Made by a program: the position numbers and the translations under genes
Part shown: positions 1 to 64,000 of the stretch, in pieces
Position numbering within the stretch: position 1 is the first letter of the stretch
How the letters are laid out: each line of letters opens with the position of its first letter
Notes under the pieces: model-generated
Told to the model about the DNA's origin: nothing
What the model saw: only the letters and a program-made list of their open reading frames with translations
The model's database searches: none
Assembly: GCF_000336875.1 (NCBI RefSeq)
Contig: NZ_AOJK01000021.1
Span: forward strand, 9,433-73,432
DNA from: Halorubrum californiense DSM 19288
GTDB lineage: Archaea; Halobacteriota; Halobacteria; Halobacteriales; Haloferacaceae
Direction of reading: 5' to 3'
DNA: 64,000 nt

Positions 1-46
1 CCTTCGTCGAGCAGCAAAAAGTCAGCGAGAGCGGGGACATGACCCG

Positions 47-274
47 ATGTCATCCGTGAACCGCGAGGAGGCTGAGAGCGCACTCCACCACCCCGACGTG
101 GACCGCACGACCATCTACGACGACATGCGCCGTGCGGCCCGCCTGGTCGGTAATGAGGACGTGCTCAAGTACAGCAGTTCGTCCGGGGGTGGTAGCCAGT
201 TGAAGCTCAACCTCGAAGACGGTAATCTCCCGAGCGAGGTTGTCGGTCAACAAACTTCCCACGGAGGTCGGTGA
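47..274 (+). CDS. Hypothetical protein, possibly the end of a longer upstream gene
   Basis: This is a 75-residue reading frame with haloarchaeal-like acidic composition and no recognised domain. The frame stays open leftwards to the window edge, so the ATG at 47 may be internal and the gene may begin outside the window. A second frame ends in a stop at 57-59 and could be the tail of an overlapping upstream gene. Residues around TTIYDDMRRAARL could form a helix, but no function can be assigned. It lies about 200 bases before the MCM gene on the same strand, so it may belong to the same mobile replicon. Confidence 0.35.
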   Translation: MSSVNREEAESALHHPDVDRTTIYDDMRRAARLVGNEDVLKYSSSSGGGSQLKLNLEDGNLPSEVVGQQTSHGGR

Positions 275-468
275 ACTGTGGAGCGTCCACAACACTTGTT
301 GAGAGTGAAGCCCCCTCCGAGAGGTCGGTGAAAACACGAAACCCTCTGTATCCCTAGAAATTGTAGGATAAAGAGGTTGTAAATGAAGTATCGATTAGCT
401 GTAAGTACGCCTCAAATCCGCTCGCTCCGCTCGCTCCGTTCCGGGGATCACACCCGGAAGGAAGTGTT

Positions 469-2532
469 GTGGAGCCCCCACAAATCACGATGTCAGCCAC
501 AAAGCAACAACTTGTCGACCGAATAATGGATTTCCTCCGGACCTATTACCGGGAGGAAGTCGGAAAGCTCGCCCAACATTACCCCCGCGAACAGAAGTCG
601 CTGTACGTAGACTACCGCGACGTGTATCAGTTTGACCGAGACCTCGCAGATGACTTTCGGAAGAAGCCGGACGTCATGTTCAGCCATTTCGAGAATGCTC
701 TCCGGCTGTACGACCTCCCCGTAGATGTCACCCTAGACGAGGCCTCCGTCCGGATCTATAATCTCCCCGACGACATCGTGATGGATGTTCCCGAGGTATC
801 CCGTCACGAAAACATCGGCAGCCTTCTGGCGATACGCGGTCAGGTTCAGAAGGTCAGCCAAGTGAAGCCTCGGATCGTCGACGCGACGTTTGAGTGTCAG
901 CGCTGTGGAACGCCGACGTCGGTCTCACAGTTCGGCGAGAAGCTACAGAAACCTCACGAGTGCCAAGGGTGCGAGCGGCAGGGCCCCTTCAGCCTTGACT
1001 CGTCCGCGAGCACGTGGACCGACCACCAGTCTGCACGGGTTCAGCAGCCACCAGAACGGACTCAGGGAGGAGAGGGAGAAACGATAGATGTCCATTTGAA
1101 GGACGACCTGATTAAGCAGTTCGACGCCGGCGACCGCGTCACCCTCACCGGCATATTGGACATTGAGGAAGCCGGAAAAGACCATAAACGAGACTTCGAC
1201 ACGAGCATGGACACGCGCGCGGTCGTCCGCGAGGAGAGCGACTACGAAGACATCGACGTCGACCAACACATGGACCGGATTGAGGCAATCGCCGGCGGCG
1301 AGGAAGGCGATCCGTACGAGCTTATCATCAACTCGATCAATCCGGAACACTTCGGGGACGACGACGTGAAGCTCGCTATCGCGTTACAGATGTTCGGTGG
1401 ATGGTCCCGCGATGGGAAGAAACGAGGCGACTCACACATCCTCCTGATGGGGGATCCCGGTTGTGGGAAATCTACGTTTCTTCAGGCAGTAAACGACCTC
1501 GCACCACGTTCAACGTACGCGAGCGGGAAGGGGGCGACGGCAGCGGGGTTAACCGCAGCGGCGGTGTCCGACGACTTCGGTGATACAGAGTGGGGCCTTG
1601 AAGCCGGCGCGATGGTACTCGCCGACCACGGAGTTGCATGTATAGACGAGATTGACAAGGTGAACGGGAACGCGGTGTCCTCGCTTCACGACGCGCTCGA
1701 ATCGCAGAAGGTCCGAGTGAACAAGGCAGGGATCAACGCCACGCTGAACTCTCGAACGGCGCTACTGGCGGCAGGAAACCCGAAAGAGGGACGGTTTGAC
1801 CCCTACCAGACACGCGCTCAACAGATCGACCTCAGTCCGACGCTGATGAGCCGCTTTGACCTCATGTTCATGGTGTCTGACTCGCCGGATCCCGACCTCG
1901 ATCGAGAGGTTATCGATCATATGATGAAGTCGCGGCGAGCGGCCGCGAAGAAGGCGCTCGGCCTCGACCTCTCCGAGGAGGAGCGCCAAAGCATCGAGCC
2001 GGAGATCCCAGAGGAAGTCCTCCGTGCGTACATTGCCTACGCGAAGGAGGAGGTAACACCGTTCATTGACGAAGACGATAACTCCACACAAGAGTACCTC
2101 CGTGAAGAGTTCATGAAGCTGCGGCTCGCTAACGGTGACGACGAGGACAACCCTGTTCCGGTGACATACCGGCAGGAGGAGGCTATCGAGCGTCTCGCGG
2201 AGGCGGCCGCGCGGATTCGGCTCTCGGATACAGTGACTAAGGACGACGTGGACCGCGCGCTGAGTCTGGTGAAGAAGTCGATGCACCAAGTCGGGATTGA
2301 CCCTGATACTGGCCAGTTTGACGCCGACGTAGTCGAAACGGGCCAATCCAAGAGTCAACGCGACCGACGGAAGCAGGTTCTTGAGATCATCGATGACCAC
2401 GATAAGGTCGGGGTCGAAAAAGTAGCGGACATCATGGAGACGGACGTCGACAAAGTGAAGAATGACCTTCAGCAGCTGAAGAATCGCGGTAAGGTGTACG
2501 AGATCAACGATGGCGAGCTTAGAAAGACATGA
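469..2532 (+). CDS. mcm: MCM replicative DNA helicase, probably element-encoded
   Basis: This protein of about 687 residues is a minichromosome maintenance AAA+ helicase, which unwinds DNA ahead of the archaeal replication fork. An N-terminal region precedes a zinc-binding C-x2-C pair (C143, C146) with a partner CxxC about 25 residues later. The Walker A motif GDPGCGKS is at 328-335, with Cys where Thr is usual. Walker B ACIDEIDK is at 390-397, the arginine finger is in LMSRFD, and the C-terminus is a winged-helix-like tail. A GTG start at 469 follows a GGAAGG-type ribosome site by a few bases; ATG 490 is the alternative. Haloarchaea have a chromosomal MCM, so this copy in a hypothetical-rich island is probably a virus- or plasmid-type gene. 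That origin is inference. Confidence 0.93.
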   Translation: MEPPQITMSATKQQLVDRIMDFLRTYYREEVGKLAQHYPREQKSLYVDYRDVYQFDRDLADDFRKKPDVMFSHFENALRLYDLPVDVTLDEASVRIYNLPDDIVMDVPEVSRHENIGSLLAIRGQVQKVSQVKPRIVDATFECQRCGTPTSVSQFGEKLQKPHECQGCERQGPFSLDSSASTWTDHQSARVQQPPERTQGGEGETIDVHLKDDLIKQFDAGDRVTLTGILDIEEAGKDHKRDFDTSMDTRAVVREESDYEDIDVDQHMDRIEAIAGGEEGDPYELIINSINPEHFGDDDVKLAIALQMFGGWSRDGKKRGDSHILLMGDPGCGKSTFLQAVNDLAPRSTYASGKGATAAGLTAAAVSDDFGDTEWGLEAGAMVLADHGVACIDEIDKVNGNAVSSLHDALESQKVRVNKAGINATLNSRTALLAAGNPKEGRFDPYQTRAQQIDLSPTLMSRFDLMFMVSDSPDPDLDREVIDHMMKSRRAAAKKALGLDLSEEERQSIEPEIPEEVLRAYIAYAKEEVTPFIDEDDNSTQEYLREEFMKLRLANGDDEDNPVPVTYRQEEAIERLAEAAARIRLSDTVTKDDVDRALSLVKKSMHQVGIDPDTGQFDADVVETGQSKSQRDRRKQVLEIIDDHDKVGVEKVADIMETDVDKVKNDLQQLKNRGKVYEINDGELRKT

Positions 2533-2619
2533 TTGCCGTGCCTTCCCCAAGTTTGTCCCGGTAATAATTGGTTCTATCTGAGCTATGGGGATTCTTTTGA
2601 GTACTTTGCCACAGTTTTG

Positions 2620-3780
2620 TTACTCACCACCACAGCTACCACACTGAATGCCATTCGTGATAGACCAGAGTGGGTTTTCTCCCGAAAGTGATTGATTACA
2701 AGTGTCGCAATCAATCTCTTCCGTCACACCGACTCCACTTCCGTATCCGACCGTCAACGATACCGTCGAATCGCGGTCAGTTAATTTGAACTCGACATCA
2801 CCGCGCTCGTATTCAACCTCAGTGATAGTGACAGGAGTAACGACTACTTCTAATCCATGTCGCTCACGAATCTTGTGCTGTTGATCCGGATATCCATGCT
2901 CACGTCGACGACGTAGTGCCTTGAGCTCGGTCTCAACCTCTTCGAGCTTTGATTTACATTCTCGACGCTCTTTCAGCGCCTCAACTCGTTCCGTCTGGTT
3001 CTTATTCTCGATCGACTCGTTGAGCTCCCCAATCTTGGACCGAAGACGGGTGATCTTTGTCTCGAATTCTTCCTCCCGTTGTCGTTGTAACTGACGGTAC
3101 TCTTCGAGTTCTGCGTCAGCGGCCCGGGATGCCTCCTGATGAATCTCATCGATCTGTGGCTGTATGTCTGAGAGGAGAGGTTCACGAGACACGTCTACTA
3201 GCCGCTCCGCCTGCTTCGGTTCCATGGTAAACTCTCCCGACGTGACAGTAGCAGCCTCCGACTGCGTCAAGGTCAGAAATGTCTCGTCGAGATTGGGGAG
3301 AATCTCATTAGAACGGGTATCGATACCAATGCTGCGGAGGAACTCTTGTTGATACTCGCTCACGGTCTCGACAGACACCTGAAAGAGAATGACCAGTGCG
3401 CTCCGGTCATAGTAGGGTGTGAAGTCGATGTCCGAGACTGAGACCGAACTCTCCTTTAGCCAGTCCGGCACAAGGATGTCTGTGTCGGTTGTGTCGACCT
3501 TGATGCTCCCGAGAGGTACACGGCCGCTCGCATCGTCAAGGATCGATTGGAAGAACGAGCTTTCGGGATTGAGGAGGTCGCGTTCCCCATCTGGGTCTCT
3601 GACGGTGTCACAGAGAAGATCGTGTGTGCCTTTCGTCAGACTGGTCTCTACATCCTCCGGAATTGTTACCTGCCACTCGTTGTCCCGTATATCGATCTGA
3701 CAGCCGATAGATTGGAGATACCGCGCTGTGAAACTCTCAACTGTGGACTGAGTCACCGGTACGGCGGCGTCAGTCATCAT
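2620..3780 (-). CDS. Coiled-coil protein with C-terminal zinc ribbon, helicase partner
   Basis: This protein of about 386 residues has no recognised catalytic motif. Residues from about 200 to 290 are rich in E, K, R and L and predict a long coiled coil. The C-terminus carries two CxxC pairs (CDTC and CGSC) that look like a zinc ribbon. Its start, ATGATG at 3780/3777, overlaps the stop of the SNF2 helicase gene, so the two are almost certainly translated together and may form a complex. The position next to a helicase, a DUF499-type ATPase and a DUF1156 methylase suggests an accessory subunit of a DNA-targeting defence system. That role is inferred only from context. Confidence 0.8.
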   Translation of the reverse strand: MMTDAAVPVTQSTVESFTARYLQSIGCQIDIRDNEWQVTIPEDVETSLTKGTHDLLCDTVRDPDGERDLLNPESSFFQSILDDASGRVPLGSIKVDTTDTDILVPDWLKESSVSVSDIDFTPYYDRSALVILFQVSVETVSEYQQEFLRSIGIDTRSNEILPNLDETFLTLTQSEAATVTSGEFTMEPKQAERLVDVSREPLLSDIQPQIDEIHQEASRAADAELEEYRQLQRQREEEFETKITRLRSKIGELNESIENKNQTERVEALKERRECKSKLEEVETELKALRRRREHGYPDQQHKIRERHGLEVVVTPVTITEVEYERGDVEFKLTDRDSTVSLTVGYGSGVGVTEEIDCDTCNQSLSGENPLWSITNGIQCGSCGGE

Positions 3781-5521
3781 CGGCCCCCAAGTCAAATCCT
3801 TCGAAGACACCGCTATTGAACTCCTCTAATTTCTCAGCGAGGTCACGTTGCTCTTGTAGATCAACGGCCATCGCGTCGAAGTCGTTCTCCAAATCGACCT
3901 CGGAATTGGCGCTGACCAGCCGTTCGAAGATCTCATCTTCGAAGCTTTTCCCAGATTCTTCCAATCTCGTGAGAATCTCGCTTAGCTCGCCGACGCTCTG
4001 TTGGAAGAGGTCTATCTTGTGATACAGCCGTTCAAGAACATATTCCTCAACGGTATCTTTCAGAGCCATATTGAACACGTAGACCTGCCGCTTCTGACCG
4101 ATCCGATGGATTCGACCGATACGCTGTTCAACGCGCATTGGATTCCAAGGAAGGTCCCAATTCACCAGAATATTGCAGAACTGAGCATTACGTCCCTCGG
4201 ACATCGCGTCTGTCGAAACGAGAATGCCTCCCTGCTCTTCGAAGCTCTCGATTATCTCCTCTTTCTCCTGACTAGAGTGACCACCATGGAACGAGTGGAC
4301 CGTGTAGCCCTCTGACGCCAGTCTTTCAGCTCCCCGCCGTTGGGTGGCACGGAACTGTGTGAAGACGATCACACGTCCTTTCTCGACGTTCTCACGAGCT
4401 TCTTCAACGATGTCGAGCAGTCGCTCTTGTTTGGTGACCATATCAATGTTATCGATAAGGTCTAGAATCGACTCTAACTCTTCCGTCTCCGTGAGTTCGG
4501 ACTGGTCGTCGAGTCTCTTCCGGATTGTCGTCTCAAGCGCTTCAGGACTACTGACGACTTCTTTTTGGAGGAGCATCAACACCAGTTTCTGTCCTTGGTC
4601 CTGGCTGTAGGCTCCCTTGACGTAGTCGGATACGGCTTGGTAGAGCTCGCGCTCCGCCGGTGAAGGATCGAATTTCCGCGTATCGACCCGTCGTTCGGTG
4701 AAGTCTACATCTGTATCCTCACGGCGATTCCGGATCATCACCTTGTTTAGCCGGTCCTGAAGCTCGTTACGGTTAACGAGGGTTTCTTGGTCGCTATTGA
4801 TGAAATACTGGTGAAACACGTCACGTGTTCCGAACAGGCCCGGACGGAGTAGTGAGACGACGTTGTACAGGTCTGTGAGTTCGTTCTGAATTGGCGTCGC
4901 CGTGAGGAAGAACGCGTAGTTGTACGTGAGTTGGTCGATCAGCTCGTACCGATCCGTCTCCTCGTTCTTCACGTAGTGTGCTTCATCGAGAACGAGAACG
5001 TCCCAGTGGCGTTTGAGCACCGCCTGTCGATATCTGTCGCTTTTGGCCGTGTCGATGCTGGCGATGATGTAGTCGTGGCTGTCGAATCCGTTGAAGTCGT
5101 CATCGTAGTTGCAGACGAACTCTAACCCGAATTTCTCCCGGAGTTCCGCTTGCCACTGTTTGGCCAGTTGGGCGGGTGTCAAGATGAGGACGGAATCGTT
5201 AGTCTCGCGGAAGTGCATCTCCTTGAGTATCATTCCGACCTCGATGGTTTTCCCAAGACCAACCTCGTCGGCGAGTAGCGCCTTCCCGTCCATCTCGAAC
5301 AGAGCGCGATATGCCGCATCGACCTGATGTTCGAGCATCTTGACCGAATTCTCATCAAGCTGCTTCAGCGAACGAAGTTCAGAGTCGGGCTGACCAGCTT
5401 GTAGACGAACTGCTTGAACAGTATGAAGATGAGCTTCACTTGTCTCACTAAGGTCTGCGTGTAGAACATCGTCCGCTGGCTCATGGGTGACCTCGATATC
5501 CACGAGGTCAAAATCGCTCAT
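3770..5521 (-). CDS. SNF2/Rad54-type DNA helicase or translocase
   Basis: This 583-residue superfamily 2 protein has the two RecA-like lobes of the SNF2 family, whose members translocate on double-stranded DNA using ATP. Visible motifs are DEVGLGKT (85-92, Walker A), LDEAH (178-182, Walker B), TATPIQN (motif III), TDAMSEG (motif V region) and QRIGRIHRIGQ (motif VI). A short, Glu-rich C-terminal tail follows. There is no nuclease domain in the protein. It is followed, with an overlapping start, by the coiled-coil/zinc protein and lies divergent to the DUF499/DUF1156 operon. SNF2-type helicases are common parts of predicted restriction-like systems, which supports a defence role here. Confidence 0.93.
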   Translation of the reverse strand: MSDFDLVDIEVTHEPADDVLHADLSETSEAHLHTVQAVRLQAGQPDSELRSLKQLDENSVKMLEHQVDAAYRALFEMDGKALLADEVGLGKTIEVGMILKEMHFRETNDSVLILTPAQLAKQWQAELREKFGLEFVCNYDDDFNGFDSHDYIIASIDTAKSDRYRQAVLKRHWDVLVLDEAHYVKNEETDRYELIDQLTYNYAFFLTATPIQNELTDLYNVVSLLRPGLFGTRDVFHQYFINSDQETLVNRNELQDRLNKVMIRNRREDTDVDFTERRVDTRKFDPSPAERELYQAVSDYVKGAYSQDQGQKLVLMLLQKEVVSSPEALETTIRKRLDDQSELTETEELESILDLIDNIDMVTKQERLLDIVEEARENVEKGRVIVFTQFRATQRRGAERLASEGYTVHSFHGGHSSQEKEEIIESFEEQGGILVSTDAMSEGRNAQFCNILVNWDLPWNPMRVEQRIGRIHRIGQKRQVYVFNMALKDTVEEYVLERLYHKIDLFQQSVGELSEILTRLEESGKSFEDEIFERLVSANSEVDLENDFDAMAVDLQEQRDLAEKLEEFNSGVFEGFDLGADDD

Positions 5522-5578
5522 GTAGTTGGAGAGTTAGTTGACCGTCAAATATGTTGTGTAGGTCTGTTGGAATCCACA

Positions 5579-6418
5579 CTATCCCTTAGAAAACGGATGA
5601 TGAGTGCCGTGACACTTCACACAGAGTGTTTCCAAATTCTCCATTGAATCGGCTTCCTCAGGAGTGTCAAACTCAGCAATATCGGTTAGGTGATGAACAT
5701 TCAGACCAACTCCAAACTGTTCCTTATGTTTCTCCTCTGTGATTCCACAGGATTGGCATTCATAATTGTCACGTTCAAGCGCTCGTTCTCGAAGATCGTT
5801 CCACTCCTTACTTCCATAGTGTTTCTGTCGAGAGTCTCGCTTTGATGCAACAGATGGCTCAGGACCTTTGATATTTGCTTTGTTTAATGCCTCAGACCAA
5901 CTCCCGAAACGATATTGGTATGTTTGACTACTATATTTTCCACCGTTGTCCATCATTCGAACGGATACTTTCCCAGTCAGTTCATAGAGTCTCCATATCT
6001 CAGTAACGAGATCCCATTCACTGTACTTTTTTGAGCCATCTGTGTCATGACTGTATTTCTCAGGACTAGTCTCGACTACGTCAGCAAAAACCGCAGTACC
6101 AAAAACCGATCCGAATTCATCAATATAATCTTGCTGGGTATAGCCATCAATATTATTCAATTCAGGCGGTGTCGGCATTCCTCCGAGCTCATAATATTGC
6201 TGCCGAAACTGACTAATCATTTCTTCACGATCTAATTCTGATAATGAATCTACGTCATCAGGATTCGATGAAATTTGTTTTTGATCTGAGGCAGTCGACC
6301 GTTGCTTTTCAATAACCTGCTTTCTGGCATCTATTCTTGATGCGCCATGAGCATTCGATAAGTGTGCGACCAGCCTGTCTGAATTTTCAAACGACTTCGA
6401 GCAGTCAAAGCATTTCAT
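5579..6418 (-). CDS. C2H2 zinc finger, homing-type repeats and HNH endonuclease
   Basis: This nuclease has about 279 residues when started at ATG 6418; a TTG at 6496 is possible but would add an unlikely N-terminus. A C2H2 finger begins at the first residues (CFDCSKSF...HLSNAH). Two repeats of the homing-endonuclease-associated HNH_repeat type follow in the middle. The C-terminus has a complete HNH-like site: CQSCG, VHHL and CVKCHGTHHP. The gene is clearly AT-richer than its neighbours (27 of 60 bases are G or C at 5941-6000), which suggests later acquisition. It sits upstream of the SNF2 gene on the same strand and divergent to the DUF499 gene. It may be a subunit of that system or an independent selfish nuclease. 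Confidence 0.85.
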   Translation of the reverse strand: MKCFDCSKSFENSDRLVAHLSNAHGASRIDARKQVIEKQRSTASDQKQISSNPDDVDSLSELDREEMISQFRQQYYELGGMPTPPELNNIDGYTQQDYIDEFGSVFGTAVFADVVETSPEKYSHDTDGSKKYSEWDLVTEIWRLYELTGKVSVRMMDNGGKYSSQTYQYRFGSWSEALNKANIKGPEPSVASKRDSRQKHYGSKEWNDLRERALERDNYECQSCGITEEKHKEQFGVGLNVHHLTDIAEFDTPEEADSMENLETLCVKCHGTHHPFSKG

Positions 6419-6562
6419 TTGTCTTATTTTAGAGGAATACGGGATACCGCATATTGGTTGTCCATCGCTCGGCTCCGGAGTAGTATCGCGCCTCAATCAA
6501 TTGAGCCACCCGATCACCATAGTGTTTATTTGCTCAGTGGCAGCGTGTATAAGTAACAACAG

Positions 6563-9500
6563 ATGTCGGAAGTAGACTCCTTGTCCAAGACTCTCGAAGA
6601 CACGGTTACCCTCAGCCGTGAGCTTCGGGAAGATGGACAGATAGACGGGCAGGTAAAACTCTACAACGTGGATGACGAGAACGAATTCGAGTCTAACGCC
6701 GAGCTCTTCTTTGATCGCACGTTGATGACGCAGGGGCTTCGAGAGGCCCTGTCCATTCTTCGGGATTCTCTGACGGGCGATGACCCTCGTGGCACGCACA
6801 TTCTCTATGGGCCCTACGGCAGTGGGAAGTCCCACCAGATGGTGGCACTGTATCATTGCTTCGACGACCCTGCTGCCGCAGGTGGGTGGGCCAGCGACGA
6901 CATTGAGGGATTCGAATCGGCACTTCCCGAGTCAGCAACCCCGATCACGGTCGCCATGCAGAACGAGCAGTACGAGTATCTCTGGGAGCCGTTTTTCGAG
7001 GCACTCGACTACGACCCTGGGACGTACGAGTCCGGCGGCTACCCAGACATGCAGACGATTCAGGACGCTGTCGCCGATGACACTGTCGCGTTCTTCGTCG
7101 ACGAGCTTGAGGACTGGTTCGACACACTCCAAGGAGACCGCAAAAGCGCGAACAAGGCCTTCCTCCAATCGCTGCTTGAATCGACGGCGCTGTCGGATTT
7201 GGAACTCTACACGATCGTGTCTGTCCTCCGTGAAGGGTCCGAAGTCCACGATATTTTGAACCGAGAGCAGGCGGTCGAGGTCAACATGAACAATCAGGTG
7301 GACAAGCGCGAAGTCCTTCACCACCGCCTGGTCGACGACACCGACGAGTCCGCAGCCCGTGACATCGTCAACGGCTACTTCGACGCCTACGACCAGTCGG
7401 ACCACGTTACCGTCCCCGATGATCTCCTGTCGGAGATGCACGATCTCTATCCGTTCCATCCCGTCCTCCTCGATGCGCTTGAGACTCGGTACTACGCCGA
7501 CGAGGGGAATCAGAACACACGTGGGATGATCTACCTCTTCTCGAAGGTCCTCCTCGAAATGAAAGACCAGACGGACCTGATCACCCACGGGGACATCGAC
7601 GGAATCGAATTTGAGGACGAACTCGCCAAGATCAACTACGAGCGGCTCAACGCCGCGACCGGCGACATCAAGAGTCGCGTCGATGAGGACGATGTTCCGC
7701 ACGGTCGTCGCATCCTCAACACCATCCTTCTCTACTCGCTGAAGCCGAGTGAAGGAGAGGGCGCTGAGGTCTCGGAGATCGTGATGGGTGCCTACCAGAC
7801 GGGTGATCTCGTCTCCGACGTCGTGCTCAACCTCGAACGTCTCCACGGCGTCGCGTGGCACCTCCACAAGCTGAACGGGAAGTACGCGATCCGCGACCGT
7901 CAGAATCCGAATGCGCTCATCCGGAACGCCGCCGTCGATGTGTCCGAGCGATCGGCGAAAGCCGAGATCGCCGACTTCGTCACCGGTATTTTCGGATCGA
8001 CCGCGTATCCCGTCGGGTTCCGGACCGACGACATCCGTGACGTCCCGGATGATCGTGACATCAAGGTCGCCGTGAAGGACGACCAGTGGACACAGGAAGA
8101 GGTCGAGCGCGTCATCACGAACGACAGTCGCGGACGAGAGTGGCGGAACACGCTCGTGTTCGTACAGCCCTCCGGCGACAAGGCGATCGAATCCGGAACT
8201 CGGTACATCGACAAGGCACGGTACATCGAAGGTGCTCGGCAAGTCCTCGCCGACGAATCCCTCGACGACGAGATTCGTGAGTCTATTCAATCAATGAAGG
8301 ACCAGGAGATTAGCGAGCTCCGTGAAGAGCTACAGTTGCTCTACGGAGAGGTTCTCGACGGCGACAACCTGCTTCAAGAGTTCGACCTCGTGGCACCGAT
8401 GGACCTCGATGTCTACGTGGATGATGGGCCGGAACTCGACGCCTCGAACATTGCGGACTCCGCAGCGGCGGACCCCTTCGACCTGCAGTCGGAGGTATGG
8501 CCCATCGTCTCAGACTTAGTGGAACGTCGAGGCGAGATTTCAGTCGAGGACGTGTACGAGCAGTTCCTCCGCGATCCTGAACTCCCGATCCCAGGCAGCG
8601 CGAACGACGTGTTGAATGCGACGGTGGAAGCCCTCAATGGGAAGCCGGTACTGGCTCGTGACTCCGGTGGGTTCCGTGACGACCTCTCCGGGAGTTCGCT
8701 TGACACCGTCCTAGTCCGGAAGGAGGACGTGGAAGTGTGGGGTGTCGACGACGTCGAACAGGAACTCCGCAAGCGGTTCGGAAGCGGAACGACGGCGCTC
8801 GACATCGGCGACTTCGAGTTGGAACTGGTCGAAGATGGCGAGGTCTGGCTCGACGGCGACAGCCACGATGTGGTGATGCGTGCAATCGGGCGGCTGAACC
8901 GCGAAGATCAGTATGTGGTCGTTCGAGGTAACGAGATTCTCGACAAGCCGCAGTCGGACGCGACGCTTCGAGACGTCGGAAGTGCGACGACCATTGGCGG
9001 TTCGTACCTCGTTGAGCGTATCGAAGAGGCAATTGAGGCCGAGGGATACGCGAACCTCGAAACGATCATCGGAGAAGTTCGCGCGGACGAATCGGTGTTC
9101 CTCCCGCCGAACGAAACTGAGACGGCAGCCCGCGAGGCAGTGAACGAATTCCTCATCGACGGGTACGTGCTCGAAGCAGGCGGACGGTATTTAGACTCTC
9201 TCGGCGACCGGAACCCGATGGCGGTGAAGATCGTTCCGACGGTCTCCGACCGGATTGGCGAACAGATTCTCGACCATCTAGACGACCTTGATACCGGTGA
9301 CCAGTTCTCCGTGAGTAAGGTCGCCGATCGGTTCGATAGCACCGTCACCGAAGACATGGTGCAGACGTTCCTGCTACAGAATCTTGGTCGTGAAGAGGAT
9401 CCGGTGTACGTCGTCGGACCCACGGGCTCCGAGAAAGCGTCCGATTGGGTCCCTGGGTATCCGTTCCGGATTCCCGATGTCGGCTCGGAAACGTGGCGGT

Positions 9501-9769
9501 TCGAGTACAATGGCGACGACGTCGCCGCCATGCGCAAGAAGTGGCGACGGGATCATCAGACTGGGACCGTGGAGTACGGCGACGTCACGTTCATGCTTCC
9601 GGACCGAGAGGGTGTTCCCAGTGCGCTTCAGGGAACGGCCGACATCGAACGGTCGCAAGTGAGCCTGACGTTCCGCTCAGAGCAGGATTACACCAAGGTA
9701 CAGGACTTGTTCGAGCGAATGCCTGATGAAGCGTCGAGTCTGAAAGTCGAGATTAGCTTCCAAAAATGA
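6563..9769 (+). CDS. DUF499-type P-loop ATPase
   Basis: This 1068-residue protein has an N-terminal AAA-like ATPase. Walker A is GPYGSGKS at 83-90 and a Walker B-like segment, FFVDELEDW, lies near residue 178. Long winged-helix-like and unassigned regions follow. Size, motifs and gene partner match DUF499-family ATPases, known from defence loci together with DUF1156 methylases. A TATA-like GTTTATTT lies about 30-40 bases before the ATG in the short intergenic region shared with the HNH gene, so the two transcription units diverge. Its codon usage is haloarchaeal throughout, unlike the gene that follows. The stop overlaps the methylase start (ATGA), implying coupled expression. The biochemical role is unknown; it is a possible DNA-sensing or translocating motor. 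Confidence 0.85.
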   Translation: MSEVDSLSKTLEDTVTLSRELREDGQIDGQVKLYNVDDENEFESNAELFFDRTLMTQGLREALSILRDSLTGDDPRGTHILYGPYGSGKSHQMVALYHCFDDPAAAGGWASDDIEGFESALPESATPITVAMQNEQYEYLWEPFFEALDYDPGTYESGGYPDMQTIQDAVADDTVAFFVDELEDWFDTLQGDRKSANKAFLQSLLESTALSDLELYTIVSVLREGSEVHDILNREQAVEVNMNNQVDKREVLHHRLVDDTDESAARDIVNGYFDAYDQSDHVTVPDDLLSEMHDLYPFHPVLLDALETRYYADEGNQNTRGMIYLFSKVLLEMKDQTDLITHGDIDGIEFEDELAKINYERLNAATGDIKSRVDEDDVPHGRRILNTILLYSLKPSEGEGAEVSEIVMGAYQTGDLVSDVVLNLERLHGVAWHLHKLNGKYAIRDRQNPNALIRNAAVDVSERSAKAEIADFVTGIFGSTAYPVGFRTDDIRDVPDDRDIKVAVKDDQWTQEEVERVITNDSRGREWRNTLVFVQPSGDKAIESGTRYIDKARYIEGARQVLADESLDDEIRESIQSMKDQEISELREELQLLYGEVLDGDNLLQEFDLVAPMDLDVYVDDGPELDASNIADSAAADPFDLQSEVWPIVSDLVERRGEISVEDVYEQFLRDPELPIPGSANDVLNATVEALNGKPVLARDSGGFRDDLSGSSLDTVLVRKEDVEVWGVDDVEQELRKRFGSGTTALDIGDFELELVEDGEVWLDGDSHDVVMRAIGRLNREDQYVVVRGNEILDKPQSDATLRDVGSATTIGGSYLVERIEEAIEAEGYANLETIIGEVRADESVFLPPNETETAAREAVNEFLIDGYVLEAGGRYLDSLGDRNPMAVKIVPTVSDRIGEQILDHLDDLDTGDQFSVSKVADRFDSTVTEDMVQTFLLQNLGREEDPVYVVGPTGSEKASDWVPGYPFRIPDVGSETWRFEYNGDDVAAMRKKWRRDHQTGTVEYGDVTFMLPDREGVPSALQGTADIERSQVSLTFRSEQDYTKVQDLFERMPDEASSLKVEISFQK

Positions 9770-12444
9770 CCCAAGATTCAGAGAAGTCCATGACCGAGAA
9801 CGAGTACGAACAACTTCCGATAGAAAGAGGGTATCCGATTGAACGAGTGAATGAAATTGTCGGTCGAGAAAATCGAGCTAAGAGACACTACCGTCCACTC
9901 TCCACTATGCATAAATGGTGGGCACGTCGTTTGGGGTCAGTTTTCCGAACAATCTGTCTGTATACCTTGCTTGATGATGAGGACAAGATTTCAGTCCGAG
10001 AACCAGGTGAGAATGAGCAACTTGGCCAGTATCTAAATGATGATACTATTGGTGAAAAGATGATGCAAGTAGATCTAGAAAATCCTGATGCTTTATGGGA
10101 GTATTATAAAAAAGATGTTCAAATAACAGATAAAAAGGTTCTAGATCCATTCATGGGTGGAGGAACCTCATTAATGGAATCTGCCCGATTCGGTGCGGAA
10201 GTGGTTGGGAATGATTTGAATCCTGTAGCCTGGTTTGTGACAAAGAAAGAGCTTGAAGCAGGGGGAACAGATGTAGAAGAACTCCATTCCGCTTTTAGTA
10301 AAGTCAAGAATGAAGTCAAAGAGAACCTTTCTTCTTATTATAAAACAAATTGCCCAGAGTGCGACGAGAAAGCTGATGTAATGTATTATTTGTGGGTGAA
10401 TGAATTAGATTGTGTCTCCTGTGACAGCACGGTATCACTCTTTAAAGATTACAGAGTGGCAAAAGGAAGATACGACGATAGCCATCTGTATAATGTGCTC
10501 TGTCCTGATTGTGAATCAATTATAAAAGTAGAAGACTGGCGAAGCGAGTGTTCGTGTGATGAATGTGGTAATAGATTCGTCCCCCAAGAAGGAAATTCGG
10601 ACGGAACCAACTACTCATGCTCCGACTGTGGACAGCAATATGGAGTTATTGATGGAGTCCGTGAACAAGATGGCTATCAGCCACGCTTGTATGCGATAGA
10701 ATATTATTGTCCACACTGTGATGATCGTGGTCTAAGTAGAAGTGAGACAAAAGGTTACAAATCGGTAGATGAGTCTGATATAGAACGATACAAAGAAGCT
10801 GCTGCTGAATGGGAAGAGCGTCCTGAACTCCGGGAATATATCCCAAGTGAAGATATCCCGTTGGGAATTCTAACGAATAGTACAGCTTTCGATGGAAGTA
10901 TCGGCGGTGGGCACGTTGTTTTGCGGCACGGGTATGAAAAGTGGTCAGATCTATTTAACAAGCGTCAACTTCTATGTCTTTCTGAACTTCTCAAGAGTAT
11001 TGATAACGTTGAAAATCAAAATGCACGAGAATATCTTCTAACAGCGTTCTCTGATTCGTTAATGTTCAATAATACCTTCACAATATATAACCTCCAAGGG
11101 CACAAGGTTGAAGGAATATTTAAGCAGAATTCTTACAAACCACAAAAAGAATTTGTAGAAAATAACGTATGGGGAACAAGATACGGTCGCGGAACCTTCA
11201 GTAAGTCGTGGGATAAAGTAACAAAAGCTGTTGAATGGGCTAATGATCCAACAGAGAGATATGTTGAAAACGGAGACACTAAGAAAACGCCACCATTTGG
11301 GAGGAAGATAGACCCAGAATATAATTTAACATGTGGTGATGTTCGAGATCTTGAATATGAAAATGAATTTGACGTTGTTCTCACAGATCCACCATATTAC
11401 AATAACCTGATCTATTCGGAAACATCAAATTATTTTTATGTTTGGCTTCGCCAGATACTGGCAGATGACTATTCCATATTTGAACCAGATCAAACGCCAA
11501 GAGCGGAGAGTATTGTAGCCAATCCGGCAGAAGGAAAGACAGAGGAAACATTTGAAGAGGAACTCAAAGAAGCCTTTTCCAAGATTAGTACCGCTCTCAA
11601 TTCAGATGGTGTTCTGGTGTTCACGTACCATCATAGTGATTCAGAATCGTGGGGGGAATTATTAGAAGCACTCTGTGACGTAGGATTTAGAGTAACTGCC
11701 ACATACCCGATAACAGCTGATACAAATCGGGCATCTTATAAATTAACTGAGGGTGAATCTGTTTCTTTCGACATCATCATTGTAGCGAGACCTTTCAAAC
11801 AAACTGAGTCGGTTAGTTGGAATTCGCTTCGGCGTCGAATATACCGAACAGCAAAAGAAACTCGACGTCGGATTAAAAGAAGCCAAAGAGAACTATCACG
11901 TGGGGATATCGGTGTTATTGAGATGGGTCGATGTTTCCATGAGTATTCCAAACACCACGGAAAAGTACAGCGTGATGGTGAGATCATGTCCGCAAAAGAG
12001 GTCGTGGAAGAAATCTACGGCATCATTCAGGAAGCCAGCGACATCGGCGTCGAAGACGTGTTTATCGACCTACTCGATAGCCCCGATGCCTCGTTCGACG
12101 ATGTCAACAAGCTCTGCCGCGGCACCAACGCCAAGCCTGAGGAACTCAAAGAGATGTGCCTGTACAACACCGACGACGGCTTCGAACTCGGAACGTGGGA
12201 CAACGAGAAACGTCAGGCGTACATCCAAGAGCGTACCAACGGCAACGGCGACAAGCATCTCTCGAATCTCGACAAACTACAGTTCCTCCGCTACCGCTAC
12301 GAGAAGGGACAGGCCGTCCAAAACTACGTGGACAAGTGGGGCGTCGATGACGACCTGCGCGAGCTCGCCGGACGGCTTGCGGACGTGACTGGTGATGATG
12401 CCTACACGCGGGTGCTCGGCGATCGAGATATCACGAGCTACTGA
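9766..12444 (+). CDS. DUF1156-family adenine-specific DNA methylase, mosaic gene
   Basis: This 892-residue methyltransferase has an S-adenosylmethionine motif, DPFMGGG (127-133), and a catalytic DPPY (541-544), which suggests N6-adenine or N4-cytosine methylation. Between them lie several CxxC pairs (about residues 200-320) that look like zinc ribbons. An early KWWARR segment matches DUF1156-type proteins. Base composition is split. From the start to about 11,985 the gene is AT-rich (24 of 60 bases G or C at 10381-10440). The last 150 codons return to local usage (35 of 60 at 12121-12180). This suggests exchange of the N-terminal and target-recognition part. It overlaps the DUF499 gene by 4 bases and is probably the self-marking enzyme of the locus. 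Confidence 0.9.
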   Translation: MTQDSEKSMTENEYEQLPIERGYPIERVNEIVGRENRAKRHYRPLSTMHKWWARRLGSVFRTICLYTLLDDEDKISVREPGENEQLGQYLNDDTIGEKMMQVDLENPDALWEYYKKDVQITDKKVLDPFMGGGTSLMESARFGAEVVGNDLNPVAWFVTKKELEAGGTDVEELHSAFSKVKNEVKENLSSYYKTNCPECDEKADVMYYLWVNELDCVSCDSTVSLFKDYRVAKGRYDDSHLYNVLCPDCESIIKVEDWRSECSCDECGNRFVPQEGNSDGTNYSCSDCGQQYGVIDGVREQDGYQPRLYAIEYYCPHCDDRGLSRSETKGYKSVDESDIERYKEAAAEWEERPELREYIPSEDIPLGILTNSTAFDGSIGGGHVVLRHGYEKWSDLFNKRQLLCLSELLKSIDNVENQNAREYLLTAFSDSLMFNNTFTIYNLQGHKVEGIFKQNSYKPQKEFVENNVWGTRYGRGTFSKSWDKVTKAVEWANDPTERYVENGDTKKTPPFGRKIDPEYNLTCGDVRDLEYENEFDVVLTDPPYYNNLIYSETSNYFYVWLRQILADDYSIFEPDQTPRAESIVANPAEGKTEETFEEELKEAFSKISTALNSDGVLVFTYHHSDSESWGELLEALCDVGFRVTATYPITADTNRASYKLTEGESVSFDIIIVARPFKQTESVSWNSLRRRIYRTAKETRRRIKRSQRELSRGDIGVIEMGRCFHEYSKHHGKVQRDGEIMSAKEVVEEIYGIIQEASDIGVEDVFIDLLDSPDASFDDVNKLCRGTNAKPEELKEMCLYNTDDGFELGTWDNEKRQAYIQERTNGNGDKHLSNLDKLQFLRYRYEKGQAVQNYVDKWGVDDDLRELAGRLADVTGDDAYTRVLGDRDITSY

Positions 12445-12534
12445 GTACAGTCACTTACCCTCTGTCGTCACTTCAGTACTGCTCGATTACACCCGACTGC
12501 CGAGATTTATCAACCACTTCTCCATGGAACACGT

Positions 12535-12661
12535 ATGTCTACCCACATCGAGACTGCTGTCGGCGTTGATGCATGTCCCATCGGCTGGCTTGCGACGATC
12601 TTCGACACCAATGAGATCAGGACCGAGGCATACGAGGAGTTTGGGGAACTGCGCCGAGTCT
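12535..12661 (+). pseudogene. DUF429 protein, 5' part, split by insertion sequence
   Basis: The first 42 codons of a DUF429-family protein start at ATG 12535 and show the family-like N-terminus GVDACPIGWLA. The frame is broken at AGTCT (12657-12661), the left copy of a 5-bp target duplication. Joining this piece to 14066 restores one uninterrupted frame (...LRRVYNDADRILVDIPIG...) of 239 residues. DUF429 proteins are predicted to have an RNase H-like fold and their function is not well known. The gene lies just downstream of the DUF1156 methylase on the same strand, so it may have been an accessory of that locus before disruption. Confidence 0.88.
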
Positions 12662-12771
12662 CAGTACCTCACAAAGCATCCTTGGCTAGCTGTTTCTGCG
12701 GTCTGAGTTCTGTGTCGAAGCGGTTGTACTGACGATCTCGATGAGAGAATTACGGACGGATCGACGGAGAG

Positions 12772-12809
12772 CTGTCGCTGTCGGCGGCGGTCAGACGCCG
12801 ACGCGACAG
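12772..12809. repeat. Hairpin downstream of the transposase gene
   Basis: CTGTCGC and GTCGGCG pair with CGCCGAC and GCGACAG around a 9-base loop, with one bulged T. This gives a 14-bp stem about 40 bases past the transposase stop and inside the insertion sequence. It could act as a transcription terminator or block read-through from outside. Confidence 0.6.
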
Positions 12810-12846
12810 CGTCGCCACTCCCGCCACAGGCTTTCCCGGTCGGTGG

Positions 12847-14013
12847 TTAGCGGTGGAATCGGTCGTCAGGTGGCCGGTTCGCGGGGACGGCCCGACGCAC
12901 CGCGAGGGCCGTCCACGCAGCGCGTCGAATCATATTGACGAACTCCTTGTACGGCCACCACCAGAGGCGACGCCCGCCTCGGCGGGGCGTCGCCACATAC
13001 TCGTAGTGAAGGTACCGCCAGACGTTCTGTAAGAGTAAACTCACCACGACGTACAGTAGCCGTACCGTTGGATCTCGTGTTGTCGTTGTCGCTATCGCTT
13101 GCTCAAACAACCGATAGCTCGACTCGATACCGAACCGCTTGCTGTAGTGGTATCGAGCGTCGCGTGGTGAGTCGATGAACGGCGCGTCAGCGGCGTAGCC
13201 GTGACGCGCCACACCGTTCTCGTCATACTTCCCGTTTAGGTACGTACAGTCGATGTAGACGGGAAACTCGACGGTCCAGCTGTGACCGTCGAGTTTCCCC
13301 GTCAGATCGTGCTGAATGACGCGACTCCATCCTTCCGAGAGCTCTTGCTGAATCGTCTCACCCCACCGGATGATCGGGATCACGTACGCGTAATCATGCG
13401 CTTGAAGCAGCGTGAGGCACTTGCTGTCGTAGAATCCGCGATCGAGGTAGACGGCCTTGACCTCGGTGTCAAGGCCGTCAAGGACACCGAGGAACTCAGC
13501 GAGGACGCTGCTGGCGGTATCGCCGTCTTCGAGACGGCGTACCGCCAGCGTGTAGCGTTTGTTCTTCACACGCGCGTAGAGTGTCGCATAGGCATGGAAC
13601 GCGGTGGTTCCGCGCTTTGCGACTGAGTGGAAGAGTCCGTTTGTATCGTCTTCGTCACCGTAGTAGGGTCGCAGGTGGAGGTCTGCGCAGACCTCCACCT
13701 GCTCGGGGAGCAGTTCATCGAGGTTCTTCCGCAGGAGCGTGTTAGCGACTCGTTCGAGCCGATCGGGCTCGAACTTCGTCCGGAGATGGTAGAGGATCGT
13801 GTTCGCAGCAGGTGTGTTCTGGCTCGAAGCACAGAGCGTAGAGACAGAGGTCCCGTCGGCGCAAGCGCCGACGAGGACCTCATAGATGTCCTCAGCAGTG
13901 ATTTCAGCATTATTCGCTAAGGAGAGCGGAACTTCCTCGTCAAGGCGGTTGACGAGAAAGTTAAGAAGCTGGTCCTCGTGGATCACACCGTCTGCTTGCT
14001 TGGTTTTAGACAC
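12847..14013 (-). CDS. ISH3-like DDE transposase
   Basis: This 388-residue transposase is the only gene of the insertion sequence and would catalyse its movement. The core carries the pattern around AVYLDRGFYDSKCL, a likely DDE catalytic Asp segment, and a later segment with YHYSKRFGIESSYRLFEQ, containing the typical Y-x2-R...E signature of IS4-like DDE enzymes. The start is a GTG at 14013 placed in the loop of a 12-bp inverted repeat (13989-14000 and 14020-14031). That repeat may hide the initiation region in longer read-through transcripts. The coding region is unusually rich in perfect inverted repeats. It appears intact, so the element may still be active. Confidence 0.92.
   Translation of the reverse strand: MSKTKQADGVIHEDQLLNFLVNRLDEEVPLSLANNAEITAEDIYEVLVGACADGTSVSTLCASSQNTPAANTILYHLRTKFEPDRLERVANTLLRKNLDELLPEQVEVCADLHLRPYYGDEDDTNGLFHSVAKRGTTAFHAYATLYARVKNKRYTLAVRRLEDGDTASSVLAEFLGVLDGLDTEVKAVYLDRGFYDSKCLTLLQAHDYAYVIPIIRWGETIQQELSEGWSRVIQHDLTGKLDGHSWTVEFPVYIDCTYLNGKYDENGVARHGYAADAPFIDSPRDARYHYSKRFGIESSYRLFEQAIATTTTRDPTVRLLYVVVSLLLQNVWRYLHYEYVATPRRGGRRLWWWPYKEFVNMIRRAAWTALAVRRAVPANRPPDDRFHR
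13261..13299. repeat. 16-bp perfect stem inside transposase gene
   Basis: GGGAAACTCGACGGTC (13261-13276) is followed after 7 bases by its exact reverse complement (13284-13299). It is one of several long hairpins within the coding sequence of the transposase. Confidence 0.85.
13450..13549. repeat. Two further hairpins inside transposase gene
   Basis: GACGGCCTTGAC (13450-13461) pairs perfectly with 13468-13479 around a 6-base loop. GCTGGCGGTA plus CGCCGTC (13510-13527, one bulged T) pairs with GACGGCG plus TACCGCCAGC (13533-13549), giving a 17-bp stem with a 5-base loop. Confidence 0.8.
13672..13701. repeat. 30-bp perfect palindrome in transposase gene
   Basis: The half-site CAGGTGGAGGTCTGC at 13672-13686 is followed directly by its exact reverse complement at 13687-13701. 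The palindrome is in frame and encodes QVEVCADLHL of the transposase. It has no spacer. Confidence 0.9.
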
Positions 14014-14031
14014 ACCTTCAGCAAGCAGACG
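13989..14031. promoter_or_regulatory. 12-bp inverted repeat flanking the transposase start codon
   Basis: CGTCTGCTTGCT (13989-14000) and its exact complement AGCAAGCAGACG (14020-14031) surround the GTG start at 14013. In a transcript entering from outside the element this would place the start codon in a hairpin loop next to a strong stem. That arrangement could limit transposase translation. The effect is inferred. Confidence 0.6.
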
Positions 14032-14060
14032 TTCTAACTAAGCGGCTTTGTGAAGTACTG

Positions 14061-14658
14061 AGTCTACAACGACGCAGATCGCATCCTGGTAGACATCCCT
14101 ATTGGATTTCCGAAAGATGAGCGACGTCGATGTGATGAGGGCGCACGTGAGCTTCTCGGCAGTCGGGGCTCATCTGTGTTCTACCCGCCATGCCGGGCCG
14201 CAGCGGAACAGGATGTCTATGCGGAGGCGAGTAAGGCACACAAGAAACAAATCGGTCACGGTCTCTCTCAGCAGGCATACAGTATCAGTGAGAAAATCTT
14301 GGAGGTTACTGACGCGGTTGGAGAGGAGTATGAGGGCGTCGTCCGCGAGGCACATCCCGAACTCTGCTTTGCTGCACTGAACGGACAACCGATCGCCTAC
14401 TCAAAATCGACTGATTGGGGTCGTGGTCTTCGAATGAAACTACTTGAAGACGAACTTGATAACGCCGAAGAACACTATCTAGATGTGCGAGACGAGTATC
14501 TTCTCAAAGAGGTTCGAAGGGATGACATCCTTGATTCGATGGTTCTTGCGGTTGCGGGACGAGAGCCGAGCCCAGCGACTGTGCCCTCAGACCCACTGCC
14601 AACGGAACCACGGATCTACTATTCCGAGTTCCACGTTCCGAAATATGAGAAGGCATAG
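14061..14658 (+). pseudogene. DUF429 protein, 3' part, split by insertion sequence
   Basis: This piece continues the DUF429 frame after the second AGTCT copy (14061-14065). It carries LVDIPIGFP, a motif region expected of the family, then VFYPPCR, HPELCFAALNG and a C-terminal DDILDSMVLAVA. The frame is open from 14066 to the stop at 14658 with no further damage, so the insertion is the only visible lesion. A truncated protein could in principle start at the internal ATG 14176, but the N-terminal strand with the conserved Asp would be missing. Confidence 0.88.
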
Positions 14659-14747
14659 TTCAATAAACGCGTCCTCAGCACCGTGTATTCAATGCTAACT
14701 GCCTCTCACCCGGATGGTACCAGAAATTAGAGCGAATACTGCCTGTA

Positions 14748-15299
14748 CTATTGGGAATCATCCGGATTGTATCGAATTTCGATCCCGAGGTGGTCGAATA
14801 ACCAGACAGTTCCTGCGACAAGGCCACCTGTGAGGAGAAACATTACTGCGGTCATGCTGAACAAGAGCGTGGCCTGTAACAGTAGCTCAAAATCCACGAA
14901 ATAGAATGAGAATCCGTAATTGGTAAACAATATTGCTGCTGTGCTAGAAACAACCGTCACAATACCCAGCAGAATTCCTATCACGATCAACTGTAAGCTA
15001 AGCCGTTCCTGTATCAATTTTAAAATCGGGTATTGAACAGAAGCCGGCTCTTCGACTTCAGCTTCGAGCCACCACAAACGGGTTCTTCCTGGTTTTCGAG
15101 TACCTACCACTCCTTGATCTCGTAGGTCTTTCAGACGCCGCTCCACTTGGCGACGACCGAGATCAACGTGTTCGACGATTTCAGGGGTCGTCAGAATCCG
15201 GTGATCCTCTTTTGCAAATGCATAGAGTATCCCTTCGTTTCGTTCTTTCAGATACGGGTCGATATCCTCCGGGGCACTCTCAGAAGTCGAATTATCCAT
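14748..15299 (-). CDS. Winged-helix membrane protein
   Basis: This 183-residue protein starts at ATG 15299. Residues of about 20-85 form a winged helix-turn-helix (RILTTPEIVEHVDLGRRQVERR followed by a basic wing). Two hydrophobic segments of about 25 residues follow in the C-terminal half, consistent with a DNA-binding domain tethered to the membrane. Such proteins are common in haloarchaeal accessory regions, and their targets are generally unknown. The gene diverges from the small membrane-protein genes at 15412-16153. The shared intergenic region could hold its operator, so regulation of those genes is a reasonable guess. Confidence 0.75.
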   Translation of the reverse strand: MDNSTSESAPEDIDPYLKERNEGILYAFAKEDHRILTTPEIVEHVDLGRRQVERRLKDLRDQGVVGTRKPGRTRLWWLEAEVEEPASVQYPILKLIQERLSLQLIVIGILLGIVTVVSSTAAILFTNYGFSFYFVDFELLLQATLLFSMTAVMFLLTGGLVAGTVWLFDHLGIEIRYNPDDSQ

Positions 15300-15411
15300 G
15301 ATGACCTTGTCCGGACATGGTCATTTCTTTGCCCAGTTCGGATGTGTCCACGTCCAAATAGAGAAATCCACGAGCCTTTATAATTTCCTGGCAGCCCGGG
15401 CTGTAATCGCC

Positions 15412-15474
15412 ATGTGTTTGGCTCAAACCGACGAAGGACACACGGACAGTAACGCGAATGAGGAGGTGGCATAG
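15412..15474 (+). CDS. Possible 20-residue leader peptide
   Basis: ATG 15412 opens a 20-codon acidic frame ending at TAG 15472, 3 bases before the ATG of the next small membrane protein. A TATA-like CTTTATAAT lies about 30 bases upstream (15376-15384), so transcription would begin near the ATG. It could be a translated leader that couples initiation of the next gene, or simply leader RNA. Confidence 0.3.
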   Translation: MCLAQTDEGHTDSNANEEVA

Positions 15475-15477
15475 CCG

Positions 15478-15657
15478 ATGAGTGAAGAGCCACTAGCGAT
15501 TGGTGCTGGCCTCCTGCTCTCCGGGATCGTGTTGAATATGGCACACCCGACCGTAGTGGAATTGACGGGAATCTCGATCAGTGGATGGGGCTGGTTATTG
15601 ATCCTTGTCGGTGTCACAGTAATCGGAGTTCGGCTATTAGCGATGATGGGGCAGTAG
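15478..15657 (+). CDS. Small membrane protein (59 residues)
   Basis: ATG 15478 opens a 59-residue frame with two hydrophobic helices (IGAGLLLSGIVLNMA and WGWLLILVGVTVIGVRLL) separated by a short polar turn. No family is recognised. It lies 3 bases after a possible leader peptide and about 95 bases before another membrane protein on the same strand, so the two probably share a transcript. Its compact two-helix hairpin resembles small holin-like or regulatory membrane peptides, but no function is supported. Confidence 0.55.
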   Translation: MSEEPLAIGAGLLLSGIVLNMAHPTVVELTGISISGWGWLLILVGVTVIGVRLLAMMGQ

Positions 15658-15751
15658 ATATCGGCCATGACCGGGTGGGTTGTCTCTTTCGCAACCTCCC
15701 CACTCATCAGCAACCCTATTCTTTTGCGTCTCTCATGTGACCACTGATAGG

Positions 15752-16153
15752 ATGGTCGAGCAACTCACCGCAAACCTGATGCAAGCGTTCATCTATGGTT
15801 TGATAGCTGCATCAATTAGTGGTTTCATTTTCGAGAGCGGAGACAGCTATACAAAGACAGCGTGGTCAGGAAACGAATTTGCGGGCAAGATCGAAGCGCT
15901 CCCGTTCTTCCTTACCACGTTCTTTCTCGGGCTGTTCATCAAGTACGGGGAGGGGATGATCGGTACAGAAGTCACAGCCCTCACTCAGAGTTTTGTAGCT
16001 GGTCAACGGGTAGGTCTGATTTTGATCGCTGGCATGATCGCGTTCAATGCCTCAATAGACAATTTCCGCTACGCAGACCTGAAATCGATCATGGTGATGG
16101 GGGTTGGTGGAGTACTATTCTTCCGGCCAGAAATCATCTATGTCGTTGCCTGA
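15752..16153 (+). CDS. Membrane protein of unknown function
   Basis: The likely start is ATG 15752, giving 133 residues; a longer in-frame start at 15680 would add a non-conserved-looking leader. About four hydrophobic segments are visible (AFIYGLIAASISGFIF; FFLTTFFLGLFI; LILIAGMIAF; MVMGVGGVLFF). No catalytic motif is seen. It follows the small membrane gene at 15478 and is convergent with the soluble gene at 16236. It may be part of an accessory membrane module with the winged-helix membrane protein. Confidence 0.65.
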   Translation: MVEQLTANLMQAFIYGLIAASISGFIFESGDSYTKTAWSGNEFAGKIEALPFFLTTFFLGLFIKYGEGMIGTEVTALTQSFVAGQRVGLILIAGMIAFNASIDNFRYADLKSIMVMGVGGVLFFRPEIIYVVA

Positions 16154-16235
16154 CCGGCTTTCGGTTGGATTGATTGGTTGGCCCTCAATAGGGCCAACTA
16201 TCCGCTGGTTAAACCTACGAATTGAATCAGGAGAC

Positions 16236-16589
16236 CTACAACTGAGACTCGATTTGTTTGAGATCTTCTGCGAAGCGAGCGATTTCGGTCTCCTTCTCAC
16301 CAGGGCCATCGTAAACCTGCTTTACTCGCTGCTCAATGTTGGATTCTGTGCGGTTTGACACGTTAGCAACATTTCGAATTGCCCGCCGTGCTCGGTCAAC
16401 TTCTACGGGAAGTTTCTCTGTTCTTCTCTGGGCGTGGAGCGGAACCGGGTCAAGATCAAGGAATTCGGCAACAACCTGGTCTCTGTAATCACTGGCTGGC
16501 GCAAACCGGTCGAATATTTCGTCGGTTGCCTCTGCTTGTTCGTCCGTAAGCGGTCGATCCGAATTATTGATGAATTCGTCTAGTACCAT
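16236..16589 (-). CDS. Small soluble hypothetical protein
   Basis: This 117-residue, mostly helical, charged protein starts at ATG 16589. There are no Cys clusters, membrane segments or known motifs. Composition is haloarchaeal. It is convergent with the membrane gene at 15752. No function is recognised. Confidence 0.55.
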   Translation of the reverse strand: MVLDEFINNSDRPLTDEQAEATDEIFDRFAPASDYRDQVVAEFLDLDPVPLHAQRRTEKLPVEVDRARRAIRNVANVSNRTESNIEQRVKQVYDGPGEKETEIARFAEDLKQIESQL

Positions 16590-16747
16590 GTGATACCACT
16601 AGGAGGGGTGTTCTAATAGAGCATGATGGATAGTTTGCCGATTTCTGACAGCAGAATTCAGCATACTATGGAAAACGTATTTATACTGCTTCCTGATTGA
16701 TTGTCCAAACTCGTCACACAGAGTCTGATATCCCATCTGAGAGTAGT

Positions 16748-16885
16748 ATGGTGTATCTTCATAGCGATCGTTGGATGACTCTTTTCGACAATAGTCTGTG
16801 CGAAGAGTGGATATACAACGATATGATTAGGGAAATTTGTCAGCCCAAGCGACAGCATCCTGTTTTTTATCCTGTGGAACTGTAA
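16748..16885 (+). CDS. Possible short ORF (45 residues)
   Basis: ATG 16748 opens a short frame ending 8 bases before the next gene. A TATA-like GTATTTATAC is found about 70 bases upstream. It is Trp- and Cys-containing without a recognised motif. It could equally be leader RNA of the gene at 16894. The rest of 16590-16893 shows nothing else. Confidence 0.25.
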   Translation: MVYLHSDRWMTLFDNSLCEEWIYNDMIREICQPKRQHPVFYPVEL

Positions 16886-16893
16886 ATCAACTA

Positions 16894-17277
16894 ATGGCAG
16901 GACCCGGACGGATCCCCGGACGCTACAATCTCGTCATCAAGGGCGCGTACGACACCTTCGATCACCGAATGCCAGTAAAGGAATTCATCAATCGGTTGCA
17001 GAATGACGACGTCCCGGACAAGGTCTCTGTAATCGGACTCGAAGAGGCCCTCTCGGACGACGAGCTACGAACCAACCTCAAGAAGGCGATGGATCGACGA
17101 GCAAACGATTTGGAGTACCAGAATCCGACGGTTCAGTTCGTCCTCGAAGGGTCCTTCCATCGCCAAGGGAAAACGTACGACCTCCGGTACGATGATCAAC
17201 TCCATTCCCTACAGGACGTGTTTGGGGCGCAACTCGAACGAGAGGGAGATGGAGACTGGCTCGTTACGCCCTTCTGA
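16894..17277 (+). CDS. Hypothetical protein convergent with mcrC-like gene
   Basis: This protein of about 127 residues starts at ATG 16894 (MAGPGRIPGRYN). It is soluble and charged, with no Cys motif or membrane segment, and is not recognised. The stop is only about 10 bases from the stop of the convergent McrC-like gene. Its GC content is like that of the mcrBC-like genes rather than the AT-rich region before it. It may be an accessory or regulatory part of that restriction module, which is a guess from position. Confidence 0.6.
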   Translation: MAGPGRIPGRYNLVIKGAYDTFDHRMPVKEFINRLQNDDVPDKVSVIGLEEALSDDELRTNLKKAMDRRANDLEYQNPTVQFVLEGSFHRQGKTYDLRYDDQLHSLQDVFGAQLEREGDGDWLVTPF

Positions 17278-17286
17278 GTCTCCCGC

Positions 17287-19047
17287 TTAGAGAAGTTTCA
17301 GTGGTCTTTCCTTCTCGACTTCTCCTGTATCCCGCTTGAGGAAGTAGAGGTCGATCCAATCTTCACGATCTTCCTCGTAGAAGACAGGGAGACAGGTCCA
17401 CGTGTACTCGTTCCGACGTTCACACCGGGCCTCAATCTGGTCTCGTGTCCAATCCCCGTCGTGCTCTAGGTCATACCGGTTACGAACATTGTACGAGTGC
17501 TCGTCGGCGGCTGCCTTGACCACCCGAAGCGAGAAGTCTCGAAGGTCTTGGAACGTGAAGGGCCCATTCATATCGGCAGCCTTGCTGAGGTCGCCCTCGT
17601 CTACGCCATCCAAACACAGTTTTTTCTCCGCGATAGCGTAGAACGGTTCGAGTTCCGGGTGGATCTCTGCGAGAACGCTTTGGAGGGATTCGTGTACGAC
17701 TTCGTCGTATTTGTCAAGCGAGAAGTCGCCCGTTGGAGAAATTATCTCCAACTCTGCGCCAGTCTGCGCGACTCGACGACGTCGCGGTTCGAGCAACGGA
17801 CACAGGAACGCGAGTCTGTCGGCATGGAGGAGATAAGCGTAGCTGAACAGTCGTGACCGTGACGGGGACTCTTTGACCGGGTCGTGCCCCTCCGCGTAGT
17901 ACTTCGAGTCGAGGACGGCGATCGTCTCTTCGCCCTCTTGAAGCGCGTGGTCTGGTTCGTGGTATATCTGATTCTCTCCCTCGAACGGATTGACTGACGG
18001 CGACGACGCGGGCTTGACGTTGGCGACCGAATCGAAATGATCGTACGACTTGATGTAGGAGAGCTCGCGCTCGATCACCACTTGAGAGTACTGCTCGAAC
18101 AGTGACTCCATATTCAGGACGTAGTCTACGACGAGCTCCCGAGGCCCGTCTTTGAGCTGCTGACCGAGCGAGGATGACAATACCGCCTTTGCGACATCGA
18201 ACGCCTTCCGGTAGTACTGGCGTTGTTTCGGCAGGTCACCGAGCGTGATGCGGCGATACTCGTCAATGCGGCCCAGTCCGCTGTCAACACCCATCCCCTC
18301 CAATCGCTCGACTTCTCGATGGACCTCTGAGAAGATGCGATCGTACCCGGGATGATCATACTTTGAGGCGTTTTGGCGAAAAAGCCGGAGCAGCGTTTTT
18401 CCTGCGTAGTGGAGCAGTGAGTTCGCGGCGTTGTCGTACTCCGTTTCGTTTCGGATCCAATTCGGCTCGACAGTCCCGCGGGCGTGATTCAGCAGGGTTT
18501 GTTCGACGTCGATTTCCCCCCGCCCTTCGAGGCTGTTGGTCCGGCGCAGGATCAGGTCCCGGATGTATCCGTTCCGTTGGATGGTCTCAAGTCCCTCCAA
18601 GTAGTTAATCGCCATGACGACAAGCACGTCTTCGAGTTCGATATCGTCGGAGAGGAAGTCTTGAAGCGGAATCCCGTGGTAGTCGATCGACCGGTTCTGA
18701 TCGTACACCGCCAGGAGCATATCGAAAATCGGTTCCCAGTCGATCTTGGGGGAAATCGTTACTTTCGATGACGGAGTCAGGCTGACCGCCCCGATGATAT
18801 CCGTCGCGGAGACGTGGATGACGTCACCGTCGTCGCCCTCTACAGTCACCGTGATGACGTCATACTGTTTGTCAGAGTCGAGAGCCTCCTGATGCTTTGT
18901 GAACACACCCGGACTCTCCTGCGTGAATGACGCGCGACGAAGTTGATCAGTGATGGACGACGGACAGTCTTCAATCCGGATCTCTCCCCGCTCGGGGACG
19001 TCGAACGTATCCCGCCCGTACTGATAGACTTCGTCGACGCTACTCAT
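17287..19047 (-). CDS. McrC-like restriction nuclease subunit
   Basis: This 586-residue protein has the layout of McrC, the nuclease partner of the McrB GTPase in methylation-dependent restriction. An N-terminal beta-rich region precedes a helical middle. A PD-(D/E)xK-like site lies around residues 365-380, where EPD is followed by AVLDSKYY. The start ATG overlaps the McrB-like stop (TAATG), so the two are coupled. Known McrC proteins are often shorter (about 350-450 residues), and this one has an extended C-terminal domain. Substrate specificity cannot be read from the sequence. Confidence 0.85.
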   Translation of the reverse strand: MSSVDEVYQYGRDTFDVPERGEIRIEDCPSSITDQLRRASFTQESPGVFTKHQEALDSDKQYDVITVTVEGDDGDVIHVSATDIIGAVSLTPSSKVTISPKIDWEPIFDMLLAVYDQNRSIDYHGIPLQDFLSDDIELEDVLVVMAINYLEGLETIQRNGYIRDLILRRTNSLEGRGEIDVEQTLLNHARGTVEPNWIRNETEYDNAANSLLHYAGKTLLRLFRQNASKYDHPGYDRIFSEVHREVERLEGMGVDSGLGRIDEYRRITLGDLPKQRQYYRKAFDVAKAVLSSSLGQQLKDGPRELVVDYVLNMESLFEQYSQVVIERELSYIKSYDHFDSVANVKPASSPSVNPFEGENQIYHEPDHALQEGEETIAVLDSKYYAEGHDPVKESPSRSRLFSYAYLLHADRLAFLCPLLEPRRRRVAQTGAELEIISPTGDFSLDKYDEVVHESLQSVLAEIHPELEPFYAIAEKKLCLDGVDEGDLSKAADMNGPFTFQDLRDFSLRVVKAAADEHSYNVRNRYDLEHDGDWTRDQIEARCERRNEYTWTCLPVFYEEDREDWIDLYFLKRDTGEVEKERPLKLL

Positions 19048-20279
19048 TACTCGTAGGAACCCATCTGGCGTCGCTCCTGTTCAAGTTCACGTTCGGCGAG
19101 TTCGGCCGCCGGAGAGAGGTCGAATTCCTCGAACTCGTCATTCATCGCTCGGTAGTGTTCCGCAATTCGCTCCACCTGCGGGAACGCTGCGGAGTTCAAT
19201 AGCCGAGGAACGATGTAGGTGCGGAAGGCCTGTCCGATCGAATCGGTTTGGTCGTATTCGTACTCCCCACCTTCCCGGCAGGCGACACCCACGAACACGG
19301 CGACGTCGCGGTAGTGCATCGGACCGAACCGCATGATCGAACCCTGTGCCGTGGACTCGTTGCCGTGGTTGATCCCTTCGTAGTCCCGCTCAAACAGACG
19401 GAGCAACTCGGCGTCGTCGATGTCAGTCTGTCCCGAAACGTGCGTGTCGAGCCAATCTTTGAACAGTTGGCGTCGCTTGTCTTCCTCGTACTCGTCCAAT
19501 TCGATCATGGCGAACCGACGAGTAATCGCATTGTCGAGTTCGTTCACCGTCCGGTCCGACATGTTCATCGTACAGATGATGTTCACCCGCTCGTCGAGTT
19601 CAATGGTCTCTCCCTCATCAGTCTCGAAAATCGTCTGGTGCGGGTTTTCGATTGCAGTGTAGAGCGGCCCGAATATCTTTGAGATGTCCGCTCGGGTGAT
19701 CTCGTCGAGAATGACTCCGTATTCGACGTCGAATCGGCGAGCTCGCTGAACGCCCTCAGAGACACAGCCGAGCTTGGTCCGGTAGCTAAGCGATTCACCT
19801 GTGTAGTCAGGACTAATTCCGCCGATGATGTCCGAAGGTGTCCACGAGGGCGTCGCGGTGTGAAGTGAGTATCCGATTCCCGTTTCACGAGCCAACTGCT
19901 TCGCAAACGTCGTCTTTCCGGTCCCCGTCGGTCCGTAGAGCACGACGGGCTTTCCGGCTTCGAGGGCGACCTTGGCGTTTCGCACGACATCCTCGGGGAC
20001 GAGGATGTCTTCGGGGGTTTCGTCTCCACGGAGGCTCACGAGACGTTTTAGTCGATCTGATGCGAGACGTGACTCTAGGACTGCCTGCCGGACGTTTCCG
20101 AGACCGCGTTTCCCATCGTGGGCTTTGTCGAGTTCTTGCTCCTCAATAAGGTATAGGAGGACTTCCTCATTCTCAGCGTTCTCGATCGCTTCAACGACAT
20201 CGTCCTCGACACGCCGAAGGATGTTGATCTCTTCCTTAGCCTGCTCAAGTGTGTACGTGTCGTCTGACGAATTACCCAT
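19047..20279 (-). CDS. McrB-like AAA+ GTPase/ATPase
   Basis: The likely start is ATG 20279, giving 410 residues. A charged N-terminal region of about 100 residues precedes the AAA+ motor. Walker A is GPTGTGKT (116-123), Walker B is VILDEITRADI, and the McrB-type sensor region MNMSDRTVNELDNAITRRF is present (canonical McrB has an MNTADRS-like segment). No modified-base-reading domain is obvious in the short N-terminus, so target recognition may lie elsewhere. It overlaps the McrC-like gene. A purine-rich leader and an AT-rich region precede the start. Confidence 0.87.
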   Translation of the reverse strand: MGNSSDDTYTLEQAKEEINILRRVEDDVVEAIENAENEEVLLYLIEEQELDKAHDGKRGLGNVRQAVLESRLASDRLKRLVSLRGDETPEDILVPEDVVRNAKVALEAGKPVVLYGPTGTGKTTFAKQLARETGIGYSLHTATPSWTPSDIIGGISPDYTGESLSYRTKLGCVSEGVQRARRFDVEYGVILDEITRADISKIFGPLYTAIENPHQTIFETDEGETIELDERVNIICTMNMSDRTVNELDNAITRRFAMIELDEYEEDKRRQLFKDWLDTHVSGQTDIDDAELLRLFERDYEGINHGNESTAQGSIMRFGPMHYRDVAVFVGVACREGGEYEYDQTDSIGQAFRTYIVPRLLNSAAFPQVERIAEHYRAMNDEFEEFDLSPAAELAERELEQERRQMGSYE

Positions 20280-20384
20280 TTTCAGATAGGTACAGTCGAG
20301 GGTATATAAAATCCGTCTCAAACAGGTATAGATGATGAACTAGCGTGCGGGCGGTGGTGTAAGTGTACGTTTCGACGTTCTCTA

Positions 20385-20708
20385 CTAGGTTTCGTTGATA
20401 TTCTCTATGAGGTCTGCGAATTCCTCGATTATGTTATCTGGGTCGACAGTGCGCTCTTCACACCAGTTGAGGGCTTCTTCTGTGGTAAGTAACTGAATTT
20501 TTTCACCGTAGGTTGTTCCTTCATTTGCTTGCTTAGCGTACTTTGTGGCAGCGCCGCCTTGGCAGTGGAGGAAATACTCACCATCTGAGTCTTTGTACAG
20601 CGTTTCTGCAAGTGCGTGGAAGTCTTGCTTGTCCACGATTGAGCCGTACTTGCCGATCTGCTCTGCACTGTCTGTGTCGTATACCTTTCGGCTGATTATC
20701 TGTCGCAT
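20385..20708 (-). CDS. Small mobile-element-associated protein
   Basis: This 107-residue protein starts at ATG 20708. It begins MRQIISRKVYDTDSAEQIG, continues with a YKDSDGEYFLHCQGG segment and has a C-terminal acidic helix. This layout (KxYDT then LYK..dGeYFL) is that of a small protein family frequent in phages and integrative elements of bacteria and archaea, whose function is unknown. It follows the McrB-like gene's upstream region on the same strand. Confidence 0.6.
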   Translation of the reverse strand: MRQIISRKVYDTDSAEQIGKYGSIVDKQDFHALAETLYKDSDGEYFLHCQGGAATKYAKQANEGTTYGEKIQLLTTEEALNWCEERTVDPDNIIEEFADLIENINET

Positions 20709-20812
20709 TGCGCATGATGAGAAGAGTCAGTCGTTAAAAAAAGATTAACCCAAGTAGTATGGGTGAGAAACAGCACAAGTAAATATACAAGCCGACAACA
20801 GTGAGTCGGGAT

Positions 20813-21130
20813 ATGGATCCGACACCTGAGGATGCGAATCGGCATGGTCGTGAGGCTGTCACCGCGCTTCGTCAGACGAATGAGGACAGATGGGCAAAGC
20901 TCGCTGAGGAAACTGCGCTAACGGAACGACAAATAGCGATGTGGGAACTTGCTGTTCGCTACGATTTGAAGCAGAGGTACGTTGCATCAGAATACGGGGT
21001 TAAAGAGAGCACAGTATCGAGGCATGTTGAACGCGTTCGAGAAAAAGAAGCGGAATCCGATGAGAAAATCAACGAGCTGAAAAGGGAATTACAGCGATGG
21101 AAAGAGACAAGAAATTATCTTGAAGCCTAA
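20813..21130 (+). CDS. Helix-turn-helix protein with coiled-coil tail
   Basis: This protein has about 105 residues from ATG 20813; GTG 20801 is the other choice. A TATA-like AAATATAC at 20781-20788 places a leaderless start near the ATG. Residues of about 45-75 form a sigma-region-4-like helix-turn-helix (YVASEYGVKESTVSRHVERV), followed by a charged coiled coil. It is likely a small DNA-binding regulator of the element. Confidence 0.65.
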   Translation: MDPTPEDANRHGREAVTALRQTNEDRWAKLAEETALTERQIAMWELAVRYDLKQRYVASEYGVKESTVSRHVERVREKEAESDEKINELKRELQRWKETRNYLEA

Positions 21131-21197
21131 CTCTTACTGACGCTGGGCTGTATCCTCCGACACCTATTCAGTATCAACGGTCAACCTATAATGCGAC

Positions 21198-21213
21198 GGC
21201 TTTGTTGAAATCC
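21198..21213. repeat. Orphan insertion-sequence end
   Basis: GGCTTTGTTGAAATCC matches, in inverted orientation, the end at 26580-26595 and resembles those at 24802, 26726 and 29227. No transposase lies next to it. Confidence 0.55.
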
Positions 21214-21317
21214 TCATCAGTAGATATGTTTACACGCTTAATCGCTCAATACAGGTGAAGCACGTATCATTCAGTACAGGTGCATATTTATGTCGGTATT
21301 GTTCAATTAGACGACCA

Positions 21318-21653
21318 ATGACCGATTGGGAGCGAGTGAGACAAGACCTCAAAGAGGCGGGCTATTTTGGATTCGAGTCCGATAGCGGCGATACGGCCGT
21401 GCCGGGATTGTCCGGTGAGTGGGTATCCGGTAATATCCCACGCGAGGGAGGATTGAAACACGAGAACCAACCACTTTGGATACGGATTCTTGACGCGCTA
21501 CCCGGAGGTGATACTGTGGAAGCCGACCCGGAAAATGCCCCGGAAAGCATACGCAACATCGCCACTGAACACGGGTTGGAAGTCGTGATATTCAGCGTCT
21601 CTGCCGACGAGGTACGCATCGCACTTTGTGACCCCTCAAAACATGATTTGTAG
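21318..21653 (+). CDS. Hypothetical protein
   Basis: This protein has about 111 residues from ATG 21318 (MTDWERVRQ). It is soluble and acidic, with a C-terminal beta-rich part (LEVVIFSVSADEVRIALCD). The family is not recognised. It stands alone, with about 150 bases of unassigned DNA on either side. Confidence 0.5.
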   Translation: MTDWERVRQDLKEAGYFGFESDSGDTAVPGLSGEWVSGNIPREGGLKHENQPLWIRILDALPGGDTVEADPENAPESIRNIATEHGLEVVIFSVSADEVRIALCDPSKHDL

Positions 21654-21830
21654 CGGTGTGTTCGCACTATTTAGCGACTAGCTGTTTCAAGCGAGTATAT
21701 ATCTGAAGAATGTGGTTTCAACAGACCCCTTTGGAACTAATTCTCGCAGATGTATGCGGACACTAGACTATATACAGTTGTACGCGGGCCTCCTAATTTA
21801 AGAGGTTTGATCACTTATAGTCATGTGTAA

Positions 21831-22088
21831 ATGGAAAACTCAACATCTGGCGGCGATGAGGGCGAACTACCACAGATATTCGACGACCCCCGCGGAAAAA
21901 TCGATGTCGCCGGAGACATCGTTGACGGCGCTCTCGAAAAAGCACCAGCGAACGCAATCCCCTCATCAGCGACGAGGTGGGTCGCGCTCGCAGTAGATCG
22001 TGTCGAGCACGGCGACATTGATGACGACGAGTGGAAGCTCGCAGTGGGAGCGACCGAGCGCGCACTCCGCGAGCGCACGGAGAACTAG
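21831..22088 (+). CDS. Small acidic protein upstream of recombinase
   Basis: This 85-residue acidic protein starts at ATG 21831, with a TATA-like ACTTATAG about 20 bases upstream. The stop is 4 bases before the serine recombinase start, so they form an operon. It has no motif and could be a recombinase cofactor, by position only. Confidence 0.5.
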   Translation: MENSTSGGDEGELPQIFDDPRGKIDVAGDIVDGALEKAPANAIPSSATRWVALAVDRVEHGDIDDDEWKLAVGATERALRERTEN

Positions 22089-22092
22089 ACCA

Positions 22093-22827
22093 ATGACAGA
22101 GGAGGCCGTCGCCGCGTATGTCCGTTCGAGCACAGACAAACAAGAGCACGAGCACCAACGCGACGACATTATCAATTGGTGCGAGACCAACGGTGTTCCC
22201 ACCGACTCAATTCAGTGGTATGTGGATCTTGGGCAAAGTGGCAGCGACCCCGGGCGCGAGCAATTCTTAGAGCTCACAGATTCAATCGCCGAATTTAACC
22301 GAGTTGTCACCTGGGAAGTATCCCGACTCTCCCGACTCGGGAGCACGTATCAGCGATTCTTTGAGGAGGCATCTGACGCCGACACGATCGTACACGTGGC
22401 CAATGGGTGGACAGACACTATTCGACCCGATGGGACGGGCAAGCTAATCGCAGATATCTCCGCAGCTGTCGCAGAGGAACAGCGGAGGAAGCTCATCAGT
22501 CGTGTGAACTCTGGGGTTCGGAGGGCGAGAAAGGAAGGAAAGTGGTTGGGCGAGACACCATCCGGTTTTACTCGAAACGACCAAGGATATCTCCGACCGA
22601 TAATCAATCCGAACCCCGACGAGGATGGGTACCTCGAAATCCGCAAAGCGCTCGAAGACATCGAGGATGGTGCGAGTTATAACGAAACTGCGGCTGGCCT
22701 CACCACAACTAGACAAACCCTGTCGAGAATCCACCAAGACGAGGAACGAAGATTGTGGTATCTTGAGGGGGAGGCGAGTAACGACGATCGTGTGAGTGAA
22801 GCGCTCGCTGACATCAGTACGCAATGA
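22093..22827 (+). CDS. Serine recombinase (resolvase family)
   Basis: This 244-residue recombinase has the N-terminal resolvase catalytic domain. Its AAYVRSSTDKQ segment contains the conserved Tyr, Arg and nucleophilic Ser (S13), and EVSRLSRLG supplies the second Arg cluster. A long helix follows (AAVAEEQRRKLISRVNSGVRRA), and a C-terminal helix-turn-helix region (YNETAAGLTTTRQTLSRI) would bind DNA. The length suits a resolvase or small integrase rather than a large serine integrase. It cleaves and rejoins DNA through a 5' phosphoserine link. The neighbouring truncated membrane gene and 18-bp palindrome make this a candidate recombination site. Confidence 0.88.
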   Translation: MTEEAVAAYVRSSTDKQEHEHQRDDIINWCETNGVPTDSIQWYVDLGQSGSDPGREQFLELTDSIAEFNRVVTWEVSRLSRLGSTYQRFFEEASDADTIVHVANGWTDTIRPDGTGKLIADISAAVAEEQRRKLISRVNSGVRRARKEGKWLGETPSGFTRNDQGYLRPIINPNPDEDGYLEIRKALEDIEDGASYNETAAGLTTTRQTLSRIHQDEERRLWYLEGEASNDDRVSEALADISTQ

Positions 22828-22830
22828 CGG

Positions 22831-22953
22831 CTAAAGGGTGGTCAACACACCGATGAGTCCGACGGCGACCATAGCAAGCCCGACTGAGAGTATTAACGCC
22901 TGCCGAGGGCCAACCGCATCGCGGAGCATGCCCGTCCCTACGAGAGGACGCGA
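22831..22953 (-). pseudogene. Remnant: C-terminus of a membrane transporter-like gene
   Basis: About 40 codons end at TAG 22831-22833 and encode a hydrophobic tail (LVGTGMLRDAVGPR then a 20-residue helix). The frame loses sense above about 22955 and has no start, so only the 3' end remains. It abuts the serine recombinase gene, converging on it. It may mark the scar of an integration or deletion. The family is uncertain; a major-facilitator-like or similar permease is possible. Confidence 0.45.
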
Positions 22954-22994
22954 CAAAAACAATGCTGTGTGTTGAGGATTTCCACAGGAATTTC

Positions 22995-23012
22995 CCCTCA
23001 AAATTTTGAGGG
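22995..23012. promoter_or_regulatory. 18-bp perfect palindrome
   Basis: CCCTCAAAATTTTGAGGG is a perfect palindrome 21 bases before the ATG at 23034 and about 170 bases after the recombinase gene. It could be an operator, a hairpin or a recombinase crossover site. Confidence 0.5.
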
Positions 23013-23033
23013 TGTGGTTCGAACTAGTAACCA

Positions 23034-23297
23034 ATGAACGAGAGCAACGACGATCGTGACGATGAAGCGCTTGAGCTGGCCTCGGGGGGCGAGGGTGCGC
23101 CGACGCCGACGGACTCAAAAGAGTCGTTGTTCGGCGACCGAGAATCCAACAAGACCCCGTCCGACCTCCGAGGGGAGCTAGCGGATGACAGCGACGAGGA
23201 TGAGGAGCCGTTGCCAGCGAGATGCTCCTGCGAGAGCGAGAGCGTGACTGACCGAGGGATCATTCTATTTGTGATCACTCATTTTGCTAAGTTTTAA
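23034..23297 (+). CDS. Hypothetical acidic protein
   Basis: This 87-residue frame has a very acidic, Ser/Asp-rich, probably disordered N-terminal 60 residues and a short hydrophobic C-terminus (GIILFVITHF). No family is recognised. The gene end looks atypical, so a frameshift or a truncated gene is possible. Confidence 0.35.
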   Translation: MNESNDDRDDEALELASGGEGAPTPTDSKESLFGDRESNKTPSDLRGELADDSDEDEEPLPARCSCESESVTDRGIILFVITHFAKF

Positions 23298-23325
23298 TAG
23301 GAAAGATCATACGTCGACAAGTGAA

Positions 23326-23715
23326 ATGTCGAACCCAAACGACGACGAAGAAGACCCGAGTGGCTTCAAAGAGGATGCGCGAGCCCTGAAGAATTCGCAG
23401 ATCAAATCCATCAGGTTAGGGAATCGACTCTCAGCATCGATTATATCGATCCATGTCGTACGCGGCAATCACCGGCGGGAGACGGCAGCAAGTGTCGAGC
23501 TCCGCAATCTTGTAGAACACGACATGGGCGAGGACGTGTACGATGCCGAGGAGGAGAAGATCGACTATCAAGCACTCTCATCGGAGCTCCGAGAGCGAGT
23601 AGACGCACTAATCGAGCACTCAGTGAGACCTACCGAATACAAAGAGATGACCGAGGACGGCGTCGACACGGGGGAGAACGATGTTGAAATCGAACGGCAA
23701 CACAATCGTGACTGA
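23326..23715 (+). CDS. Hypothetical acidic protein
   Basis: This protein has about 129 residues from ATG 23326. It has an acidic start, then a basic/beta-looking segment (QIKSIRLGNRLSASIISIHVV) and a helical acidic C-terminus. It is not recognised and shows haloarchaeal-like codon use. Confidence 0.5.
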   Translation: MSNPNDDEEDPSGFKEDARALKNSQIKSIRLGNRLSASIISIHVVRGNHRRETAASVELRNLVEHDMGEDVYDAEEEKIDYQALSSELRERVDALIEHSVRPTEYKEMTEDGVDTGENDVEIERQHNRD

Positions 23716-23796
23716 CTGAGAGGGAGACAACAACCTCGTGGTTGCGTAGGCTATCCTGATTGGCGATATTGACTGAGGTATTCCGAACGCGGCAGC

Positions 23797-23952
23797 CTAC
23801 TCTGAAATTTGAAAGCGCTCTATCTCACCTGACCTACACTTAGGACACTCATCTGCGCCCGGCGCAAGATTCTCACCGCACTGGCGGCACTCCACAACTA
23901 CCTCTGTCTCATCACTGGGCAGGAGCCGAGTAAGTACTGTGCGGACACCCAT
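23797..23952 (-). CDS. Small zinc-ribbon protein (51 residues)
   Basis: ATG 23952 opens a 51-residue frame with two Cys pairs (CRQCG and CPKC) 15 residues apart, the signature of the small CPxCG-type zinc-ribbon proteins that are abundant in haloarchaea. An N-terminal helix (MGVRTVLTRLL) precedes an acidic stretch. Such proteins are thought to be regulatory or RNA- or protein-binding, mostly without known function. Confidence 0.7.
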   Translation of the reverse strand: MGVRTVLTRLLPSDETEVVVECRQCGENLAPGADECPKCRSGEIERFQISE

Positions 23953-24110
23953 GGGGTCGAATGTTTTGATGGCCGTGAGTTAATGCTATTGGTGGTCTAC
24001 ATCTACCGAAAATAAGGCGTATCCGACCCGCAATGCCGCCAAAGGCTTACGTTCAAGGCCGATTGAGATTCGGTTGGAAGGAACACTGTCACACGCTCCT
24101 TCCCCCCTCT

Positions 24111-24263
24111 ATGAACGCCGACGAATCGTCACTCGGCCGCTGTCCGGAATGTGGCGGGAAGATCTCGGAAGCGTGGGTTCTTCTTGAGTACCAAAAGAAC
24201 GACGGTACCGAGGGCGTGTGGACTGAGTGCCCGACATGTGGGGACGTTGTAGCCCCGGAGTAG
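24111..24263 (+). CDS. Small zinc-binding protein (DUF7837-like)
   Basis: From ATG 24111 this is a 50-residue protein with LGRCPECGGKI and ECPTCGDVVAPE, two CxxC knuckles around a short beta hairpin. The layout matches a haloarchaeal family of about 50 residues with a terminal VxPE. Upstream in-frame codons from 24033 look non-coding. It forms, with the opposite-strand zinc ribbon and the TRAM protein, a group of small nucleic-acid-type proteins. Confidence 0.65.
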   Translation: MNADESSLGRCPECGGKISEAWVLLEYQKNDGTEGVWTECPTCGDVVAPE

Positions 24264-24318
24264 TCGCAGACAGCAGAGTAAAGTGCGCTACGTCGCGTCT
24301 ACAGTGTACGGTATTCAA

Positions 24319-24732
24319 ATGAAGATTTCAGAGGAACTTCGGTGTCTGTTCTCGGGGAAGGTCGAAGAGCGTGATGGGTCATATGTAGTAGAGGTACCAG
24401 AGCAAGAACTCCGCCTTGGTGAGCTACAGGCGGACGAGACGTACCGTGTGGCTGTTCTGCCAACACCTGCGACCAACGAGGTAAATATCACTGACGCTAC
24501 CACCGAGCCGGAGCAAGCGCCACAGACGCCCCCTGTCGAAGAGGGTGAACAACGTACCGTCGAAATCGAAGATATTGGCGACCAAGGTGACGGTATCACG
24601 CGTGTTGAGCGCGGCTTCGTCGTTATTGTTCCCGACACCAAACAGACTGAGCGTGTCACTATCGAGATTACAGATGTGCGCGAGAATGTCGCCTTCGCCG
24701 AAGTTGTCGAGCGCGTCAGTTACTACGAGTAG
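24319..24732 (+). CDS. TRAM-domain protein
   Basis: This protein has about 137 residues from ATG 24319. The C-terminal 60 residues form a TRAM domain (EIEDIGDQGDGITRVERGFVVIVPD then VTIEITDV), a small beta-barrel that binds RNA and is proposed to act as a cold-shock-like chaperone in archaea. The N-terminal half resembles other haloarchaeal TRAM proteins and is joined by an acidic Pro-rich linker. It stands 55 bases after the zinc-binding protein. Confidence 0.82.
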   Translation: MKISEELRCLFSGKVEERDGSYVVEVPEQELRLGELQADETYRVAVLPTPATNEVNITDATTEPEQAPQTPPVEEGEQRTVEIEDIGDQGDGITRVERGFVVIVPDTKQTERVTIEITDVRENVAFAEVVERVSYYE

Positions 24733-25060
24733 TCTGAGTCGCTAATCCTTTTTGTCTTCTCTGGGTAGTGTTGTAGCCGAATCTGTCGGACAGGAATAGG
24801 TGGCTTTGTTGACTCTGTTGAGATCCCATTCTTCAGATATATTCTCACCTGAAACAGCCGGTCGATGAGAACTGCTTACACACCACGCATTCTCAAGCTC
24901 GTGGTTACGGAAGATCGGGGCAATAATCGATTCTATAAACCGGGTGTCTCTGCTGCCAGCGAGGTAAACTAACGGCCCCCATCCCGGATAGCTACAGCTA
25001 CACTTTCACCACGCTTCGCGTAATTATACAAACCTCCGATAAGAACCATCAGAGAACAGA
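24733..25060. other. Non-coding stretch with orphan IS end and promoter
   Basis: No gene is supported. An insertion-sequence-end-like sequence starts at 24802 (GGCTTTGTTGACTCTGTTGA). A TATA-like AATTATACAA at 25023-25032 lies about 30 bases before the cyclase start and is its probable promoter. Confidence 0.5.
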
Positions 25061-25813
25061 ATGCCGAATTTTCCGGACTCTCATCAAGAGGAAATCATCG
25101 AACGAATTGGGGAGAGAGCAGAGACCGTCGAAGAACGACTTGAAGATATCTCCCGGGGGCGAACTAACCCCTCGTTAGACGACCTCACAATCCATTCTGC
25201 GAAGAAATATCGTCTCGGGATTGTTTTTGTCGATATCAACGACTTCAGCAACTACATGAGTAGAAATGACGACGAAGACACGCTGTTTATGCTGAACGTA
25301 TTCATTCCCGAAATTATGGAACTGGTCCGTGATTTTGATGGGAAACTTGAGAAGAACACAGGGGACGGCATTCTCGCGTATTTCGGTGCAGGTGAAGATG
25401 ATGGAGATGCGGTCGAAACACTGTTAGAGTACATCGCTACCGTAAAATGGGCGTTGAAGTACCATGTTAATCCGGAACTAGAGGACAACGACGTTGAGAC
25501 GATATCGATCAGCACCGGGTCAGCGTACGATACAGTCTACATCTCACGCATCGGTGCTCACAGCGGCAACCAGCGGATGAACCGGTTAACAGCAGTTTCA
25601 ACTGGTGCGAATATCGCGTCAGAGCTTGAAGCGATGGCAGAAACAAACCAGCATTACGTGAACGATGGCATCTATGAGTATTCAGACGACGAGAACGGGT
25701 GGGGACAATACGTGAAACATGTTGGTAAGCACAACGGGTATACCTGGGGCAGTCCGCTGAAAGGACAAGACACCGCTCAGTACTACAAATTCACCGGGGT
25801 TTGGCAGGAGTAA
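25061..25813 (+). CDS. Class III nucleotide cyclase, Pycsar-like (PycC candidate)
   Basis: This 250-residue single-domain cyclase has both metal-binding Asp segments of class III adenylate/guanylate/pyrimidylate cyclases: VFVDINDFSNYM (D58) and EKNTGDGILAYFG (D102). An N-terminal helical region of about 45 residues precedes the domain. There is no membrane anchor. The next gene, 4 bases downstream, encodes a PycTM/DUF5706-like membrane protein, the known effector partner of pyrimidine cyclases in Pycsar anti-phage systems. The pair suggests that phage-triggered synthesis of cCMP or cUMP opens or oligomerises the effector. Which base it uses cannot be read safely from the sequence. A chromosomal signalling cyclase is the alternative, but gene pairing argues against it. 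Confidence 0.85.
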   Translation: MPNFPDSHQEEIIERIGERAETVEERLEDISRGRTNPSLDDLTIHSAKKYRLGIVFVDINDFSNYMSRNDDEDTLFMLNVFIPEIMELVRDFDGKLEKNTGDGILAYFGAGEDDGDAVETLLEYIATVKWALKYHVNPELEDNDVETISISTGSAYDTVYISRIGAHSGNQRMNRLTAVSTGANIASELEAMAETNQHYVNDGIYEYSDDENGWGQYVKHVGKHNGYTWGSPLKGQDTAQYYKFTGVWQE

Positions 25814-25816
25814 CCT

Positions 25817-26305
25817 ATGTCGTCACCGCCCACTGACTTTTCGACGCAAACACTCTCCCATCTGAACGAATACATCAAATTTGCTGATCAGAAGGCGTCT
25901 GTCCTCCTAACGGGACAATTAGCATTTCTCGGCCTGTTCGTAAACCTCCTTAACAAAAACTGGGTTGGGGCCAGTATCGAGTTCAAGATCCTCGCAGCGG
26001 TGACGATCGGGGCTACCTTACTCGCAGGGGTTTCCGCAGGCTGGGGGATCTACCCGCAGACAGAGCCTTCTGGCGAGGCATTGCTATTTTGGGAAAACAT
26101 CAACGCGAAGTCTCTCAATGATTATGAGTCTGAGATCAAGGATTTGGACGAGGATGCAGTGTTGTGGGAGTTGATCGAGGAGAATCACTTGTTAGCGGAA
26201 GTCGCATCTAACAAATATTGGCGTTTAAAGGTTTCCTTAGTTTCGACGGCGGGGACTGTGTTCTTCGCTACATTATCTACGGTTTCTATGTTCTGGCTTG
26301 GGTGA
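25817..26305 (+). CDS. PycTM/DUF5706-like membrane effector
   Basis: This 162-residue protein shows the Pycsar effector membrane-domain pattern. An N-terminal helix carries YIKFADQKAS (residues 19-28), followed at once by membrane helix 1 (about 29-46) and helix 2 (about 57-79). A soluble helical middle comes next and a third membrane helix forms the C-terminus (about 139-160). In bacterial Pycsar this family is activated by a cyclic pyrimidine mononucleotide and damages the inner membrane, killing or arresting the infected cell. The start codon is 4 bases after the cyclase stop, so both come from one transcript. Toxic activity in an archaeon is inferred from the bacterial family. Confidence 0.85.
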   Translation: MSSPPTDFSTQTLSHLNEYIKFADQKASVLLTGQLAFLGLFVNLLNKNWVGASIEFKILAAVTIGATLLAGVSAGWGIYPQTEPSGEALLFWENINAKSLNDYESEIKDLDEDAVLWELIEENHLLAEVASNKYWRLKVSLVSTAGTVFFATLSTVSMFWLG

Positions 26306-26569
26306 GTGAACCCCTGTACAGTTTCGCCGTTTGACCCGAATTTGTCAACGCCGCGCGGCCAGTAGGACCAACTTCTCTCATCGCCCATTTGCCGAACCCA
26401 CCCTCTGTATCTCGCACGTCGCTCCTACTCAGTAACCAACAGGACTTCGACCAAGGTGTTACTTTGCTCCTCTGTATTCGACAAGTCGCTACTGTCCCAA
26501 TACAGTTAGATCGCGGCTCCCTCTATTATTCCTATACCCTGTATCGACCGCAGTAGGGTCAGAATGTAT
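26306..26569. other. Non-coding stretch after the Pycsar-like pair
   Basis: No gene is supported in either strand. It leads directly into insertion-sequence remnants at 26570-26741. Confidence 0.4.
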
Positions 26570-26741
26570 CACTTACTAAGGATTTCAACAAAGCCAGAAT
26601 TTCGAAGAGTATCGAGAGACTGCTCGGCGTGCCAGATGGATCGCCTTCTCGGTAAAACGCAGAATCTGCGACTTCGGGAGGGTTTTCATCTCATAGAATT
26701 ACAGGACGAACATGTAACTCTCTGAGGATTTCAACAGAGCC
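26570..26741 (-). mobile_element. Nested insertion-sequence remnants
   Basis: Read on the minus strand, an end starting GGCTCTGTTGAAATCC (26741 downwards) leads into a truncated transposase start at ATG 26689. That start encodes MKTLPKSQILRFTEKAIHLA, then ARRAVSRYSSKF, as in IS5-type haloarchaeal transposases. The frame stops when a second, similar end (GGCTTTGTTGAAATCC, 26595-26580) interrupts it. Both elements lack the rest of their sequence, so neither can move by itself. Confidence 0.7.
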
Positions 26742-26749
26742 GCTTTGTT

Positions 26750-27136
26750 TTACTCGTTGCCCGTCTCCGTCTCACAGACCGATTCGAAGTGGCGAATGAG
26801 TTGCGCCAGCCCCGAAGTGGTGTCTCCTCTGTCCACATGCTTGCTTCTCTCGTGATACGTAACCGCGCCGCTCTCTTCGAGCGTCTCTAAGTGTAGCTGG
26901 GTCAGCGCGATGTACACGTTCTTCCGCTCTTCCGAGCTCACTTCGGGGATCTCCTTGTTCGCCTCGATGGCCGCAATCGCCTCGGCCAGCTCTCCCACAT
27001 TCATCTTCTCATCCCGATCCTCGATGAGCGTGATGATGTGTCTTCGGCGGCTGTTTGTGATAACCGATACGGCGTCTTCGACGGTCAGTCGAACAGAGTT
27101 ATCCCTGCTCCACAGTGTAGGTTGTATTGCTGTCAT
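26750..27136 (-). CDS. DUF7344-like haloarchaeal HTH protein
   Basis: This 128-residue protein starts at ATG 27136. The central part (ITNSRRRHIITLI, NVGELAEAIAAIE, ERKNVYIALTQLHLETLEESGAVTYHE) matches the winged-helix layout common to a large family of small haloarchaeal regulators, many next to mobile DNA. The target is unknown. A 9-bp inverted repeat about 150 bases upstream could be an operator. Confidence 0.75.
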   Translation of the reverse strand: MTAIQPTLWSRDNSVRLTVEDAVSVITNSRRRHIITLIEDRDEKMNVGELAEAIAAIEANKEIPEVSSEERKNVYIALTQLHLETLEESGAVTYHERSKHVDRGDTTSGLAQLIRHFESVCETETGNE

Positions 27137-27289
27137 AGCTGGTGGCAGCGTGGTTCCGGCGCTCTATCGCCGGGGCCGTTGTAAGACCAGTTCGGAATGA
27201 TCCTCTGGTTAAAAGAGTACTTGGATAGTCACTCGACAGCCCGATTTTTGCGGCGGCTGGTTCGAAGCGACTGGGGCGATTGATTCTCT

Positions 27290-27317
27290 TAACCAACATT
27301 CTGAGCAGTGTTGGTTA
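27290..27317. promoter_or_regulatory. Inverted repeat, possible operator
   Basis: TAACCAACA (27290-27298) and TGTTGGTTA (27309-27317) form a perfect 9-bp repeat with a 10-base spacer between divergent genes. Centre-to-centre spacing is about two helical turns, suited to a dimeric repressor. Confidence 0.4.
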
Positions 27318-27386
27318 GACTCGACGTCTGACGGGGCGTCGGCACTTTACACAGGTATTTTATACTGAACCCAGTTGGCCGAGGCA

Positions 27387-27662
27387 ATGAGTTCGATAGA
27401 CACGTCCGGAGCGCGCTTCCACGGCCTCAGAGACGATGAGGTGAAGATCTTGTACCTGGTCGCCAGGTGGTTCAACTCCAAGCCCTACCACATCGGGGAG
27501 CAGAAACTCCACATCTCTCAGGACCAGGAGCTCCCGCTGCGGGATATGTTCGATGGGTGGAACAGCCGCGAGTACAGCGACTACGAAGATGCGCACGCTC
27601 GCGTTCTTGCCAGAGACCTCGTCGATGAGGCTGTTGCTGTACTCGTCAAAGAACTACTGTAA
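27387..27662 (+). pseudogene. Truncated paralog of the protein at 27995
   Basis: From ATG 27387 this encodes about 91 residues. Residues of about 15-75 align clearly with the N-terminus of the 302-residue protein: both have ILY-V-RWFN-KP, then I--Q/H--LPL--(M/L)F, then AH-R-L. After LVDEAV the similarity ends and the frame stops, so the C-terminal 200 residues are missing. It is either a decayed duplicate or an independent short domain protein. Confidence 0.6.
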
Positions 27663-27724
27663 CGGTATCTCTCAGTGTCACTATTCAGATACTGGTCAGG
27701 TGAACTAGCCGTGGAGGAATATTA

Positions 27725-27850
27725 CTAGCCTCTGAATTCTACGGTATAGCCGTTGTTGAGAAGTGCTTCGACAAGGTCATCATCAGGCTCGATTTTGAAT
27801 TCGTGGGACGATTTTATTATGACTGACGCTGATCCCTCACAGTCGTCGTT
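27725..27850 (-). pseudogene. Possible gene remnant
   Basis: A minus-strand frame of about 40 codons ends at TAG 27725 and reads like a protein tail (SSHEFKIEPDDDLVEALLNN). No start codon is visible before a stop upstream, so it is either a truncated gene or chance. Confidence 0.25.
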
Positions 27851-27879
27851 AGGTTAATGAAACTAGACAGGGTCACGGC

Positions 27880-27994
27880 CACAATATATTAAATATCGAT
27901 CAATATTTATCTGAAATATTCAAAATAGCCTAATTTAAGCATCATAATCTGATCGTTCCTGAGTTTTATACGTCACTACAGGTTTAGATATATC
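27880..27994. promoter_or_regulatory. AT-rich region with short inverted repeats and promoter
   Basis: This stretch is far richer in A and T than its surroundings. It contains AATATTTatctgAAATATT and a further AATAT repeat. GTTTTATACG near 27963-27972 lies about 25-30 bases before ATG 27995 and is a likely TATA box. The rest could be an operator or a DNA-unwinding element. Confidence 0.4.
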
Positions 27995-28903
27995 ATGTCG
28001 AAAAAAGTACCGTCACAGGCCCAGTTTTGGGAAATTCAAGAGAATGGTCTACGCCTTCTCTATATTGTTACACGCTGGTTCAACGGAAAACCAATGAATA
28101 TCCGTGGAGAGAAACGACGCATCGCTACACACCATGATCTTCCACTTAATGAACTCTTTCGAGGCACTGATTTGGGTTATGAGCAACACAGTCGAGCTCA
28201 CGAGCGCCTACTAAACAACGGGCTTCTTCAGGAAGAGTACGTGTGTCGTCGTAAGATCGATTGGGGGTTGACCCAGCGAGGTCGTCAAGCAATCCGTGAT
28301 GTCCTAAAACCGTCGGCAGATAATCTGCGACCCGAGTGGGCGGATGAAGACGACGAGGGACCACTGTTTGGTGATCCAAACGAGGGTGTCACTCACCGGA
28401 AGGGCGTCGAAATTGCTGGCTATATGCTCCCCAAGATGGCGTGGGCATGGAGTATGGAGAGACACGGTCGTCCATATGGCGTTGAATGGTATCCTACCGA
28501 TAGCCGCGGCGAGTCCTGCCATGATCTCCATATCGATACAAATGAGCATATGACCGATGTCGGTGTCGAAGTTATCACTGACAGCAACAATAAGGACCGC
28601 CTAGTGGCGAAGTGGAAACGCCTCCAAAATGAAGACCGCACTACCTTCTGGGTCTTCGACAGACGCGAGACTGCATGTCGACTTTGGAACGAACTCGACC
28701 GCCGCGGTATATCTTATCTCGACGGGCAGTTCAATAACCATTGTAATTGGAGTGCGGGAGCGATTAACCGCAAAGTCTGGCGGTCGTCAGACAAATATCG
28801 ACAGGAACCTGCAGGCGACATCATACAAACTGTTACTGGTCTCTTGGAGGGCGACAAGGACACCGTTCAGGATCTATTCGAAGAATACTACTCAAGAAAA
28901 TGA
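27995..28903 (+). CDS. Hypothetical protein with N-terminal winged-helix-like domain
   Basis: This 302-residue protein starts at ATG 27995 behind a TATA-like box. The N-terminal 100 residues look like a winged helix (ERLLNNGLLQEEY...LTQRGRQAI) and are shared with the truncated paralog at 27387. The C-terminal half (GVEVITDSNNKDRLVAKWKR then TFWVFDRRETACRLWNEL) has the strand-helix layout of a small alpha/beta nuclease or of replication-relaxation proteins of plasmids. Key catalytic residues cannot be assigned. It is the last gene before the island boundary. Confidence 0.6.
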   Translation: MSKKVPSQAQFWEIQENGLRLLYIVTRWFNGKPMNIRGEKRRIATHHDLPLNELFRGTDLGYEQHSRAHERLLNNGLLQEEYVCRRKIDWGLTQRGRQAIRDVLKPSADNLRPEWADEDDEGPLFGDPNEGVTHRKGVEIAGYMLPKMAWAWSMERHGRPYGVEWYPTDSRGESCHDLHIDTNEHMTDVGVEVITDSNNKDRLVAKWKRLQNEDRTTFWVFDRRETACRLWNELDRRGISYLDGQFNNHCNWSAGAINRKVWRSSDKYRQEPAGDIIQTVTGLLEGDKDTVQDLFEEYYSRK

Positions 28904-29499
28904 TATAGGTGTAAGATCGGTTTTTGGCGGGTGAATCCCGCACCACCCATGGGGGGGACAACAATATGGAACTTTACGCAGAATTTGGATAGTTTAAGAC
29001 CGCCGTTTTAAGCTCTGTATTGGCTCTGTAAGAGCGTAAAACAGAAACACACACCCTGCGTAGAGATTAAGTGCTAATTTTCATCCCCCCTTTACGCAGG
29101 TACGTGTAATAATCCAATAATGTTCTACCTGCAATATGTTCGTACCATGAATCAGTCCCCCAGACACACAATCTGTGTGTCTTGCTGGCACCTTTCAAGA
29201 ATTGTCTCTCGATTCCGGTCAATCTAGCTCTATTGAAATCCTCTTTTTCGGCTCTGCGTGGTAGGCAAGGACACAATGGTCATGGTGAGAGTACGGGTGA
29301 CGGGTTGCCAGCACGACCGTGCTACTATACAGTGTTGACAAAGCCACAGGAACTTACAACCGGTACCGGTTCGGGAGCTGCTCGATTACTCTTTTGCTGA
29401 TGTGCGGGGGGTTGTTAGTTCAGTCGCCGGTAGGCTATCCCATCCGGGGGATCAGGAGGGTTAACTTACTCCTGTTTTGGAACGATAACCTAATAATTG
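28904..29499. other. Non-coding, repeat-rich end of the island
   Basis: No convincing gene is present. Elements seen are: a direct repeat CTTTACGCAG at 28972-28981 and 29090-29099; an inverted copy forming CCTGCGTA/TACGCAGG (29055-29062 and 29093-29100); a 9-bp stem with 3-base loop, AGACACACA/TGTGTGTCT (29162-29182); an IS-end-like GCTCTATTGAAATCC (29227); and a 14-bp palindrome AACCGGTACCGGTT (29358-29371). These fit remnants of mobile DNA. Confidence 0.5.
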
Positions 29500-29500
29500 C

Positions 29501-29710
29501 AGTCTCAACTGGAACCCGAGCGCGGAGACCACCAACCGCGAGGTGTTGTTGGCGATCGAGAACGAGTCGGTCGCGGACTTCTACGCCCGCGCGTACGCCG
29601 CCGACTGGCGCGGTGGCGGCGTCCAGCTTCCGATCGCCTTCCTCGGCGGGTTCGGCGTCGCGCTCGCGGTGGCCGGCGCCGTCGCTCGGCGGGAGATCGC
29701 GTTCGGCTGA
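29501..29710 (+). pseudogene. 3' end of a phospholipase-D-like gene cut by the island
   Basis: About 69 codons in GC-rich core usage read SLNWNPSAETTNREV and continue through DFYARAYAADW to a C-terminal membrane helix and stop. This matches the end of haloarchaeal phospholipase-D-type proteins, where a GSxNW motif is followed by REV and a terminal anchor. Sense is lost directly before 29500, where AT-rich island DNA begins, so the 5' part is missing from this side. The break falls at the catalytic GSxNW codons. The rest of the gene may lie beyond the left window edge. Confidence 0.7.
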
Positions 29711-29741
29711 AAAGCGGTTCCGTTGTGCGGGCTTCGACCTC

Positions 29742-31712
29742 TCAGTCGTCGAGCGCGATCGTCGACGAGAGCGCCTCGTCGATCTCGGCGCTCGCCATCT
29801 TCTCGACGAGCGCCTCGATCACCTCGCTCCGGCGCCCTTTCACGAACTTGATGGAGCCGACGACGAGGTGGCCGCCGCCGGAGACGCCGGCCTCGGGCAG
29901 CTCCTCGTTCAGCTCGGTCACCATGTTCGGGATGTCGAGGCGAACCCCGTCCGAGCGGAGGACGCAGAAGTCCGGGCCGTAGCCGATGGTGATGACGGGG
30001 TCGCCGGTCTCTTTCACCTTCGCGTCGTGGAGTTCGCCGGTGGTCTTGCCCGGCGCGGGGTAGGTGAACCGGTGGGCGTACTCGTCGAGGTCGATCCGGT
30101 AGAGGTGTGCGCCGGAGGCGAGCCGCTCGTGGTCGACGTGGTCCTCGACGGCGTCGAGCTGGCGCTCCACGTCGCGCTCGGCGCGCTCGGAGAGGAACTC
30201 GACGAGCTCCTCGTGGCGGGCCTCGTCGTCGCAACCGACGTTGAGCGCGTCGTTGACCAGCGTCTTGCCCTCGGAGTAGCGAAGCCAGTGGGCGGCGTAG
30301 TCGAGCGCCTCGCCGATGTCGAGGAGATCGGACTCGTCGTAGCCCGCGCCCTCGGCGAGCGCGACGTAGTCGTCCATCGCCTCGGCCTTCGAGCGGTCGG
30401 AGAGGCCGGCCACCGCCGGCACGTGTTCGAGTTCCTCGGTGAGCGAGGGGTCGACGAGCCGGGCGAGTTCGACGCACATCATCCCCGTGGTGACCCGGTA
30501 GTCCTCGCCGTGGAGGTAGGGGTTCACGTGGGCGTCGAGCAGCGGCTCGACCGCCTCGGGGTCGGGGTGGTGGTGGTCGACGGCCGCGATGGGGATGTCG
30601 TAGTGCGCGAGGTTCTCGTAGGCCGGCACGTCCTCCTCGGTTGACCCGTTGTCCAACATGAGGAGGAAGGGGAGCTTCTGCCCGTGGCGGGCGCGGCCCT
30701 CCAAGGCGAAGTTGAGGTCGCGGGTGACGTCCTCCATCTCGTAGTAGGGCGCCTTGCTCGGGAGCCGCTTGAGGAGGTGCCGCGGCGAGTCGGGGTCGCC
30801 GTGGACCTCCTCGATCAGGTTCTCGACCGCGAGCTGGACCGGAATCGCGGCGCACATCCCGTCGCCGTCGGCGTGGTGCCGGACGCGGATCGGGCGGCCG
30901 GAGAAGACCGTCCGGCGGAGCAGCCGCGCGAGTTCGCGGAGGTCCTCGTGGATCGGCTCGAACGCCTCCCACTCGACGAGGGGGTCGACGTCGGCTGGCT
31001 CGGCGCGCTCGTCGAGGGCCGCCTCGAATCGCTCGCGGGCCTCGGCGGCGCGTTCGTCGGGGAGCCGCTCCAGCGAGTCGACCTCCAGTTGGAGCGCGCC
31101 CTCGCGGCTCTCTATCGTCCCGGAGACGTGGACCATGTCGCCGACCTCGACCTCGGGGTACGCCCGGACGCCGGCGGACTCGAAGGCCGCACAGGAGAGG
31201 ACCCCGGAGGCGTCGGCGACGGCGAAGATGGTGGGGCCGCCCGTCTGTTTCGCTTGGACGACCTCGCCCTCGACGGTCACCTCGTCGCCGGGGGCGAGCC
31301 CGCGGACCCGCGAGACAGTCGGTTCGTGGGCGACGGTCTCGGTCCGGTAGTCGTCGGGGTCGACGTCGTCGAACGCGACGTCGCCGTTCTCCTTCACCTC
31401 GGTGAGTCGGACGATCAGCCGGTCGCCGACGGCGTAGTCGCCGTCGAGGTTCGACTCGTGGACGAGCCCGCTCACGGCGTCGGAGAGGTCGACGAACACG
31501 CCGTAGTCGACGACGCCGTTGACCTCCGCGTGGTACAGTTCGTCGACCGCGGCGTCTTCGAGGGTACAGTCCGGTGCCAGATCGTAGACGGTCGGGCGGT
31601 CGTCGGTCGCGCGCGCCGATCGGTCGTCGACCGTCCCCTCCGCCGCGTCGGCGTCGGGTTCGGGGCTCGAATCGCCCCGCGTGCCGGAATCCCCGGCGGT
31701 GTTTTCGCTCAT
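29742..31712 (-). CDS. DHH-family phosphoesterase with S1 and OB domains (RecJ-like)
   Basis: This protein has about 656 residues from ATG 31712, just after a disordered acidic N-terminus begins. An S1-type RNA-binding domain ([22 protein letters not shown]) and an OB-fold ([21 protein letters not shown]) precede the DHH phosphoesterase core ([26 protein letters not shown]) and a DHHA1 domain with GGGHLVVGS. These enzymes are archaeal relatives of RecJ/GAN that hydrolyse nucleic acids or dinucleotides and associate with the replisome. The Ser/Asp-rich N-terminus is typical of haloarchaea. Substrate preference is not readable. Confidence 0.88.
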
Positions 31713-31852
31713 GGACACGTCTCGGGAACGGCCGGTGTTAAGCCTGTTCTCTCGGGGCTCACGGCACCGGACGCCGCGCTTCACCCACCGAGCGTCCGCC
31801 GCGCGTCCCGCGGTCCGGAACCCCTATGAGGCGACGGCGACTTATCTCGCTC

Positions 31853-32368
31853 ATGCGACTGTTCCGCTCGGACGAGCTCCTCGGGATCGCCCGAGAGACC
31901 CTGGAGTTCGTACTCGAGGCGAGCGAGGAGACGCACCCCAACGAGTACATGGGGTTCCTCCGCGCGGACGACGCCCGGAAGCTGAACCTCGACCGGGACG
32001 GGCAGGTGATCACCGACGTACTCGTCATCCCGGGGACGGAGTCGAGCCCGACGAGCGCCAGCGTCCGTACCCACATGAAGCCGAACGACATGCGCGCGGT
32101 CGGGTCAGTTCACTCCCACCCGAACGGCGCGCTGCGGCCGAGCGACGCCGACCTCGCGACCTTCGGCCAGGGGAAGGTCCACATCATCGCCGGCGCCCCC
32201 TACGGCTGGGGCGACTGGAAGGCGTTCGACAACGACGGGAACCAGACCACCCTCGAGGTCCTCGACGTGGAGGTGCCAGACGAGCACTTCTTCGATTTCA
32301 CCCAAGAGGACATCGACCGAGAGCTCGACGAGCGCGACCGCGGCGGCTTCCTCTCGTGGTTCAGATGA
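31853..32368 (+). CDS. JAMM/MPN-type metalloprotease
   Basis: This protein has about 171 residues from ATG 31853. The JAMM zinc site is complete: Glu in NEYMGFL, then VHSHPNG (H-x-H) and SDADLATF (Ser and Asp at the expected spacing). In haloarchaea, JAMM proteases such as HvJAMM1 remove ubiquitin-like SAMP proteins from targets (desampylation). The C-terminal acidic tail is longer than in the shortest members. The stop overlaps the FAD synthase start (ATGA), so they are co-translated. Confidence 0.85.
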
Positions 32369-32817
32369 CCCGGGTCGTCGCGCAGGGGACGTTCGACCTG
32401 CTCCACCCCGGCCACGTTCACTACTTGGAGGACGCGGCGACGCACGGCGACGAGCTCCACGCCATCGTCGCCCGCCGCACCAACGTCACGCACAAGCCCG
32501 CGCCGGTGCTTTGCGCCCGCCAGCGGCGCGACATGGTCGCCGCGATCGACGCAGTCGACGAGGCGCACCTCGGCGACCCGGAAGACGTGTTCGTCCCCAT
32601 CGAGCGGCTCGACCCAGACGTGATCGTGTTGGGGTTCGACCAGCACCACGACGAGGCCGACATCGCCGACGCGCTCGCGGACCGCGGTATCGACTGCCGG
32701 GTCGAGCGCGCGTCGGGCCGGGAGCCGAAGCACGAGGACGAACTGCTCTCCAGCGGCGACATCGTCGATCGGATCCTCCGAGAGCGCGGCGGCGACGCGG
32801 ACGCGAACCGGGACTGA
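32365..32817 (+). CDS. ribL: Archaeal FAD synthase
   Basis: This 150-residue nucleotidyltransferase belongs to the cytidylyltransferase fold, with [17 protein letters not shown] (the HxGH-type site) near the N-terminus, a variable middle, and ISSTxx-like ELLSSGDIV near the end. The archaeal RibL enzyme adenylates FMN to make FAD. The length and fold match RibL rather than bacterial RibF, which also carries a kinase domain. It overlaps the JAMM gene. Confidence 0.85.
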
Positions 32818-32911
32818 TAGCCCCCGCTCGGGCTCGCGTCTTCCCCCCGCGCTCGCCCCCGTTTTGTCGAAGCGCGGAACATATATGGGTCCGATTCGTA
32901 ATCCACGCCAC

Positions 32912-34315
32912 GTGACGCTCCCAGACAGATTCCCCGCGGTGTTGGCCGCGGCCGCGATGGGCGTGTACCTCCTCGTCGTCGTCGGCGCGACCACCTCCCT
33001 CACGGAGGCGGCGTCGGCGTGCGGCGGGTGGCCCGCCTGCGGGACCGGGGCGGCCCTCCCGACGGCGACCGAGGGGTGGATCGCCCTCGGCCACCGCGCG
33101 CTCGCGGTCGTCGTCGGCCTCCTCGTCGCCCTCTCCGCCGCGCTCGCGTGGCGCGACGGCGCCGACCGTCGGGTCCGAGTCGCGCTCGCCGTCGCGCTCG
33201 TCGTCTATCCGGCGCAGGCCGGGGTCGGGGCGCTCGTCGCGCTCGGCGACCTGCCGGCCGCGCTCGGCCCCGCGCACCTCCTCCTCGGCATCGGGATCTT
33301 CGGGGCCGTCCTCGCCGCGCTCGCTTGGTGGCTTGAGGCGGAGACCGGCGACCCGGACGACGCGCCCGACGAGTTCGAGCCCGGGACCGACGACCTGCCG
33401 CCGATCGAGGAGGCCCCGGAACCGGAGATCCCGTCCGCCACGCTCCCGCGGTTGAAGTCGACCGTGACCGCCTACTTCCGGCTGATGAAGCCGCGCCTGA
33501 TGTGGCTGCTCTGCCTCGTCGCCGCCGCCGCGATGGCGCTTCGGGGCGGCCCCGGCTTCACCCCGTACGCGGTCGGGGCGACGCTCGCCGGCGGCGCGCT
33601 CTCGATCGGCGCGTCCGGAACGTTCAACCACGTGTTCGAGCGCGACGTGGACAAGCGGATGCAGCGAACCAGCGACCGGCCGCTCGCGACGGACCTCGTC
33701 CCGGTCTCCCACGCCCTCGCGTTCGGCGGCCTGCTGACGGTCGTCTCGCTCGGGCTGTTCTGGACGGTGAACGCGCTGACGGCCGCGCTCGGACTCGTCG
33801 CGATCCTGTTCTACAGCGTCGTCTACACGCTCGTCCTCAAGCCGAACACGGTCCAGAACACCGTCATCGGCGGCGCGGCCGGCGCGCTCCCCGCGCTCAT
33901 CGGCTGGGCCGCGGTCACGGGCGAGGTCGGCGGCGGCGGCCTGCTGCTCGCCGCGGTCATCTTCCTGTGGACGCCCGCGCACTTCTACAACCTCGCGCTG
34001 GCGTACAAGGACGACTACGAGCGCGGCGGCTTCCCGATGATGCCCGTCGTCCGCGGCGAGACCGCGACGCGCCGGCACATCCTCTGGTACCTCGGCGCGA
34101 CGCTGGTCGCGGCGGTCGCGCTCGCCGCGGCCGCCGACCCGCTCGGCGCGCTGTACGCGGTCGTCGGCGTCGGCGTCGGGGCGGTCTTCCTCTGGATGGT
34201 CGTCCGGCTCCACTACGAGCAGACGGAGGACGCGGCGTTCCGCGCGTTCCACGCCTCGAACGCTTACCTCGGCCTGCTGCTGTTCGCCGTCGTCTTCGAC
34301 GCGCTGGTGGTCTGA
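32912..34315 (+). CDS. ctaB: Heme O synthase with CtaA-like N-terminal extension
   Basis: This integral membrane protein has about 467 residues from GTG 32912; an upstream ATG at 32885 falls within a TATA-like CATATAT and is less likely. Residues 1 to about 150 contain four hydrophobic helices and resemble half of a heme A synthase (CtaA/COX15), including a VVGATTSLTEAASAC segment. An acidic linker follows, then protoheme IX farnesyltransferase, whose Asp-rich signatures are visible in NHVFERDVDKRMQRT and the YKDDYERGG region. CtaB adds a farnesyl group to heme B to make heme O for terminal oxidases. The nearby ba3-type oxidase operon is the likely consumer. Confidence 0.9.
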   Translation: MTLPDRFPAVLAAAAMGVYLLVVVGATTSLTEAASACGGWPACGTGAALPTATEGWIALGHRALAVVVGLLVALSAALAWRDGADRRVRVALAVALVVYPAQAGVGALVALGDLPAALGPAHLLLGIGIFGAVLAALAWWLEAETGDPDDAPDEFEPGTDDLPPIEEAPEPEIPSATLPRLKSTVTAYFRLMKPRLMWLLCLVAAAAMALRGGPGFTPYAVGATLAGGALSIGASGTFNHVFERDVDKRMQRTSDRPLATDLVPVSHALAFGGLLTVVSLGLFWTVNALTAALGLVAILFYSVVYTLVLKPNTVQNTVIGGAAGALPALIGWAAVTGEVGGGGLLLAAVIFLWTPAHFYNLALAYKDDYERGGFPMMPVVRGETATRRHILWYLGATLVAAVALAAAADPLGALYAVVGVGVGAVFLWMVVRLHYEQTEDAAFRAFHASNAYLGLLLFAVVFDALVV

Positions 34316-34389
34316 AGAGGTTCCCAGTTGTCTGAACCGGGACGACAGCGACCCCCGCTTTTAATCGGACTCGCCCCGTACGGTCGGCT

Positions 34390-34632
34390 ATGACACGCGT
34401 CGAAATCGAGTACTGCGTTCCCTGTGGCATGTTGAACCGCGCGCAGGACGTCTCGGAGGCGATCCTCAAACAGTTCGGCGAGAGCATCGACGAGGTCGCC
34501 CTGGTGACCGGCGATGCGGGCGTGTTCGTCGTCCGCGCCGACGACGAGGTCGTCTTCGACAAGGAGGAAGACGAGTACGACGTCGACGCCATCGTCCGCG
34601 CGGTCAAGCCGCACGTCGGCGCGACGGCGTAG
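34390..34632 (+). CDS. SelT/SelW-family thioredoxin-like protein
   Basis: This 80-residue protein has a CxxC redox pair near the N-terminus (YCVPCG, C9 and C12) in a thioredoxin-like layout, and a VVFDKEEDEYD turn. This matches the Rdx family (SelT, SelW, SelH), here with Cys in place of selenocysteine. Function is probably redox-related. Confidence 0.8.
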   Translation: MTRVEIEYCVPCGMLNRAQDVSEAILKQFGESIDEVALVTGDAGVFVVRADDEVVFDKEEDEYDVDAIVRAVKPHVGATA

Positions 34633-34744
34633 TCGGTTCCGACACGCGGTGTCGTCGAGCGGGGTGCCGTCGAACCCTGAACCCGATCGGTGACGTTGGG
34701 TGTTACCGCACCACAAGGTAATTGTTCCTCGCCGACAAATAGCC

Positions 34745-35317
34745 GTGACGACGCCCAGCTCATCGGAGCGGACGCGGACCGAGACCGCCGCGTCCGCGGA
34801 CCGGCCGTTCGACGCGGACGTCGCGGCCCCCGAGAGCCGGTCGTGGCTCGCGCGGCCGTGGTTCCGGTCGCGGTTCGGCGTCGGTATCGTCGCTGTCGAT
34901 GTCCTCCTCACCGTCGCCCTCGCCGTCGCCGCCTCGGTGGCGGTCGACGCCCCGTTCGCCGGCGTCGACGGCCTCGGTCCCGGACTCGTGCCGCCGTTCG
35001 TCCCCCTGTTCAGCCTGCTCGGCGCGCTGGGGTTCGTGTTCACGGCGCTCACCGACCGGTTCGACGCGGCCGTCGGCACGCTCGTCCGGTACAACCTCCG
35101 GCTCCCGGCCGCGCTGCCGCTCGGCGTCGGGATCTACCTGCTCTCGGACGTCGTCCTCGACCAGGGCGTCGCCGACGTGCCGCTCGTCGCGGGCGCCGTC
35201 TTCCTCTCGGGGCTGTACGTCAACCTCGCGTGCGTGCGCCTCGGGGCGCTGGCTCGCCGGCTCCTTCCTACGAGCGACGGTCGTGGAGAAAGCGGCTCCG
35301 GGGGCGACGAGGGGTGA
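34745..35317 (+). CDS. Membrane protein of unknown function
   Basis: This protein has about 190 residues from GTG 34745. The acidic N-terminus of about 40 residues is followed by four to five hydrophobic helices and a Gly/Ser-rich, charged tail. It is not recognised. It is convergent with the P-type ATPase gene. Start choice is uncertain because an earlier in-frame ATG exists at 34700. Confidence 0.65.
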   Translation: MTTPSSSERTRTETAASADRPFDADVAAPESRSWLARPWFRSRFGVGIVAVDVLLTVALAVAASVAVDAPFAGVDGLGPGLVPPFVPLFSLLGALGFVFTALTDRFDAAVGTLVRYNLRLPAALPLGVGIYLLSDVVLDQGVADVPLVAGAVFLSGLYVNLACVRLGALARRLLPTSDGRGESGSGGDEG

Positions 35318-35389
35318 CGGACCGGCGGGCCGCGGCGGCTCAGTCGGGATTGAGTCCGCGGCGGCTCAGTCAATCGGGTTCGCGGCGGC

Positions 35390-37819
35390 TCAGTCGGGGT
35401 CGAACACCGCCCGCGCGGAGTTCGTCACCACGAGGAGGCTGCTCGACGCCATCGCGAGCGCGGCCAGCAAGGGGTTGAGCAGGCCCGAGAGTGCCAACGG
35501 GATCGCGACCGCATTGTAGACGAACGCCCAGCCGAGGTTCTGCTTCAGCCGCCGGTTCGTCCCGCGCGTGACCGCGAACAGCTCCGGGACCGCGGAGAGC
35601 CGGTCGTCGAGCAGGACCGCGTCGGCGGCGTCGGCCGCGAGGTCCGTCCCGGAGGCGATCGAGATTCCGAGGTCGGCCGCGGCGAGCGCGGGAGCGTCGT
35701 TGCTCCCGTCGCCGACCATCGCGACCGACCCGTCGGCGCCGAGCCGCCGGACCGTCTCGGCCTTCGCCTCCGGCGGCACCTCGGCGAACACCTCGTCGAT
35801 CGCCGGGTGGTCCGCGAACCGCCTCGCGGCCGCGGGCGCGTCGCCGGTGAGCACGACCACCCGACGCCCGTCCGCGTCGAGGTCGGCGACGACCGCCTCC
35901 CACCCGTCGCGCACCTCGTCGCCGACCGTCAAGACGCCGCGGACGCGGCCCTCCCAGCCGACGTAGACGGGGACGTTCCCGCGGTCGCGGGCGGCCGTTC
36001 CCGCCTCACGCAGCCGGTCGGAGACCGCCCAGCCGCGCTCGTCGAACAGGTCGGGGTGCCCGACGACGACCTCGTCGCCGTCGACGCGCCCCGCGACGCC
36101 GCGGTCGAAGACGTCGACGTCGGTCGCGGCGGGGGCGTCGAGCGCGCCGGCTCCGGGGGGCCCGCCCTCCGCCGAGTCCGCGGCGGTCGCGCCGCCGTCG
36201 GCCGCCGGTCGCCCGCCGGTCGAGTCGTCTTCCTCGCCAAGCACGCCTGCGACGATCGCCTCGGCGACCGGGTGGACCGAGGCGCGCTCGACGGCGGCCG
36301 CGCGCTCCCGGACGCGCTCGACCGAGGTCTCTTCGTCTCCGGTCGCGTCGAGCAGCCGCATCTCGCCGTCGGTGAGCGTCCCGGTCTTGTCGAAGACGAC
36401 GGTGTCGACGTCGGCGGCCGCCTCGAAGACGGCGTCGGAGACGACGACGATGCCCCGCTTCGCCGCGTCGCGGATCCCGGCGGCGACCGCGAGTGGCGTC
36501 GCCAGCCCGAGCGCGCACGGACACGAGACGATCAGCACCGTCAGCCCGACGAGCGCGGCGTCGAGCGGCGTCGAGCCGAGTGCGAGGGTCGCGGTCGCGC
36601 CGACGGCCGCGACCGCGACGACGAGGGGGACGAACACGGTCGCCAGCCGGTCGACGAGCCGCTGGATCCCGGAGCGGGAGCTCTGGATCTCCCACAGCAG
36701 GCGGACGAGCGTGTCGAGGGTGTTCGCCGCGTCCTCGCCCACCTCGATCACGACGGGCGAGTCGGTGACGACGGTCCCCCCGCGGACCGGGTCGCCCTCG
36801 CGTTTCGTCGCCGGGAGCGACTCGCCCGTGACGAGCGCCTCGTCGACCGCGGCGGTCCCCTCCGCGACGGTCCCGTCGAACGGCACGCGCTCGCCGGGGC
36901 GCACGAGCAGTCGGTCGCCGGGGGCGACCGCGTCGGCGGCGACGGTCTCGCCCCCCTCCGTCCGGACGGTGTGGTCCTCGGTCGTCGTCAGGTCGGCGAG
37001 CAACCCGGTTGCCCGCCGCTTGATGATCGACTCGTAGTGGTTGCCGGCGGTGACGACCAAGATGACGGCGATAGTCACGTCGAAGTAGAGATCAGTCCGC
37101 CCGACGAGCAGCGCGAGCGTGCTGTACGCGTACGAACTCGCGGCCGCGAGCGACACGAGGAGGTCCATGTTCGGCTGTCGGGCCCGCAGGCTCACGTACG
37201 CGCCCCGCAGGATAGGGTAGCCGGTGTAAAAGAGGACGATAGAGGAGAAAATCCAGATCTGTGCGAAGAGGTAGGTGCCCGACACCCCGCCCAGTTCGAT
37301 GATCGGCTCGTACCCGAAGTAGGTCGGATACAGGAAGAGCACGTACCACAGCATCGCCATCATCCCGAAGAACCCGCCGCCGATCAGGAACCGCACGACC
37401 GCGTCGTCCTCGTCCGCGTCCGGGTCCGCGCGGTCGCTCGCCGAGTAGCCCGCGACCGAGAGCCGGTCGGGGAGTTCGTCGGCGCGGACGGCCTCGGGGT
37501 CGTAGTCGACCCGGATCGTGTCCGTCGCGTAGCTCGCCTCCGCGGCCGCGACCCCGTCCTGCTCGCCGGCCGTCATCTCCAGGAACGATTCGCAGGTCGC
37601 GCAGTGCATCCCGTCGACGTGGAGGAACGTCGTCTCGCCGTCGAACTCTTCGTCCGGCGTCGCGGCCGGCCGCCGCTCGTCGAGGTCGTCGAGGTCCGCG
37701 GCGTCGTCGAGCGAGCGCGCGACGGCGAGACACCCCCGGCAGCAGAACTCGCCGTCGACGTCGGGGGCCGTGTGCGGGTCGTCCCCGGTCGGGAGATCGC
37801 AGAGTGTACAGCCTGTCAT
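35390..37819 (-). CDS. Heavy-metal P-type ATPase, CcoI/CopA2-like
   Basis: This 809-residue P1B copper pump starts at ATG 37819. The N-terminus has a Cys cluster (CTLC, FCCRGC), then an HMA domain with GMHCATC. Eight membrane helices, the CPC metal site (VSCPCALG), DKTGT with the phosphorylated Asp, the TGES actuator, and GDGSNDAPAL are all present. The CCxGC N-terminal layout and position next to the oxidase operon suggest copper delivery to cytochrome oxidase rather than bulk detoxification. The nucleotide-binding domain has a variable acidic insert. Confidence 0.9.
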   Translation of the reverse strand: MTGCTLCDLPTGDDPHTAPDVDGEFCCRGCLAVARSLDDAADLDDLDERRPAATPDEEFDGETTFLHVDGMHCATCESFLEMTAGEQDGVAAAEASYATDTIRVDYDPEAVRADELPDRLSVAGYSASDRADPDADEDDAVVRFLIGGGFFGMMAMLWYVLFLYPTYFGYEPIIELGGVSGTYLFAQIWIFSSIVLFYTGYPILRGAYVSLRARQPNMDLLVSLAAASSYAYSTLALLVGRTDLYFDVTIAVILVVTAGNHYESIIKRRATGLLADLTTTEDHTVRTEGGETVAADAVAPGDRLLVRPGERVPFDGTVAEGTAAVDEALVTGESLPATKREGDPVRGGTVVTDSPVVIEVGEDAANTLDTLVRLLWEIQSSRSGIQRLVDRLATVFVPLVVAVAAVGATATLALGSTPLDAALVGLTVLIVSCPCALGLATPLAVAAGIRDAAKRGIVVVSDAVFEAAADVDTVVFDKTGTLTDGEMRLLDATGDEETSVERVRERAAAVERASVHPVAEAIVAGVLGEEDDSTGGRPAADGGATAADSAEGGPPGAGALDAPAATDVDVFDRGVAGRVDGDEVVVGHPDLFDERGWAVSDRLREAGTAARDRGNVPVYVGWEGRVRGVLTVGDEVRDGWEAVVADLDADGRRVVVLTGDAPAAARRFADHPAIDEVFAEVPPEAKAETVRRLGADGSVAMVGDGSNDAPALAAADLGISIASGTDLAADAADAVLLDDRLSAVPELFAVTRGTNRRLKQNLGWAFVYNAVAIPLALSGLLNPLLAALAMASSSLLVVTNSARAVFDPD

Positions 37820-37888
37820 TGGTGGTCCGTTCGCGGTCGGTGGGGCGGTTCGCGGACCGGGGGCGGCGAGTCCCGCGGTTCGGATCGA

Positions 37889-38089
37889 TTACGCGTGTTC
37901 GGAGTCGGCCGAGTCGTCGGCGAACCCCGGGAGGGTCCCGCCGGTCGCGATCCGGAGGCTCGCCCAGATGAGCAGGACGTTCACCAGCGTCACCGCCACG
38001 ACGAACTCCGCCCGGTCGGCGATGAACACCATCGCGGGGACGAGTCCGCCAAGGACGAGGAGTACGGCCTGTTGGATCGAGAAGTCCAT
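37889..38089 (-). CDS. Small membrane protein next to oxidase
   Basis: This 66-residue protein starts at ATG 38089 (MDFSIQQAVLL). Two hydrophobic helices (AVLLVLGGLVPAMVFIA; FVVAVTLVNVLLIWASLRIA) precede an acidic C-terminus. It is transcribed away from the cba-like operon and sits between it and the copper ATPase. A role in oxidase assembly is possible, by position only. Confidence 0.6.
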   Translation of the reverse strand: MDFSIQQAVLLVLGGLVPAMVFIADRAEFVVAVTLVNVLLIWASLRIATGGTLPGFADDSADSEHA

Positions 38090-38186
38090 GCCGTAGCCAT
38101 GCGCTCGCCGGAAATATATAACACCCGTGTTTTCAGGGTGCGAGAACGGGTAGATCTTATATGCCTCTCTACTGTCAAGGCCGCTT
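38090..38186. promoter_or_regulatory. Divergent promoter region of the oxidase cluster
   Basis: AAATATATAAC (38112-38122) lies about 28 bases from ATG 38089 on the minus strand, and TCTTATATGCC (38155-38165) lies about 27 bases before ATG 38187 on the plus strand. Both spacings suit leaderless archaeal transcripts. A short CACCC/GGGTG inverted repeat lies between them and could bind a regulator. Confidence 0.6.
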
Positions 38187-38363
38187 ATGGGCCAAAGTGA
38201 GGCAGCAAACGCTCCAACTGACGATGTCGGCGGCGAGGGAGAGGATTTCGACCCGATCGGCACGCTCACGCTCATCGGAATTTACTTCGCAATCTTGGTA
38301 CTCGCGTGGGTGTACATCTACTTCGTAGAGTTCCTCGGCCGGGACCTCGTGGTGGTGGGGTGA
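38187..38363 (+). CDS. ba3-type oxidase small subunit (CbaD-like)
   Basis: This 58-residue protein starts at ATG 38187. It has an acidic N-terminus and one membrane helix (LIGIYFAILVLAWVYIYFVEFLG). It begins the oxidase operon, 6 bases before the subunit II start. Its size, single helix and position correspond to the small CbaD/IIa-type subunit of haloarchaeal ba3 oxidases. Confidence 0.7.
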   Translation: MGQSEAANAPTDDVGGEGEDFDPIGTLTLIGIYFAILVLAWVYIYFVEFLGRDLVVVG

Positions 38364-38369
38364 TCAGAC

Positions 38370-38879
38370 GTGCACATCCACGCCTACGAGAAGCTTTGGC
38401 TGGCGCTGTCGATCGTGCTGATCCTCGCGCTCGTCGGCACCGTGACCTACGGCGCCGTCGGCCCCGGGGTGGCGATGGTCGCCGACTCGCAGTCGACGGT
38501 CGATCCTGGGGCGCTCGACGAGGACGAGCGGTTCTCCGAGCCCCGGGTCGAGCAGGTCGGCGAGAACGAGTACGAGGCGTACGTCGTCGCCTACCAGTTC
38601 GGCTTCGAACCCACGCCGATCGTCGTGCCGGCGAACAGCACCGTGACGTTACACGTCACCTCTCGGGACGTGATACACGGCTTCGAGGTGGTCGGCACGA
38701 ACGCGAACACGATGGTCGTCCCGGGCGAAGTCTCGGAGATAACGGTCGAGACCGACGAGCCGACCGAGTACGGCCTCCTCTGTAACGAGTACTGCGGGGC
38801 CGGCCACCACGTGATGGAGGGGAAGATCCACGTCGTGAGCCAGTCGGAATTCGAGAACCGCGGAGGTGATTCGGAATGA
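38370..38879 (+). CDS. cbaB: ba3-type cytochrome oxidase subunit II
   Basis: This 169-residue protein starts at GTG 38370. It has one N-terminal membrane helix and an outside cupredoxin domain. The CuA site is complete: His in VIHGFEV, then CNEYCGAGHHVM with two Cys, Glu, His and Met. The single anchor fits B-type (ba3) oxidases, which receive electrons from halocyanin or cytochrome. The stop overlaps the subunit I start. Confidence 0.88.
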   Translation: MHIHAYEKLWLALSIVLILALVGTVTYGAVGPGVAMVADSQSTVDPGALDEDERFSEPRVEQVGENEYEAYVVAYQFGFEPTPIVVPANSTVTLHVTSRDVIHGFEVVGTNANTMVVPGEVSEITVETDEPTEYGLLCNEYCGAGHHVMEGKIHVVSQSEFENRGGDSE

Positions 38880-40666
38880 GCACCGCGATCGAGTCGGAGC
38901 CGACGTTCGTCGACAAGTTCCCGGACGAGGCCCGGGTGGTCCGGGCGGCCTTCATGAGTTCTTTCTTCGCCCTGTTCCTCGGCGCGATCTTCGGGATCAT
39001 CCAGACGCTCCACCGGACCGACGTCGCGCGGATCATCCCCTCGACCGACTACTACACCGTCCTCACCGCGCACGGCGTGTTCATGGTGATCAGCTTCACG
39101 ATCTTCTTCCTCGTCGGGCTGTTCACCTGGGCGCTGACGCGCAGTCTGGACCGGCCCCTGATAAATATCAAGATCACGTGGACGTGGTACGGGCTGATGG
39201 CGGCCGGCATGACGCTCACCGGGATCTCGATCCTCGCCGGCTTCGTCGACTCCATCGACATGAGCGCGGACGTGCTGTACACCTTCTACGCGCCGCTCCA
39301 GGCTCACCCGCTGTTCTACGCCGGGCTCGCCGTGTTCATCGTCGGGACGTGGATCGCGGGCGCGGACTGGTTCCGGACGTTCCTCGCATGGCGGCGAGAG
39401 CACCCGGACGAGCGGATCCCGCTCCAGACGTTCATGGTGCTGACGACGATGACGATGTGGTACATCGCCTCGTCCGCCGTCGCCGCCTCCGTCCTGCTGT
39501 TCCTGCTCCCGTGGTCGCTCGGCTTCATCGATCAGGTGAACCCGACGCTCACGCGGACGCTGTTCTGGTTCTTCGGCCACCCGGTCGTCTACTTCTGGCT
39601 CATGCCGGCGTACATGCTCTGGTACACCGTCCTGCCGAAGATCGCGGGCGGCCGCCTCTTCAGCGACCCGCTGGCGCGGGTCGTGTTCGTGCTGTTCGTC
39701 CTCCTCTCGACGCCGGTCGGGATCCACCACCAGTACCTCGACCCGGGGATCGCCGAGGGGTTCAAGTTCATCTCGATGACGAACACGATGTTCCTGCTGC
39801 TCCCCAGCCTGCTCACCGCGTTCACCGTCGTCGCGAGCGTCGAGTACGGCGCCCGCAAGAACGGCGGCACCGGACTGCTGGGTTGGCTCACGAATCTCCC
39901 GTGGCGGAAGCCGGCGTTCACCGGGATGATGCTCGCCGGACTGATGTTCGCCGCGGGCGGCTTCTCTGGAATGGTCAACGCGGGGATGAACATCAACTAC
40001 CTCATCCACAACACGCTGTGGGTGCCCGGCCACTTCCACCTCACCGTGGGAACCGCGGTCGCGCTGACGATGATGGCCGGGACCTACTGGATCTGGCCGC
40101 AGATCAGCAACAAGCCGATCTACAGCAGTCAGATCGGCCTGTTCCAGGTTGTCCTCTGGTTTATCGGTATGGCGCTGATGTCGAACGCGATGCACGCGCA
40201 AGGGCTGCTCGGCGTCCCGCGTCGGACCGCCGAACCGGAGTACTCCGGCTTCGACTACCCGACGATGTTCGGCGGCTTCGAGGAGCTCAACATTCAGATC
40301 GCGATCGGCGGGACCCTGCTGTTCGTCTCGACGATCCTCTTCCTCGGGAACCTCGTGTTGACGATGGGGAACCCGAAGGTGTCGGGACTCGCGGAACCGC
40401 TCCCGAGTCCGGTCTCCGGCGCGGAGGACGCCCCGAAGGTGCTCGATAACCTCCGCCTGTGGGTGAGCATCGCGCTGACGCTCGTCGTCCTCGCGTACGC
40501 GCTGCCGATCGCGGCGATTATCAACCGCGGCGGACTGCTCGGACCGGGCGTCGGCACCTATCCGGTGTGGGTCGCGCCGCTCTTCGACGCGCTCGCGAAC
40601 GCGGCGGCGACGCTGCTCGGCGCGGTCGGCGACGCGTCGGCCGCGCTCGCCGAGGTGGTCCGATGA
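38876..40666 (+). CDS. cbaA: ba3-type cytochrome oxidase subunit I
   Basis: This 596-residue heme-copper oxidase catalytic subunit has about 13 membrane helices. Visible ligands include LTAHGVFM (heme His), FFGHPVVYFW (CuB His with the cross-linked Tyr), GIHHQY (two CuB His) and the two His of HFHLTVG. The GHPVVYFWLMPAY pattern and absence of the D-channel motif suggest the B family. It reduces O2 to water and pumps protons. Short ATGA overlaps join it to both neighbours. Confidence 0.93.
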   Translation: MSTAIESEPTFVDKFPDEARVVRAAFMSSFFALFLGAIFGIIQTLHRTDVARIIPSTDYYTVLTAHGVFMVISFTIFFLVGLFTWALTRSLDRPLINIKITWTWYGLMAAGMTLTGISILAGFVDSIDMSADVLYTFYAPLQAHPLFYAGLAVFIVGTWIAGADWFRTFLAWRREHPDERIPLQTFMVLTTMTMWYIASSAVAASVLLFLLPWSLGFIDQVNPTLTRTLFWFFGHPVVYFWLMPAYMLWYTVLPKIAGGRLFSDPLARVVFVLFVLLSTPVGIHHQYLDPGIAEGFKFISMTNTMFLLLPSLLTAFTVVASVEYGARKNGGTGLLGWLTNLPWRKPAFTGMMLAGLMFAAGGFSGMVNAGMNINYLIHNTLWVPGHFHLTVGTAVALTMMAGTYWIWPQISNKPIYSSQIGLFQVVLWFIGMALMSNAMHAQGLLGVPRRTAEPEYSGFDYPTMFGGFEELNIQIAIGGTLLFVSTILFLGNLVLTMGNPKVSGLAEPLPSPVSGAEDAPKVLDNLRLWVSIALTLVVLAYALPIAAIINRGGLLGPGVGTYPVWVAPLFDALANAAATLLGAVGDASAALAEVVR

Positions 40667-40878
40667 GCGTCGACGTGAGCCGCGGCGGGCTGCTCGTGAC
40701 GCTCGCGATCTTCGGAGTGATCGTCTACGAGCTCCGGACCGTGCTCGACTTCGTCGGGATCGAGCTGCCGATCATCCCGTACATGGCGGCCGTCTTCGTC
40801 CTCGCCGGCGCCTCGGTCTGGTACGTCACGCTGAAGGGCGGGTGGCGCACCGAGCCCGAGGCCGACGAGCCGGCGTAG
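40663..40878 (+). CDS. Oxidase accessory small subunit (CbaE-like)
   Basis: This 71-residue protein starts at ATG 40663 overlapping the subunit I stop. Two hydrophobic helices (LLVTLAIFGVIVYELR and YMAAVFVLAGASVWYVTL) precede an acidic tail. The position matches the last small gene of haloarchaeal cbaDBAE clusters. Its precise role is not established. Confidence 0.7.
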   Translation: MSVDVSRGGLLVTLAIFGVIVYELRTVLDFVGIELPIIPYMAAVFVLAGASVWYVTLKGGWRTEPEADEPA

Positions 40879-40971
40879 CGACCGGGCCGGTCCCGTCGGC
40901 GCTTCCCCGCCTTTCTCTCTTCGAACATCGACCGCGTCGACGGAAGGGGTTATCACCGTCGACGCCCAATA

Positions 40972-41364
40972 ATGCGTATGGGATCCAATACTGCTTCGAA
41001 CGCGTCCGAGGCGTCTCCCGCCGGATCGTCCGGGGCCGACCGCCCCGTTTCGCTCGCGGACGCGGACGCTCTGGACGCCTTCGTCGCCGACGCGGACGCC
41101 GCGCTCGTGGAGTTTTACACCGACGGCTGCGGCATCTGCGCGAGCATGGAGCCGATGATCGGGAACGTGGCTCGCGGTACCGAGGCCGACCTGGCGGTCG
41201 GCCTGGTGAACCCTCGCGACGACCCGCCGCTGGTCGAGCGGTTCGACGTGCGGAGCGTCCCGCTGTTCGTCCTCTTCGTCGACGGCGAGCCGACCGCGCG
41301 GCGCGCCGAGGGGTTCATCCCGGGCGACGACCTGACGGCGTGGGTCGACGAGCACGCGGCGTGA
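40972..41364 (+). CDS. Thioredoxin-family protein
   Basis: This protein has about 130 residues. It has a Ser/Ala-rich N-terminus of about 25 residues, then a thioredoxin fold with FYTDGCGICASM (active CxxC as CGIC) and the cis-Pro segment VRSVPLFV. The CGIC site differs from the usual CGPC. It likely reduces disulfides in the cytosol, for example in Fe-S or copper handling, given the oxidase and SufU neighbours. Confidence 0.85.
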   Translation: MRMGSNTASNASEASPAGSSGADRPVSLADADALDAFVADADAALVEFYTDGCGICASMEPMIGNVARGTEADLAVGLVNPRDDPPLVERFDVRSVPLFVLFVDGEPTARRAEGFIPGDDLTAWVDEHAA

Positions 41365-41460
41365 GGCGGTGACGATGCCCGCGCGGAACCGTCGCCGATT
41401 ACGGTGAGGATTCGGACCGACGGAACCCTTTTGAGCCGGAGCGGCGTACTCGGAGCCAGT

Positions 41461-41886
41461 ATGGGACTGGGCTCGGACATGTACCGGCAGCAGATCCTCG
41501 ACCACTACAAGAACCCGCGAAACTACGGGGAACTCGAGGACCCGGACTTCACGCACGTCGGCGAGAACCCCTCCTGCGGCGACACGATCCGGATGGACGT
41601 CCAACTGGACGACGACGAGGAGACGGTCGAGGCGGTGCGGTTCACCGGCGACGGCTGCGCTATCTCGATGGCCTCCGCGAGTATGCTCTCCGAGCGGCTC
41701 CACGGGATGCGCGTCGACGAGCTCGACGCGCTCGACACCGACGACGTCACCGAGATGCTCGGCGTCGACATCTCGCCGATGCGCGTCAAGTGCGCGGTGT
41801 TGGGGCGACAGGTCGCGCAGGACGGTGCGAAGATCCACCGCGGCGAACTCGACCCGGACGACGACCGCACGGTGACCGAGGAGTAG
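41461..41886 (+). CDS. sufU: SufU-like iron-sulfur cluster scaffold
   Basis: This protein has about 141 residues from ATG 41461. Three conserved Cys lie in NPSCGD, GDGCAIS and RVKCAVL, with the Asp of CGD, which is the SufU/IscU zinc or cluster site. The acidic insertion after residue 50 is haloarchaeal. SufU accepts sulfur from a cysteine desulfurase, whose gene is not in this window. Confidence 0.88.
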   Translation: MGLGSDMYRQQILDHYKNPRNYGELEDPDFTHVGENPSCGDTIRMDVQLDDDEETVEAVRFTGDGCAISMASASMLSERLHGMRVDELDALDTDDVTEMLGVDISPMRVKCAVLGRQVAQDGAKIHRGELDPDDDRTVTEE

Positions 41887-41974
41887 CGCTCGCGGTCGAC
41901 GGCCGCCGTCGGCTCTCGCGCCCGCCCGCCCCGAGCCCACCGGACTTTTGCCCGCGAACCACGTTCGTCCGCCC

Positions 41975-42709
41975 ATGAGCGACGGCTTCGACAAAGAGGC
42001 GGAACGGGAGAAGCTCCGCGAGAAGTTCGCGGAAGACGAGAAGAAGCGCGAGCACACCCAACAGATGTCCGAACTCCTCCTGAAGGGCGCGACGATGACG
42101 AACCGCCACTGCGAGGAGTGCGGCGACCCGATATTCCGGTACGACGGCCGCGAGTTCTGCCCCACTTGCGGGACCGAGGTTGGGGGCGCCGCCGAGGCGG
42201 GCGACGCTCCGGCGGAGGCGGACGGGGCTCCGGCAGCGGCAGGCGAGACTCCGGGCGAGGTGGACAAGGCTCCGGCCGTCGAGACTGAAGCGGCGGCCGG
42301 TGCGACCGGCACGAACGCCGAGGGCGTCGACGCCGCCGCTGAGAACGGCGCGGTCGGCGATAACGCGGTCGGCTCCAGCGCGGACGACGCCGGCGCGGTC
42401 GACGCCCGTGCGAGCGAAGCGACCGGGTCGCAGTCGCCTCCGTCGACCGCCGCGCCGTCGCGGGGGTCGGCGTCGCCGCAGGAGTCGGCGCCGCGAGGGT
42501 CCGAGCCTCGACGATCCGAGCCGCAGCAGTCTCTCCCGTCGCGGTCGGCCGACGACGCCGAGGGCGTCGGCGCCGCTCGCGCGTCGCTGACGCGGACGTT
42601 GACGCGGTTCGCGCGCGCTGCCGAGGAGACGGACGACCCGCGGCGCGCCCGCGACCACCTCGAAGCGGCCCGCGAGGCGGCCGAGGCGCTCGCGGCGCTG
42701 AATCGGTAG
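41975..42709 (+). CDS. Zinc-ribbon protein of the autoantigen p27 family
   Basis: This protein has about 244 residues from ATG 41975. A charged helix (KEAEREKLREKFAEDEKKRE) precedes a zinc ribbon (HCEECGDPIFRYDGREFCPTCG) typical of the Sjogren/scleroderma autoantigen-1-like family. A long low-complexity Ala/Gly/acidic linker (about residues 70-190) joins a C-terminal helical domain. The function is unknown. Confidence 0.82.
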   Translation: MSDGFDKEAEREKLREKFAEDEKKREHTQQMSELLLKGATMTNRHCEECGDPIFRYDGREFCPTCGTEVGGAAEAGDAPAEADGAPAAAGETPGEVDKAPAVETEAAAGATGTNAEGVDAAAENGAVGDNAVGSSADDAGAVDARASEATGSQSPPSTAAPSRGSASPQESAPRGSEPRRSEPQQSLPSRSADDAEGVGAARASLTRTLTRFARAAEETDDPRRARDHLEAAREAAEALAALNR

Positions 42710-42835
42710 CCGGCGACGCGGCGGTCGCTCGAACGGGCTTGGGGAGAACTCGGTTGGGGAGAACGGGGCGACGGGAGCGACGGGAAAAACGGAAGAGACG
42801 AGAGAGACGGACGGTCCGCTTCGGTCGCGGCGGCG

Positions 42836-43123
42836 TCAGGCCCGGACCGGCGAGCCGGCCGGTTCCATTATCGCCCAGCTCGGCTCATCGCCCAACAGCG
42901 CGTGGACGATCCGGACGACCGCGTCGAGGTTCGCCTCGCTGTCGGTCTCGCCGCGCTCCGCGCGCCGGACGAACTGATCGACTTGCTCCAGCGTCACGGT
43001 TCCGGCGGCGACGGCGCCGGTGATCGTCTCCGTGTCGCTTTCGAGGACGTTCAGCAGTTCGGGCGACGGATCCGGGTCGGACGGGGCGGGGCGCGACGAG
43101 CGGTCGGCCTTTGCGGTGGTCAC
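42836..43123 (-). CDS. Haloarchaeal conserved small protein
   Basis: This protein has about 95 residues from GTG 43123. A TATA-like TATATTA about 25-30 bases upstream supports a leaderless GTG start. It is acidic and helical with an LEQVDQFVRRAERGE segment. It is not recognised beyond being a typical haloarchaeal small protein. Confidence 0.6.
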   Translation of the reverse strand: MTTAKADRSSRPAPSDPDPSPELLNVLESDTETITGAVAAGTVTLEQVDQFVRRAERGETDSEANLDAVVRIVHALLGDEPSWAIMEPAGSPVRA

Positions 43124-43572
43124 TGTGATAGTTACTACACAGAGAGTTAATATATTAGTGCCGGTACTCCTCGGATCTCTGCTATTTTCTGCGAACCGGC
43201 GTCGCTCGGCTGTACGTAGCTGACCCGATATCGACGAGAAACTCCGCCAAAGCCTCAATCGATCGTTCATACACGGATGTCGACTGATCGACGGCGAACA
43301 CCCCAAAGCCCCAGCCGCGAGGACTCGATGCGCTCGTTGCGGTCCTCGGTCGGTCGCTCATTTCACTCGCTCCCGCCCTGCGGTCCTTACGTCGCGCGTC
43401 TTCGTCCTCGCGGCTGCCCCTTTGAATCCCACCCGACCGCGACCGCACAGCACCTCACGCCTCCCCAGCCTCGTCGCTCGCTGCGCTCGCGACTCCCTCG
43501 CGCGTGCGACTCGCGCTCTCCGGGCGCTTGTCGGCACGCGCCACCGCAGTTCTCTTGATAAATGAACCGCCG
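43124..43572. other. GC-rich non-coding stretch with repeat-like sequence
   Basis: No gene is supported. The sequence has runs such as CTCGCTGCGCTCGCGACTC typical of dispersed haloarchaeal intergenic repeats. On the minus strand a short frame near 43186-43300 (AVDQSTSVYERSIEALAEFL) has no good start and may be a gene remnant. Confidence 0.4.
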
Positions 43573-44937
43573 CTACCGCCCGCTCTCGACGGCGACGCGC
43601 ATGTCCTGTGCCAGCCGTTCGGCGCGGTCGGCGTCGGCGGACTCGGCGTAGATCCGGATCTTCGGCTCGGTGCCGGAGGGGCGGACGAGCACCCACGCGT
43701 CGCCGTAGTCGAGCCGGTAGCCGTCGGTCGTGTTCGGTTCCGCGTCGGCGGTCTCGACGTACGCCCGGGCGGCCGAGAGCATCTCGTCGCGCTCGTCGTC
43801 GTCCTCGTACTCCACGTTCGCCCGCACGAAGTGGTAGTCGCTGTACGGCGCGACGACCTCGCTGACGGGCGCGCCGTCGGCGTCGGCGAGCAGTTCGAGG
43901 AACCGCGCGCCGATGTACGCGCCGTCCCGCGAGAGCCGGTACGGCGGGAAGAAGACGCCGCCGTTGCCCTCGCCCGCGACCGGAACCCTCGTCCCCTCCT
44001 CGTGGAGGTCGCGCGTCCGGGTGATGATGTTCGTGGCGCCGATGGGCGTCAGTTCGAGGTCGGCGTCGTTGTCGGCGCAGACGTCGACGAGCCGCTGGGA
44101 GACGTTGACCGCGCTGACGACCGCGTCGCCCGGTTCGAGGCAGGCGTCCGCCAGCGCCGCGAAGGACGTGTCGCCGTCGACGAACTCGCCGGTCTCGTCG
44201 ACGAAGACGGCCCGGTCCGCGTCGCCGTCGTGGGCGATCCCCACGTCGGCGTCGGAGGTCGCGACGAGCCGCCGGAGGTCCTCGAGGTTCTCCGGGACCG
44301 GCTCCGAGTCGCGGCCGGGGAAGTGGCCGTCCGGCGTCGCGTTGACGGTCAGCACCTCGCAGCCGAGTTCGCGGTAGACCCGCGGGGACGCGACCGAGGC
44401 CGCGCCGTGGCCCGAGTCCACCGCGACCGTGAGGTCGGCGTCGGCGATCGACTCGCGGTCGACCGCAGCGATCAGCTGGTCGACGTAGTCGTCGACGACC
44501 CCCTCGACCGGCGTCGTCGCGCCCGCCGCCCGCCAGTCGGCGTGGTCGTACTCGTCGTCGAGGACGCGCCGCTCGATCTGCTCCAGCACGTCGACGGAGA
44601 GCTCCACGCCGTCGTCCCCCACGAGCTTGATCCCGTTGAACTCCGGCGGGTTGTGCGAGGCGGTGACGAGGACGGCGGGGACCTCGGCCGCCTCGCAGTA
44701 GTTGCCGACCGCCGGCGTGGGGACGACGCCGAGGCGGTCGACGTCGCACCCGACCGCGGCGAGCCCGCTCGCGGCCGCGTTGGCGAACAGCTCGCCGGTC
44801 GTTCGCGTGTCCCGCGCGACGGCGACGCGGTCGGCGTCCCAGGCCGTCCCGGCCGCCTTCGCGATGTCGAGGACGAGCGCGGGCGTGAGATACCGCAGCG
44901 CGACCCCGCGGATGCCGCTCGATCCGAACAGCTCCAT
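43573..44937 (-). CDS. glmM: Phosphoglucosamine mutase / phosphohexomutase
   Basis: This 454-residue protein starts at ATG 44937 (MELFGSSGIRG). The active phosphoserine loop TASHNPPEFNG, the metal-binding DGDADR (AHDGDADRAVF), the sugar loop GEGNGGV and the phosphate loop RPSGTEPKIR are all present. It converts glucosamine-6-phosphate to glucosamine-1-phosphate, or acts on other hexose phosphates, for cell-surface sugar synthesis. The region upstream of 44937 in the same frame is not conserved-looking and is not counted. Confidence 0.9.
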   Translation of the reverse strand: MELFGSSGIRGVALRYLTPALVLDIAKAAGTAWDADRVAVARDTRTTGELFANAAASGLAAVGCDVDRLGVVPTPAVGNYCEAAEVPAVLVTASHNPPEFNGIKLVGDDGVELSVDVLEQIERRVLDDEYDHADWRAAGATTPVEGVVDDYVDQLIAAVDRESIADADLTVAVDSGHGAASVASPRVYRELGCEVLTVNATPDGHFPGRDSEPVPENLEDLRRLVATSDADVGIAHDGDADRAVFVDETGEFVDGDTSFAALADACLEPGDAVVSAVNVSQRLVDVCADNDADLELTPIGATNIITRTRDLHEEGTRVPVAGEGNGGVFFPPYRLSRDGAYIGARFLELLADADGAPVSEVVAPYSDYHFVRANVEYEDDDERDEMLSAARAYVETADAEPNTTDGYRLDYGDAWVLVRPSGTEPKIRIYAESADADRAERLAQDMRVAVESGR

Positions 44938-45084
44938 GCGAGCCCATCTGCCGGCCGAGGGGAAAGCGGTTCCGAACCGCCCCGACCGAGGCGTCCCCGA
45001 TGGCCCCGGCACCCGTCTCGCCGCGACGCCCGCCTGGTCGCGACGACGCGTGCGGTTCATGCCGGTGGCGCCCGTTCGCCCCGT

Positions 45085-45675
45085 ATGGACCACACGCGAC
45101 GCGGCGCGCTCGCCGGGGGCGCGTTCGCCCTGTCCGTCGCGACGGCGGGCTGTCTCGACTTCGCGGCGGGCGACGGACCGCAGGGCCCAGAGGGGACGCC
45201 GGCGACGCTGACCTGCGAGGACGACGAGTTCGTCCGCCTCGACCGGCCGTTCGAGGACTCGGTCACCGAGACCCTCGTCGAGACGGGCGAGACGACCGTG
45301 GAACTCTCCACCGAGGGGGCGACCGAGACGTACGGCCAGTCGCTCCGACTCGTCCTCCGCAACACCGGGAATGCTCCCGCCGCCACGCTCGGCGAGTCCG
45401 CCTACTCGCTCCAGCGCGAGACGGCCGAAGGGTGGCTCGACGTCCGCGGCTCCACTTCGGGCGAGGGGGTCGAACTCCCTCGGGCCGAGGCGTCGCTCGG
45501 CACGAGTTCGGCGTACTCCTGGGATGTCACGCTGACCGAGTCGGGGATCGCCGACGCGGTCGACGGCGTCGACCTGGCCGTCTGTCCGCCGCTGGGCGAC
45601 GGCACCTACCGGTTCGTCTACTGGGGGCTCGTCGACGCGCCGCCGATCGGCGCGGAGTTTGAACTGGTGGGGTGA
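45085..45675 (+). CDS. Tat-exported lipoprotein with a shared domain
   Basis: This 196-residue protein starts at ATG 45085. It has a twin-Arg signal (HTRRGALAGG), a hydrophobic stretch and a lipobox ending in GC (TAGC), so it is probably membrane-anchored outside the cell. The C-terminal 100 residues share a layout with the lipoprotein at 58330: Y-L----T--GW---RG, then W---TE-G, then VCP-L--G-YRFV--G--D, and a terminal F---G. The function is unknown; the domain looks like an immunoglobulin-type fold. Confidence 0.8.
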   Translation: MDHTRRGALAGGAFALSVATAGCLDFAAGDGPQGPEGTPATLTCEDDEFVRLDRPFEDSVTETLVETGETTVELSTEGATETYGQSLRLVLRNTGNAPAATLGESAYSLQRETAEGWLDVRGSTSGEGVELPRAEASLGTSSAYSWDVTLTESGIADAVDGVDLAVCPPLGDGTYRFVYWGLVDAPPIGAEFELVG

Positions 45676-45742
45676 GGCCGGTTCGACGCGAGCCGGTTCG
45701 ACGCGAGCCGGGGCGACCTCGGGCCACGGCGGGGGTCTCGGC

Positions 45743-46351
45743 TCAGAACGGCTGCCAGTCGGAGGGTTGCCCGACGCGGCCGCGGACGCGGAACTCCCGG
45801 TCGTCGTCGTCGACGCGGGTCTCGACGACGACCTCGAACGGCTCGTGGAGGGTGTGGACGACCTGTTCGTCGTGGGCGGTCGAGCCGACGACGCCGACGA
45901 AGGGCCACCCCTCGCCGGAGGCCTGAGAGGTCATCACCCGGGTGAACCGGTAGATTCGCTCCGGGTCCCAGTACATCAACAACTGGGACAGCGAGTAGAC
46001 GCCGACGGCGCGCTCGCGTCCGGTGGAGGACTCGACGACGTCGGTGAACTTGATCCCGATGTCCGTGAGGTTGCCCGCGCTGGCGACGTACTTCGTCGTC
46101 GGCGTGTCCTCGCGCTTGTCGCCCTGCTCGTGGGTGACGCAGTCGATGACGATAACGTCGTCGCCGTCCTCGCCGGTGAGTTCCTCGTAGTCGCCGCGGA
46201 CCTTCTCCGCGGTCCGCCCCGTCGAGATGACGACCGGGCCGTCGGCCCACGTCGCGAGCAGCCGGTTGAACAGGTCGTACTTCCCGCTCATCGGGGGACC
46301 GCTGATGAGGACGCTGTCGGCACCGCGGACAGCGTCGGGAAGCAGAGTCAT
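45743..46351 (-). CDS. RecA-like (KaiC-related) P-loop protein
   Basis: This 202-residue protein starts at ATG 46351. Its phosphate-binding loop GPPMSGK (residues 19-25) is followed by VVISTGRTAEKV and VIVIDCVT, like small RecA/KaiC-fold ATPases common near haloarchaeal signalling genes. A conventional Walker B/Glu pair is not clear, so ATP hydrolysis is uncertain. It lies in the same orientation as the KaiC-like gene and CheW. Confidence 0.75.
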   Translation of the reverse strand: MTLLPDAVRGADSVLISGPPMSGKYDLFNRLLATWADGPVVISTGRTAEKVRGDYEELTGEDGDDVIVIDCVTHEQGDKREDTPTTKYVASAGNLTDIGIKFTDVVESSTGRERAVGVYSLSQLLMYWDPERIYRFTRVMTSQASGEGWPFVGVVGSTAHDEQVVHTLHEPFEVVVETRVDDDDREFRVRGRVGQPSDWQPF

Positions 46352-46394
46352 TTGATGAACGTGAGAGAGTGTTCGGTAAAACTCTTCCGAGGGA

Positions 46395-46787
46395 TCACTT
46401 TCGGAGCATGGAAGGGAGGTCGAGCGAGGACGGCGGGCCCTCCCGCGGCCCGTCGGTCAGTGTCAGCTCGCGTATCGCGCCGGGGAGCGCGGCGGGGACC
46501 GGCGCGTCGCGCGGCGCCCCGGTGCCGTCGACGAGCGACTCCCAGACGGCCTCGTCGGTGGAGTCGTCCCGCTCCGCTTTCGCCTCCAGCGCCTTCGTCC
46601 GCCCCTCGTCGTACGCCAGCTCCACGATGCTCCGGTCGTAGCTCCCCGGGAACGCCGCCAGCACCCGGTCGAGTTCGTCCGGGCGGGCGCTGTCGACGCC
46701 GGCGGCGACGCCCAGCGCGAAGGCGCGCTCGACGGCCTCCTCCCGCGAGAGGTCGTCCCACTCCGTGCCGAACGTGCGGTCGTACAT
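46395..46787 (-). CDS. Haloarchaeal hypothetical protein in KaiC operon
   Basis: This protein has about 130 residues from ATG 46787, overlapping the stop of the KaiC-like gene (TGATG). Its helical, acidic N-terminal half and Pro-rich C-terminus have no catalytic motif. The coupled arrangement suggests it works with the KaiC-like ATPase. Confidence 0.75.
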   Translation of the reverse strand: MYDRTFGTEWDDLSREEAVERAFALGVAAGVDSARPDELDRVLAAFPGSYDRSIVELAYDEGRTKALEAKAERDDSTDEAVWESLVDGTGAPRDAPVPAALPGAIRELTLTDGPREGPPSSLDLPSMLRK

Positions 46788-47482
46788 CAGTGGGTCACCG
46801 TCGCCGCCGAGCCGACGCGGAGCCCGCCGTCGGTGAACTCCACGTCTTGGATGTCGGTGTCGACGTCCGTCCCCCGCATCTTCAGCACTTGGACCCCGCG
46901 CTGCATCCCCTCGTCTTCGAGGTAGTTGTGCATGAAGACGACGCCGTGCGCGAGGTAGTGTTCCTCCGAGTAGGCGCTCGGGTCGGTCATCTCGGAGATC
47001 AGAAGCGTCGTGGCGTCGGTCCGCTTCAGCGAGGAGAGCAGCTGGATCATCGTGTCCTCGTCGTCGTCGAGGAGGAACCGCAACAGCATGGTGGAGTCGA
47101 AGACGACGCGGTCGATGTCGCGGGAGTTGATGAACCCGGTGAGCCGGTTGGTGACGCCCGAGCGGTCGCGGCGGTCGCCGGGGAGGCCGAAGAAGCGTCG
47201 CCCGTCCGACGAGAAGGAGTCGAGGAAAGTGACGCGGTCGGAGTCGAGCGCGCGGTCGAACCCGAAGTCGTAGCCGCTCATGTCCTCGCGGATCCCCTCC
47301 TTCGTCTCGTGCATGCTGATGTACAGGATGTCCTCGCCGTTCCGGGCACCTTGGGCCGCGAACTGCGAACAGAAGGTCGTTTTGCCGCTCCCGGGTGGAC
47401 CGCTGACCACGTACAGTCGGTCCTCGGGGAACCCCCCGTCGACGATGTCGTCGAACCCCGGGACGCCGCTTGAGACGCGCAT
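46787..47482 (-). CDS. KaiC/RAD55-type ATPase
   Basis: This 231-residue RecA-superfamily protein has GVPGFDDIVDGGF at the N-terminus, Walker A SGPPGSGKTT, and VVFDSTMLL as the Walker B region, typical of single-domain KaiC-like proteins. In haloarchaea such proteins occur next to transducer and chemotaxis genes. The start ATG 47482 is followed by a short leader-free typical sequence. Confidence 0.85.
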   Translation of the reverse strand: MRVSSGVPGFDDIVDGGFPEDRLYVVSGPPGSGKTTFCSQFAAQGARNGEDILYISMHETKEGIREDMSGYDFGFDRALDSDRVTFLDSFSSDGRRFFGLPGDRRDRSGVTNRLTGFINSRDIDRVVFDSTMLLRFLLDDDEDTMIQLLSSLKRTDATTLLISEMTDPSAYSEEHYLAHGVVFMHNYLEDEGMQRGVQVLKMRGTDVDTDIQDVEFTDGGLRVGSAATVTH

Positions 47483-47637
47483 ACGTACGAACCCGTTGGG
47501 CGGCCGATAAGCGTTGGCACCCGGTTCTCACCCGTGAGAACCGACGCGGTCGGCGACGGTCGGCGCCGCTCCGTCGCCGCGGGGCGAGTCGGTCCGGCCG
47601 TCGAACCGCCGCCGCGCGAGCGATCGAGTCGGTCCGG

Positions 47638-48111
47638 CTACGCTTCCGCGGGCTCGACGTCGTCAAGTTCGGCGGCGAGCGCGTCGTCGACGTCCGGCGA
47701 GACCCACACGACGAACCGGTCGTCGGACTTGACGATGCCGCGGACGCCCTCGTCCTCGACCGTCGTGCTCTGGTCGACGTCCTCCGGCGAGACGTCGCGG
47801 ACCTGGAACACCTCGTCGACCATCCAGCCGACGGTGCCGCCCTCGTCGATCTCGGCGTCGTCGAACACGACGATCCGCTCGCGCGGGCCGTCCTCGTCGA
47901 TGTCGAACAGCGTCTTCGGGTCCACGATCGTCGTCGTCCGGCCGCGGAGGTCCATCACGCCCTCGACGTGGTCCGGCGAGTTGGGGATCCGCGTGAGTTC
48001 GCCCGCGTCGACGATCTCGTCGATGACGCCGATGTCCAGACAGTACGTCCCGTCTCCGAGCCCGAACTCCAACACCTTGGTCGGTTCGGCGTCCGCCTCT
48101 GTTGCTGCCAT
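47638..48111 (-). CDS. cheW: Chemotaxis coupling protein CheW
   Basis: This 157-residue protein has the CheW beta-barrel (VLEFGLGDGTYCLDIGVIDEIVD, VEGVMDLRGRTTTIVD, VGWMVDEVFQV). It links transducers to the histidine kinase CheA. It starts at ATG 48111 and diverges from the cheB operon, with about 100 bases between. Confidence 0.92.
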   Translation of the reverse strand: MAATEADAEPTKVLEFGLGDGTYCLDIGVIDEIVDAGELTRIPNSPDHVEGVMDLRGRTTTIVDPKTLFDIDEDGPRERIVVFDDAEIDEGGTVGWMVDEVFQVRDVSPEDVDQSTTVEDEGVRGIVKSDDRFVVWVSPDVDDALAAELDDVEPAEA

Positions 48112-48213
48112 GCCCGTAGGTGTGGTGAACCGACAAATAATCGTGTCCCCTGAATTATCAGGGGTGATTACTGGGTCCGTGGATTTATGCTGATTCTGGG
48201 CGCGCTGTGGTAC

Positions 48214-49308
48214 ATGAGCAGGACGACGGATCGGCGCGGCGGTCGGGACGGGTCGCCGCGGGTGGTGGTCGTCGACGACTCACCGTTCATGCGGGGACTG
48301 ATAAGCGACCTCTTGGACGACGCCGGGGTCGCGGTCGTCGGCGAAGCGGGGGATGGGGAGGAGGCGCTCTCGGTGGTCGCCGAGACGCGCCCCGACGTCG
48401 TGACGATGGACGTCGAGATGCCCGGGATGGGCGGGCTCGAAGCCGTCGAGCGGCTGATGGAGGAGACGCCGACGCCGGTGTTGATGCTGTCGGCGCACAC
48501 GGACGAGGGCGCCGAGGTGACCTTCGAGGCGCTGGACCGGGGAGCGGTCGACTTCTTCGCGAAGCCCGGCGGCGAGGTGTCGACGGGCGTCTCGCGGGAG
48601 TCCGAGCGCCTCGTCGAGGCGGTCCGCTCGGTCGCGGGCGCCGACCTCGACGCCGCGACCCGCGAGCGCGACGAGCCGAGTTCCGCGGCCTCGCGCTCGC
48701 CGGACGCCGGGAGCGACGCGGACGCGGACGACGTCGACGGACCGCTGACCGCGGTGATCGCGGCCTCGACCGGCGGGCCGAACGCGGTCGAGCGCGTGCT
48801 GTCGGCGCTCCCGATGGCGGACTGCCGCGTGGTGATCGTCCAGCACATGCCGGAGGCGTTCACCTCGCGGTTCGCGGACCGGCTCGACGCCGCCTCCGCG
48901 TACGACGTGCGGGAGGCCAGCGACGGCGCGCGGATCGGCGCCGGCGAGGCGATCGTCGCCCGCGGCGGCAGCCACACGCTCGTCGACAGCTACCGGGCGG
49001 GGCGGCTCCGGGTCAAGCTCGACGAGGACGACGACTCCCACACGGTCACCCCGGCGGCCGACGTGACGATGCGCTCGGCGGCCGAGGTGATCGACGACCC
49101 GCTCGTCGGCGTCGTGTTGACGGGGATGGGCTCGGACGCCGCGGAGGGGATCCGGGCGATGGCCGACGCCGGGGGGCGGACGCTGGCGCAGAGCGAGGAC
49201 ACCTGCGTCATCTACGGCATGCCGAAGCGCGCGGTGGAGACGGGCGGGGTCGACAAGGTGTACGACCTCGACGACGTCGCCGGCGCGATCGTGGGGGGTG
49301 AGGCCTGA
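48214..49308 (+). CDS. cheB: Chemotaxis methylesterase CheB
   Basis: This protein has about 364 residues from ATG 48214. A receiver domain carries the acidic pair DD and the phosphoacceptor Asp in TMDVEMPG. After a Ser/Asp-rich linker the esterase domain has the catalytic Ser in AASTGGP, the His in VQHMPEAF, and the Asp in GMGSDAAEG. It demethylates or deamidates transducer Glu residues and is activated by CheA. GATTTATGC about 30 bases upstream could be the promoter. It overlaps cheA by one base. Confidence 0.93.
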   Translation: MSRTTDRRGGRDGSPRVVVVDDSPFMRGLISDLLDDAGVAVVGEAGDGEEALSVVAETRPDVVTMDVEMPGMGGLEAVERLMEETPTPVLMLSAHTDEGAEVTFEALDRGAVDFFAKPGGEVSTGVSRESERLVEAVRSVAGADLDAATRERDEPSSAASRSPDAGSDADADDVDGPLTAVIAASTGGPNAVERVLSALPMADCRVVIVQHMPEAFTSRFADRLDAASAYDVREASDGARIGAGEAIVARGGSHTLVDSYRAGRLRVKLDEDDDSHTVTPAADVTMRSAAEVIDDPLVGVVLTGMGSDAAEGIRAMADAGGRTLAQSEDTCVIYGMPKRAVETGGVDKVYDLDDVAGAIVGGEA

Positions 49309-51611
49309 TGGACTCCCACCGCGCCGCGTTCGTCGCCGAGGCCGAAGACGGGATCACCGACCTCAACAACGCCCTGCTCGCGCTCGAAGCGGACCCCGAG
49401 GACGCCGAGGCGATGGACGACGTGTTCCGCGTCGCCCACACCCTGAAGGGCAACGCCGCGGCGATGGGGTACGAGGGCGTCTCCGACTTCGGGCACGCCC
49501 TCGAAGACCTCCTCGACGCGGTCCGGCAGGGCGAGCGGGAGGTGACGCCCGAGCTGATGGACCTCCTCTTCGAGGGGGTCGACGCCGTCGAGTCGATGGT
49601 CGAGGAGATAGCCGACACCGGCGAGGTGTCGACCGACCCCTCCGACCTCGAATCGCGACTGCGCGAGATGGAGGAACACGGGACAGTCGGGGGCGGCGAC
49701 GAGGCGAGCGACGACGCCGGAGCCGACGACTCGGCTGACGCGGACGCCGACGCCGCAGAAGACGCGGAGGACGACGCCGAGGATGGGTCCGAATCCGACC
49801 CGGACGAGGGCGCTCCCGACGTCGAGGTTCCGGAACCGCCGGCGGACGCCGCCGACCTTCCCGACCCCGTCGCGTACGCGGACGTGACGATCGGCGACGC
49901 GCAGATGCCGGGCGTCGACGCCGCGCTCGTCCTCCAAGCGATCGACGAGCAGTTCGACGGACACGTCACCGATCCCGCGCCCGAGGCGCTGGAGGGCGGC
50001 GAGTACGACGAGTCGTTCGACGCGTTCGTCGGCGGTGCCGACCCCGAGGTCGTCGCCGAGGGGCTCCGGGCGCTCACGCAGGTCGAGGCGGCCACGGCGG
50101 TCGCGGTCGGCGGCGAGGACGACGCCGAAGCGGCCGATTCCGAGCCGGCAGCGGCCGAATCCGAACCGGCCGATGCTGAGCCTGCCGACGCCGAACCGGG
50201 CGACGCCGGTTCGGCCGAGGACGACACCGAAGGCGCGGCGGAGCCCGCCGCGGCCGATGCGGACGACGAGACCGAGCAGTCCGAGGACGCCAACCAGCCC
50301 GACGACGGCTCCGAGTCGCCGTCGGACGACTCCGGCTCCTCGGGAGGTTCCGACTCCAAGTCCGGCGACGAGATCAAGTCGATCCGCGTCGACGTCGACC
50401 AGGTCGACGAGCTGTACGGGCTCGTCGAGCAGCTGGTGACGAGCCGGATCAAGCTCCGGCGAGAGCTGGAGGCCGCCGACGCCGAGTCGGACACGCTCGA
50501 CGAACTCGACAAGCTCGCCTCCAGCCTCCAGGACACGGCGATGGACATGCGGCTCATCCCGTTCTCGCAGGTGTCCGACTCGTTCCCGCGGCTCGTGCGC
50601 GACATCTCGCGGGACCTCGACAAGCGGATCGACTTCGAGATCGAGGGCGACGACGTGGAGCTGGACCGGACGATCCTCACGGAGATGCGCGACCCGCTCG
50701 TGCACGTCCTGCGGAACGCGGTCGACCACGGGATCGAGTCGCCCGAGGAGCGCGAGGCGGCCGGGAAGGACCCGACCGGGCACGTGGAGCTCACGGCCGA
50801 GCGCGAGCGCGACCACGTGATAATCGAGGTCTCGGACGACGGCGGCGGGCTCGACCCGGACCAGCTTCGCGAGAAGGCGGTCGACGAGGGGGTCAAGAGC
50901 CGCGAGGCGGTCGAGGCGATGGAAGACGACGAGGTGTACGACCTCGTCTTCCACCCCGGCTTCTCCACCGCGGAGGAGGTCACGGACGTCTCCGGCCGCG
51001 GGGTCGGGATGGACGTGGTCCGGACGACCGCGCGCGACCTCGACGGCTCCGTCTCGATCGAGAGCGAGCCCGGCGAGGGGAGCACGGTCCGGTTCCGGCT
51101 CCCGGTCACCGTCGCCATCGTGAAGGTGATGTTCGTCGACGTGGGCGGCACGGAGTACGGGATCCCGATCAAGTCGATCGCGGAGGTCGCCCGCGCTGAC
51201 GACGTCGAGGAGGTCCACGGCGACGAGGTCGTCAGACACGAGGACGACCTCTACCCGGTCGTCCGGCTGAACGAGCGCCTCGGCGAGATAGATTCGACGG
51301 CGGCCGAGGCGTCCGCGGCCGCGGCGTCCGCCGACGAGACTCCCGCCGCCGACGGCGGCGTCGCGGTCGACGAGGGCCGCGACGACGACGCGGGAGGCGA
51401 CGGCGGCGCGGGCGCGACCAACAACGGGATGCTCGTCCGGATCCGCGAGGAGACGCGGCAGGTCGCGCTCCACTGCGACGCGGTGCTCGACCAGGAGGAA
51501 GTGGTGGTCAAACCGCTCGACGGTCCGCTCTCGGGGACGCCCGGCCTCAGCGGCACGGCGGTCCTCGGCGACGGGGACGTCGTGGCCGTGCTCGACGTGG
51601 TGAGCCTATGA
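49308..51611 (+). CDS. cheA: Chemotaxis histidine kinase CheA
   Basis: This 767-residue kinase has an N-terminal HPt domain with the phosphorylated His in FRVAHTLKGN (H44). A long acidic linker with a second regulatory domain (about residues 125-345) is rich in Glu, Ala and Asp. The dimer helix, the kinase domain (HVLRNAVDHGIESPEE N-box, DDGGGLD G-box) and the C-terminal CheW-like domain follow. An extra Ala/Asp-rich insert lies inside the CheW-like domain (about 665-705). It phosphorylates CheY and CheB. It overlaps cheB and cheR. Confidence 0.93.
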   Translation: MDSHRAAFVAEAEDGITDLNNALLALEADPEDAEAMDDVFRVAHTLKGNAAAMGYEGVSDFGHALEDLLDAVRQGEREVTPELMDLLFEGVDAVESMVEEIADTGEVSTDPSDLESRLREMEEHGTVGGGDEASDDAGADDSADADADAAEDAEDDAEDGSESDPDEGAPDVEVPEPPADAADLPDPVAYADVTIGDAQMPGVDAALVLQAIDEQFDGHVTDPAPEALEGGEYDESFDAFVGGADPEVVAEGLRALTQVEAATAVAVGGEDDAEAADSEPAAAESEPADAEPADAEPGDAGSAEDDTEGAAEPAAADADDETEQSEDANQPDDGSESPSDDSGSSGGSDSKSGDEIKSIRVDVDQVDELYGLVEQLVTSRIKLRRELEAADAESDTLDELDKLASSLQDTAMDMRLIPFSQVSDSFPRLVRDISRDLDKRIDFEIEGDDVELDRTILTEMRDPLVHVLRNAVDHGIESPEEREAAGKDPTGHVELTAERERDHVIIEVSDDGGGLDPDQLREKAVDEGVKSREAVEAMEDDEVYDLVFHPGFSTAEEVTDVSGRGVGMDVVRTTARDLDGSVSIESEPGEGSTVRFRLPVTVAIVKVMFVDVGGTEYGIPIKSIAEVARADDVEEVHGDEVVRHEDDLYPVVRLNERLGEIDSTAAEASAAAASADETPAADGGVAVDEGRDDDAGGDGGAGATNNGMLVRIREETRQVALHCDAVLDQEEVVVKPLDGPLSGTPGLSGTAVLGDGDVVAVLDVVSL

Positions 51612-52426
51612 GCGGGTCGGCGGACGACGCAGAGACGGCGTTCGAAGGCGTCCTCCGGCAGATCGACGACACGGTCCCGTTCGAGCCGGGGTACTACAAC
51701 GAGTCGTACCTCGACCGCCGGATCACGGCCCGGATGCGTCGGCGTGACACGGAGTCGCACGCCGAATACAAGCGCATCCTCCGCGAGGACGCCGACGAGC
51801 GGCAGGCGCTGATGGACGCGCTCACGATCAACGTGACCGAGTTCTTCCGCAACCGGGAGATGTGGGACGTCCTCCGTGACGTGTTGCGCGAGCGGACCGC
51901 GGAGCAGCGGCGCGTCCGCGTCTGGTCGGCGCCGTCGGCGGACGGCCGCGAGCCGTACTCCGTCGCGATGCTGGCCTGCGACGACCCCGAGATAGACGAG
52001 TCGCGCGTCGAGGTGCTCGGCTCCGACATCAGCGAGGAGGCGCTCGATAACGCCCGCGAGGGCGTCTACCACACGACGCGCACGACGGACATCGCGGAGG
52101 AGCTCGAACCCCTCTCCGACCCCGACAAGTACGTCGAGCGCGACGAAGACACGTTTCGGGTGCGGCCGGCGGTCCAGCGCCTCGTCAACTTCGAGACCCA
52201 CGACCTGATCCGCGACGGCGCCCGCGACCCCTTCGACGTGGTGTTGTGCCGAAACCTGCTGATCTACATCGACGTCGACCACAAGGCCGCCCTCTTCGAC
52301 ACCTTGGAGGCGTCGCTCGCCGACGACGGCGTCCTCGTGTTGGGGATGACCGAGAGCATCCCCCCGAATCGGTCCGACCGCTACGAACCGATCGACAAGC
52401 GACGGCGGGTGTTCGGGAGGCGCTGA
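51608..52426 (+). CDS. cheR: Chemotaxis methyltransferase CheR
   Basis: This 272-residue protein has the CheR N-terminal helical domain (ESYLDRRITARMRR) and a SAM-binding domain (NVTEFFRN, then VWSAPSADGREPYSVAM, GSDISEEAL, CRNLLIY). It methylates Glu residues of transducers. The SAM loop reads SAPSADGREP instead of the more usual SA-x-C-x-G-EEP, which may be a normal haloarchaeal variant. It starts at an ATGA overlap with cheA. Confidence 0.9.
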   Translation: MSGSADDAETAFEGVLRQIDDTVPFEPGYYNESYLDRRITARMRRRDTESHAEYKRILREDADERQALMDALTINVTEFFRNREMWDVLRDVLRERTAEQRRVRVWSAPSADGREPYSVAMLACDDPEIDESRVEVLGSDISEEALDNAREGVYHTTRTTDIAEELEPLSDPDKYVERDEDTFRVRPAVQRLVNFETHDLIRDGARDPFDVVLCRNLLIYIDVDHKAALFDTLEASLADDGVLVLGMTESIPPNRSDRYEPIDKRRRVFGRR

Positions 52427-53640
52427 TGTCGCTGTACCAGCACGCCCGGGACGGGAACGCGGAGCGCCTCCGGGACGCGCTCGGCAGCGACAGCGCGGCC
52501 GTCCGGCGGCGCGCCGCGGATTTCCTCGGCGAGGTCGGCGAGGAGGGCGACCAGCCGACGATCGACGGGCTGCTCCGCGCGGCGACGACGGACGACGACC
52601 CCGAGGTCCGCGGCGCGGCGGTCGACGCGCTCGACGAGATCGGCGAGGCGGCGCTCGAACAGCTCCTCGAAGAGCTCACGGGCGGCGGCGGGGACTCCGA
52701 GGCGGAGTGGGTCACCGCGCGCAAGTTCGCCCGCGCGCTGGAGGCCGACCGACCGGAGCTCCGGATGGCGGCGGCGAACGCGCTCGGGCGCCTCGACGAC
52801 GCGAGCGGCCTCCAACCGCTCGTCGGCGCGCTCGACGACGAGGACCCCCGCGTCCGGCTCCGGGCGGCGCAGGCCTGCGGGACCTTCGCCGACGCGCGAG
52901 CCGTCCCCGGCCTGCGCGAGCGACTCGACGACGAGGAGCCGCGCGTGCGCCGGGCCGCGGCCAACGCGCTGGGGGCGATCGGCACCGACGAGGCGCTGTC
53001 GCCGCTGCTCGACCTGCTCGACGACGGCGACGAGTCGATCCGACGGATCGCCGCCGGCGCGCTCGGGAAGGCGAGCAACCCGGAGCCGGTCGAGCCGCTC
53101 GCGCGAGCGCTCGGCGACGAGAGCGCCGTCGTGCGCAACGCCGCGGTGTACTCGGTGATCGAGCTACTTTCGAACGTGCCGACCCAGCAGAGCCACGCGG
53201 TCCGTGATCAGGTCGTCTCGGAGCTGAAGGCCGCCGACGACGCGACCGTCGTCGAGCCGCTCGTCGAGATCCTCACCGACGGCCAGCAGTCCCGCCAGCG
53301 CCGGAACGCGGCGTGGATCCTCGGCCGGGTGGCGGACCCGGACGCGTCGCTGGCGGTGGAGGCGCTCGCGGACGCGCTCGCGGACGACGACCCACAGACC
53401 GCGCAGTTCGCGGCCACGAGCCTCAAGAGCCTCGGCGGTCCGGTCGTCGAGGACCGCCTGCTCGACAAGCTGGGCCCCGAACACGCGGAGGACGCCCGCG
53501 CGAAGGCGGTGTTCGTCCTCGGACAGATCGGCGGGCAGGAGACCTTGAACCGCCTCGAAGAGTACGCCGACGACGACAGTCAGGCCGTCAGAAAGCGCGT
53601 GTTCTCGGCCGTCTCGAAGCTGCGCGCGGGGGGTCCGTAA
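52426..53640 (+). CDS. HEAT-repeat chemotaxis adaptor
   Basis: This 404-residue protein starts at ATG 52426 (TGATG overlap with cheR). About ten HEAT/PBS-type repeats are seen, with recurring patterns such as RRRAADFLGEVG, VRLRAAQACGTFAD and RRNAAWILGRVAD. The protein is followed directly by CheF. In Halobacterium, a HEAT-repeat protein and CheF (DUF439) proteins link chemotaxis signalling to the archaellum motor. Confidence 0.85.
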   Translation: MSLYQHARDGNAERLRDALGSDSAAVRRRAADFLGEVGEEGDQPTIDGLLRAATTDDDPEVRGAAVDALDEIGEAALEQLLEELTGGGGDSEAEWVTARKFARALEADRPELRMAAANALGRLDDASGLQPLVGALDDEDPRVRLRAAQACGTFADARAVPGLRERLDDEEPRVRRAAANALGAIGTDEALSPLLDLLDDGDESIRRIAAGALGKASNPEPVEPLARALGDESAVVRNAAVYSVIELLSNVPTQQSHAVRDQVVSELKAADDATVVEPLVEILTDGQQSRQRRNAAWILGRVADPDASLAVEALADALADDDPQTAQFAATSLKSLGGPVVEDRLLDKLGPEHAEDARAKAVFVLGQIGGQETLNRLEEYADDDSQAVRKRVFSAVSKLRAGGP

Positions 53641-54513
53641 ATGGCGCAAGAGGAGAGCGAGTACAAGATCACCGACACGCAGGCGAAGTTCGCGGTCGCG
53701 GTCCGCGAGGGCCGGAAGGTGAGCGACGTCTCGTGGACGCCGGGGCGCGTCCTCCTCTCGAACCGGCGGCTGATACTCGCCGGCAACGACGGGAAGCGGA
53801 CCGTCCCGCTGTCGAAGCTGGAGCGCCTCGGCGGGCGCCACGACGCGAACCAGTCGGTCGCGCGCGTCTCCAACTACGTGAGCTTCGACCTCGGCGAGCA
53901 GGTGTTACTCGTCGCCGCCAAGGACCACGAGCCGTTCGAGCGCGACGTCTACCGCGCGCTGCTCGACCAGAAGACCGTGATGGCAAAACACCCCGCCATC
54001 GAGGGCGGCGTCGTCCAGGACACGGAGTGGGAGCAGGCGCGCGTGAAGATCGACGAGAACGGGCTCAACGCGGCCTTGGAGCGCGGCGCCTTCGTGAAGT
54101 TCGACCTCGACGACATCAGCGGGCTCGACGCGGCGAAGCGCACCGTCAACGGCGAGAAGAAGCCAGTCATCGAGGTGTCACACACCGACGACGAGGGGAC
54201 GAGCATCGAGACGCACGTCGCGGGCGACCCCAACCGGATGCGGTTCGTCGAGTCGTGGCTCCGGAAGGGCGAGGAGCGCTCGTCGACGAACGTCGACCTC
54301 TCCAGCCGCGACCGCGAGGTGCTGATGGCGCTGTACTCCGGCGTCTCGCCCTTCGAGATCCCCTCGTTCCTCGGGATGGACGTCGACGACGTCGAGGAGA
54401 CGTTCGAGCGGCTGGTCGACCTCGAAGTGGTCGAGGAGGTGCGGATCCGCCGCGAGGTCGCGCTCAACTCCCGCGGCCGCAACATCGCCAGCGAGGCGAT
54501 GAACGAGCAGTAG
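53641..54513 (+). CDS. cheF: CheF chemotaxis-archaellum adaptor (DUF439)
   Basis: This 290-residue protein starts directly after the HEAT gene stop. Its N-terminal beta-rich half (KFAVAVREGRKVSDVSW, RVLLSNRRLILAG) and C-terminal winged-helix-like segment (REVLMALYSGVSPFEIPSFLG) are typical of CheF/DUF439. CheF binds the archaellum switch proteins ArlCE and CheY, passing the switching signal. The gene ends the chemotaxis unit here. Confidence 0.88.
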   Translation: MAQEESEYKITDTQAKFAVAVREGRKVSDVSWTPGRVLLSNRRLILAGNDGKRTVPLSKLERLGGRHDANQSVARVSNYVSFDLGEQVLLVAAKDHEPFERDVYRALLDQKTVMAKHPAIEGGVVQDTEWEQARVKIDENGLNAALERGAFVKFDLDDISGLDAAKRTVNGEKKPVIEVSHTDDEGTSIETHVAGDPNRMRFVESWLRKGEERSSTNVDLSSRDREVLMALYSGVSPFEIPSFLGMDVDDVEETFERLVDLEVVEEVRIRREVALNSRGRNIASEAMNEQ

Positions 54514-54599
54514 CGGGGCTCGCGCTCGGCGGGCGTCGGCAATCACGAACCGTCGCCGCGTCGAACCACGCTTAAGTCGCCGCCCGGCGGAGTACGGCC

Positions 54600-55313
54600 A
54601 TGAGCTACGAGGCAGTGCTTTTCGACCTCGACAACACGCTGTACCCGTACGCCCCGTGTAACGAGGCGGGCAAGCGGGCCGCGCTCGACGCCCTCCGCGA
54701 GCGCGGGTACGATCTGGACCGCGACGCGTTCGACGACCTGTACGCGACCGGCCGGCGCGAGGCCAAACGCGAGACGCGCACCACGGCCGCCTCCCACGAC
54801 CGTCACGTCTACTTCAAGCGCGGGCTGTACCGGCACGCGGGCGAGCCCGACGCCGCCGCTGCGCTGGCGGCCGGCGACGCCTACTGGAACGGATTCCTCG
54901 CGGCGATGTCCCTCTGTGACGGCGTCGAGGGGGTCCTCGACGCCCTCGACGCCGCGGGAACCGACGTCGCGGTCGTGACGAACCTCACGACGCGGGTCCA
55001 GCTGCGGAAGCTCGTTCGCCTCGGGCTCGACGACCGGATCGACCTGCTCGTCACCTCCGAGGAGGTGGGCCGCGAGAAACCGAGCGCGCTCCCCTTTACG
55101 AGCGCGCTCGCCGAACTCGACTGCCGACCGAGCGAGGCGGTGGCGGTCGGCGACAACGTCGAGGCCGACGTCGCCGGCGCGAACGCCCTCGGCGTCGACT
55201 CGGCGCTGTTCGTCGCCGACGGCGACGCGCCCGCCGAGGGGGAACTCGACGGCGACCGACGCCCGGACTACCGGCTCGACGCCTTCGCCGACCTGACGGA
55301 GGTGGCGGCGTGA
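54600..55313 (+). CDS. HAD phosphatase (probable ribulose bisphosphate phosphatase)
   Basis: This 237-residue HAD-superfamily protein has the catalytic DxD in [10 protein letters not shown] (D9, D11), a cap domain, the Thr loop VVTNLTTR and the last Asp cluster VGDNVEAD. Gene order (with a class II aldolase, a ribose-1,5-bisphosphate isomerase and a PfkB kinase) matches the non-carboxylating pentose bisphosphate pathway of haloarchaea. A phosphatase there turns ribulose-1,5-bisphosphate into ribulose-1-phosphate. The exact substrate is inferred from this context. Confidence 0.83.
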
Positions 55314-56002
55314 CCCGCGACGGTTCCGGGAGCGATTCCGGCGCGGACGCGAACCCCGACCTCCTGCGGGAGGCGCGGGAGGCGGTCGTCGAGTACGCGC
55401 CGGCGCTCGCAGACCTGACGCCCGGACGGACCGGGAACCTGAGCGTCCGCGACGGGGACCGGGTCGCCGTCACGCCCACCGGCGTCCCGTACGACTCGTT
55501 CGACGCCGCCGACGTACCCGCCGTGTCGCTGGCGGGCGAGCGGCTGGCCGGGCGGATGGCGCCGTCGAGCGAGGTGCCGATGCACACGGGGATCTACAAG
55601 CACGACCGGCCGGGCGCGATCGTTCACACCCACTCGCCGTGGGCGACGACGATGGCGACGCTCCACCGGAAGCTCCCGCCGATCCACTACATGATCGCCG
55701 CCGTCGGCCGCGAGGTGCCGTTGGCGGACTACGCGCCGTACGGCACCGAGGAGCTGGCGGCGAACGTCGTCGCCGCGATGGCCGAGGCGGACTCCGACGC
55801 CGCCATCCTCGCGAACCACGGGCTCGTGGTGACCGGCCCGGACGTCGAGACCGCGGTCGAGAACACCCGCCACGTCGAGGACATCTGCCGGCTCTACCTG
55901 CGCGCGTCCGCCGTCGGCGAGCCGTACGTCCTCACCGACGAGGAGATGGCGACGGTCGAGGAGCGGTTCGAGAGCTACGGGCAACAGCCGGACGCGGAGT
56001 AA
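55310..56002 (+). CDS. Class II aldolase (probable ribulose-1-phosphate aldolase)
   Basis: This 230-residue protein starts at GTG 55310 overlapping the HAD stop (GTGA). It has the class II aldolase fold, with GNLSVR near the N-terminus, the metal-binding HTHSPWA pair, PMHTGIY and a later His in ILANHGLVV. It probably splits ribulose-1-phosphate into dihydroxyacetone phosphate and glycolaldehyde, the last step of the pathway. A fuculose- or rhamnulose-phosphate substrate cannot be excluded. Confidence 0.83.
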
Positions 56003-56061
56003 GGAGGGAATCGCCGACAGTCGGCCGGTTTTATAAATACACGGGCGGCTACCGGATCGGT

Positions 56062-57033
56062 ATGACAGAGTTCGAGCCGGCGCCGGCGGTCCGCGAGACC
56101 GCCGAGTCGATCGCGACGATGGAGATCCGCGGCGCGGCGACCATCGCCTCCGCGGCCGCGGAGGCGCTCGCCGAGCAGGCCGAGGCGGCGGCCGCGTCCG
56201 GCGCGACCGCGAGCGACCCCGCGGCGTTCCGCGCGTCGATGCGCGCGGCCGCCCGCGACCTCCGCGAGACCCGGCCGACCGCCGTGTCGCTGCCGAACGC
56301 CCTCCGGTACGTCCTCCAGCGGATGGAGGGCGACTCGGTCGACGGGCTCCGCCGGAGCGTCGTCGACGCGAGCGAGGCGTTCGTTGAGCAGCTCGACCGC
56401 GCGCAGGAGGACCTCGGGCAGGTCGGCGCCAACCGGCTCGCGGACGGCGACACGGTGATGACGCACTGTCACTCCACCGACGCGCTCGCGTGTATCGAGG
56501 CCGCCGTCGAGCAGGGGAAGTCGATCTCGGCGGTCGTCAAGGAGACGCGCCCGCGCCAGCAGGGCCACATCACCGCCGAACAGCTCCGCGACGCCGGGGT
56601 CCCCGTCACGCTGATCGTCGACTCCGCGGCGCGGCGCTACCTCGACGAGGTCGACCACGTCGTCGTTGGCGCCGACTCGATCGCCGCCGACGGGGGCGTC
56701 ATCAACAAGATCGGCACCTCGGGGCTCGCCGTCAACGCCCGCGAGCGCGGCGTCCCGATCATGACCGCGGCCCAGACGATCAAGCTCCACCCGGAGACGC
56801 TGACGGGCCACACCGTCGAGATCGAGATGCGCGACGAGGGCGAGGTGATCGACCCGGCGGCCCGCGGGGAGATCGGCGACATCGCGGTCGAGAACCCGGC
56901 GTTCGACGTGACGCCGCCGCGGTACATGGACGCGATCGTCACCGAGCAGGGGCAGTTCCCGCCGGAGAGCATCGTGACGCTGATGCGCGAGCTGTTCGGC
57001 GAGGGCGCCGCCGAGCCGTGGGCGGAACCATGA
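56062..57033 (+). CDS. Ribose-1,5-bisphosphate isomerase (eIF2B-like)
   Basis: This protein has about 323 residues from ATG 56062. It belongs to the eIF2B/R15P isomerase family, with MEIRGAATIASAA, THCHSTDAL, KETRPRQQGH, VGADSIAADGGVINKIGT and VTPPRYMDAI. It converts ribose-1,5-bisphosphate to ribulose-1,5-bisphosphate, linking nucleoside breakdown to central carbon metabolism. A TATA-like TTTATAAATA lies about 30 bases upstream, so it may have its own promoter within the cluster. It overlaps the kinase gene (ATGA). Confidence 0.88.
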   Translation: MTEFEPAPAVRETAESIATMEIRGAATIASAAAEALAEQAEAAAASGATASDPAAFRASMRAAARDLRETRPTAVSLPNALRYVLQRMEGDSVDGLRRSVVDASEAFVEQLDRAQEDLGQVGANRLADGDTVMTHCHSTDALACIEAAVEQGKSISAVVKETRPRQQGHITAEQLRDAGVPVTLIVDSAARRYLDEVDHVVVGADSIAADGGVINKIGTSGLAVNARERGVPIMTAAQTIKLHPETLTGHTVEIEMRDEGEVIDPAARGEIGDIAVENPAFDVTPPRYMDAIVTEQGQFPPESIVTLMRELFGEGAAEPWAEP

Positions 57034-58298
57034 GCGGGCGCGACCCCGGGGGCGACGGGGATCGGCCCGACGCGCGCGACGGCGACCGACCCGCCGACCC
57101 CGGGACCGAGGACGGCGAGGGCGTCGACGACTGGGACGAGACGGTCGCGGAGTGGGACCGCGAGGTCGACGAGTGGGAAGAGGACGGTCCGGAGGCCGGG
57201 GGCGCGTCCGAGAACGGAGACGCGCCCGAGAACGGGAACGAGAGCGACGACGGAGACGAGAGCGACGACGGAGCCGGTGCCGGGGCCGAGAATGTCGATC
57301 CCGCCGTCGACCGCGACCCCGACCTCGGCCCCGACGACGCCGCCCGCGTGCCGAAGGTCGTCGCCGCGGGCCACATCAACTGGGACGTGACGATCCACGT
57401 CGACCGGCTCCCCGAACCGGACGGCGAGACGCGGATCGACCGGCTCGAACAGTCCGGCGGGGGCAGCGCCGCCAACGTCGCGGTCGGGCTCGTCGACCTC
57501 GGCGGCCAGTCGGTCGTCTACGGCAGCGTCGGCGGGGACGAGTCGGGCGCGCTGGCGCTTCGCGAGCTCGCCAGCGCCGGCGTCGACCCCGGACAGGTGC
57601 TGGTCGACGCGGAGGAGCCCACCTCGGTGAAGTACGTCATCGTCGACGGGGGCGGCGAGCTGCTCATGCTCGCGAACGACGGCGCCAACGAGTCGTTCTC
57701 CGCGGCCGGGCTCGACCGCGACACGCTCGCGGCCGCCGACCACCTCCACCTCACCGGCCAGCAGCCCGAGACCGCGGCGGCGCTCGCGACCGCGGCCGCG
57801 GAGGCGGGCGCGACCCGGAGCTTCGACCCCGGCCGGCGCGTCGCGGACCGCGAGTTCGACGCCGCGCTCCACGCGAGCGACGTGCTGTTCCTGAACGACC
57901 GGGAGGCCGACGCGCTCGCGGCGGCGACAGACGTCGACCCGTGGGAGCCCGACGACCGCGTCGTCGCGATCAAGCTCGGCGACGAGGGCGCGACCGTCCG
58001 GACGCCGCACGGCAGCGTCTCGCACCCGGGGTTCGACGTCGACCCGGTCGACACCACCGGCGCGGGCGACGCCTTCGCCGCCGGGTTCCTCGGGGCGGCG
58101 CTGCGGGAGTCGGAAATCACCGGCGACGGGTTCTCGCACGACCCGCGCGACTACCAGGTGCCGATCCTGGTCGGCAACGCCTGCGGCGCCGTCGCGACCG
58201 AGTCGGTGACCGCCCGCACCGACCTCTCGTGGGACCGCGTCCGCGAGACGATGGGCGAGTCGCCCGAGACGGACCTCCTCATCGAAGTGCGGGCCTGA
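57030..58298 (+). CDS. PfkB-family sugar kinase (probable ribose-1-phosphate kinase)
   Basis: This 422-residue protein has a PfkB/ribokinase domain from about residue 107 (VVAAGHINWDVT) to the end, including the GGGSAANVA motif and the catalytic DTTGAGDAFAAGF. In the haloarchaeal pathway this enzyme phosphorylates ribose-1-phosphate to ribose-1,5-bisphosphate. The N-terminal 105 residues are an extremely acidic, Gly/Asp/Glu-rich extension not found in ordinary PfkB proteins. GTG 57348 would remove it, but the ATGA overlap supports the long form. Confidence 0.83.
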   Translation: MSGRDPGGDGDRPDARDGDRPADPGTEDGEGVDDWDETVAEWDREVDEWEEDGPEAGGASENGDAPENGNESDDGDESDDGAGAGAENVDPAVDRDPDLGPDDAARVPKVVAAGHINWDVTIHVDRLPEPDGETRIDRLEQSGGGSAANVAVGLVDLGGQSVVYGSVGGDESGALALRELASAGVDPGQVLVDAEEPTSVKYVIVDGGGELLMLANDGANESFSAAGLDRDTLAAADHLHLTGQQPETAAALATAAAEAGATRSFDPGRRVADREFDAALHASDVLFLNDREADALAAATDVDPWEPDDRVVAIKLGDEGATVRTPHGSVSHPGFDVDPVDTTGAGDAFAAGFLGAALRESEITGDGFSHDPRDYQVPILVGNACGAVATESVTARTDLSWDRVRETMGESPETDLLIEVRA

Positions 58299-58329
58299 GG
58301 CGGCCGGCGGTCCGACGCCAACCGCCGCG

Positions 58330-59529
58330 TCAGCCCTCGTAGTCGAACGCGACCGCGAGGTCGGCGGCACCGAAGAAGACGAACCGGTACCGACCGGGAA
58401 CGAGGTCCGGGCAGACCCGGAAGGCGTCCGCGCGCGGGCCGTCCTCGACGAGCCCCGTCTCGGTCATCTCGAACTCCCACTCCAGCGTCCCGCCCGGCGG
58501 GACGCCGATCGCCAGGTCGTTGTAGCCGACGGTGGGGTCGCCGTCGGTGCCGCGGAGCTCGGTCCAACCGCTCTCGGTGCGGAGCTCCAGGTTGTACTTC
58601 GCCTGGCTACCGACGGACGCCGGCTCGCCGGAGACGTTGGTCAGTTCGATCCGGAACCGGGTACCCCGACCGATCGCGAGCGGGTCGGACCCGGGCGCAT
58701 CGTCGCCGGGGATCACGACGCGGAGCGCGAGCGGGCCGTCGCCCCCGGCGTCGCTGCCGGCGCCGCCCCCGCCGCTCCAGTTGACCTCGCCGTCGTACAC
58801 CTGCGGGTGGCGCGTGAAGCCGTCGGCGTCGCACTCGAAGGCGGCGGGGACGTTCGCCGGGTCGTGTTCGGGGCGGACCTCGCCCGCGAGACTCTCCGGG
58901 TCGCGGATCCAATCGTCGTCGCGCACCGTCCCCGTCTCGTCCCAGCCGTCGGTGACCGAGAGCCGGACCGCGTCCGGGAGCGGGTCGCTCGTGACGCGGA
59001 GCAGCGCGGCCGGGTAGGTGATCGCCTGTCCGCAGGCCACCCCCTCGTCCTGCGCCCCCAGGACCGCCGCGTCCGCGACGAGGGTCCCGTTCTCGACGGC
59101 GACCCCGTCGAACGCGACCTCGTCGTGGCAGGTGGTCGGGCCGACGGACTCGACGTAGACGAGGGCCGACGCCGCGAAGTCGGTCGCCTCGACGAACGCG
59201 GCGGTCTCCGCCGGCGCGTCGCCGAGCAGCCACGCGGCGTCGTCCTCATCGGTGAGGAGGGCACAGAAGCCGCGGCGCTCCGTCCGGCTCCACGCCGGTC
59301 CGGACAGCGCCGCGCCGACTTGGTGGACGTCGGTCTCGGGGTCCGCGTCTCCCCCGGCGTCGCCGTCGGTACCGTCGCCGCCGCCGTCCGTGCCGTCGCC
59401 GCTGCCGTCTCCGCCATCGGTTCCGTCGTCGCCCGGCGCGGGACCGCCGGCCTCGGTACACCCGGCGAGCGCGGCGACGCTACCGGTCGCGACACCGTAG
59501 AGGGCCGTTCGTCGCGTGAGGTCGGTCAT
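58330..59529 (-). CDS. Tat-exported lipoprotein with the shared C-terminal domain
   Basis: This protein has about 399 residues from ATG 59529. It has a twin-Arg signal (LTRRTALYG), a hydrophobic stretch and a lipobox with LAGC, then a Gly/Asp-rich linker of about 50 residues. The C-terminal 100 residues match the domain of the lipoprotein at 45085. The middle part has four Cys and a distinct fold. The function is unknown; it is probably a surface-anchored protein. Confidence 0.8.
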   Translation of the reverse strand: MTDLTRRTALYGVATGSVAALAGCTEAGGPAPGDDGTDGGDGSGDGTDGGGDGTDGDAGGDADPETDVHQVGAALSGPAWSRTERRGFCALLTDEDDAAWLLGDAPAETAAFVEATDFAASALVYVESVGPTTCHDEVAFDGVAVENGTLVADAAVLGAQDEGVACGQAITYPAALLRVTSDPLPDAVRLSVTDGWDETGTVRDDDWIRDPESLAGEVRPEHDPANVPAAFECDADGFTRHPQVYDGEVNWSGGGGAGSDAGGDGPLALRVVIPGDDAPGSDPLAIGRGTRFRIELTNVSGEPASVGSQAKYNLELRTESGWTELRGTDGDPTVGYNDLAIGVPPGGTLEWEFEMTETGLVEDGPRADAFRVCPDLVPGRYRFVFFGAADLAVAFDYEG

Positions 59530-59623
59530 ACCACCGGGTACGCGGCCGATACATAAGGGCTTCGTGTAGACGTAAACGCGCGTCTCACCGACCGAGCCGG
59601 GCAATTTCGATCGCTACGATCGG

Positions 59624-60721
59624 CTACGCTGGATCGAACAGCGCCTCGATCCCCTCCCTGTCGAGCCCGGCTGCGAGGCCGAGCGAGAGCGCGACGCGCG
59701 CCTTCGGGGCCGGGAGGTCGCCGGCGAACGTCACGCCGTGGTCCGCGAGCGTGACGGCGCCGCCGGGGGTGCCGTACACCGGTTCCGTGGGTCCGGCGGG
59801 CGGACGCCCGGCGACGACGACGGGCACCGATTCGACCGCCTCGCCGAGCGCGTCGCCGAGCGCGCCGGTGACGTTGCCGAGACCGGTCCCCTCGACGACG
59901 ACGCCGCCGACGCCCGCGTCGAGCGCGCGTTCGAGCGCCCCCGAGCCGACGCCCGTCCCCGAGTGGATCACCGGCACCTCTGGCACGTCTGCGGGGCTTT
60001 CGATCGCGTCCGCGAGCGGGTCGACTGGGACGCCTCGCTCGGGGGTGCGCACGAGGCGGGAGGCGGCGCGGGTGAACGTCGCGACCGGGCCCGCCCCCGG
60101 CGAGGTCATCGTCGACAGCGCGTTGCTGTGGCCCTTCGCGACGTCGCGGGCGGTGTGAAGCTCGTCGTCGAACGCGACGTGGACCCCGGGCGCGAACCGG
60201 TCGTCCGCGGCCGCGCGGACCGCGAGCGCGAGGTTCGCCGGAACGTCGCTGGCGGGCTCGTCGAGCCGCCGCTGCGCGCCCGTGACGACGACCGGCGCGT
60301 CGAGGTCGGTGAGGAGGTCCAGCGCGAACGCGGTGTCCGCGAGCGTGTCCGTCCCGTGCGTGACGACCACGCCGTCGGCGGGCTCGCCGTCGGTCCCGTG
60401 GACGGCGTCTCGGGCGGCGGCCGCGGTCGCGAGGACATCTCGCCAGCGGACGTCGAACCCCGGCTGTGAACACACCTCTCTCGTCGTCACCCGTGCGTAG
60501 TCGCTCACGGCCGGCACCGCCGCCACGAGGTCGTCGCCCGTCTTCTCGGGGGCCGCGCCGCCGTCGCTCGGCTCCGAGGCGATGGTGCCGCCGCAGGCGA
60601 CGACCGCCACCCGCGGGCGGCCGCCGTCGGCGCGCCGGACGGTTCTGTTCGGGTCTCGGCGTCCGTCCCGGCGCCCACCGCTCAACTCCTCGCGTCGGTC
60701 GCGACGATCGGTCTCGGTCAT
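59624..60721 (-). CDS. L-asparaginase (type I/II family)
   Basis: This protein has about 365 residues from ATG 60721. The asparaginase signatures are ACGGTIAS (catalytic Thr) and VVTHGTDTLADTA (second Thr and Asp), followed by VVVTGAQR and GVVVEGTGLGN. The N-terminal 40 residues are Arg/Asp-rich and variable. It hydrolyses asparagine to aspartate and ammonia. It is transcribed alone between two divergent units. Confidence 0.87.
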   Translation of the reverse strand: MTETDRRDRREELSGGRRDGRRDPNRTVRRADGGRPRVAVVACGGTIASEPSDGGAAPEKTGDDLVAAVPAVSDYARVTTREVCSQPGFDVRWRDVLATAAAARDAVHGTDGEPADGVVVTHGTDTLADTAFALDLLTDLDAPVVVTGAQRRLDEPASDVPANLALAVRAAADDRFAPGVHVAFDDELHTARDVAKGHSNALSTMTSPGAGPVATFTRAASRLVRTPERGVPVDPLADAIESPADVPEVPVIHSGTGVGSGALERALDAGVGGVVVEGTGLGNVTGALGDALGEAVESVPVVVAGRPPAGPTEPVYGTPGGAVTLADHGVTFAGDLPAPKARVALSLGLAAGLDREGIEALFDPA

Positions 60722-61030
60722 ACCCCACGTCGCTCCCCGACGGACAAAGCGGTTGGTGCCGCGGCAGTCGTTCCGCGCCCGACTCGCCGATGCGCCACGA
60801 CCGCCGCCGGGTTCCGGCGGTCCGCAGCGGTCGGCCGGATCCGAGACGGTCGAACCGCCCGACACCGCCGGATCGCGGTCGATTCCGAAACAAAGTATTA
60901 GCGAGGGCGATGAACAGTTAACACGTTTCTGCGGCGGTTTTAAAACGACCCAATCGGTCGAGAAACGCCGTGAAATTCGCCGAACCCTCGTCGGGGTATA
61001 TGTGGTCCCCCGTCGTACGGAGAAGCGTCC

Positions 61031-61252
61031 ATGTCAACCCCCGCTCCAACCCAGATCGCCTCCGGTGAACGACTCGCCGGGCTGATGACCGACACGGTCA
61101 AGGCCGCCGCCTTCTGGGCGGCCATCGCCATCCCGGCGACGTACCCCGTCCTGCTGTACTCGGGGCTCGACGGCGGCACCGGACAGCTGTTCGTCGTCCT
61201 CCTGTTCGCGAACGCCCTCGCGCTCGCGCTCGGTCACGACTACAAGCGCTGA
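61031..61252 (+). CDS. Small haloarchaeal membrane protein
   Basis: This 73-residue protein starts at ATG 61031. It has a soluble start and two hydrophobic helices (AAAFWAAIAIPATYPVLLY and LFVVLLFANALALALG) ending in HDYKR. It is not recognised. It lies between the asparaginase promoter region and the DUF255 gene. Confidence 0.65.
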   Translation: MSTPAPTQIASGERLAGLMTDTVKAAAFWAAIAIPATYPVLLYSGLDGGTGQLFVVLLFANALALALGHDYKR

Positions 61253-61442
61253 CCGTCGGCGCGGGACCGCTCGCCACGCACCGACAGAATCGCCCGGCCG
61301 AACCAAACGCGCCGCGTGGACACCGGCGCCGCGCCCTCCGCCCTCCGCTCTCTCGTCCTCCCGCCTACCTTCCGCCGCTCCGTTCGTCGCTCCAGCGTTC
61401 CGCTCTCGAAGCGCTTACCTCCGCCCCGATCCGACTGGGCGT

Positions 61443-63101
61443 ATGAGCGACGAGACCCGCGTCGAGTGGCGCGACTGGGGCCCCGAGGCGTTCGCCGAGG
61501 CCGACGAGCGCGACCGCCCGGTGCTGCTCTCGCTGTCGGCCACCTGGTGCGAGGGCTGTCACGAGATGGACGCGATCACCTACGCCGAGCCGCGGATCGC
61601 GGCCAACGTCAACGAGGGGTTCGTCCCCGTCCGCGTCGACGTCGACCGCCACCCGCGGGTGCGCGAGCGGTACAACATGGGCGGGTTCCCCACGACCGCC
61701 TTCCTCACGTCCGAGGGGAAGCTGCTGACCGGCGCGGGCTACCTCGACGTCGACGGGATGCGGCAGGTCCTCGAATCGGTCCGGGAGATGTGGGCCGACA
61801 AGGGCCGCGCGGCCGGCCGTGTCCCCCGCGCGCTCGACGCGGACCTGCCGCCCCGCGGCGAACTGACCGACGAGATAGAGAGCCACCTGGCCGGCCAGCT
61901 GGAGGCGAAGTCCGACGACGAGTACGCCGGCTGGGGGACGGACGCGAAGTTCCCGCTCCCGCGGACCGTCGAGTTCGCGCTGAAGCGCGACCGGAACCGC
62001 GCGCTCCGGACGCTCGACGCGGTCCGCGACCACCTCGCGGACGACGTCGACGGCGGCTTCTTCCGCTACGCGGGGACCCGCGACTGGGGGGACGTCGCCT
62101 ACGAGAAGCCGCTCGACACGAACGCCGCCGTGACCCGCGCGTTCGCGAACGCCTTCCTCTACACCGGCGACGAGGCGTACCTCGACCCCGCGCTCGACGC
62201 CGTCGGCTTCCTCACCGACGACCTCTGGACCGGCTACGGCGTCGGCGGGAGCCTCGGCCCCGGGCTCGGCCGCGCCTACTACGCCGCGCCCGCCGCGGAT
62301 CGCGCCGACCTCGACGAGCCGCGCCGCGACCTGACGGCGTTCGCCGGCGGCAACGCGCTCGCCGCGGACGCGCTGTTCGCGGTGGCCGCCTACACCGACG
62401 ACGAGCGCGCCCGCGAGTACGCGGACCGGATCCTCGACGGCCTCGAACGCGACCTGATCGACGCCGAGAGCGGCGCGGTGACCCACTACCGCGGCAGCGA
62501 CGAGGCCGGCGAGACCGACCTGCTGGAGGACGCCGCCCGCGTCGTCGGGGCGTACGTCCGCGCCGCCGGGGTGCGCGGCGAGGGCGCCGACGTCGCCCGC
62601 GCGGTCGCGGACCGGGCGATCGACCGGCTTCACGTCGACGGGTCGTTCGTCGACGGGCCGCGCTCGGGCCCGGGGCTGCTCGACCGGTCGTTCCGCCCGC
62701 TCGACGCCAACGTCGAGATGGCGTCGTCCCTGCTCGACTTGGCGGCGCTCACCGGCGACGAGCGCTACCGCGAAGTCGCCCGGGAGACCGCCGAGGCGTT
62801 CGCCGGCGCCACCGAGCGGCTGAGCGTTCAGGTCGCCGACTACGGAAGCCTCGCGGGGCGACTCCGACGCGAGACGACCGTCGTCGCGGTCGGGACCGAA
62901 CCCGGGAGCGACCTCCACCGCGCCGCGTGGCGGGTCGCGGACCACGAGAAGGTGATCGCGCCGAACGCCCACGAGGCCGACGCGCCCGCGCCGCGGACGG
63001 TCCCGGAGGGGACCGCTGTCGTCCTCGCGGGCGACGAGGCCTCCGAGACCGCGGAAACGCCCGACGAGTTGATGGACCGCGTCGGCGACGTCATGGCCTG
63101 A
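61443..63101 (+). CDS. DUF255 thioredoxin-like protein (YyaL/SPATA20 family)
   Basis: This 552-residue protein has an N-terminal thioredoxin-like domain with ATWCEGCHEMD (CxxC) and a cis-Pro in GGFPTTAFL. A long (alpha/alpha)6-type barrel domain follows, like N-acylglucosamine 2-epimerases (GWGTDAKFPLP, DGGFFRYAG, EKPLDTNAAV). It is shorter than many bacterial homologs (about 650-700 residues). Function is unclear, possibly redox or carbohydrate related. Confidence 0.85.
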   Translation: MSDETRVEWRDWGPEAFAEADERDRPVLLSLSATWCEGCHEMDAITYAEPRIAANVNEGFVPVRVDVDRHPRVRERYNMGGFPTTAFLTSEGKLLTGAGYLDVDGMRQVLESVREMWADKGRAAGRVPRALDADLPPRGELTDEIESHLAGQLEAKSDDEYAGWGTDAKFPLPRTVEFALKRDRNRALRTLDAVRDHLADDVDGGFFRYAGTRDWGDVAYEKPLDTNAAVTRAFANAFLYTGDEAYLDPALDAVGFLTDDLWTGYGVGGSLGPGLGRAYYAAPAADRADLDEPRRDLTAFAGGNALAADALFAVAAYTDDERAREYADRILDGLERDLIDAESGAVTHYRGSDEAGETDLLEDAARVVGAYVRAAGVRGEGADVARAVADRAIDRLHVDGSFVDGPRSGPGLLDRSFRPLDANVEMASSLLDLAALTGDERYREVARETAEAFAGATERLSVQVADYGSLAGRLRRETTVVAVGTEPGSDLHRAAWRVADHEKVIAPNAHEADAPAPRTVPEGTAVVLAGDEASETAETPDELMDRVGDVMA

Positions 63102-63193
63102 CAAACGAGCCCGCCCCGGACGACATGGCGGCGGAATCGTTCTCACGCCGCCGGTCGGTCGCGGCGCCGACACGAATCGTAAACAGGCGACGC

Positions 63194-63200
63194 GTTTATA
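63194..63200 (+). promoter_or_regulatory. TATA-like box of the TrmB-type gene
   Basis: GTTTATA lies about 27 bases before ATG 63224, suited to leaderless transcription. Confidence 0.55.
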
Positions 63201-63223
63201 CGGGTGCCGCGGCATCCCCGGGT

Positions 63224-64000
63224 ATGGCATCTCTCCGCGATTTGGGGCTCTCCGAGTACGAGGGCCGGGCGTACCGGGCGCTCCTCCGGACCGGGCCGAC
63301 GACGGCGAAGGACCTCTCGCGGGCCAGCGAGGTCCCGATGGGGCGGATCTACGACGTGCTCAACAGCCTGGAGCAGCACAACCTCGTCCGCAGTCAGGCC
63401 GCGAGTCGGCCGAAGAAGTACGTCGCGGTCGAGCCGGACGCCGCGCTCGACCGCCTCCTCGATGAGAAGAAACAGGAGCTACAGACGCAGGCCGAGCAGT
63501 ACGAGTCGGTCGTCGACGAGCTCTCGACCGAACTCGACGCCGGCGAGCCGGTCGACGGCCAGTTCTGGACCGCGGCGGTCGGCGCCGAGGAGGCGACGGA
63601 CCTCCTCTTAGAGCGGATCGCCGCCGCGGAGCGCCGGGTCGTCGTGGTCGCCGGGGCGCCCGCGACCGGCTTCGACCTCGGGACGATCGGCGAGCGCGTG
63701 ACCGCCGAGCTGGAGGCCGCGCTCGACCGCGGCGTGGAGATCCGGGTGCTCTTGTCGCCGGAGACGGTCGACGAGCTCCCGCGGAGCGTCGGTCGCCGGT
63801 ACACCGCGGAGCTGGCGGACATGGAGGGGTTCGAGGTCCGGACGTCGCCGAACGTGGACGGGACGTTCAACGTGTTCGACGAGATCGAGGTGTGTATCGA
63901 GGTGCCGCACCCCTTGTCGGCGGACGAGCCGTTCGCGATGATCGACGTGAAGGACATCGAGTTCGCGACGAGCGTGAAAGACCAGTTCGAGCCGCGCTGG
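63224..64000 (+). CDS. TrmB-family transcriptional regulator (partial)
   Basis: The first 259 residues from ATG 63224 are present and the gene runs out of the window. Residues 1-75 form the TrmB winged helix (LGLSEYEGRAYRALLRTGP, AKDLSRASEVPMGRIYDVLNSLEQHNLV), then a coiled coil (LLDEKKQELQTQAEQYESVVDEL) and the effector domain. TrmB proteins sense sugars or other ligands and control metabolic genes. The regulated genes cannot be named. Confidence 0.88.
   Translation, partial: MASLRDLGLSEYEGRAYRALLRTGPTTAKDLSRASEVPMGRIYDVLNSLEQHNLVRSQAASRPKKYVAVEPDAALDRLLDEKKQELQTQAEQYESVVDELSTELDAGEPVDGQFWTAAVGAEEATDLLLERIAAAERRVVVVAGAPATGFDLGTIGERVTAELEAALDRGVEIRVLLSPETVDELPRSVGRRYTAELADMEGFEVRTSPNVDGTFNVFDEIEVCIEVPHPLSADEPFAMIDVKDIEFATSVKDQFEPRW

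What the first reader, a model, noticed from the sequence alone, without database searches (positions are those of the whole stretch)
2620..12444. Candidate multi-gene defence locus: coiled-coil/Zn, SNF2, HNH, DUF499 ATPase, DUF1156 methylase
Two divergent units share a short promoter region. One has a SNF2 helicase overlapping a coiled-coil/zinc protein with an HNH nuclease upstream; the other has a DUF499-type ATPase overlapping a DUF1156 methylase. A helicase, nuclease, ATPase and self-marking methylase together resemble a restriction system. No PglZ, BrxC/PglX or DISARM drmAB set is present, so it is not a standard BREX or DISARM.
Basis: partly seen in the sequence, partly recalled or inferred. 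Interest (0 to 1): 0.78.

Follow-up and report, generated by a model that had tools for sequence, protein, structure and literature searches.

The report
Haloarchaeal BREX-related defence locus with McrBC
This is a seven-gene DNA-restriction-type defence system shared by many salt-loving archaea, related to the known BREX-related/Hma systems but armed with an McrBC nuclease and carrying a methylase whose specificity region is repeatedly swapped between strains.

Summary
One of them (HNH) is a recent insertion, and three more core genes lie at 16.9-20.3 kb beyond a 4.4-kb insertion.

Core, conserved in order across Halobacteria: coiled-coil/Zn protein and SNF2 helicase (divergent); DUF499-type ATPase, DUF1156 methylase and a small protein (c2); then McrC nuclease and McrB GTPase (convergent). 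In 392 genomes, 55 carry the ATPase (58 loci); 55/58 loci have this SNF2 and 54/58 this McrC within 50 kb.

The coiled-coil protein is the detached C-terminal half of a BrxHII-type helicase (profile match E=3e-8).

By ATPase phylogeny the system is a DUF499-centred BREX-related (BR/Hma) system nested among PglZ-bearing BR loci, with McrBC where those have PglZ. The paper that defines BR types 1-3 does not mention McrBC.

The methylase's first ~715 residues are replaced repeatedly between loci whose other genes are 95-98% identical, while its last 170 residues stay conserved. In the window this segment is 40% GC.

Best reading: a restriction system whose methylase alone sets specificity, with sequence-blind McrBC plus a split helicase as effector. 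Defence function is inferred, not tested. New variant of a known kind.

The parts
2620..3780 (-). Coiled-coil/Zn protein (CCZ, 386 aa from the conserved ATG; longest ORF to 3810): detached C-terminal half of a BrxHII/RapA-type helicase
   Evidence: Profile vs BrxHII family: prob 95, E=3e-8, CCZ 9-275 = BrxHII 700-944/974; 60 decoys reach 29 vs 70.5. AlphaFold pLDDT 85.6. Distances track SNF2 rho 0.92
3770..5521 (-). SNF2 helicase core (583 aa), motifs DEVGLGKT, DEAH, TATP, QRIGRIHR
   Evidence: Pfam/PADLOC; aligns to BrxHII 62-630 only; >=65% relatives in 54 of 392 genomes
5522..6562 (.). Divergent intergenic region; ancestral part about 96 bp (5522-5561 plus 6507-6562)
   Evidence: Alignment with L074/L132 skips 5562-6506
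5579..6496 (-). HNH endonuclease with C2H2-like finger and homing-endonuclease-associated repeats: recent insertion, not core
   Evidence: Absent from all other system loci; insertion 5562-6506; 65% relative on an unrelated contig
6563..9769 (+). DUF499-type AAA+ ATPase (BrxC/HmaC-like), Walker A GPYGSGKS
   Evidence: Pfam/PADLOC; 42-100% full-length relatives in 55 of 392 genomes; tree
9766..12444 (+). DUF1156 adenine-type DNA methylase (HmaB-like): FxGxG at 127, CxxC-rich TRD, DPPY at 541; overlaps the ATPase stop
   Evidence: DPPY in nearly all of 55 homologues
9766..11890 (+). Swapped segment of the methylase (residues 1 to about 710): 41% GC, no alignment better than about 65% to the otherwise 85-88% identical locus
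11890..12444 (+). Retained methylase C-terminus (residues about 710-892), putative docking module
   Evidence: 87.6% DNA identity to L132; 94-95% protein identity to nearest loci
12445..16847 (.). 4.4-kb insertion splitting methylase from c2: IS transposase 12847-14013 (-), DUF429 protein 14176-14658 (+), wHTH/TM protein 14748-15299 (-), small membrane protein 15680-16153 (+), ORF 16236-16589 (-)
   Evidence: Absent from L132; transposase 94-96% identical elsewhere; DUF429 also in this slot in L127 and L130
16894..17277 (+). c2, small conserved protein (127 aa): inactive-STAND-like fold predicted, no Walker A
   Evidence: Alignment A3; AlphaFold pLDDT 91.5; weak P-loop-like matches only; homologues also beside the methylase in PglZ loci
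17287..19047 (-). McrC-like PD-(D/E)XK nuclease (586 aa), motif PD..LDSKY
   Evidence: PF10117 E=5e-11; LDSKY in 31/31 homologues
19047..20321 (-). McrB-like AAA+ GTPase (conserved start near 20276), Walker A GPTGTGKT, NxxD signature NMSD; no recognised N-terminal DNA-reader domain
   Evidence: AAA_5 E=1e-16; NMSD in 28/30

Best explanation
The locus encodes a multi-subunit DNA restriction-modification defence system of the DUF499-centred BREX-related (BR/Hma) superfamily. Proposed mechanism: the DUF1156 methylase marks adenines at a motif chosen by its own target-recognition region and so protects host DNA. It docks through its conserved C-terminal ~170 residues on the DUF499 ATPase, which forms the scanning platform. 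The two-piece BrxHII-type helicase (SNF2 core plus coiled-coil/Zn half) translocates along unmarked DNA. The McrB GTPase ring drives the McrC PD-(D/E)XK nuclease to cut it, with the small inactive-STAND-like protein as adaptor or sensor. McrBC occupies the effector slot that PglZ fills in the nearest relatives. Because only the methylase N-terminal 715 residues are exchanged between otherwise near-identical loci, the methylase alone sets the specificity of both protection and attack. Shown here: gene content, conserved order, co-occurrence, split-helicase homology, motif conservation, the swapping pattern, the phylogenetic position of the ATPase. Inferred: complex formation, DNA cleavage, adenine as target, direction (cuts unmethylated DNA), defence function. 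The HNH gene and the 12.4-16.8 kb genes are cargo.
For: Identity: PADLOC HmaB 3e-36 and HmaC 1.5e-14; DUF499 and DUF1156. Unity: 58 ATPase loci, SNF2 within 50 kb in 55 (median 3.4 kb), McrC in 54 (median 9.2 kb); some of the few misses are short contigs (contig lengths). Conserved order CCZ-SNF2 / ATP-MT-c2 / McrC-McrB in 20-kb regions and in an annotated plasmid. Core distances correlate: CCZ-SNF2 0.92, SNF2-ATP 0.74, McrC-SNF2 0.88, McrB-SNF2 0.94, c2-ATP 0.74, all p<=0.001. Methylase residues 1-715 do not correlate with ATPase, SNF2 or CCZ (rho -0.07 to 0.15), nor clearly with McrC (0.35, p=0.09, falling to 0.05 without one outlier). Direct swaps: Haloarcula argentinensis (G016) vs G083 ATP 0.98, SNF2 0.98, methylase 1-715 0.59, 721-892 0.98; converse G211/G254 ATP 0.81, methylase 1-715 0.92. 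Split helicase. Effector swap: ATPase clade 97/98, sister to one PglZ clade (100/100) within all PglZ loci (87/96), rooted on canonical DUF499; PglZ identification. Catalytic motifs intact.
Against: No function has been tested. Twelve of 392 genomes have this McrC family without the ATPase, and two have SNF2 without it, so modules can live apart. The PglZ assignment is weak by profile (best E=1e-6) and rests partly on the DHG motif. The inactive-STAND reading of c2 rests on predicted topology; Foldseek found nothing significant. Foldseek did not return RapA for CCZ either (dominated by the coiled coil). The effector-swap inference depends on the root. The methylase may be m4C rather than m6A.
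Confidence: 0.6

Rival explanations
1. Two independent neighbours: a BR/Hma-type system (ATPase, methylase, helicase) with its own unrecognised nuclease activity, and an McrBC type IV system that travels beside it as a backup against modified viral DNA.
For: McrC family occurs without the ATPase in 12 genomes, and McrB-McrC-c2 without ATPase or methylase in L111. Cargo in the slots is itself defence (GmrSD, FokI-like), so the region attracts defence genes.
Against: 54/58 linkage with fixed convergent order, an interposed core gene (c2), correlated divergence of McrB/McrC with SNF2 and ATPase. SNF2, CCZ and ATPase carry no recognised nuclease domain. McrB carries no recognised modified-base reader.
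Confidence: 0.2
2. McrBC is modification-dependent and attacks DNA bearing the wrong methylation pattern, so swapping methylases makes strains mutually incompatible; the methylase is not a protector but an identity tag read positively.
For: McrBC relatives are classically modification-dependent (background knowledge). The methylase is exchanged while McrBC is not.
Against: The known McrBC-methylase combination LlaJI cuts unmethylated DNA (PMC1459862). McrB lacks a recognised reader domain. A fixed reader would need to ignore each newly acquired host mark.
Confidence: 0.1
3. One reading: a five-gene restriction unit (2620-12444) with the HNH protein as nuclease.
For: HNH lies between the divergent operons; PADLOC gives weak ZorE-like HNH matches.
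Against: HNH absent from all other loci examined, inserted as a clean 945-bp block, with relatives elsewhere; homing-endonuclease-associated repeats. McrBC is the conserved nuclease.
Confidence: 0.04
4. Decayed island: the 4.4-kb IS-bearing insertion and the HNH insertion have inactivated the system in this strain.
For: Insertions between methylase and c2 and in the shared promoter region.
Against: All seven core ORFs are full length with intact motifs. Cargo in the same slots is usual in loci with intact genes.
Confidence: 0.06

Closest known systems
DUF499-centred BREX-related (BR) systems, types 1-3 (Rakesh & Krishnan 2026, PMC12839542)
   Same: DUF499 ATPase, DUF1156 methylase with Zn-bearing TRD insert, Swi2/Snf2 BrxHII-type helicase; RM-like logic proposed
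   Different: Helicase split into two genes and lacking the N-terminal stretch; no active REase fused (type 1), no HKD/DUF3780 (type 2), no PglZ (type 3); McrB and McrC instead. The paper's main text has no mention of McrB or McrC
Hma system (Payne et al. 2021, PMC8565338)
   Same: Helicase, methylase, ATPase trio; best PADLOC matches HmaB and HmaC
   Different: Hma is a three-gene operon with a ~1176-aa helicase model; here divergent units, split helicase, McrBC and c2
BR type-3-like loci in the same archaea (ATPase-PglZ-methylase-c2; L060-L072)
   Same: ATPase ~30% and methylase 30-39% identical; in several loci the same c2 family follows the methylase
   Different: PglZ between ATPase and methylase; no McrBC core pair and no split SNF2/CCZ found in the fetched loci
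LlaJI (McrBC-like R-M system, PMC1459862)
   Same: Methylase plus McrB/McrC-type restriction subunits; acts on unmethylated DNA
   Different: LlaJI has two m5C methylases and its own McrB-like specificity subunit; no DUF499 ATPase or SNF2
E. coli McrBC and the McrBC census (PMC11090510)
   Same: NxxD-class McrB GTPase, PD-(D/E)XK McrC; the census notes branches associated with a DISARM-like system or with DNA methylases, deferred to a later paper
   Different: Here a defined seven-gene core with DUF499 ATPase and split BrxHII helicase; McrB has no recognised N-terminal reader
Sister unit found here: SNF2 (52-58%) plus CCZ fused to many zinc-knuckle repeats plus Mrr-type nuclease (L094-L105)
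   Same: Same split SNF2/CCZ pair
   Different: No DUF499 ATPase or DUF1156 methylase in the fetched loci; Mrr_cat nuclease in at least one

Membership tests
DUF499-centred BREX-related (BR) superfamily | DUF499 AAA+ ATPase | tested here: met
   PF04465 35.4 bits over cut-off 23; HmaC 1.5e-14
DUF499-centred BREX-related (BR) superfamily | N6-type methylase with N-terminal DUF1156 and Zn-bearing TRD insert between FxGxG and DPPY | tested here: met
   PF06634 over cut-off; motif order and six CxxC. Base specificity not tested
DUF499-centred BREX-related (BR) superfamily | Swi2/Snf2 helicase with BrxHII-type C-terminal domains | tested here: met
   Met by two proteins, SNF2 plus CCZ
BR type 1 | Active PD-(D/E)XK REase fused to the helicase C-terminus (79% of published cases), N-terminal TUDOR | tested here: not met
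   Neither SNF2 nor CCZ has a recognised nuclease domain; SNF2 begins at BrxHII position ~62
BR type 2 | DUF3780 gene and HKD nuclease on helicase | tested here: not met
   No DUF3780 or HKD/PLD Pfam match among the core proteins
BR type 3 | PglZ encoded in the core locus | tested here: not met
   No PglZ match in PADLOC for any core protein
BR type 3 | iSTAND protein in the core locus | tested here: inconclusive
   c2 is shared with PglZ loci and its predicted topology fits, but no significant fold match
BREX | PglZ plus BrxC/PglY | tested here: not met
   No PglZ; ATPase is DUF499 rather than BrxC (BrxC only 2.7e-4)
DISARM | drmA and drmB present | tested here: not met
   No DrmB match listed; DrmD/DrmA matches of SNF2 reflect the shared helicase core
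McrBC (type IV) | McrB NxxD GTPase plus McrC PD-(D/E)XK nuclease | tested here: met
McrBC (type IV) | Modified-base recognition domain and modification-dependent cleavage | tested here: inconclusive
   No reader domain recognised by Pfam in McrB or McrC; cleavage not testable here
Hma (PADLOC definition) | Three-gene hmaABC operon | tested here: not met
   Divergent units, split hmaA-like gene, extra core genes

The most novel reading that the evidence does not exclude
A fourth, McrBC-armed subtype of BREX-related system: a split BrxHII helicase and a sequence-blind McrBC motor-nuclease take orders from an interchangeable methylase, so that swapping 715 residues of one protein re-targets the whole restriction machine.
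Probability: 0.6. Interest if true: 0.72.

Novelty: new variant of a known kind. Interest (0 to 1): 0.6.

Why it matters
It would join two families studied apart, BREX-type ATPase/methylase machines and McrBC motor nucleases, and supports the idea that the effector slot in BREX-like systems is interchangeable (PglZ, REase, HKD, now McrBC). The methylase swaps give a natural experiment: strains with 98% identical machinery but different methylases should carry different marks and restrict different DNA, which makes the open question of which BREX-family subunit reads the target directly testable. It may also help explain a transformation and virus barrier found in about one in seven haloarchaeal genomes sampled.

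Tried and rejected
HNH as the system's nuclease: rejected. CCZ as an SMC-like or Lamassu protein: PADLOC LmuB/JetC hits are coiled-coil only, and PDB sequence and fold searches returned only coiled coils. CCZ as the exchangeable specificity subunit: although only 53% identical on average, its distances track SNF2 at rho 0.92, so it evolves fast but is not swapped. The first comparison of CCZ with a DrmD/HmaA-like helicase gave only 41% probability; the BrxHII family gave 95%. c2 by PDB sequence search: nothing. Rfam and promoter scans were not run. Phage collection: no match.
Full report
1. What is in the window. The five reported ORFs exist and carry the reported domains. PADLOC places the methylase with HmaB (3e-36) and the ATPase with HmaC (1.5e-14), and the SNF2 protein with DrmD/BrxH/HmaA helicases.

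2. The real boundary. The ATPase was searched in 392 genomes of the class. About 60 neighbourhoods were fetched and their ORFs clustered. Three further window genes recur with it: a 127-aa protein (c2, 16894-17277), an McrC-type nuclease (17287-19047) and an McrB-type GTPase (19047-20321). The usual order is CCZ- SNF2- | ATPase+ methylase+ c2+ | McrC- McrB-, with variable cargo in three slots (SNF2/ATPase, ATPase/methylase, methylase/c2). Cargo seen includes GmrSD and a FokI-like nuclease and, in the window, the HNH gene and an IS-bearing 4.4-kb block. The more distant clade (42-62% ATPase identity) has the same genes in other orders; one locus in it, a Halorientalis litorea plasmid, has three DUF1156 methylases.

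3. Co-occurrence. Of 58 ATPase loci in 55 genomes, 55 have SNF2 and 54 have McrC within 50 kb (median distances 3.4 and 9.2 kb). At genome level: ATPase+SNF2 52, ATPase only 3, SNF2 only 2, neither 335; ATPase+McrC 53, 2, 12, 325. The nominal Fisher p-values are tiny, but genomes are not independent. The system is found across many genera, on chromosomes and on plasmids; none in phage records.

4. HNH. DNA alignment with the closest fetched locus (N. sulfidifaciens, L074/L132) gives 85-88% identity over 2650-5561, 6507-9765, 11890-12444 and 16848-20327 and nothing comparable over 5562-6506, 9766-11890 and 12445-16847. The HNH is therefore a clean insertion into an intergenic region of about 96 bp. 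Its 65% relative lies on a different contig from the system in G051.

5. The coiled-coil protein. AlphaFold gives an N-terminal alpha/beta region, a ~100-residue antiparallel coiled coil, long strands and a C-terminal tail with two CxxC pairs. A profile of 35 orthologues aligns to the C-terminal region of BrxHII helicases (700-944 of 974) with probability 95% and E=3e-8. The N-terminal domain alone gives E=1.6e-4, and 60 decoys score at most 29 against 70.5; decoys were single sequences, and single BrxHII sequences score 40-59. SNF2 aligns to BrxHII 62-630; the target family is BrxHII by PADLOC (1826 bits). The two proteins together are one helicase in two genes (583 + 386 aa versus about 971 aa). 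A sister unit has the same pair with zinc-repeat extensions and an Mrr-type nuclease.

6. The swapped methylase. Among 22 close loci, distances of CCZ, SNF2 and ATPase correlate strongly (0.73-0.92). The methylase segments 1-300, 301-540 and 541-715 correlate with none of them (-0.07 to 0.15); the C-terminus does so weakly with the ATPase (0.35, p=0.011). McrB, McrC and c2 track the core (0.65-0.94), not the methylase N-part. Pairs with 98% identical ATPase and SNF2 have methylase N-parts 59-75% identical and C-parts 95-98%; other pairs show the reverse. The swapped part is poorer in GC (mean 0.50 versus 0.59), and 0.41 in the window. The breakpoint lies near codon 710, and the other boundary at or near the start codon. 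Identity is lowest at residues 301-540, the TRD side of the DPPY motif. This is what exchange of specificity looks like, with the C-terminus as probable docking module (inference).

7. Relationship. In the ATPase tree (54 sequences) the McrBC clade is supported 97/98. It is sister to one group of PglZ-bearing loci (100/100), and both sit with a second PglZ group (87/96) apart from canonical DUF499 proteins. PglZ identity rests on weak profile matches and a conserved DHG motif. c2 also follows the methylase in several PglZ loci. The simplest history is replacement of PglZ by McrBC, subject to rooting. The published BR classification (types 1-3) does not mention McrB or McrC in its main text. 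The McrBC census (PMC11090510) mentions McrBC branches linked to DISARM-like systems and to methylases without detail, so the association of McrBC with methylases as such is not new.

8. Mechanism and limits. See Best explanation. McrB lacks a recognised reader domain and does not covary with the methylase. In LlaJI, by contrast, the McrB-like subunit is the specificity subunit (PMC1459862). That favours targeting through the methylase, as is generally held for BREX (background knowledge). None of this shows defence; all functional steps await experiment.

Noticed in passing
window 25061-26305: Pycsar-like pair: nucleotide cyclase (PycC 5e-17) followed by a two-TM effector (PycTM 2e-28).
   Followed up: partly
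window 22000-22827: Serine resolvase (PF00239, E=1e-25), possible mobility gene of the island.
   Followed up: no
window 469-2532: Complete MCM helicase gene directly beside the defence locus; whether it is the only chromosomal MCM was not checked.
   Followed up: no
L094-L105 (e.g. L094:6522-13596, L101:6998-11527): Sister unit: SNF2 plus CCZ-like protein fused to a long run of zinc-knuckle repeats (675-1185 aa) plus Mrr-type nuclease or a 298-aa protein; looks like an undescribed haloarchaeal system.
   Followed up: partly
L119/L120 and L197 (Halorientalis litorea plasmid): Loci of the more distant clade carry up to three different DUF1156 methylases with one ATPase, suggesting multi-motif marking.
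   Followed up: no
window 14176-14658: DUF429 protein in the methylase/c2 slot; 66-72% relatives occupy the same slot in L127 and L130.
   Followed up: no
G000:C25:142100-143878 (L073): The same genome carries a second, canonical DUF499 locus with DUF1156-type methylase and a SNF2-type helicase region.
   Followed up: partly
L124:10109-15187: Very large cargo protein (1692 aa) with an HSP90-like N-terminal ATPase region (by eye) and a C-terminal HNH-like region near the methylase.
   Followed up: no

Follow-up and report, generated by a model that had tools for sequence, protein, structure and literature searches.

A 64,000-nt stretch of DNA from Halorubrum californiense DSM 19288 (hereafter, the window) contains the end of a gene for a phospholipase-D-like (PLD-family) protein at a sharp change of base composition, which raises the question of how this gene came to be cut and where its other part lies. 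Here we report that the cut marks the right-hand boundary of one integrated element of ~42.5 kb that is bounded by the two ends of the PLD gene, and that this element was inserted site-specifically, by a tyrosine recombinase, into a conserved chromosomal gene; we put the probability of this reading at about 96%. Archaeal tyrosine recombinases are described as targeting mainly tRNA genes, and several protein-coding targets are listed for which recombination was not tested, in the relevant sections of PMC8371274. Haloarchaeal tailed proviruses are likewise placed mostly in tRNA genes in the corresponding part of PMC8651126.

The 3' half of a split PLD-family gene

The truncated frame occupies positions 29501..29710 on the plus strand and reads SLNWNPSAETTNRE...REIAFG-stop, that is, 69 codons from SLNWN to the stop, which comprise the end of the second PLD domain and a C-terminal hydrophobic segment (the latter judged by eye). 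This agrees with a preliminary description of the window, in which the gene was recognised as phospholipase-D-like, with no more than its last 69 codons present, and a composition boundary was located at its SLNWN codons. The junction codons are AGT CTC AAC TGG (29501-29512), and the GC content shifts near 29.5 kb from ~50% on the left to ~70% on the right. The first core gene to the right of the element encodes a DHH/OB-fold protein (29742..31784, minus strand), which sequence comparison also finds in the other split loci described below.

Full-length PLD-family frames were found at eight loci of relatives, seven in Halorubrum records and the eighth in a Halobacteriales MAG; over the best segment, their C-terminus is 68-89% identical to the window frame. 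In the genome itself (3.68 Mb assembly), searches detected the 3' half just once. As the reference for residue numbers we used P0004, the intact orthologue from Halorubrum sp. GN11_10-6_MGM, where a profile search detected PLDc_2 in two stretches (E=3.8e-34) and the PLDc active-site motif (E=1e-6). These profile matches assign the product of the target gene to the PLD (HKD) superfamily, with two predicted PLD domains having the HxK...D...GSxN motif, and the host protein is probably secreted and membrane-anchored.

The 5' half and an adjacent integrase gene

Using as query a 508-residue piece of the Halorubrum xinjiangense PLD protein that lies upstream of the site, we found the 5' half at C20:40444-41850 (80% identity over residues 28-508 of the query). 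The preliminary description had expected the other half beyond the left edge of the window; the 5' half does exist and is broken at the same residues, but it is located on a separate contig, C20, and the left edge of the window's own contig (C21) is therefore not the end of the element. The C20 frame ends VVGSLN-stop, reading ...GGCAGCCTCAACTG followed by AAACGCC, where the window side has GCAGTCTCAACTGGAACCC. No PLD sequence is missing between the halves, the 5' one stopping at SLN and the 3' one beginning with SLNW, and they are 85% and 87% identical to P0004.

A tyrosine integrase gene (L023:11908-13458 on contig C20), encoding 516 residues with a Phage_integrase domain (PF00589, E=5.1e-14), starts 44 bp past the stop of the broken PLD frame. 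Residues R175, H280, R283, W307, and Y317, which we take to be the catalytic residues of a tyrosine integrase, are invariant among the integrases of the five elements compared below. The best matches in a phage collection are ThalV2 and Geoglobus acetivorans pleomorphic virus 1 (28-30% identity), and the phage and plasmid collections together contain integrase relatives at 24-30% identity only. A search of viral contigs, with this one integrase as the query and thus only close relatives within reach, gave no match. A tRNA gene was considered as the target and rejected, as no tRNA was found in the window or in L023.

Extent and contiguity of the element

The whole element consists of C20:41862-45387, a short contig gap, and C21:1-38938, with window base 1 corresponding to C21:9433; its right-hand part thus covers positions 1..29506 of the window, as judged from the junctions, the flank alignment, and a split JAB-domain gene. 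For comparisons, the two pieces were taken as 3,524 nt and 38,929 nt. Contig C20 ends inside the JAB-domain gene 3.5 kb past the junction, and C21 starts in the N-terminal part of the gene on the same strand; because this gene is split between the two separate contigs, we consider them adjacent. Searched separately against the plasmid collection, the two JAB pieces each match one record, the same Halobellus ramosii plasmid, where they align to neighboring parts of a single Mov34/MPN/PAD-1 gene, 87 nt apart. With four unmatched residues taken into account, the gap between C20 and C21 amounts to ~75 nt, as estimated from this one Halobellus ramosii homologue.

The position of the PLD halves on different contigs would also be compatible with an assembly artefact or a chromosomal rearrangement, in which unrelated contigs end in gene halves by chance and no mobile element is involved. 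The junctions, however, do not coincide with contig ends, since the right one lies 38.9 kb inside C21 and the left one 3.5 kb inside C20, and two further lines of evidence against such an artefact are given in the following sections.

Repeated use of the site by one integrase clade

The four closest integrases found are encoded in the genomes G449 (81% identity), G381 (83%), G364 (48%), and G043 (47%), and in each of them the integrase gene adjoins a PLD half-gene whose break falls at P0004 residues 485-493. The five occupied sites are spread over three families of halophilic archaea; neither the presence of an integrase gene at the opposite end nor the occupation of the same site in archaea of other families was foreseen in the preliminary description. 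Both PLD halves are found on a single contig in G449 and G364, where the elements measure 87,663 nt and 21,025 nt, and this recurrence of the same split beside a related integrase in four other genomes, twice within one contig, argues against an artefact of assembly. The neighbor located 3' of the PLD 3' half is of the DHH type in all four other loci (63-69% identical to that of the window).

In a tree of 21 integrases (one row, G100, comprising only 76 residues), the five site-sharing proteins form one clade with support 100/99, and the other 16, at 29-38% identity, fall outside it. No PLD sequence was found around these 16 integrases in the surrounding loci (nine of 15-16 kb, two of 16 kb, and five of ~4 kb). 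At E<=1e-40, the integrase was detected in 11 of 170 genomes of the family and in 14 of 392 genomes of the order, the present genome being included in both counts; the 392 genomes were taken from a larger group, with a maximum of three candidates scored per genome. A class-wide search (391 genomes, E<=1e-70) gave no further case. The search with the PLD protein covered the family and the order was covered by the integrase search, which is blind there to unrelated integrases; further occupied sites may exist.

The present integrase (family f1) is nearest to those of G449 and G381 (family f4) and not to that of G043 (f1), a relationship that speaks for horizontal spread. In G043 (L065:4787-7642, minus strand), the PLD frame continues without a stop into the integrase gene, forming a 1003-codon open frame, so that a fusion protein or read-through from PLD into the integrase is possible. 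In G364 the integrase is located at the opposite end of the element, beside the PLD 3' half, and read-through from the host gene is thus no general rule.

Attachment site and inverted arms

The present element is flanked by GCAGCCTCAACTG on the left and GCAGTCTCAACTG on the right. The left copy of this attachment repeat was located by junction reading at L023:11850-11862 (contig C20), and the right copy is at 29499..29511 on the plus strand, this being its single mismatch-free occurrence in the window (0.01 occurrences expected with one mismatch allowed). The junction repeat, GCAG[C/T]CTCAACTG, has one mismatch in 13 positions, with 8 nt in a row identical. The repeat anticipated at the other end in the preliminary description, GCAGTCTCAACTGG, is indeed present there, but in the form GCAGCCTCAACTGA, identical at 12/14 positions. 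The stretches identical between left and right ends are CTCAACTG in the present element, AGCCTCAACTGGAAC in G449 and G381, TCAACTGGAA in G043, and TGAACTGGAA in G364, and comparison of the ends identified AACTG (29507..29511, plus strand, in the window) as part of the core at both ends of all five elements. We infer that the crossover takes place at AACTG.

Inside all five elements there is an inverted repeat of the type AGGTTGnTGTTCCA, centered on the core, its arms being separated from AACTG by 12 nt on the one side and 14 nt on the other. In the present element, the right arm is TTGGAACGATAACCTA (29477..29492, plus strand; 10/16 match), and its partner is found on C20, past the junction and ahead of the integrase gene. 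With one common offset, the inverted repeat gives 60/80 matches over the five elements, compared with a mean of 31 and never more than 38 among 500 shuffled sets for each of which the best offset was taken, a comparison in which the five elements are not independent because three of them have closely related integrases. The repeat is imperfect in every element (10 to 14 of 16); taken singly, the arms of G449, G043, and G364 stand out, and those of the present genome (G000) and G381 do not, shuffles being as good in 108/300 and 102/300 cases, respectively. Such a position around the core would be expected of integrase binding sites, and the inverted arms are candidates for this role. As ends marked by a direct repeat and inverted arms are not what a chance meeting of gene halves would leave, we regard the artefact or rearrangement reading as very improbable, and retain integration of a mobile element.

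Empty site and conservation of the target

Comparison with unoccupied strains supported the proposal of the preliminary description that the integration took place into a conserved gene. The 5' half is present in the genome, and in eight of eight relatives the alignments of the two flanks, made up of one or more blocks, meet at the junction, with no match there to the element ends (3.5 kb and 9.5 kb) at E<=1e-10. The two observations named in that description as speaking against integration, absence of a 5' half and the same short frame in relatives, were thus both contradicted.

Among the 52 genomes of the genus, the PLD gene is present in 51 and uninterrupted through the site in 49; the other three are the present genome (split), G144 (contig end before the site), and G117 (no match), and one of the 49, G125, has a PLD gene frameshifted away from the site. 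The GSLNWN codons rank 29th of 492 six-codon windows in conservation among 30 distinct PLD orthologues (obtained from 37 given loci, almost all within the genus), and 30/30 of them contain the core AACTGGAA. At the family level, a PLD match was found in 168/170 genomes, and genomes that lacked a match or had two were searched again (24, three of them from other families, plus 3). Gene decay, by which the 3' piece would be a pseudogene remnant next to a horizontally acquired AT-rich region without any clean insertion, has a precedent in the frameshifted or degraded PLD genes of the family (G101, G052, G125, and G093), but is hardly tenable given the complementary 5' half, the lack of any loss of PLD sequence, and the identity of both halves to P0004.

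Several other loci of this gene deserve description. The genome G168 appeared as a split case, with an apparent end at residue 491, and was rejected: the next PLD piece is only 13 bp away on the same strand, and it therefore contains no element. In G049, a contig break coincides with the site; contig C149 ends with ...TCTCAACTGGAA and C94 begins with TCTCAACTGGAA (end of L093 and start of L105), and no integrase was detected in this genome at E<=1e-40. For both reasons G049 was left out of the count; the shared contig ends may reflect a mixed population of occupied and empty sites. The G093 gene (L111, G093:C51:26500-32000) contains no element and has a frameshift exactly at the site, where VLVAVSTGT replaces the GSLNW reading, which could be explained by a scar left on excision or by an error in sequencing. 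Finally, G164 (L112, G164:C1:298000-316000) has an insertion of ~15 kb elsewhere in the same PLD gene, at P0004 residues 255-269, i.e., at the first HxK motif, the other catalytic motif; its flanks are CACCATCCG and CACCACCCG, and no match to the present integrase was found in it.

Cargo of the elements

In its right-hand part, the present element encodes an MCM-type helicase, presumed to be its replication gene (469..2532, plus strand; PF00493, E=2e-76; phrog_10371, E=4.8e-211), followed by genes assigned by profile matches: an SNF2 helicase of DrmD/BrxH/HmaA-like type (3770..5521, minus strand; best match DrmD, 2e-82; HmaA, 1.2e-61), a DUF499/HmaC-like ATPase (6563..9769, plus strand; E=1.5e-14), and a DUF1156/HmaB-like DNA methylase (9766..12444, plus strand; E=3.3e-36). 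The region 2620-12444 contains, together with this Hma-like group, a protein weakly matching LmuB and an HNH nuclease that has an HNH_repeat, and possibly constitutes a variant defence system. Further on, there are a McrBC-like pair (17287..20321, minus strand), which includes a McrC-like protein (17287-19047) and an AAA_5 protein that is McrB-like by position (19047-20321), and two adjacent genes (25061..26305, plus strand) matching the PycC cyclase (25061-25813, E=5.2e-17) and the PycTM effector (25817-26305, E=2.4e-28). By these matches, the latter two are assigned as a Pycsar pair in an archaeal mobile element; archaea, haloarchaea, and Pycsar come together in one of the papers searched, which by its title concerns a Nitrosarchaeum isolate. 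A serine resolvase is also encoded in the element. The 388-residue frame at 12847-14013 (minus strand) is transposase-like by eye and has no Pfam match; it may represent an insertion sequence lying inside the element. Neither a spike gene nor any other virion gene was recognised with Pfam and PADLOC among the selected proteins of the present element that were scanned, and the PHROGs comparison comprised the integrase and the MCM protein.

The cargo of the other elements was compared by scanning selected proteins of each, the sequence read being 41.4 kb plus 10.8 kb on two contigs for G381 and 6.3 plus 15.7 kb to the contig ends for G043. This revealed BrxL, PglZ, and PglX (BREX) in G449; DpdA, DpdJ, and QueC (Dpd) in G381; a type IIG enzyme and an Mrr-like nuclease in G364; and, in G043, a spike gene of pleolipovirus type that shares 38% identity with HRPV-1 VP4. 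The integrase is the only gene of the present element that matches all four others (blastp, E<=1e-8). The other matches are one to G381, on the strand opposite to the integrase gene; two that overlap and concern a frame in G043 labeled transposase-like by eye; and three to G449 at 27-29% identity, for which the proteins of the present element are two repeat-containing secreted-looking ones and the AAA protein of its McrBC-like pair. A transposon- or casposon-type insertion with target-site duplication, in place of a tyrosine recombinase, would likewise fit a short direct repeat with inverted repeats near both ends, and the G164 insertion without a related integrase indicates that other insertions into the PLD gene do occur, but such an origin is scarcely credible for elements that share one exact site in five genomes, have their inverted repeats set inward of the core by 12-14 nt instead of at the termini, and showed no transposase or Cas1 common to all in the protein comparison.

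Relation to known integration systems

Integration into protein-coding genes is already known; for instance, the HMG-CoA reductase gene is the reported target of Halorubrum virus BJ1 and others (section on such targets in PMC8371274). Like the present element, the archaeal elements in protein-coding genes described there have a short att repeat, from 8 bp upwards. Thaumarchaeal elements, as presented in the relevant part of PMC6563490, hit their protein-coding targets in 3'-distal regions, whereas here a catalytic motif is cut and the C-terminal segment is separated. The PLD target goes unnamed in the portions of PMC6563490 and PMC8371274 on which we draw; in our data it is common to three families and has an arm repeat around the core. 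Two features are in common with SNJ2-type or pleolipovirus integrases: the best phage matches to our integrase are those of pleomorphic viruses, and the G043 element has a spike gene. SNJ2, however, has a tRNA gene 3' end as its target (same portions of PMC8371274).

The islands of Halorubrum ezzemoulense, as described in the corresponding part of PMC11078007, resemble the present case in their low GC content, single locus, integrase as the only common gene, and defence-related genes; in contrast to it, that pair of islands is placed with fabG on one side and a different core gene on the other. The main text of that paper does not contain the word "phospholipase", and no report of the PLD gene as an archaeal integration site was found among the titles and abstract openings listed by our searches, in a collection with few subscription papers. 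The site described here is a precise non-tRNA integration site with a core, arms, and an integrase clade, common to three families of halophilic archaea, and it points to one entry place of varied antiviral cargo (BREX, Dpd, McrBC-like, Hma-like, and Pycsar) into haloarchaeal chromosomes. The review raises as an open question, in the part cited, whether protein-coding targets have dyad symmetry as other tyrosine-recombinase substrates do (PMC8371274); as we found symmetry on the element side of the site, this question can be addressed with defined substrates.

Proposed mechanism and effect on the host gene

According to the proposed mechanism, the integrase would recognise the core around AACTG in the host gene together with the inverted arms (AGGTTGnTnTnCCA type) on the element side, and the crossover would fall within the S-L-N-W codons of the second PLD active-site motif. 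The element would still be able to excise; neither an excised circle nor an empty copy of the site was observed for the present strain. Of the second motif, the truncated 5' product retains H, K, D, and GS-N, and it has lost the following stretch and the C-terminal hydrophobic segment; the split PLD product is predicted to be inactive or mislocalised, with membrane anchoring lost. It is doubtful that the PLD active-site codons are a dedicated haloarchaeal docking site for defence elements where integration acts as a functional switch. Such a switch would release or inactivate the anchored PLD product and put the integrase under transcription of the host gene, and excision would bring back both; given the location of the G364 integrase at the other end, its transcriptional part fails for some elements. 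A second copy of the attachment repeat with one mismatch, GCAGTTTCAACTG, was observed at 25592-25604 inside the Pycsar cyclase gene (0.01 expected by chance).
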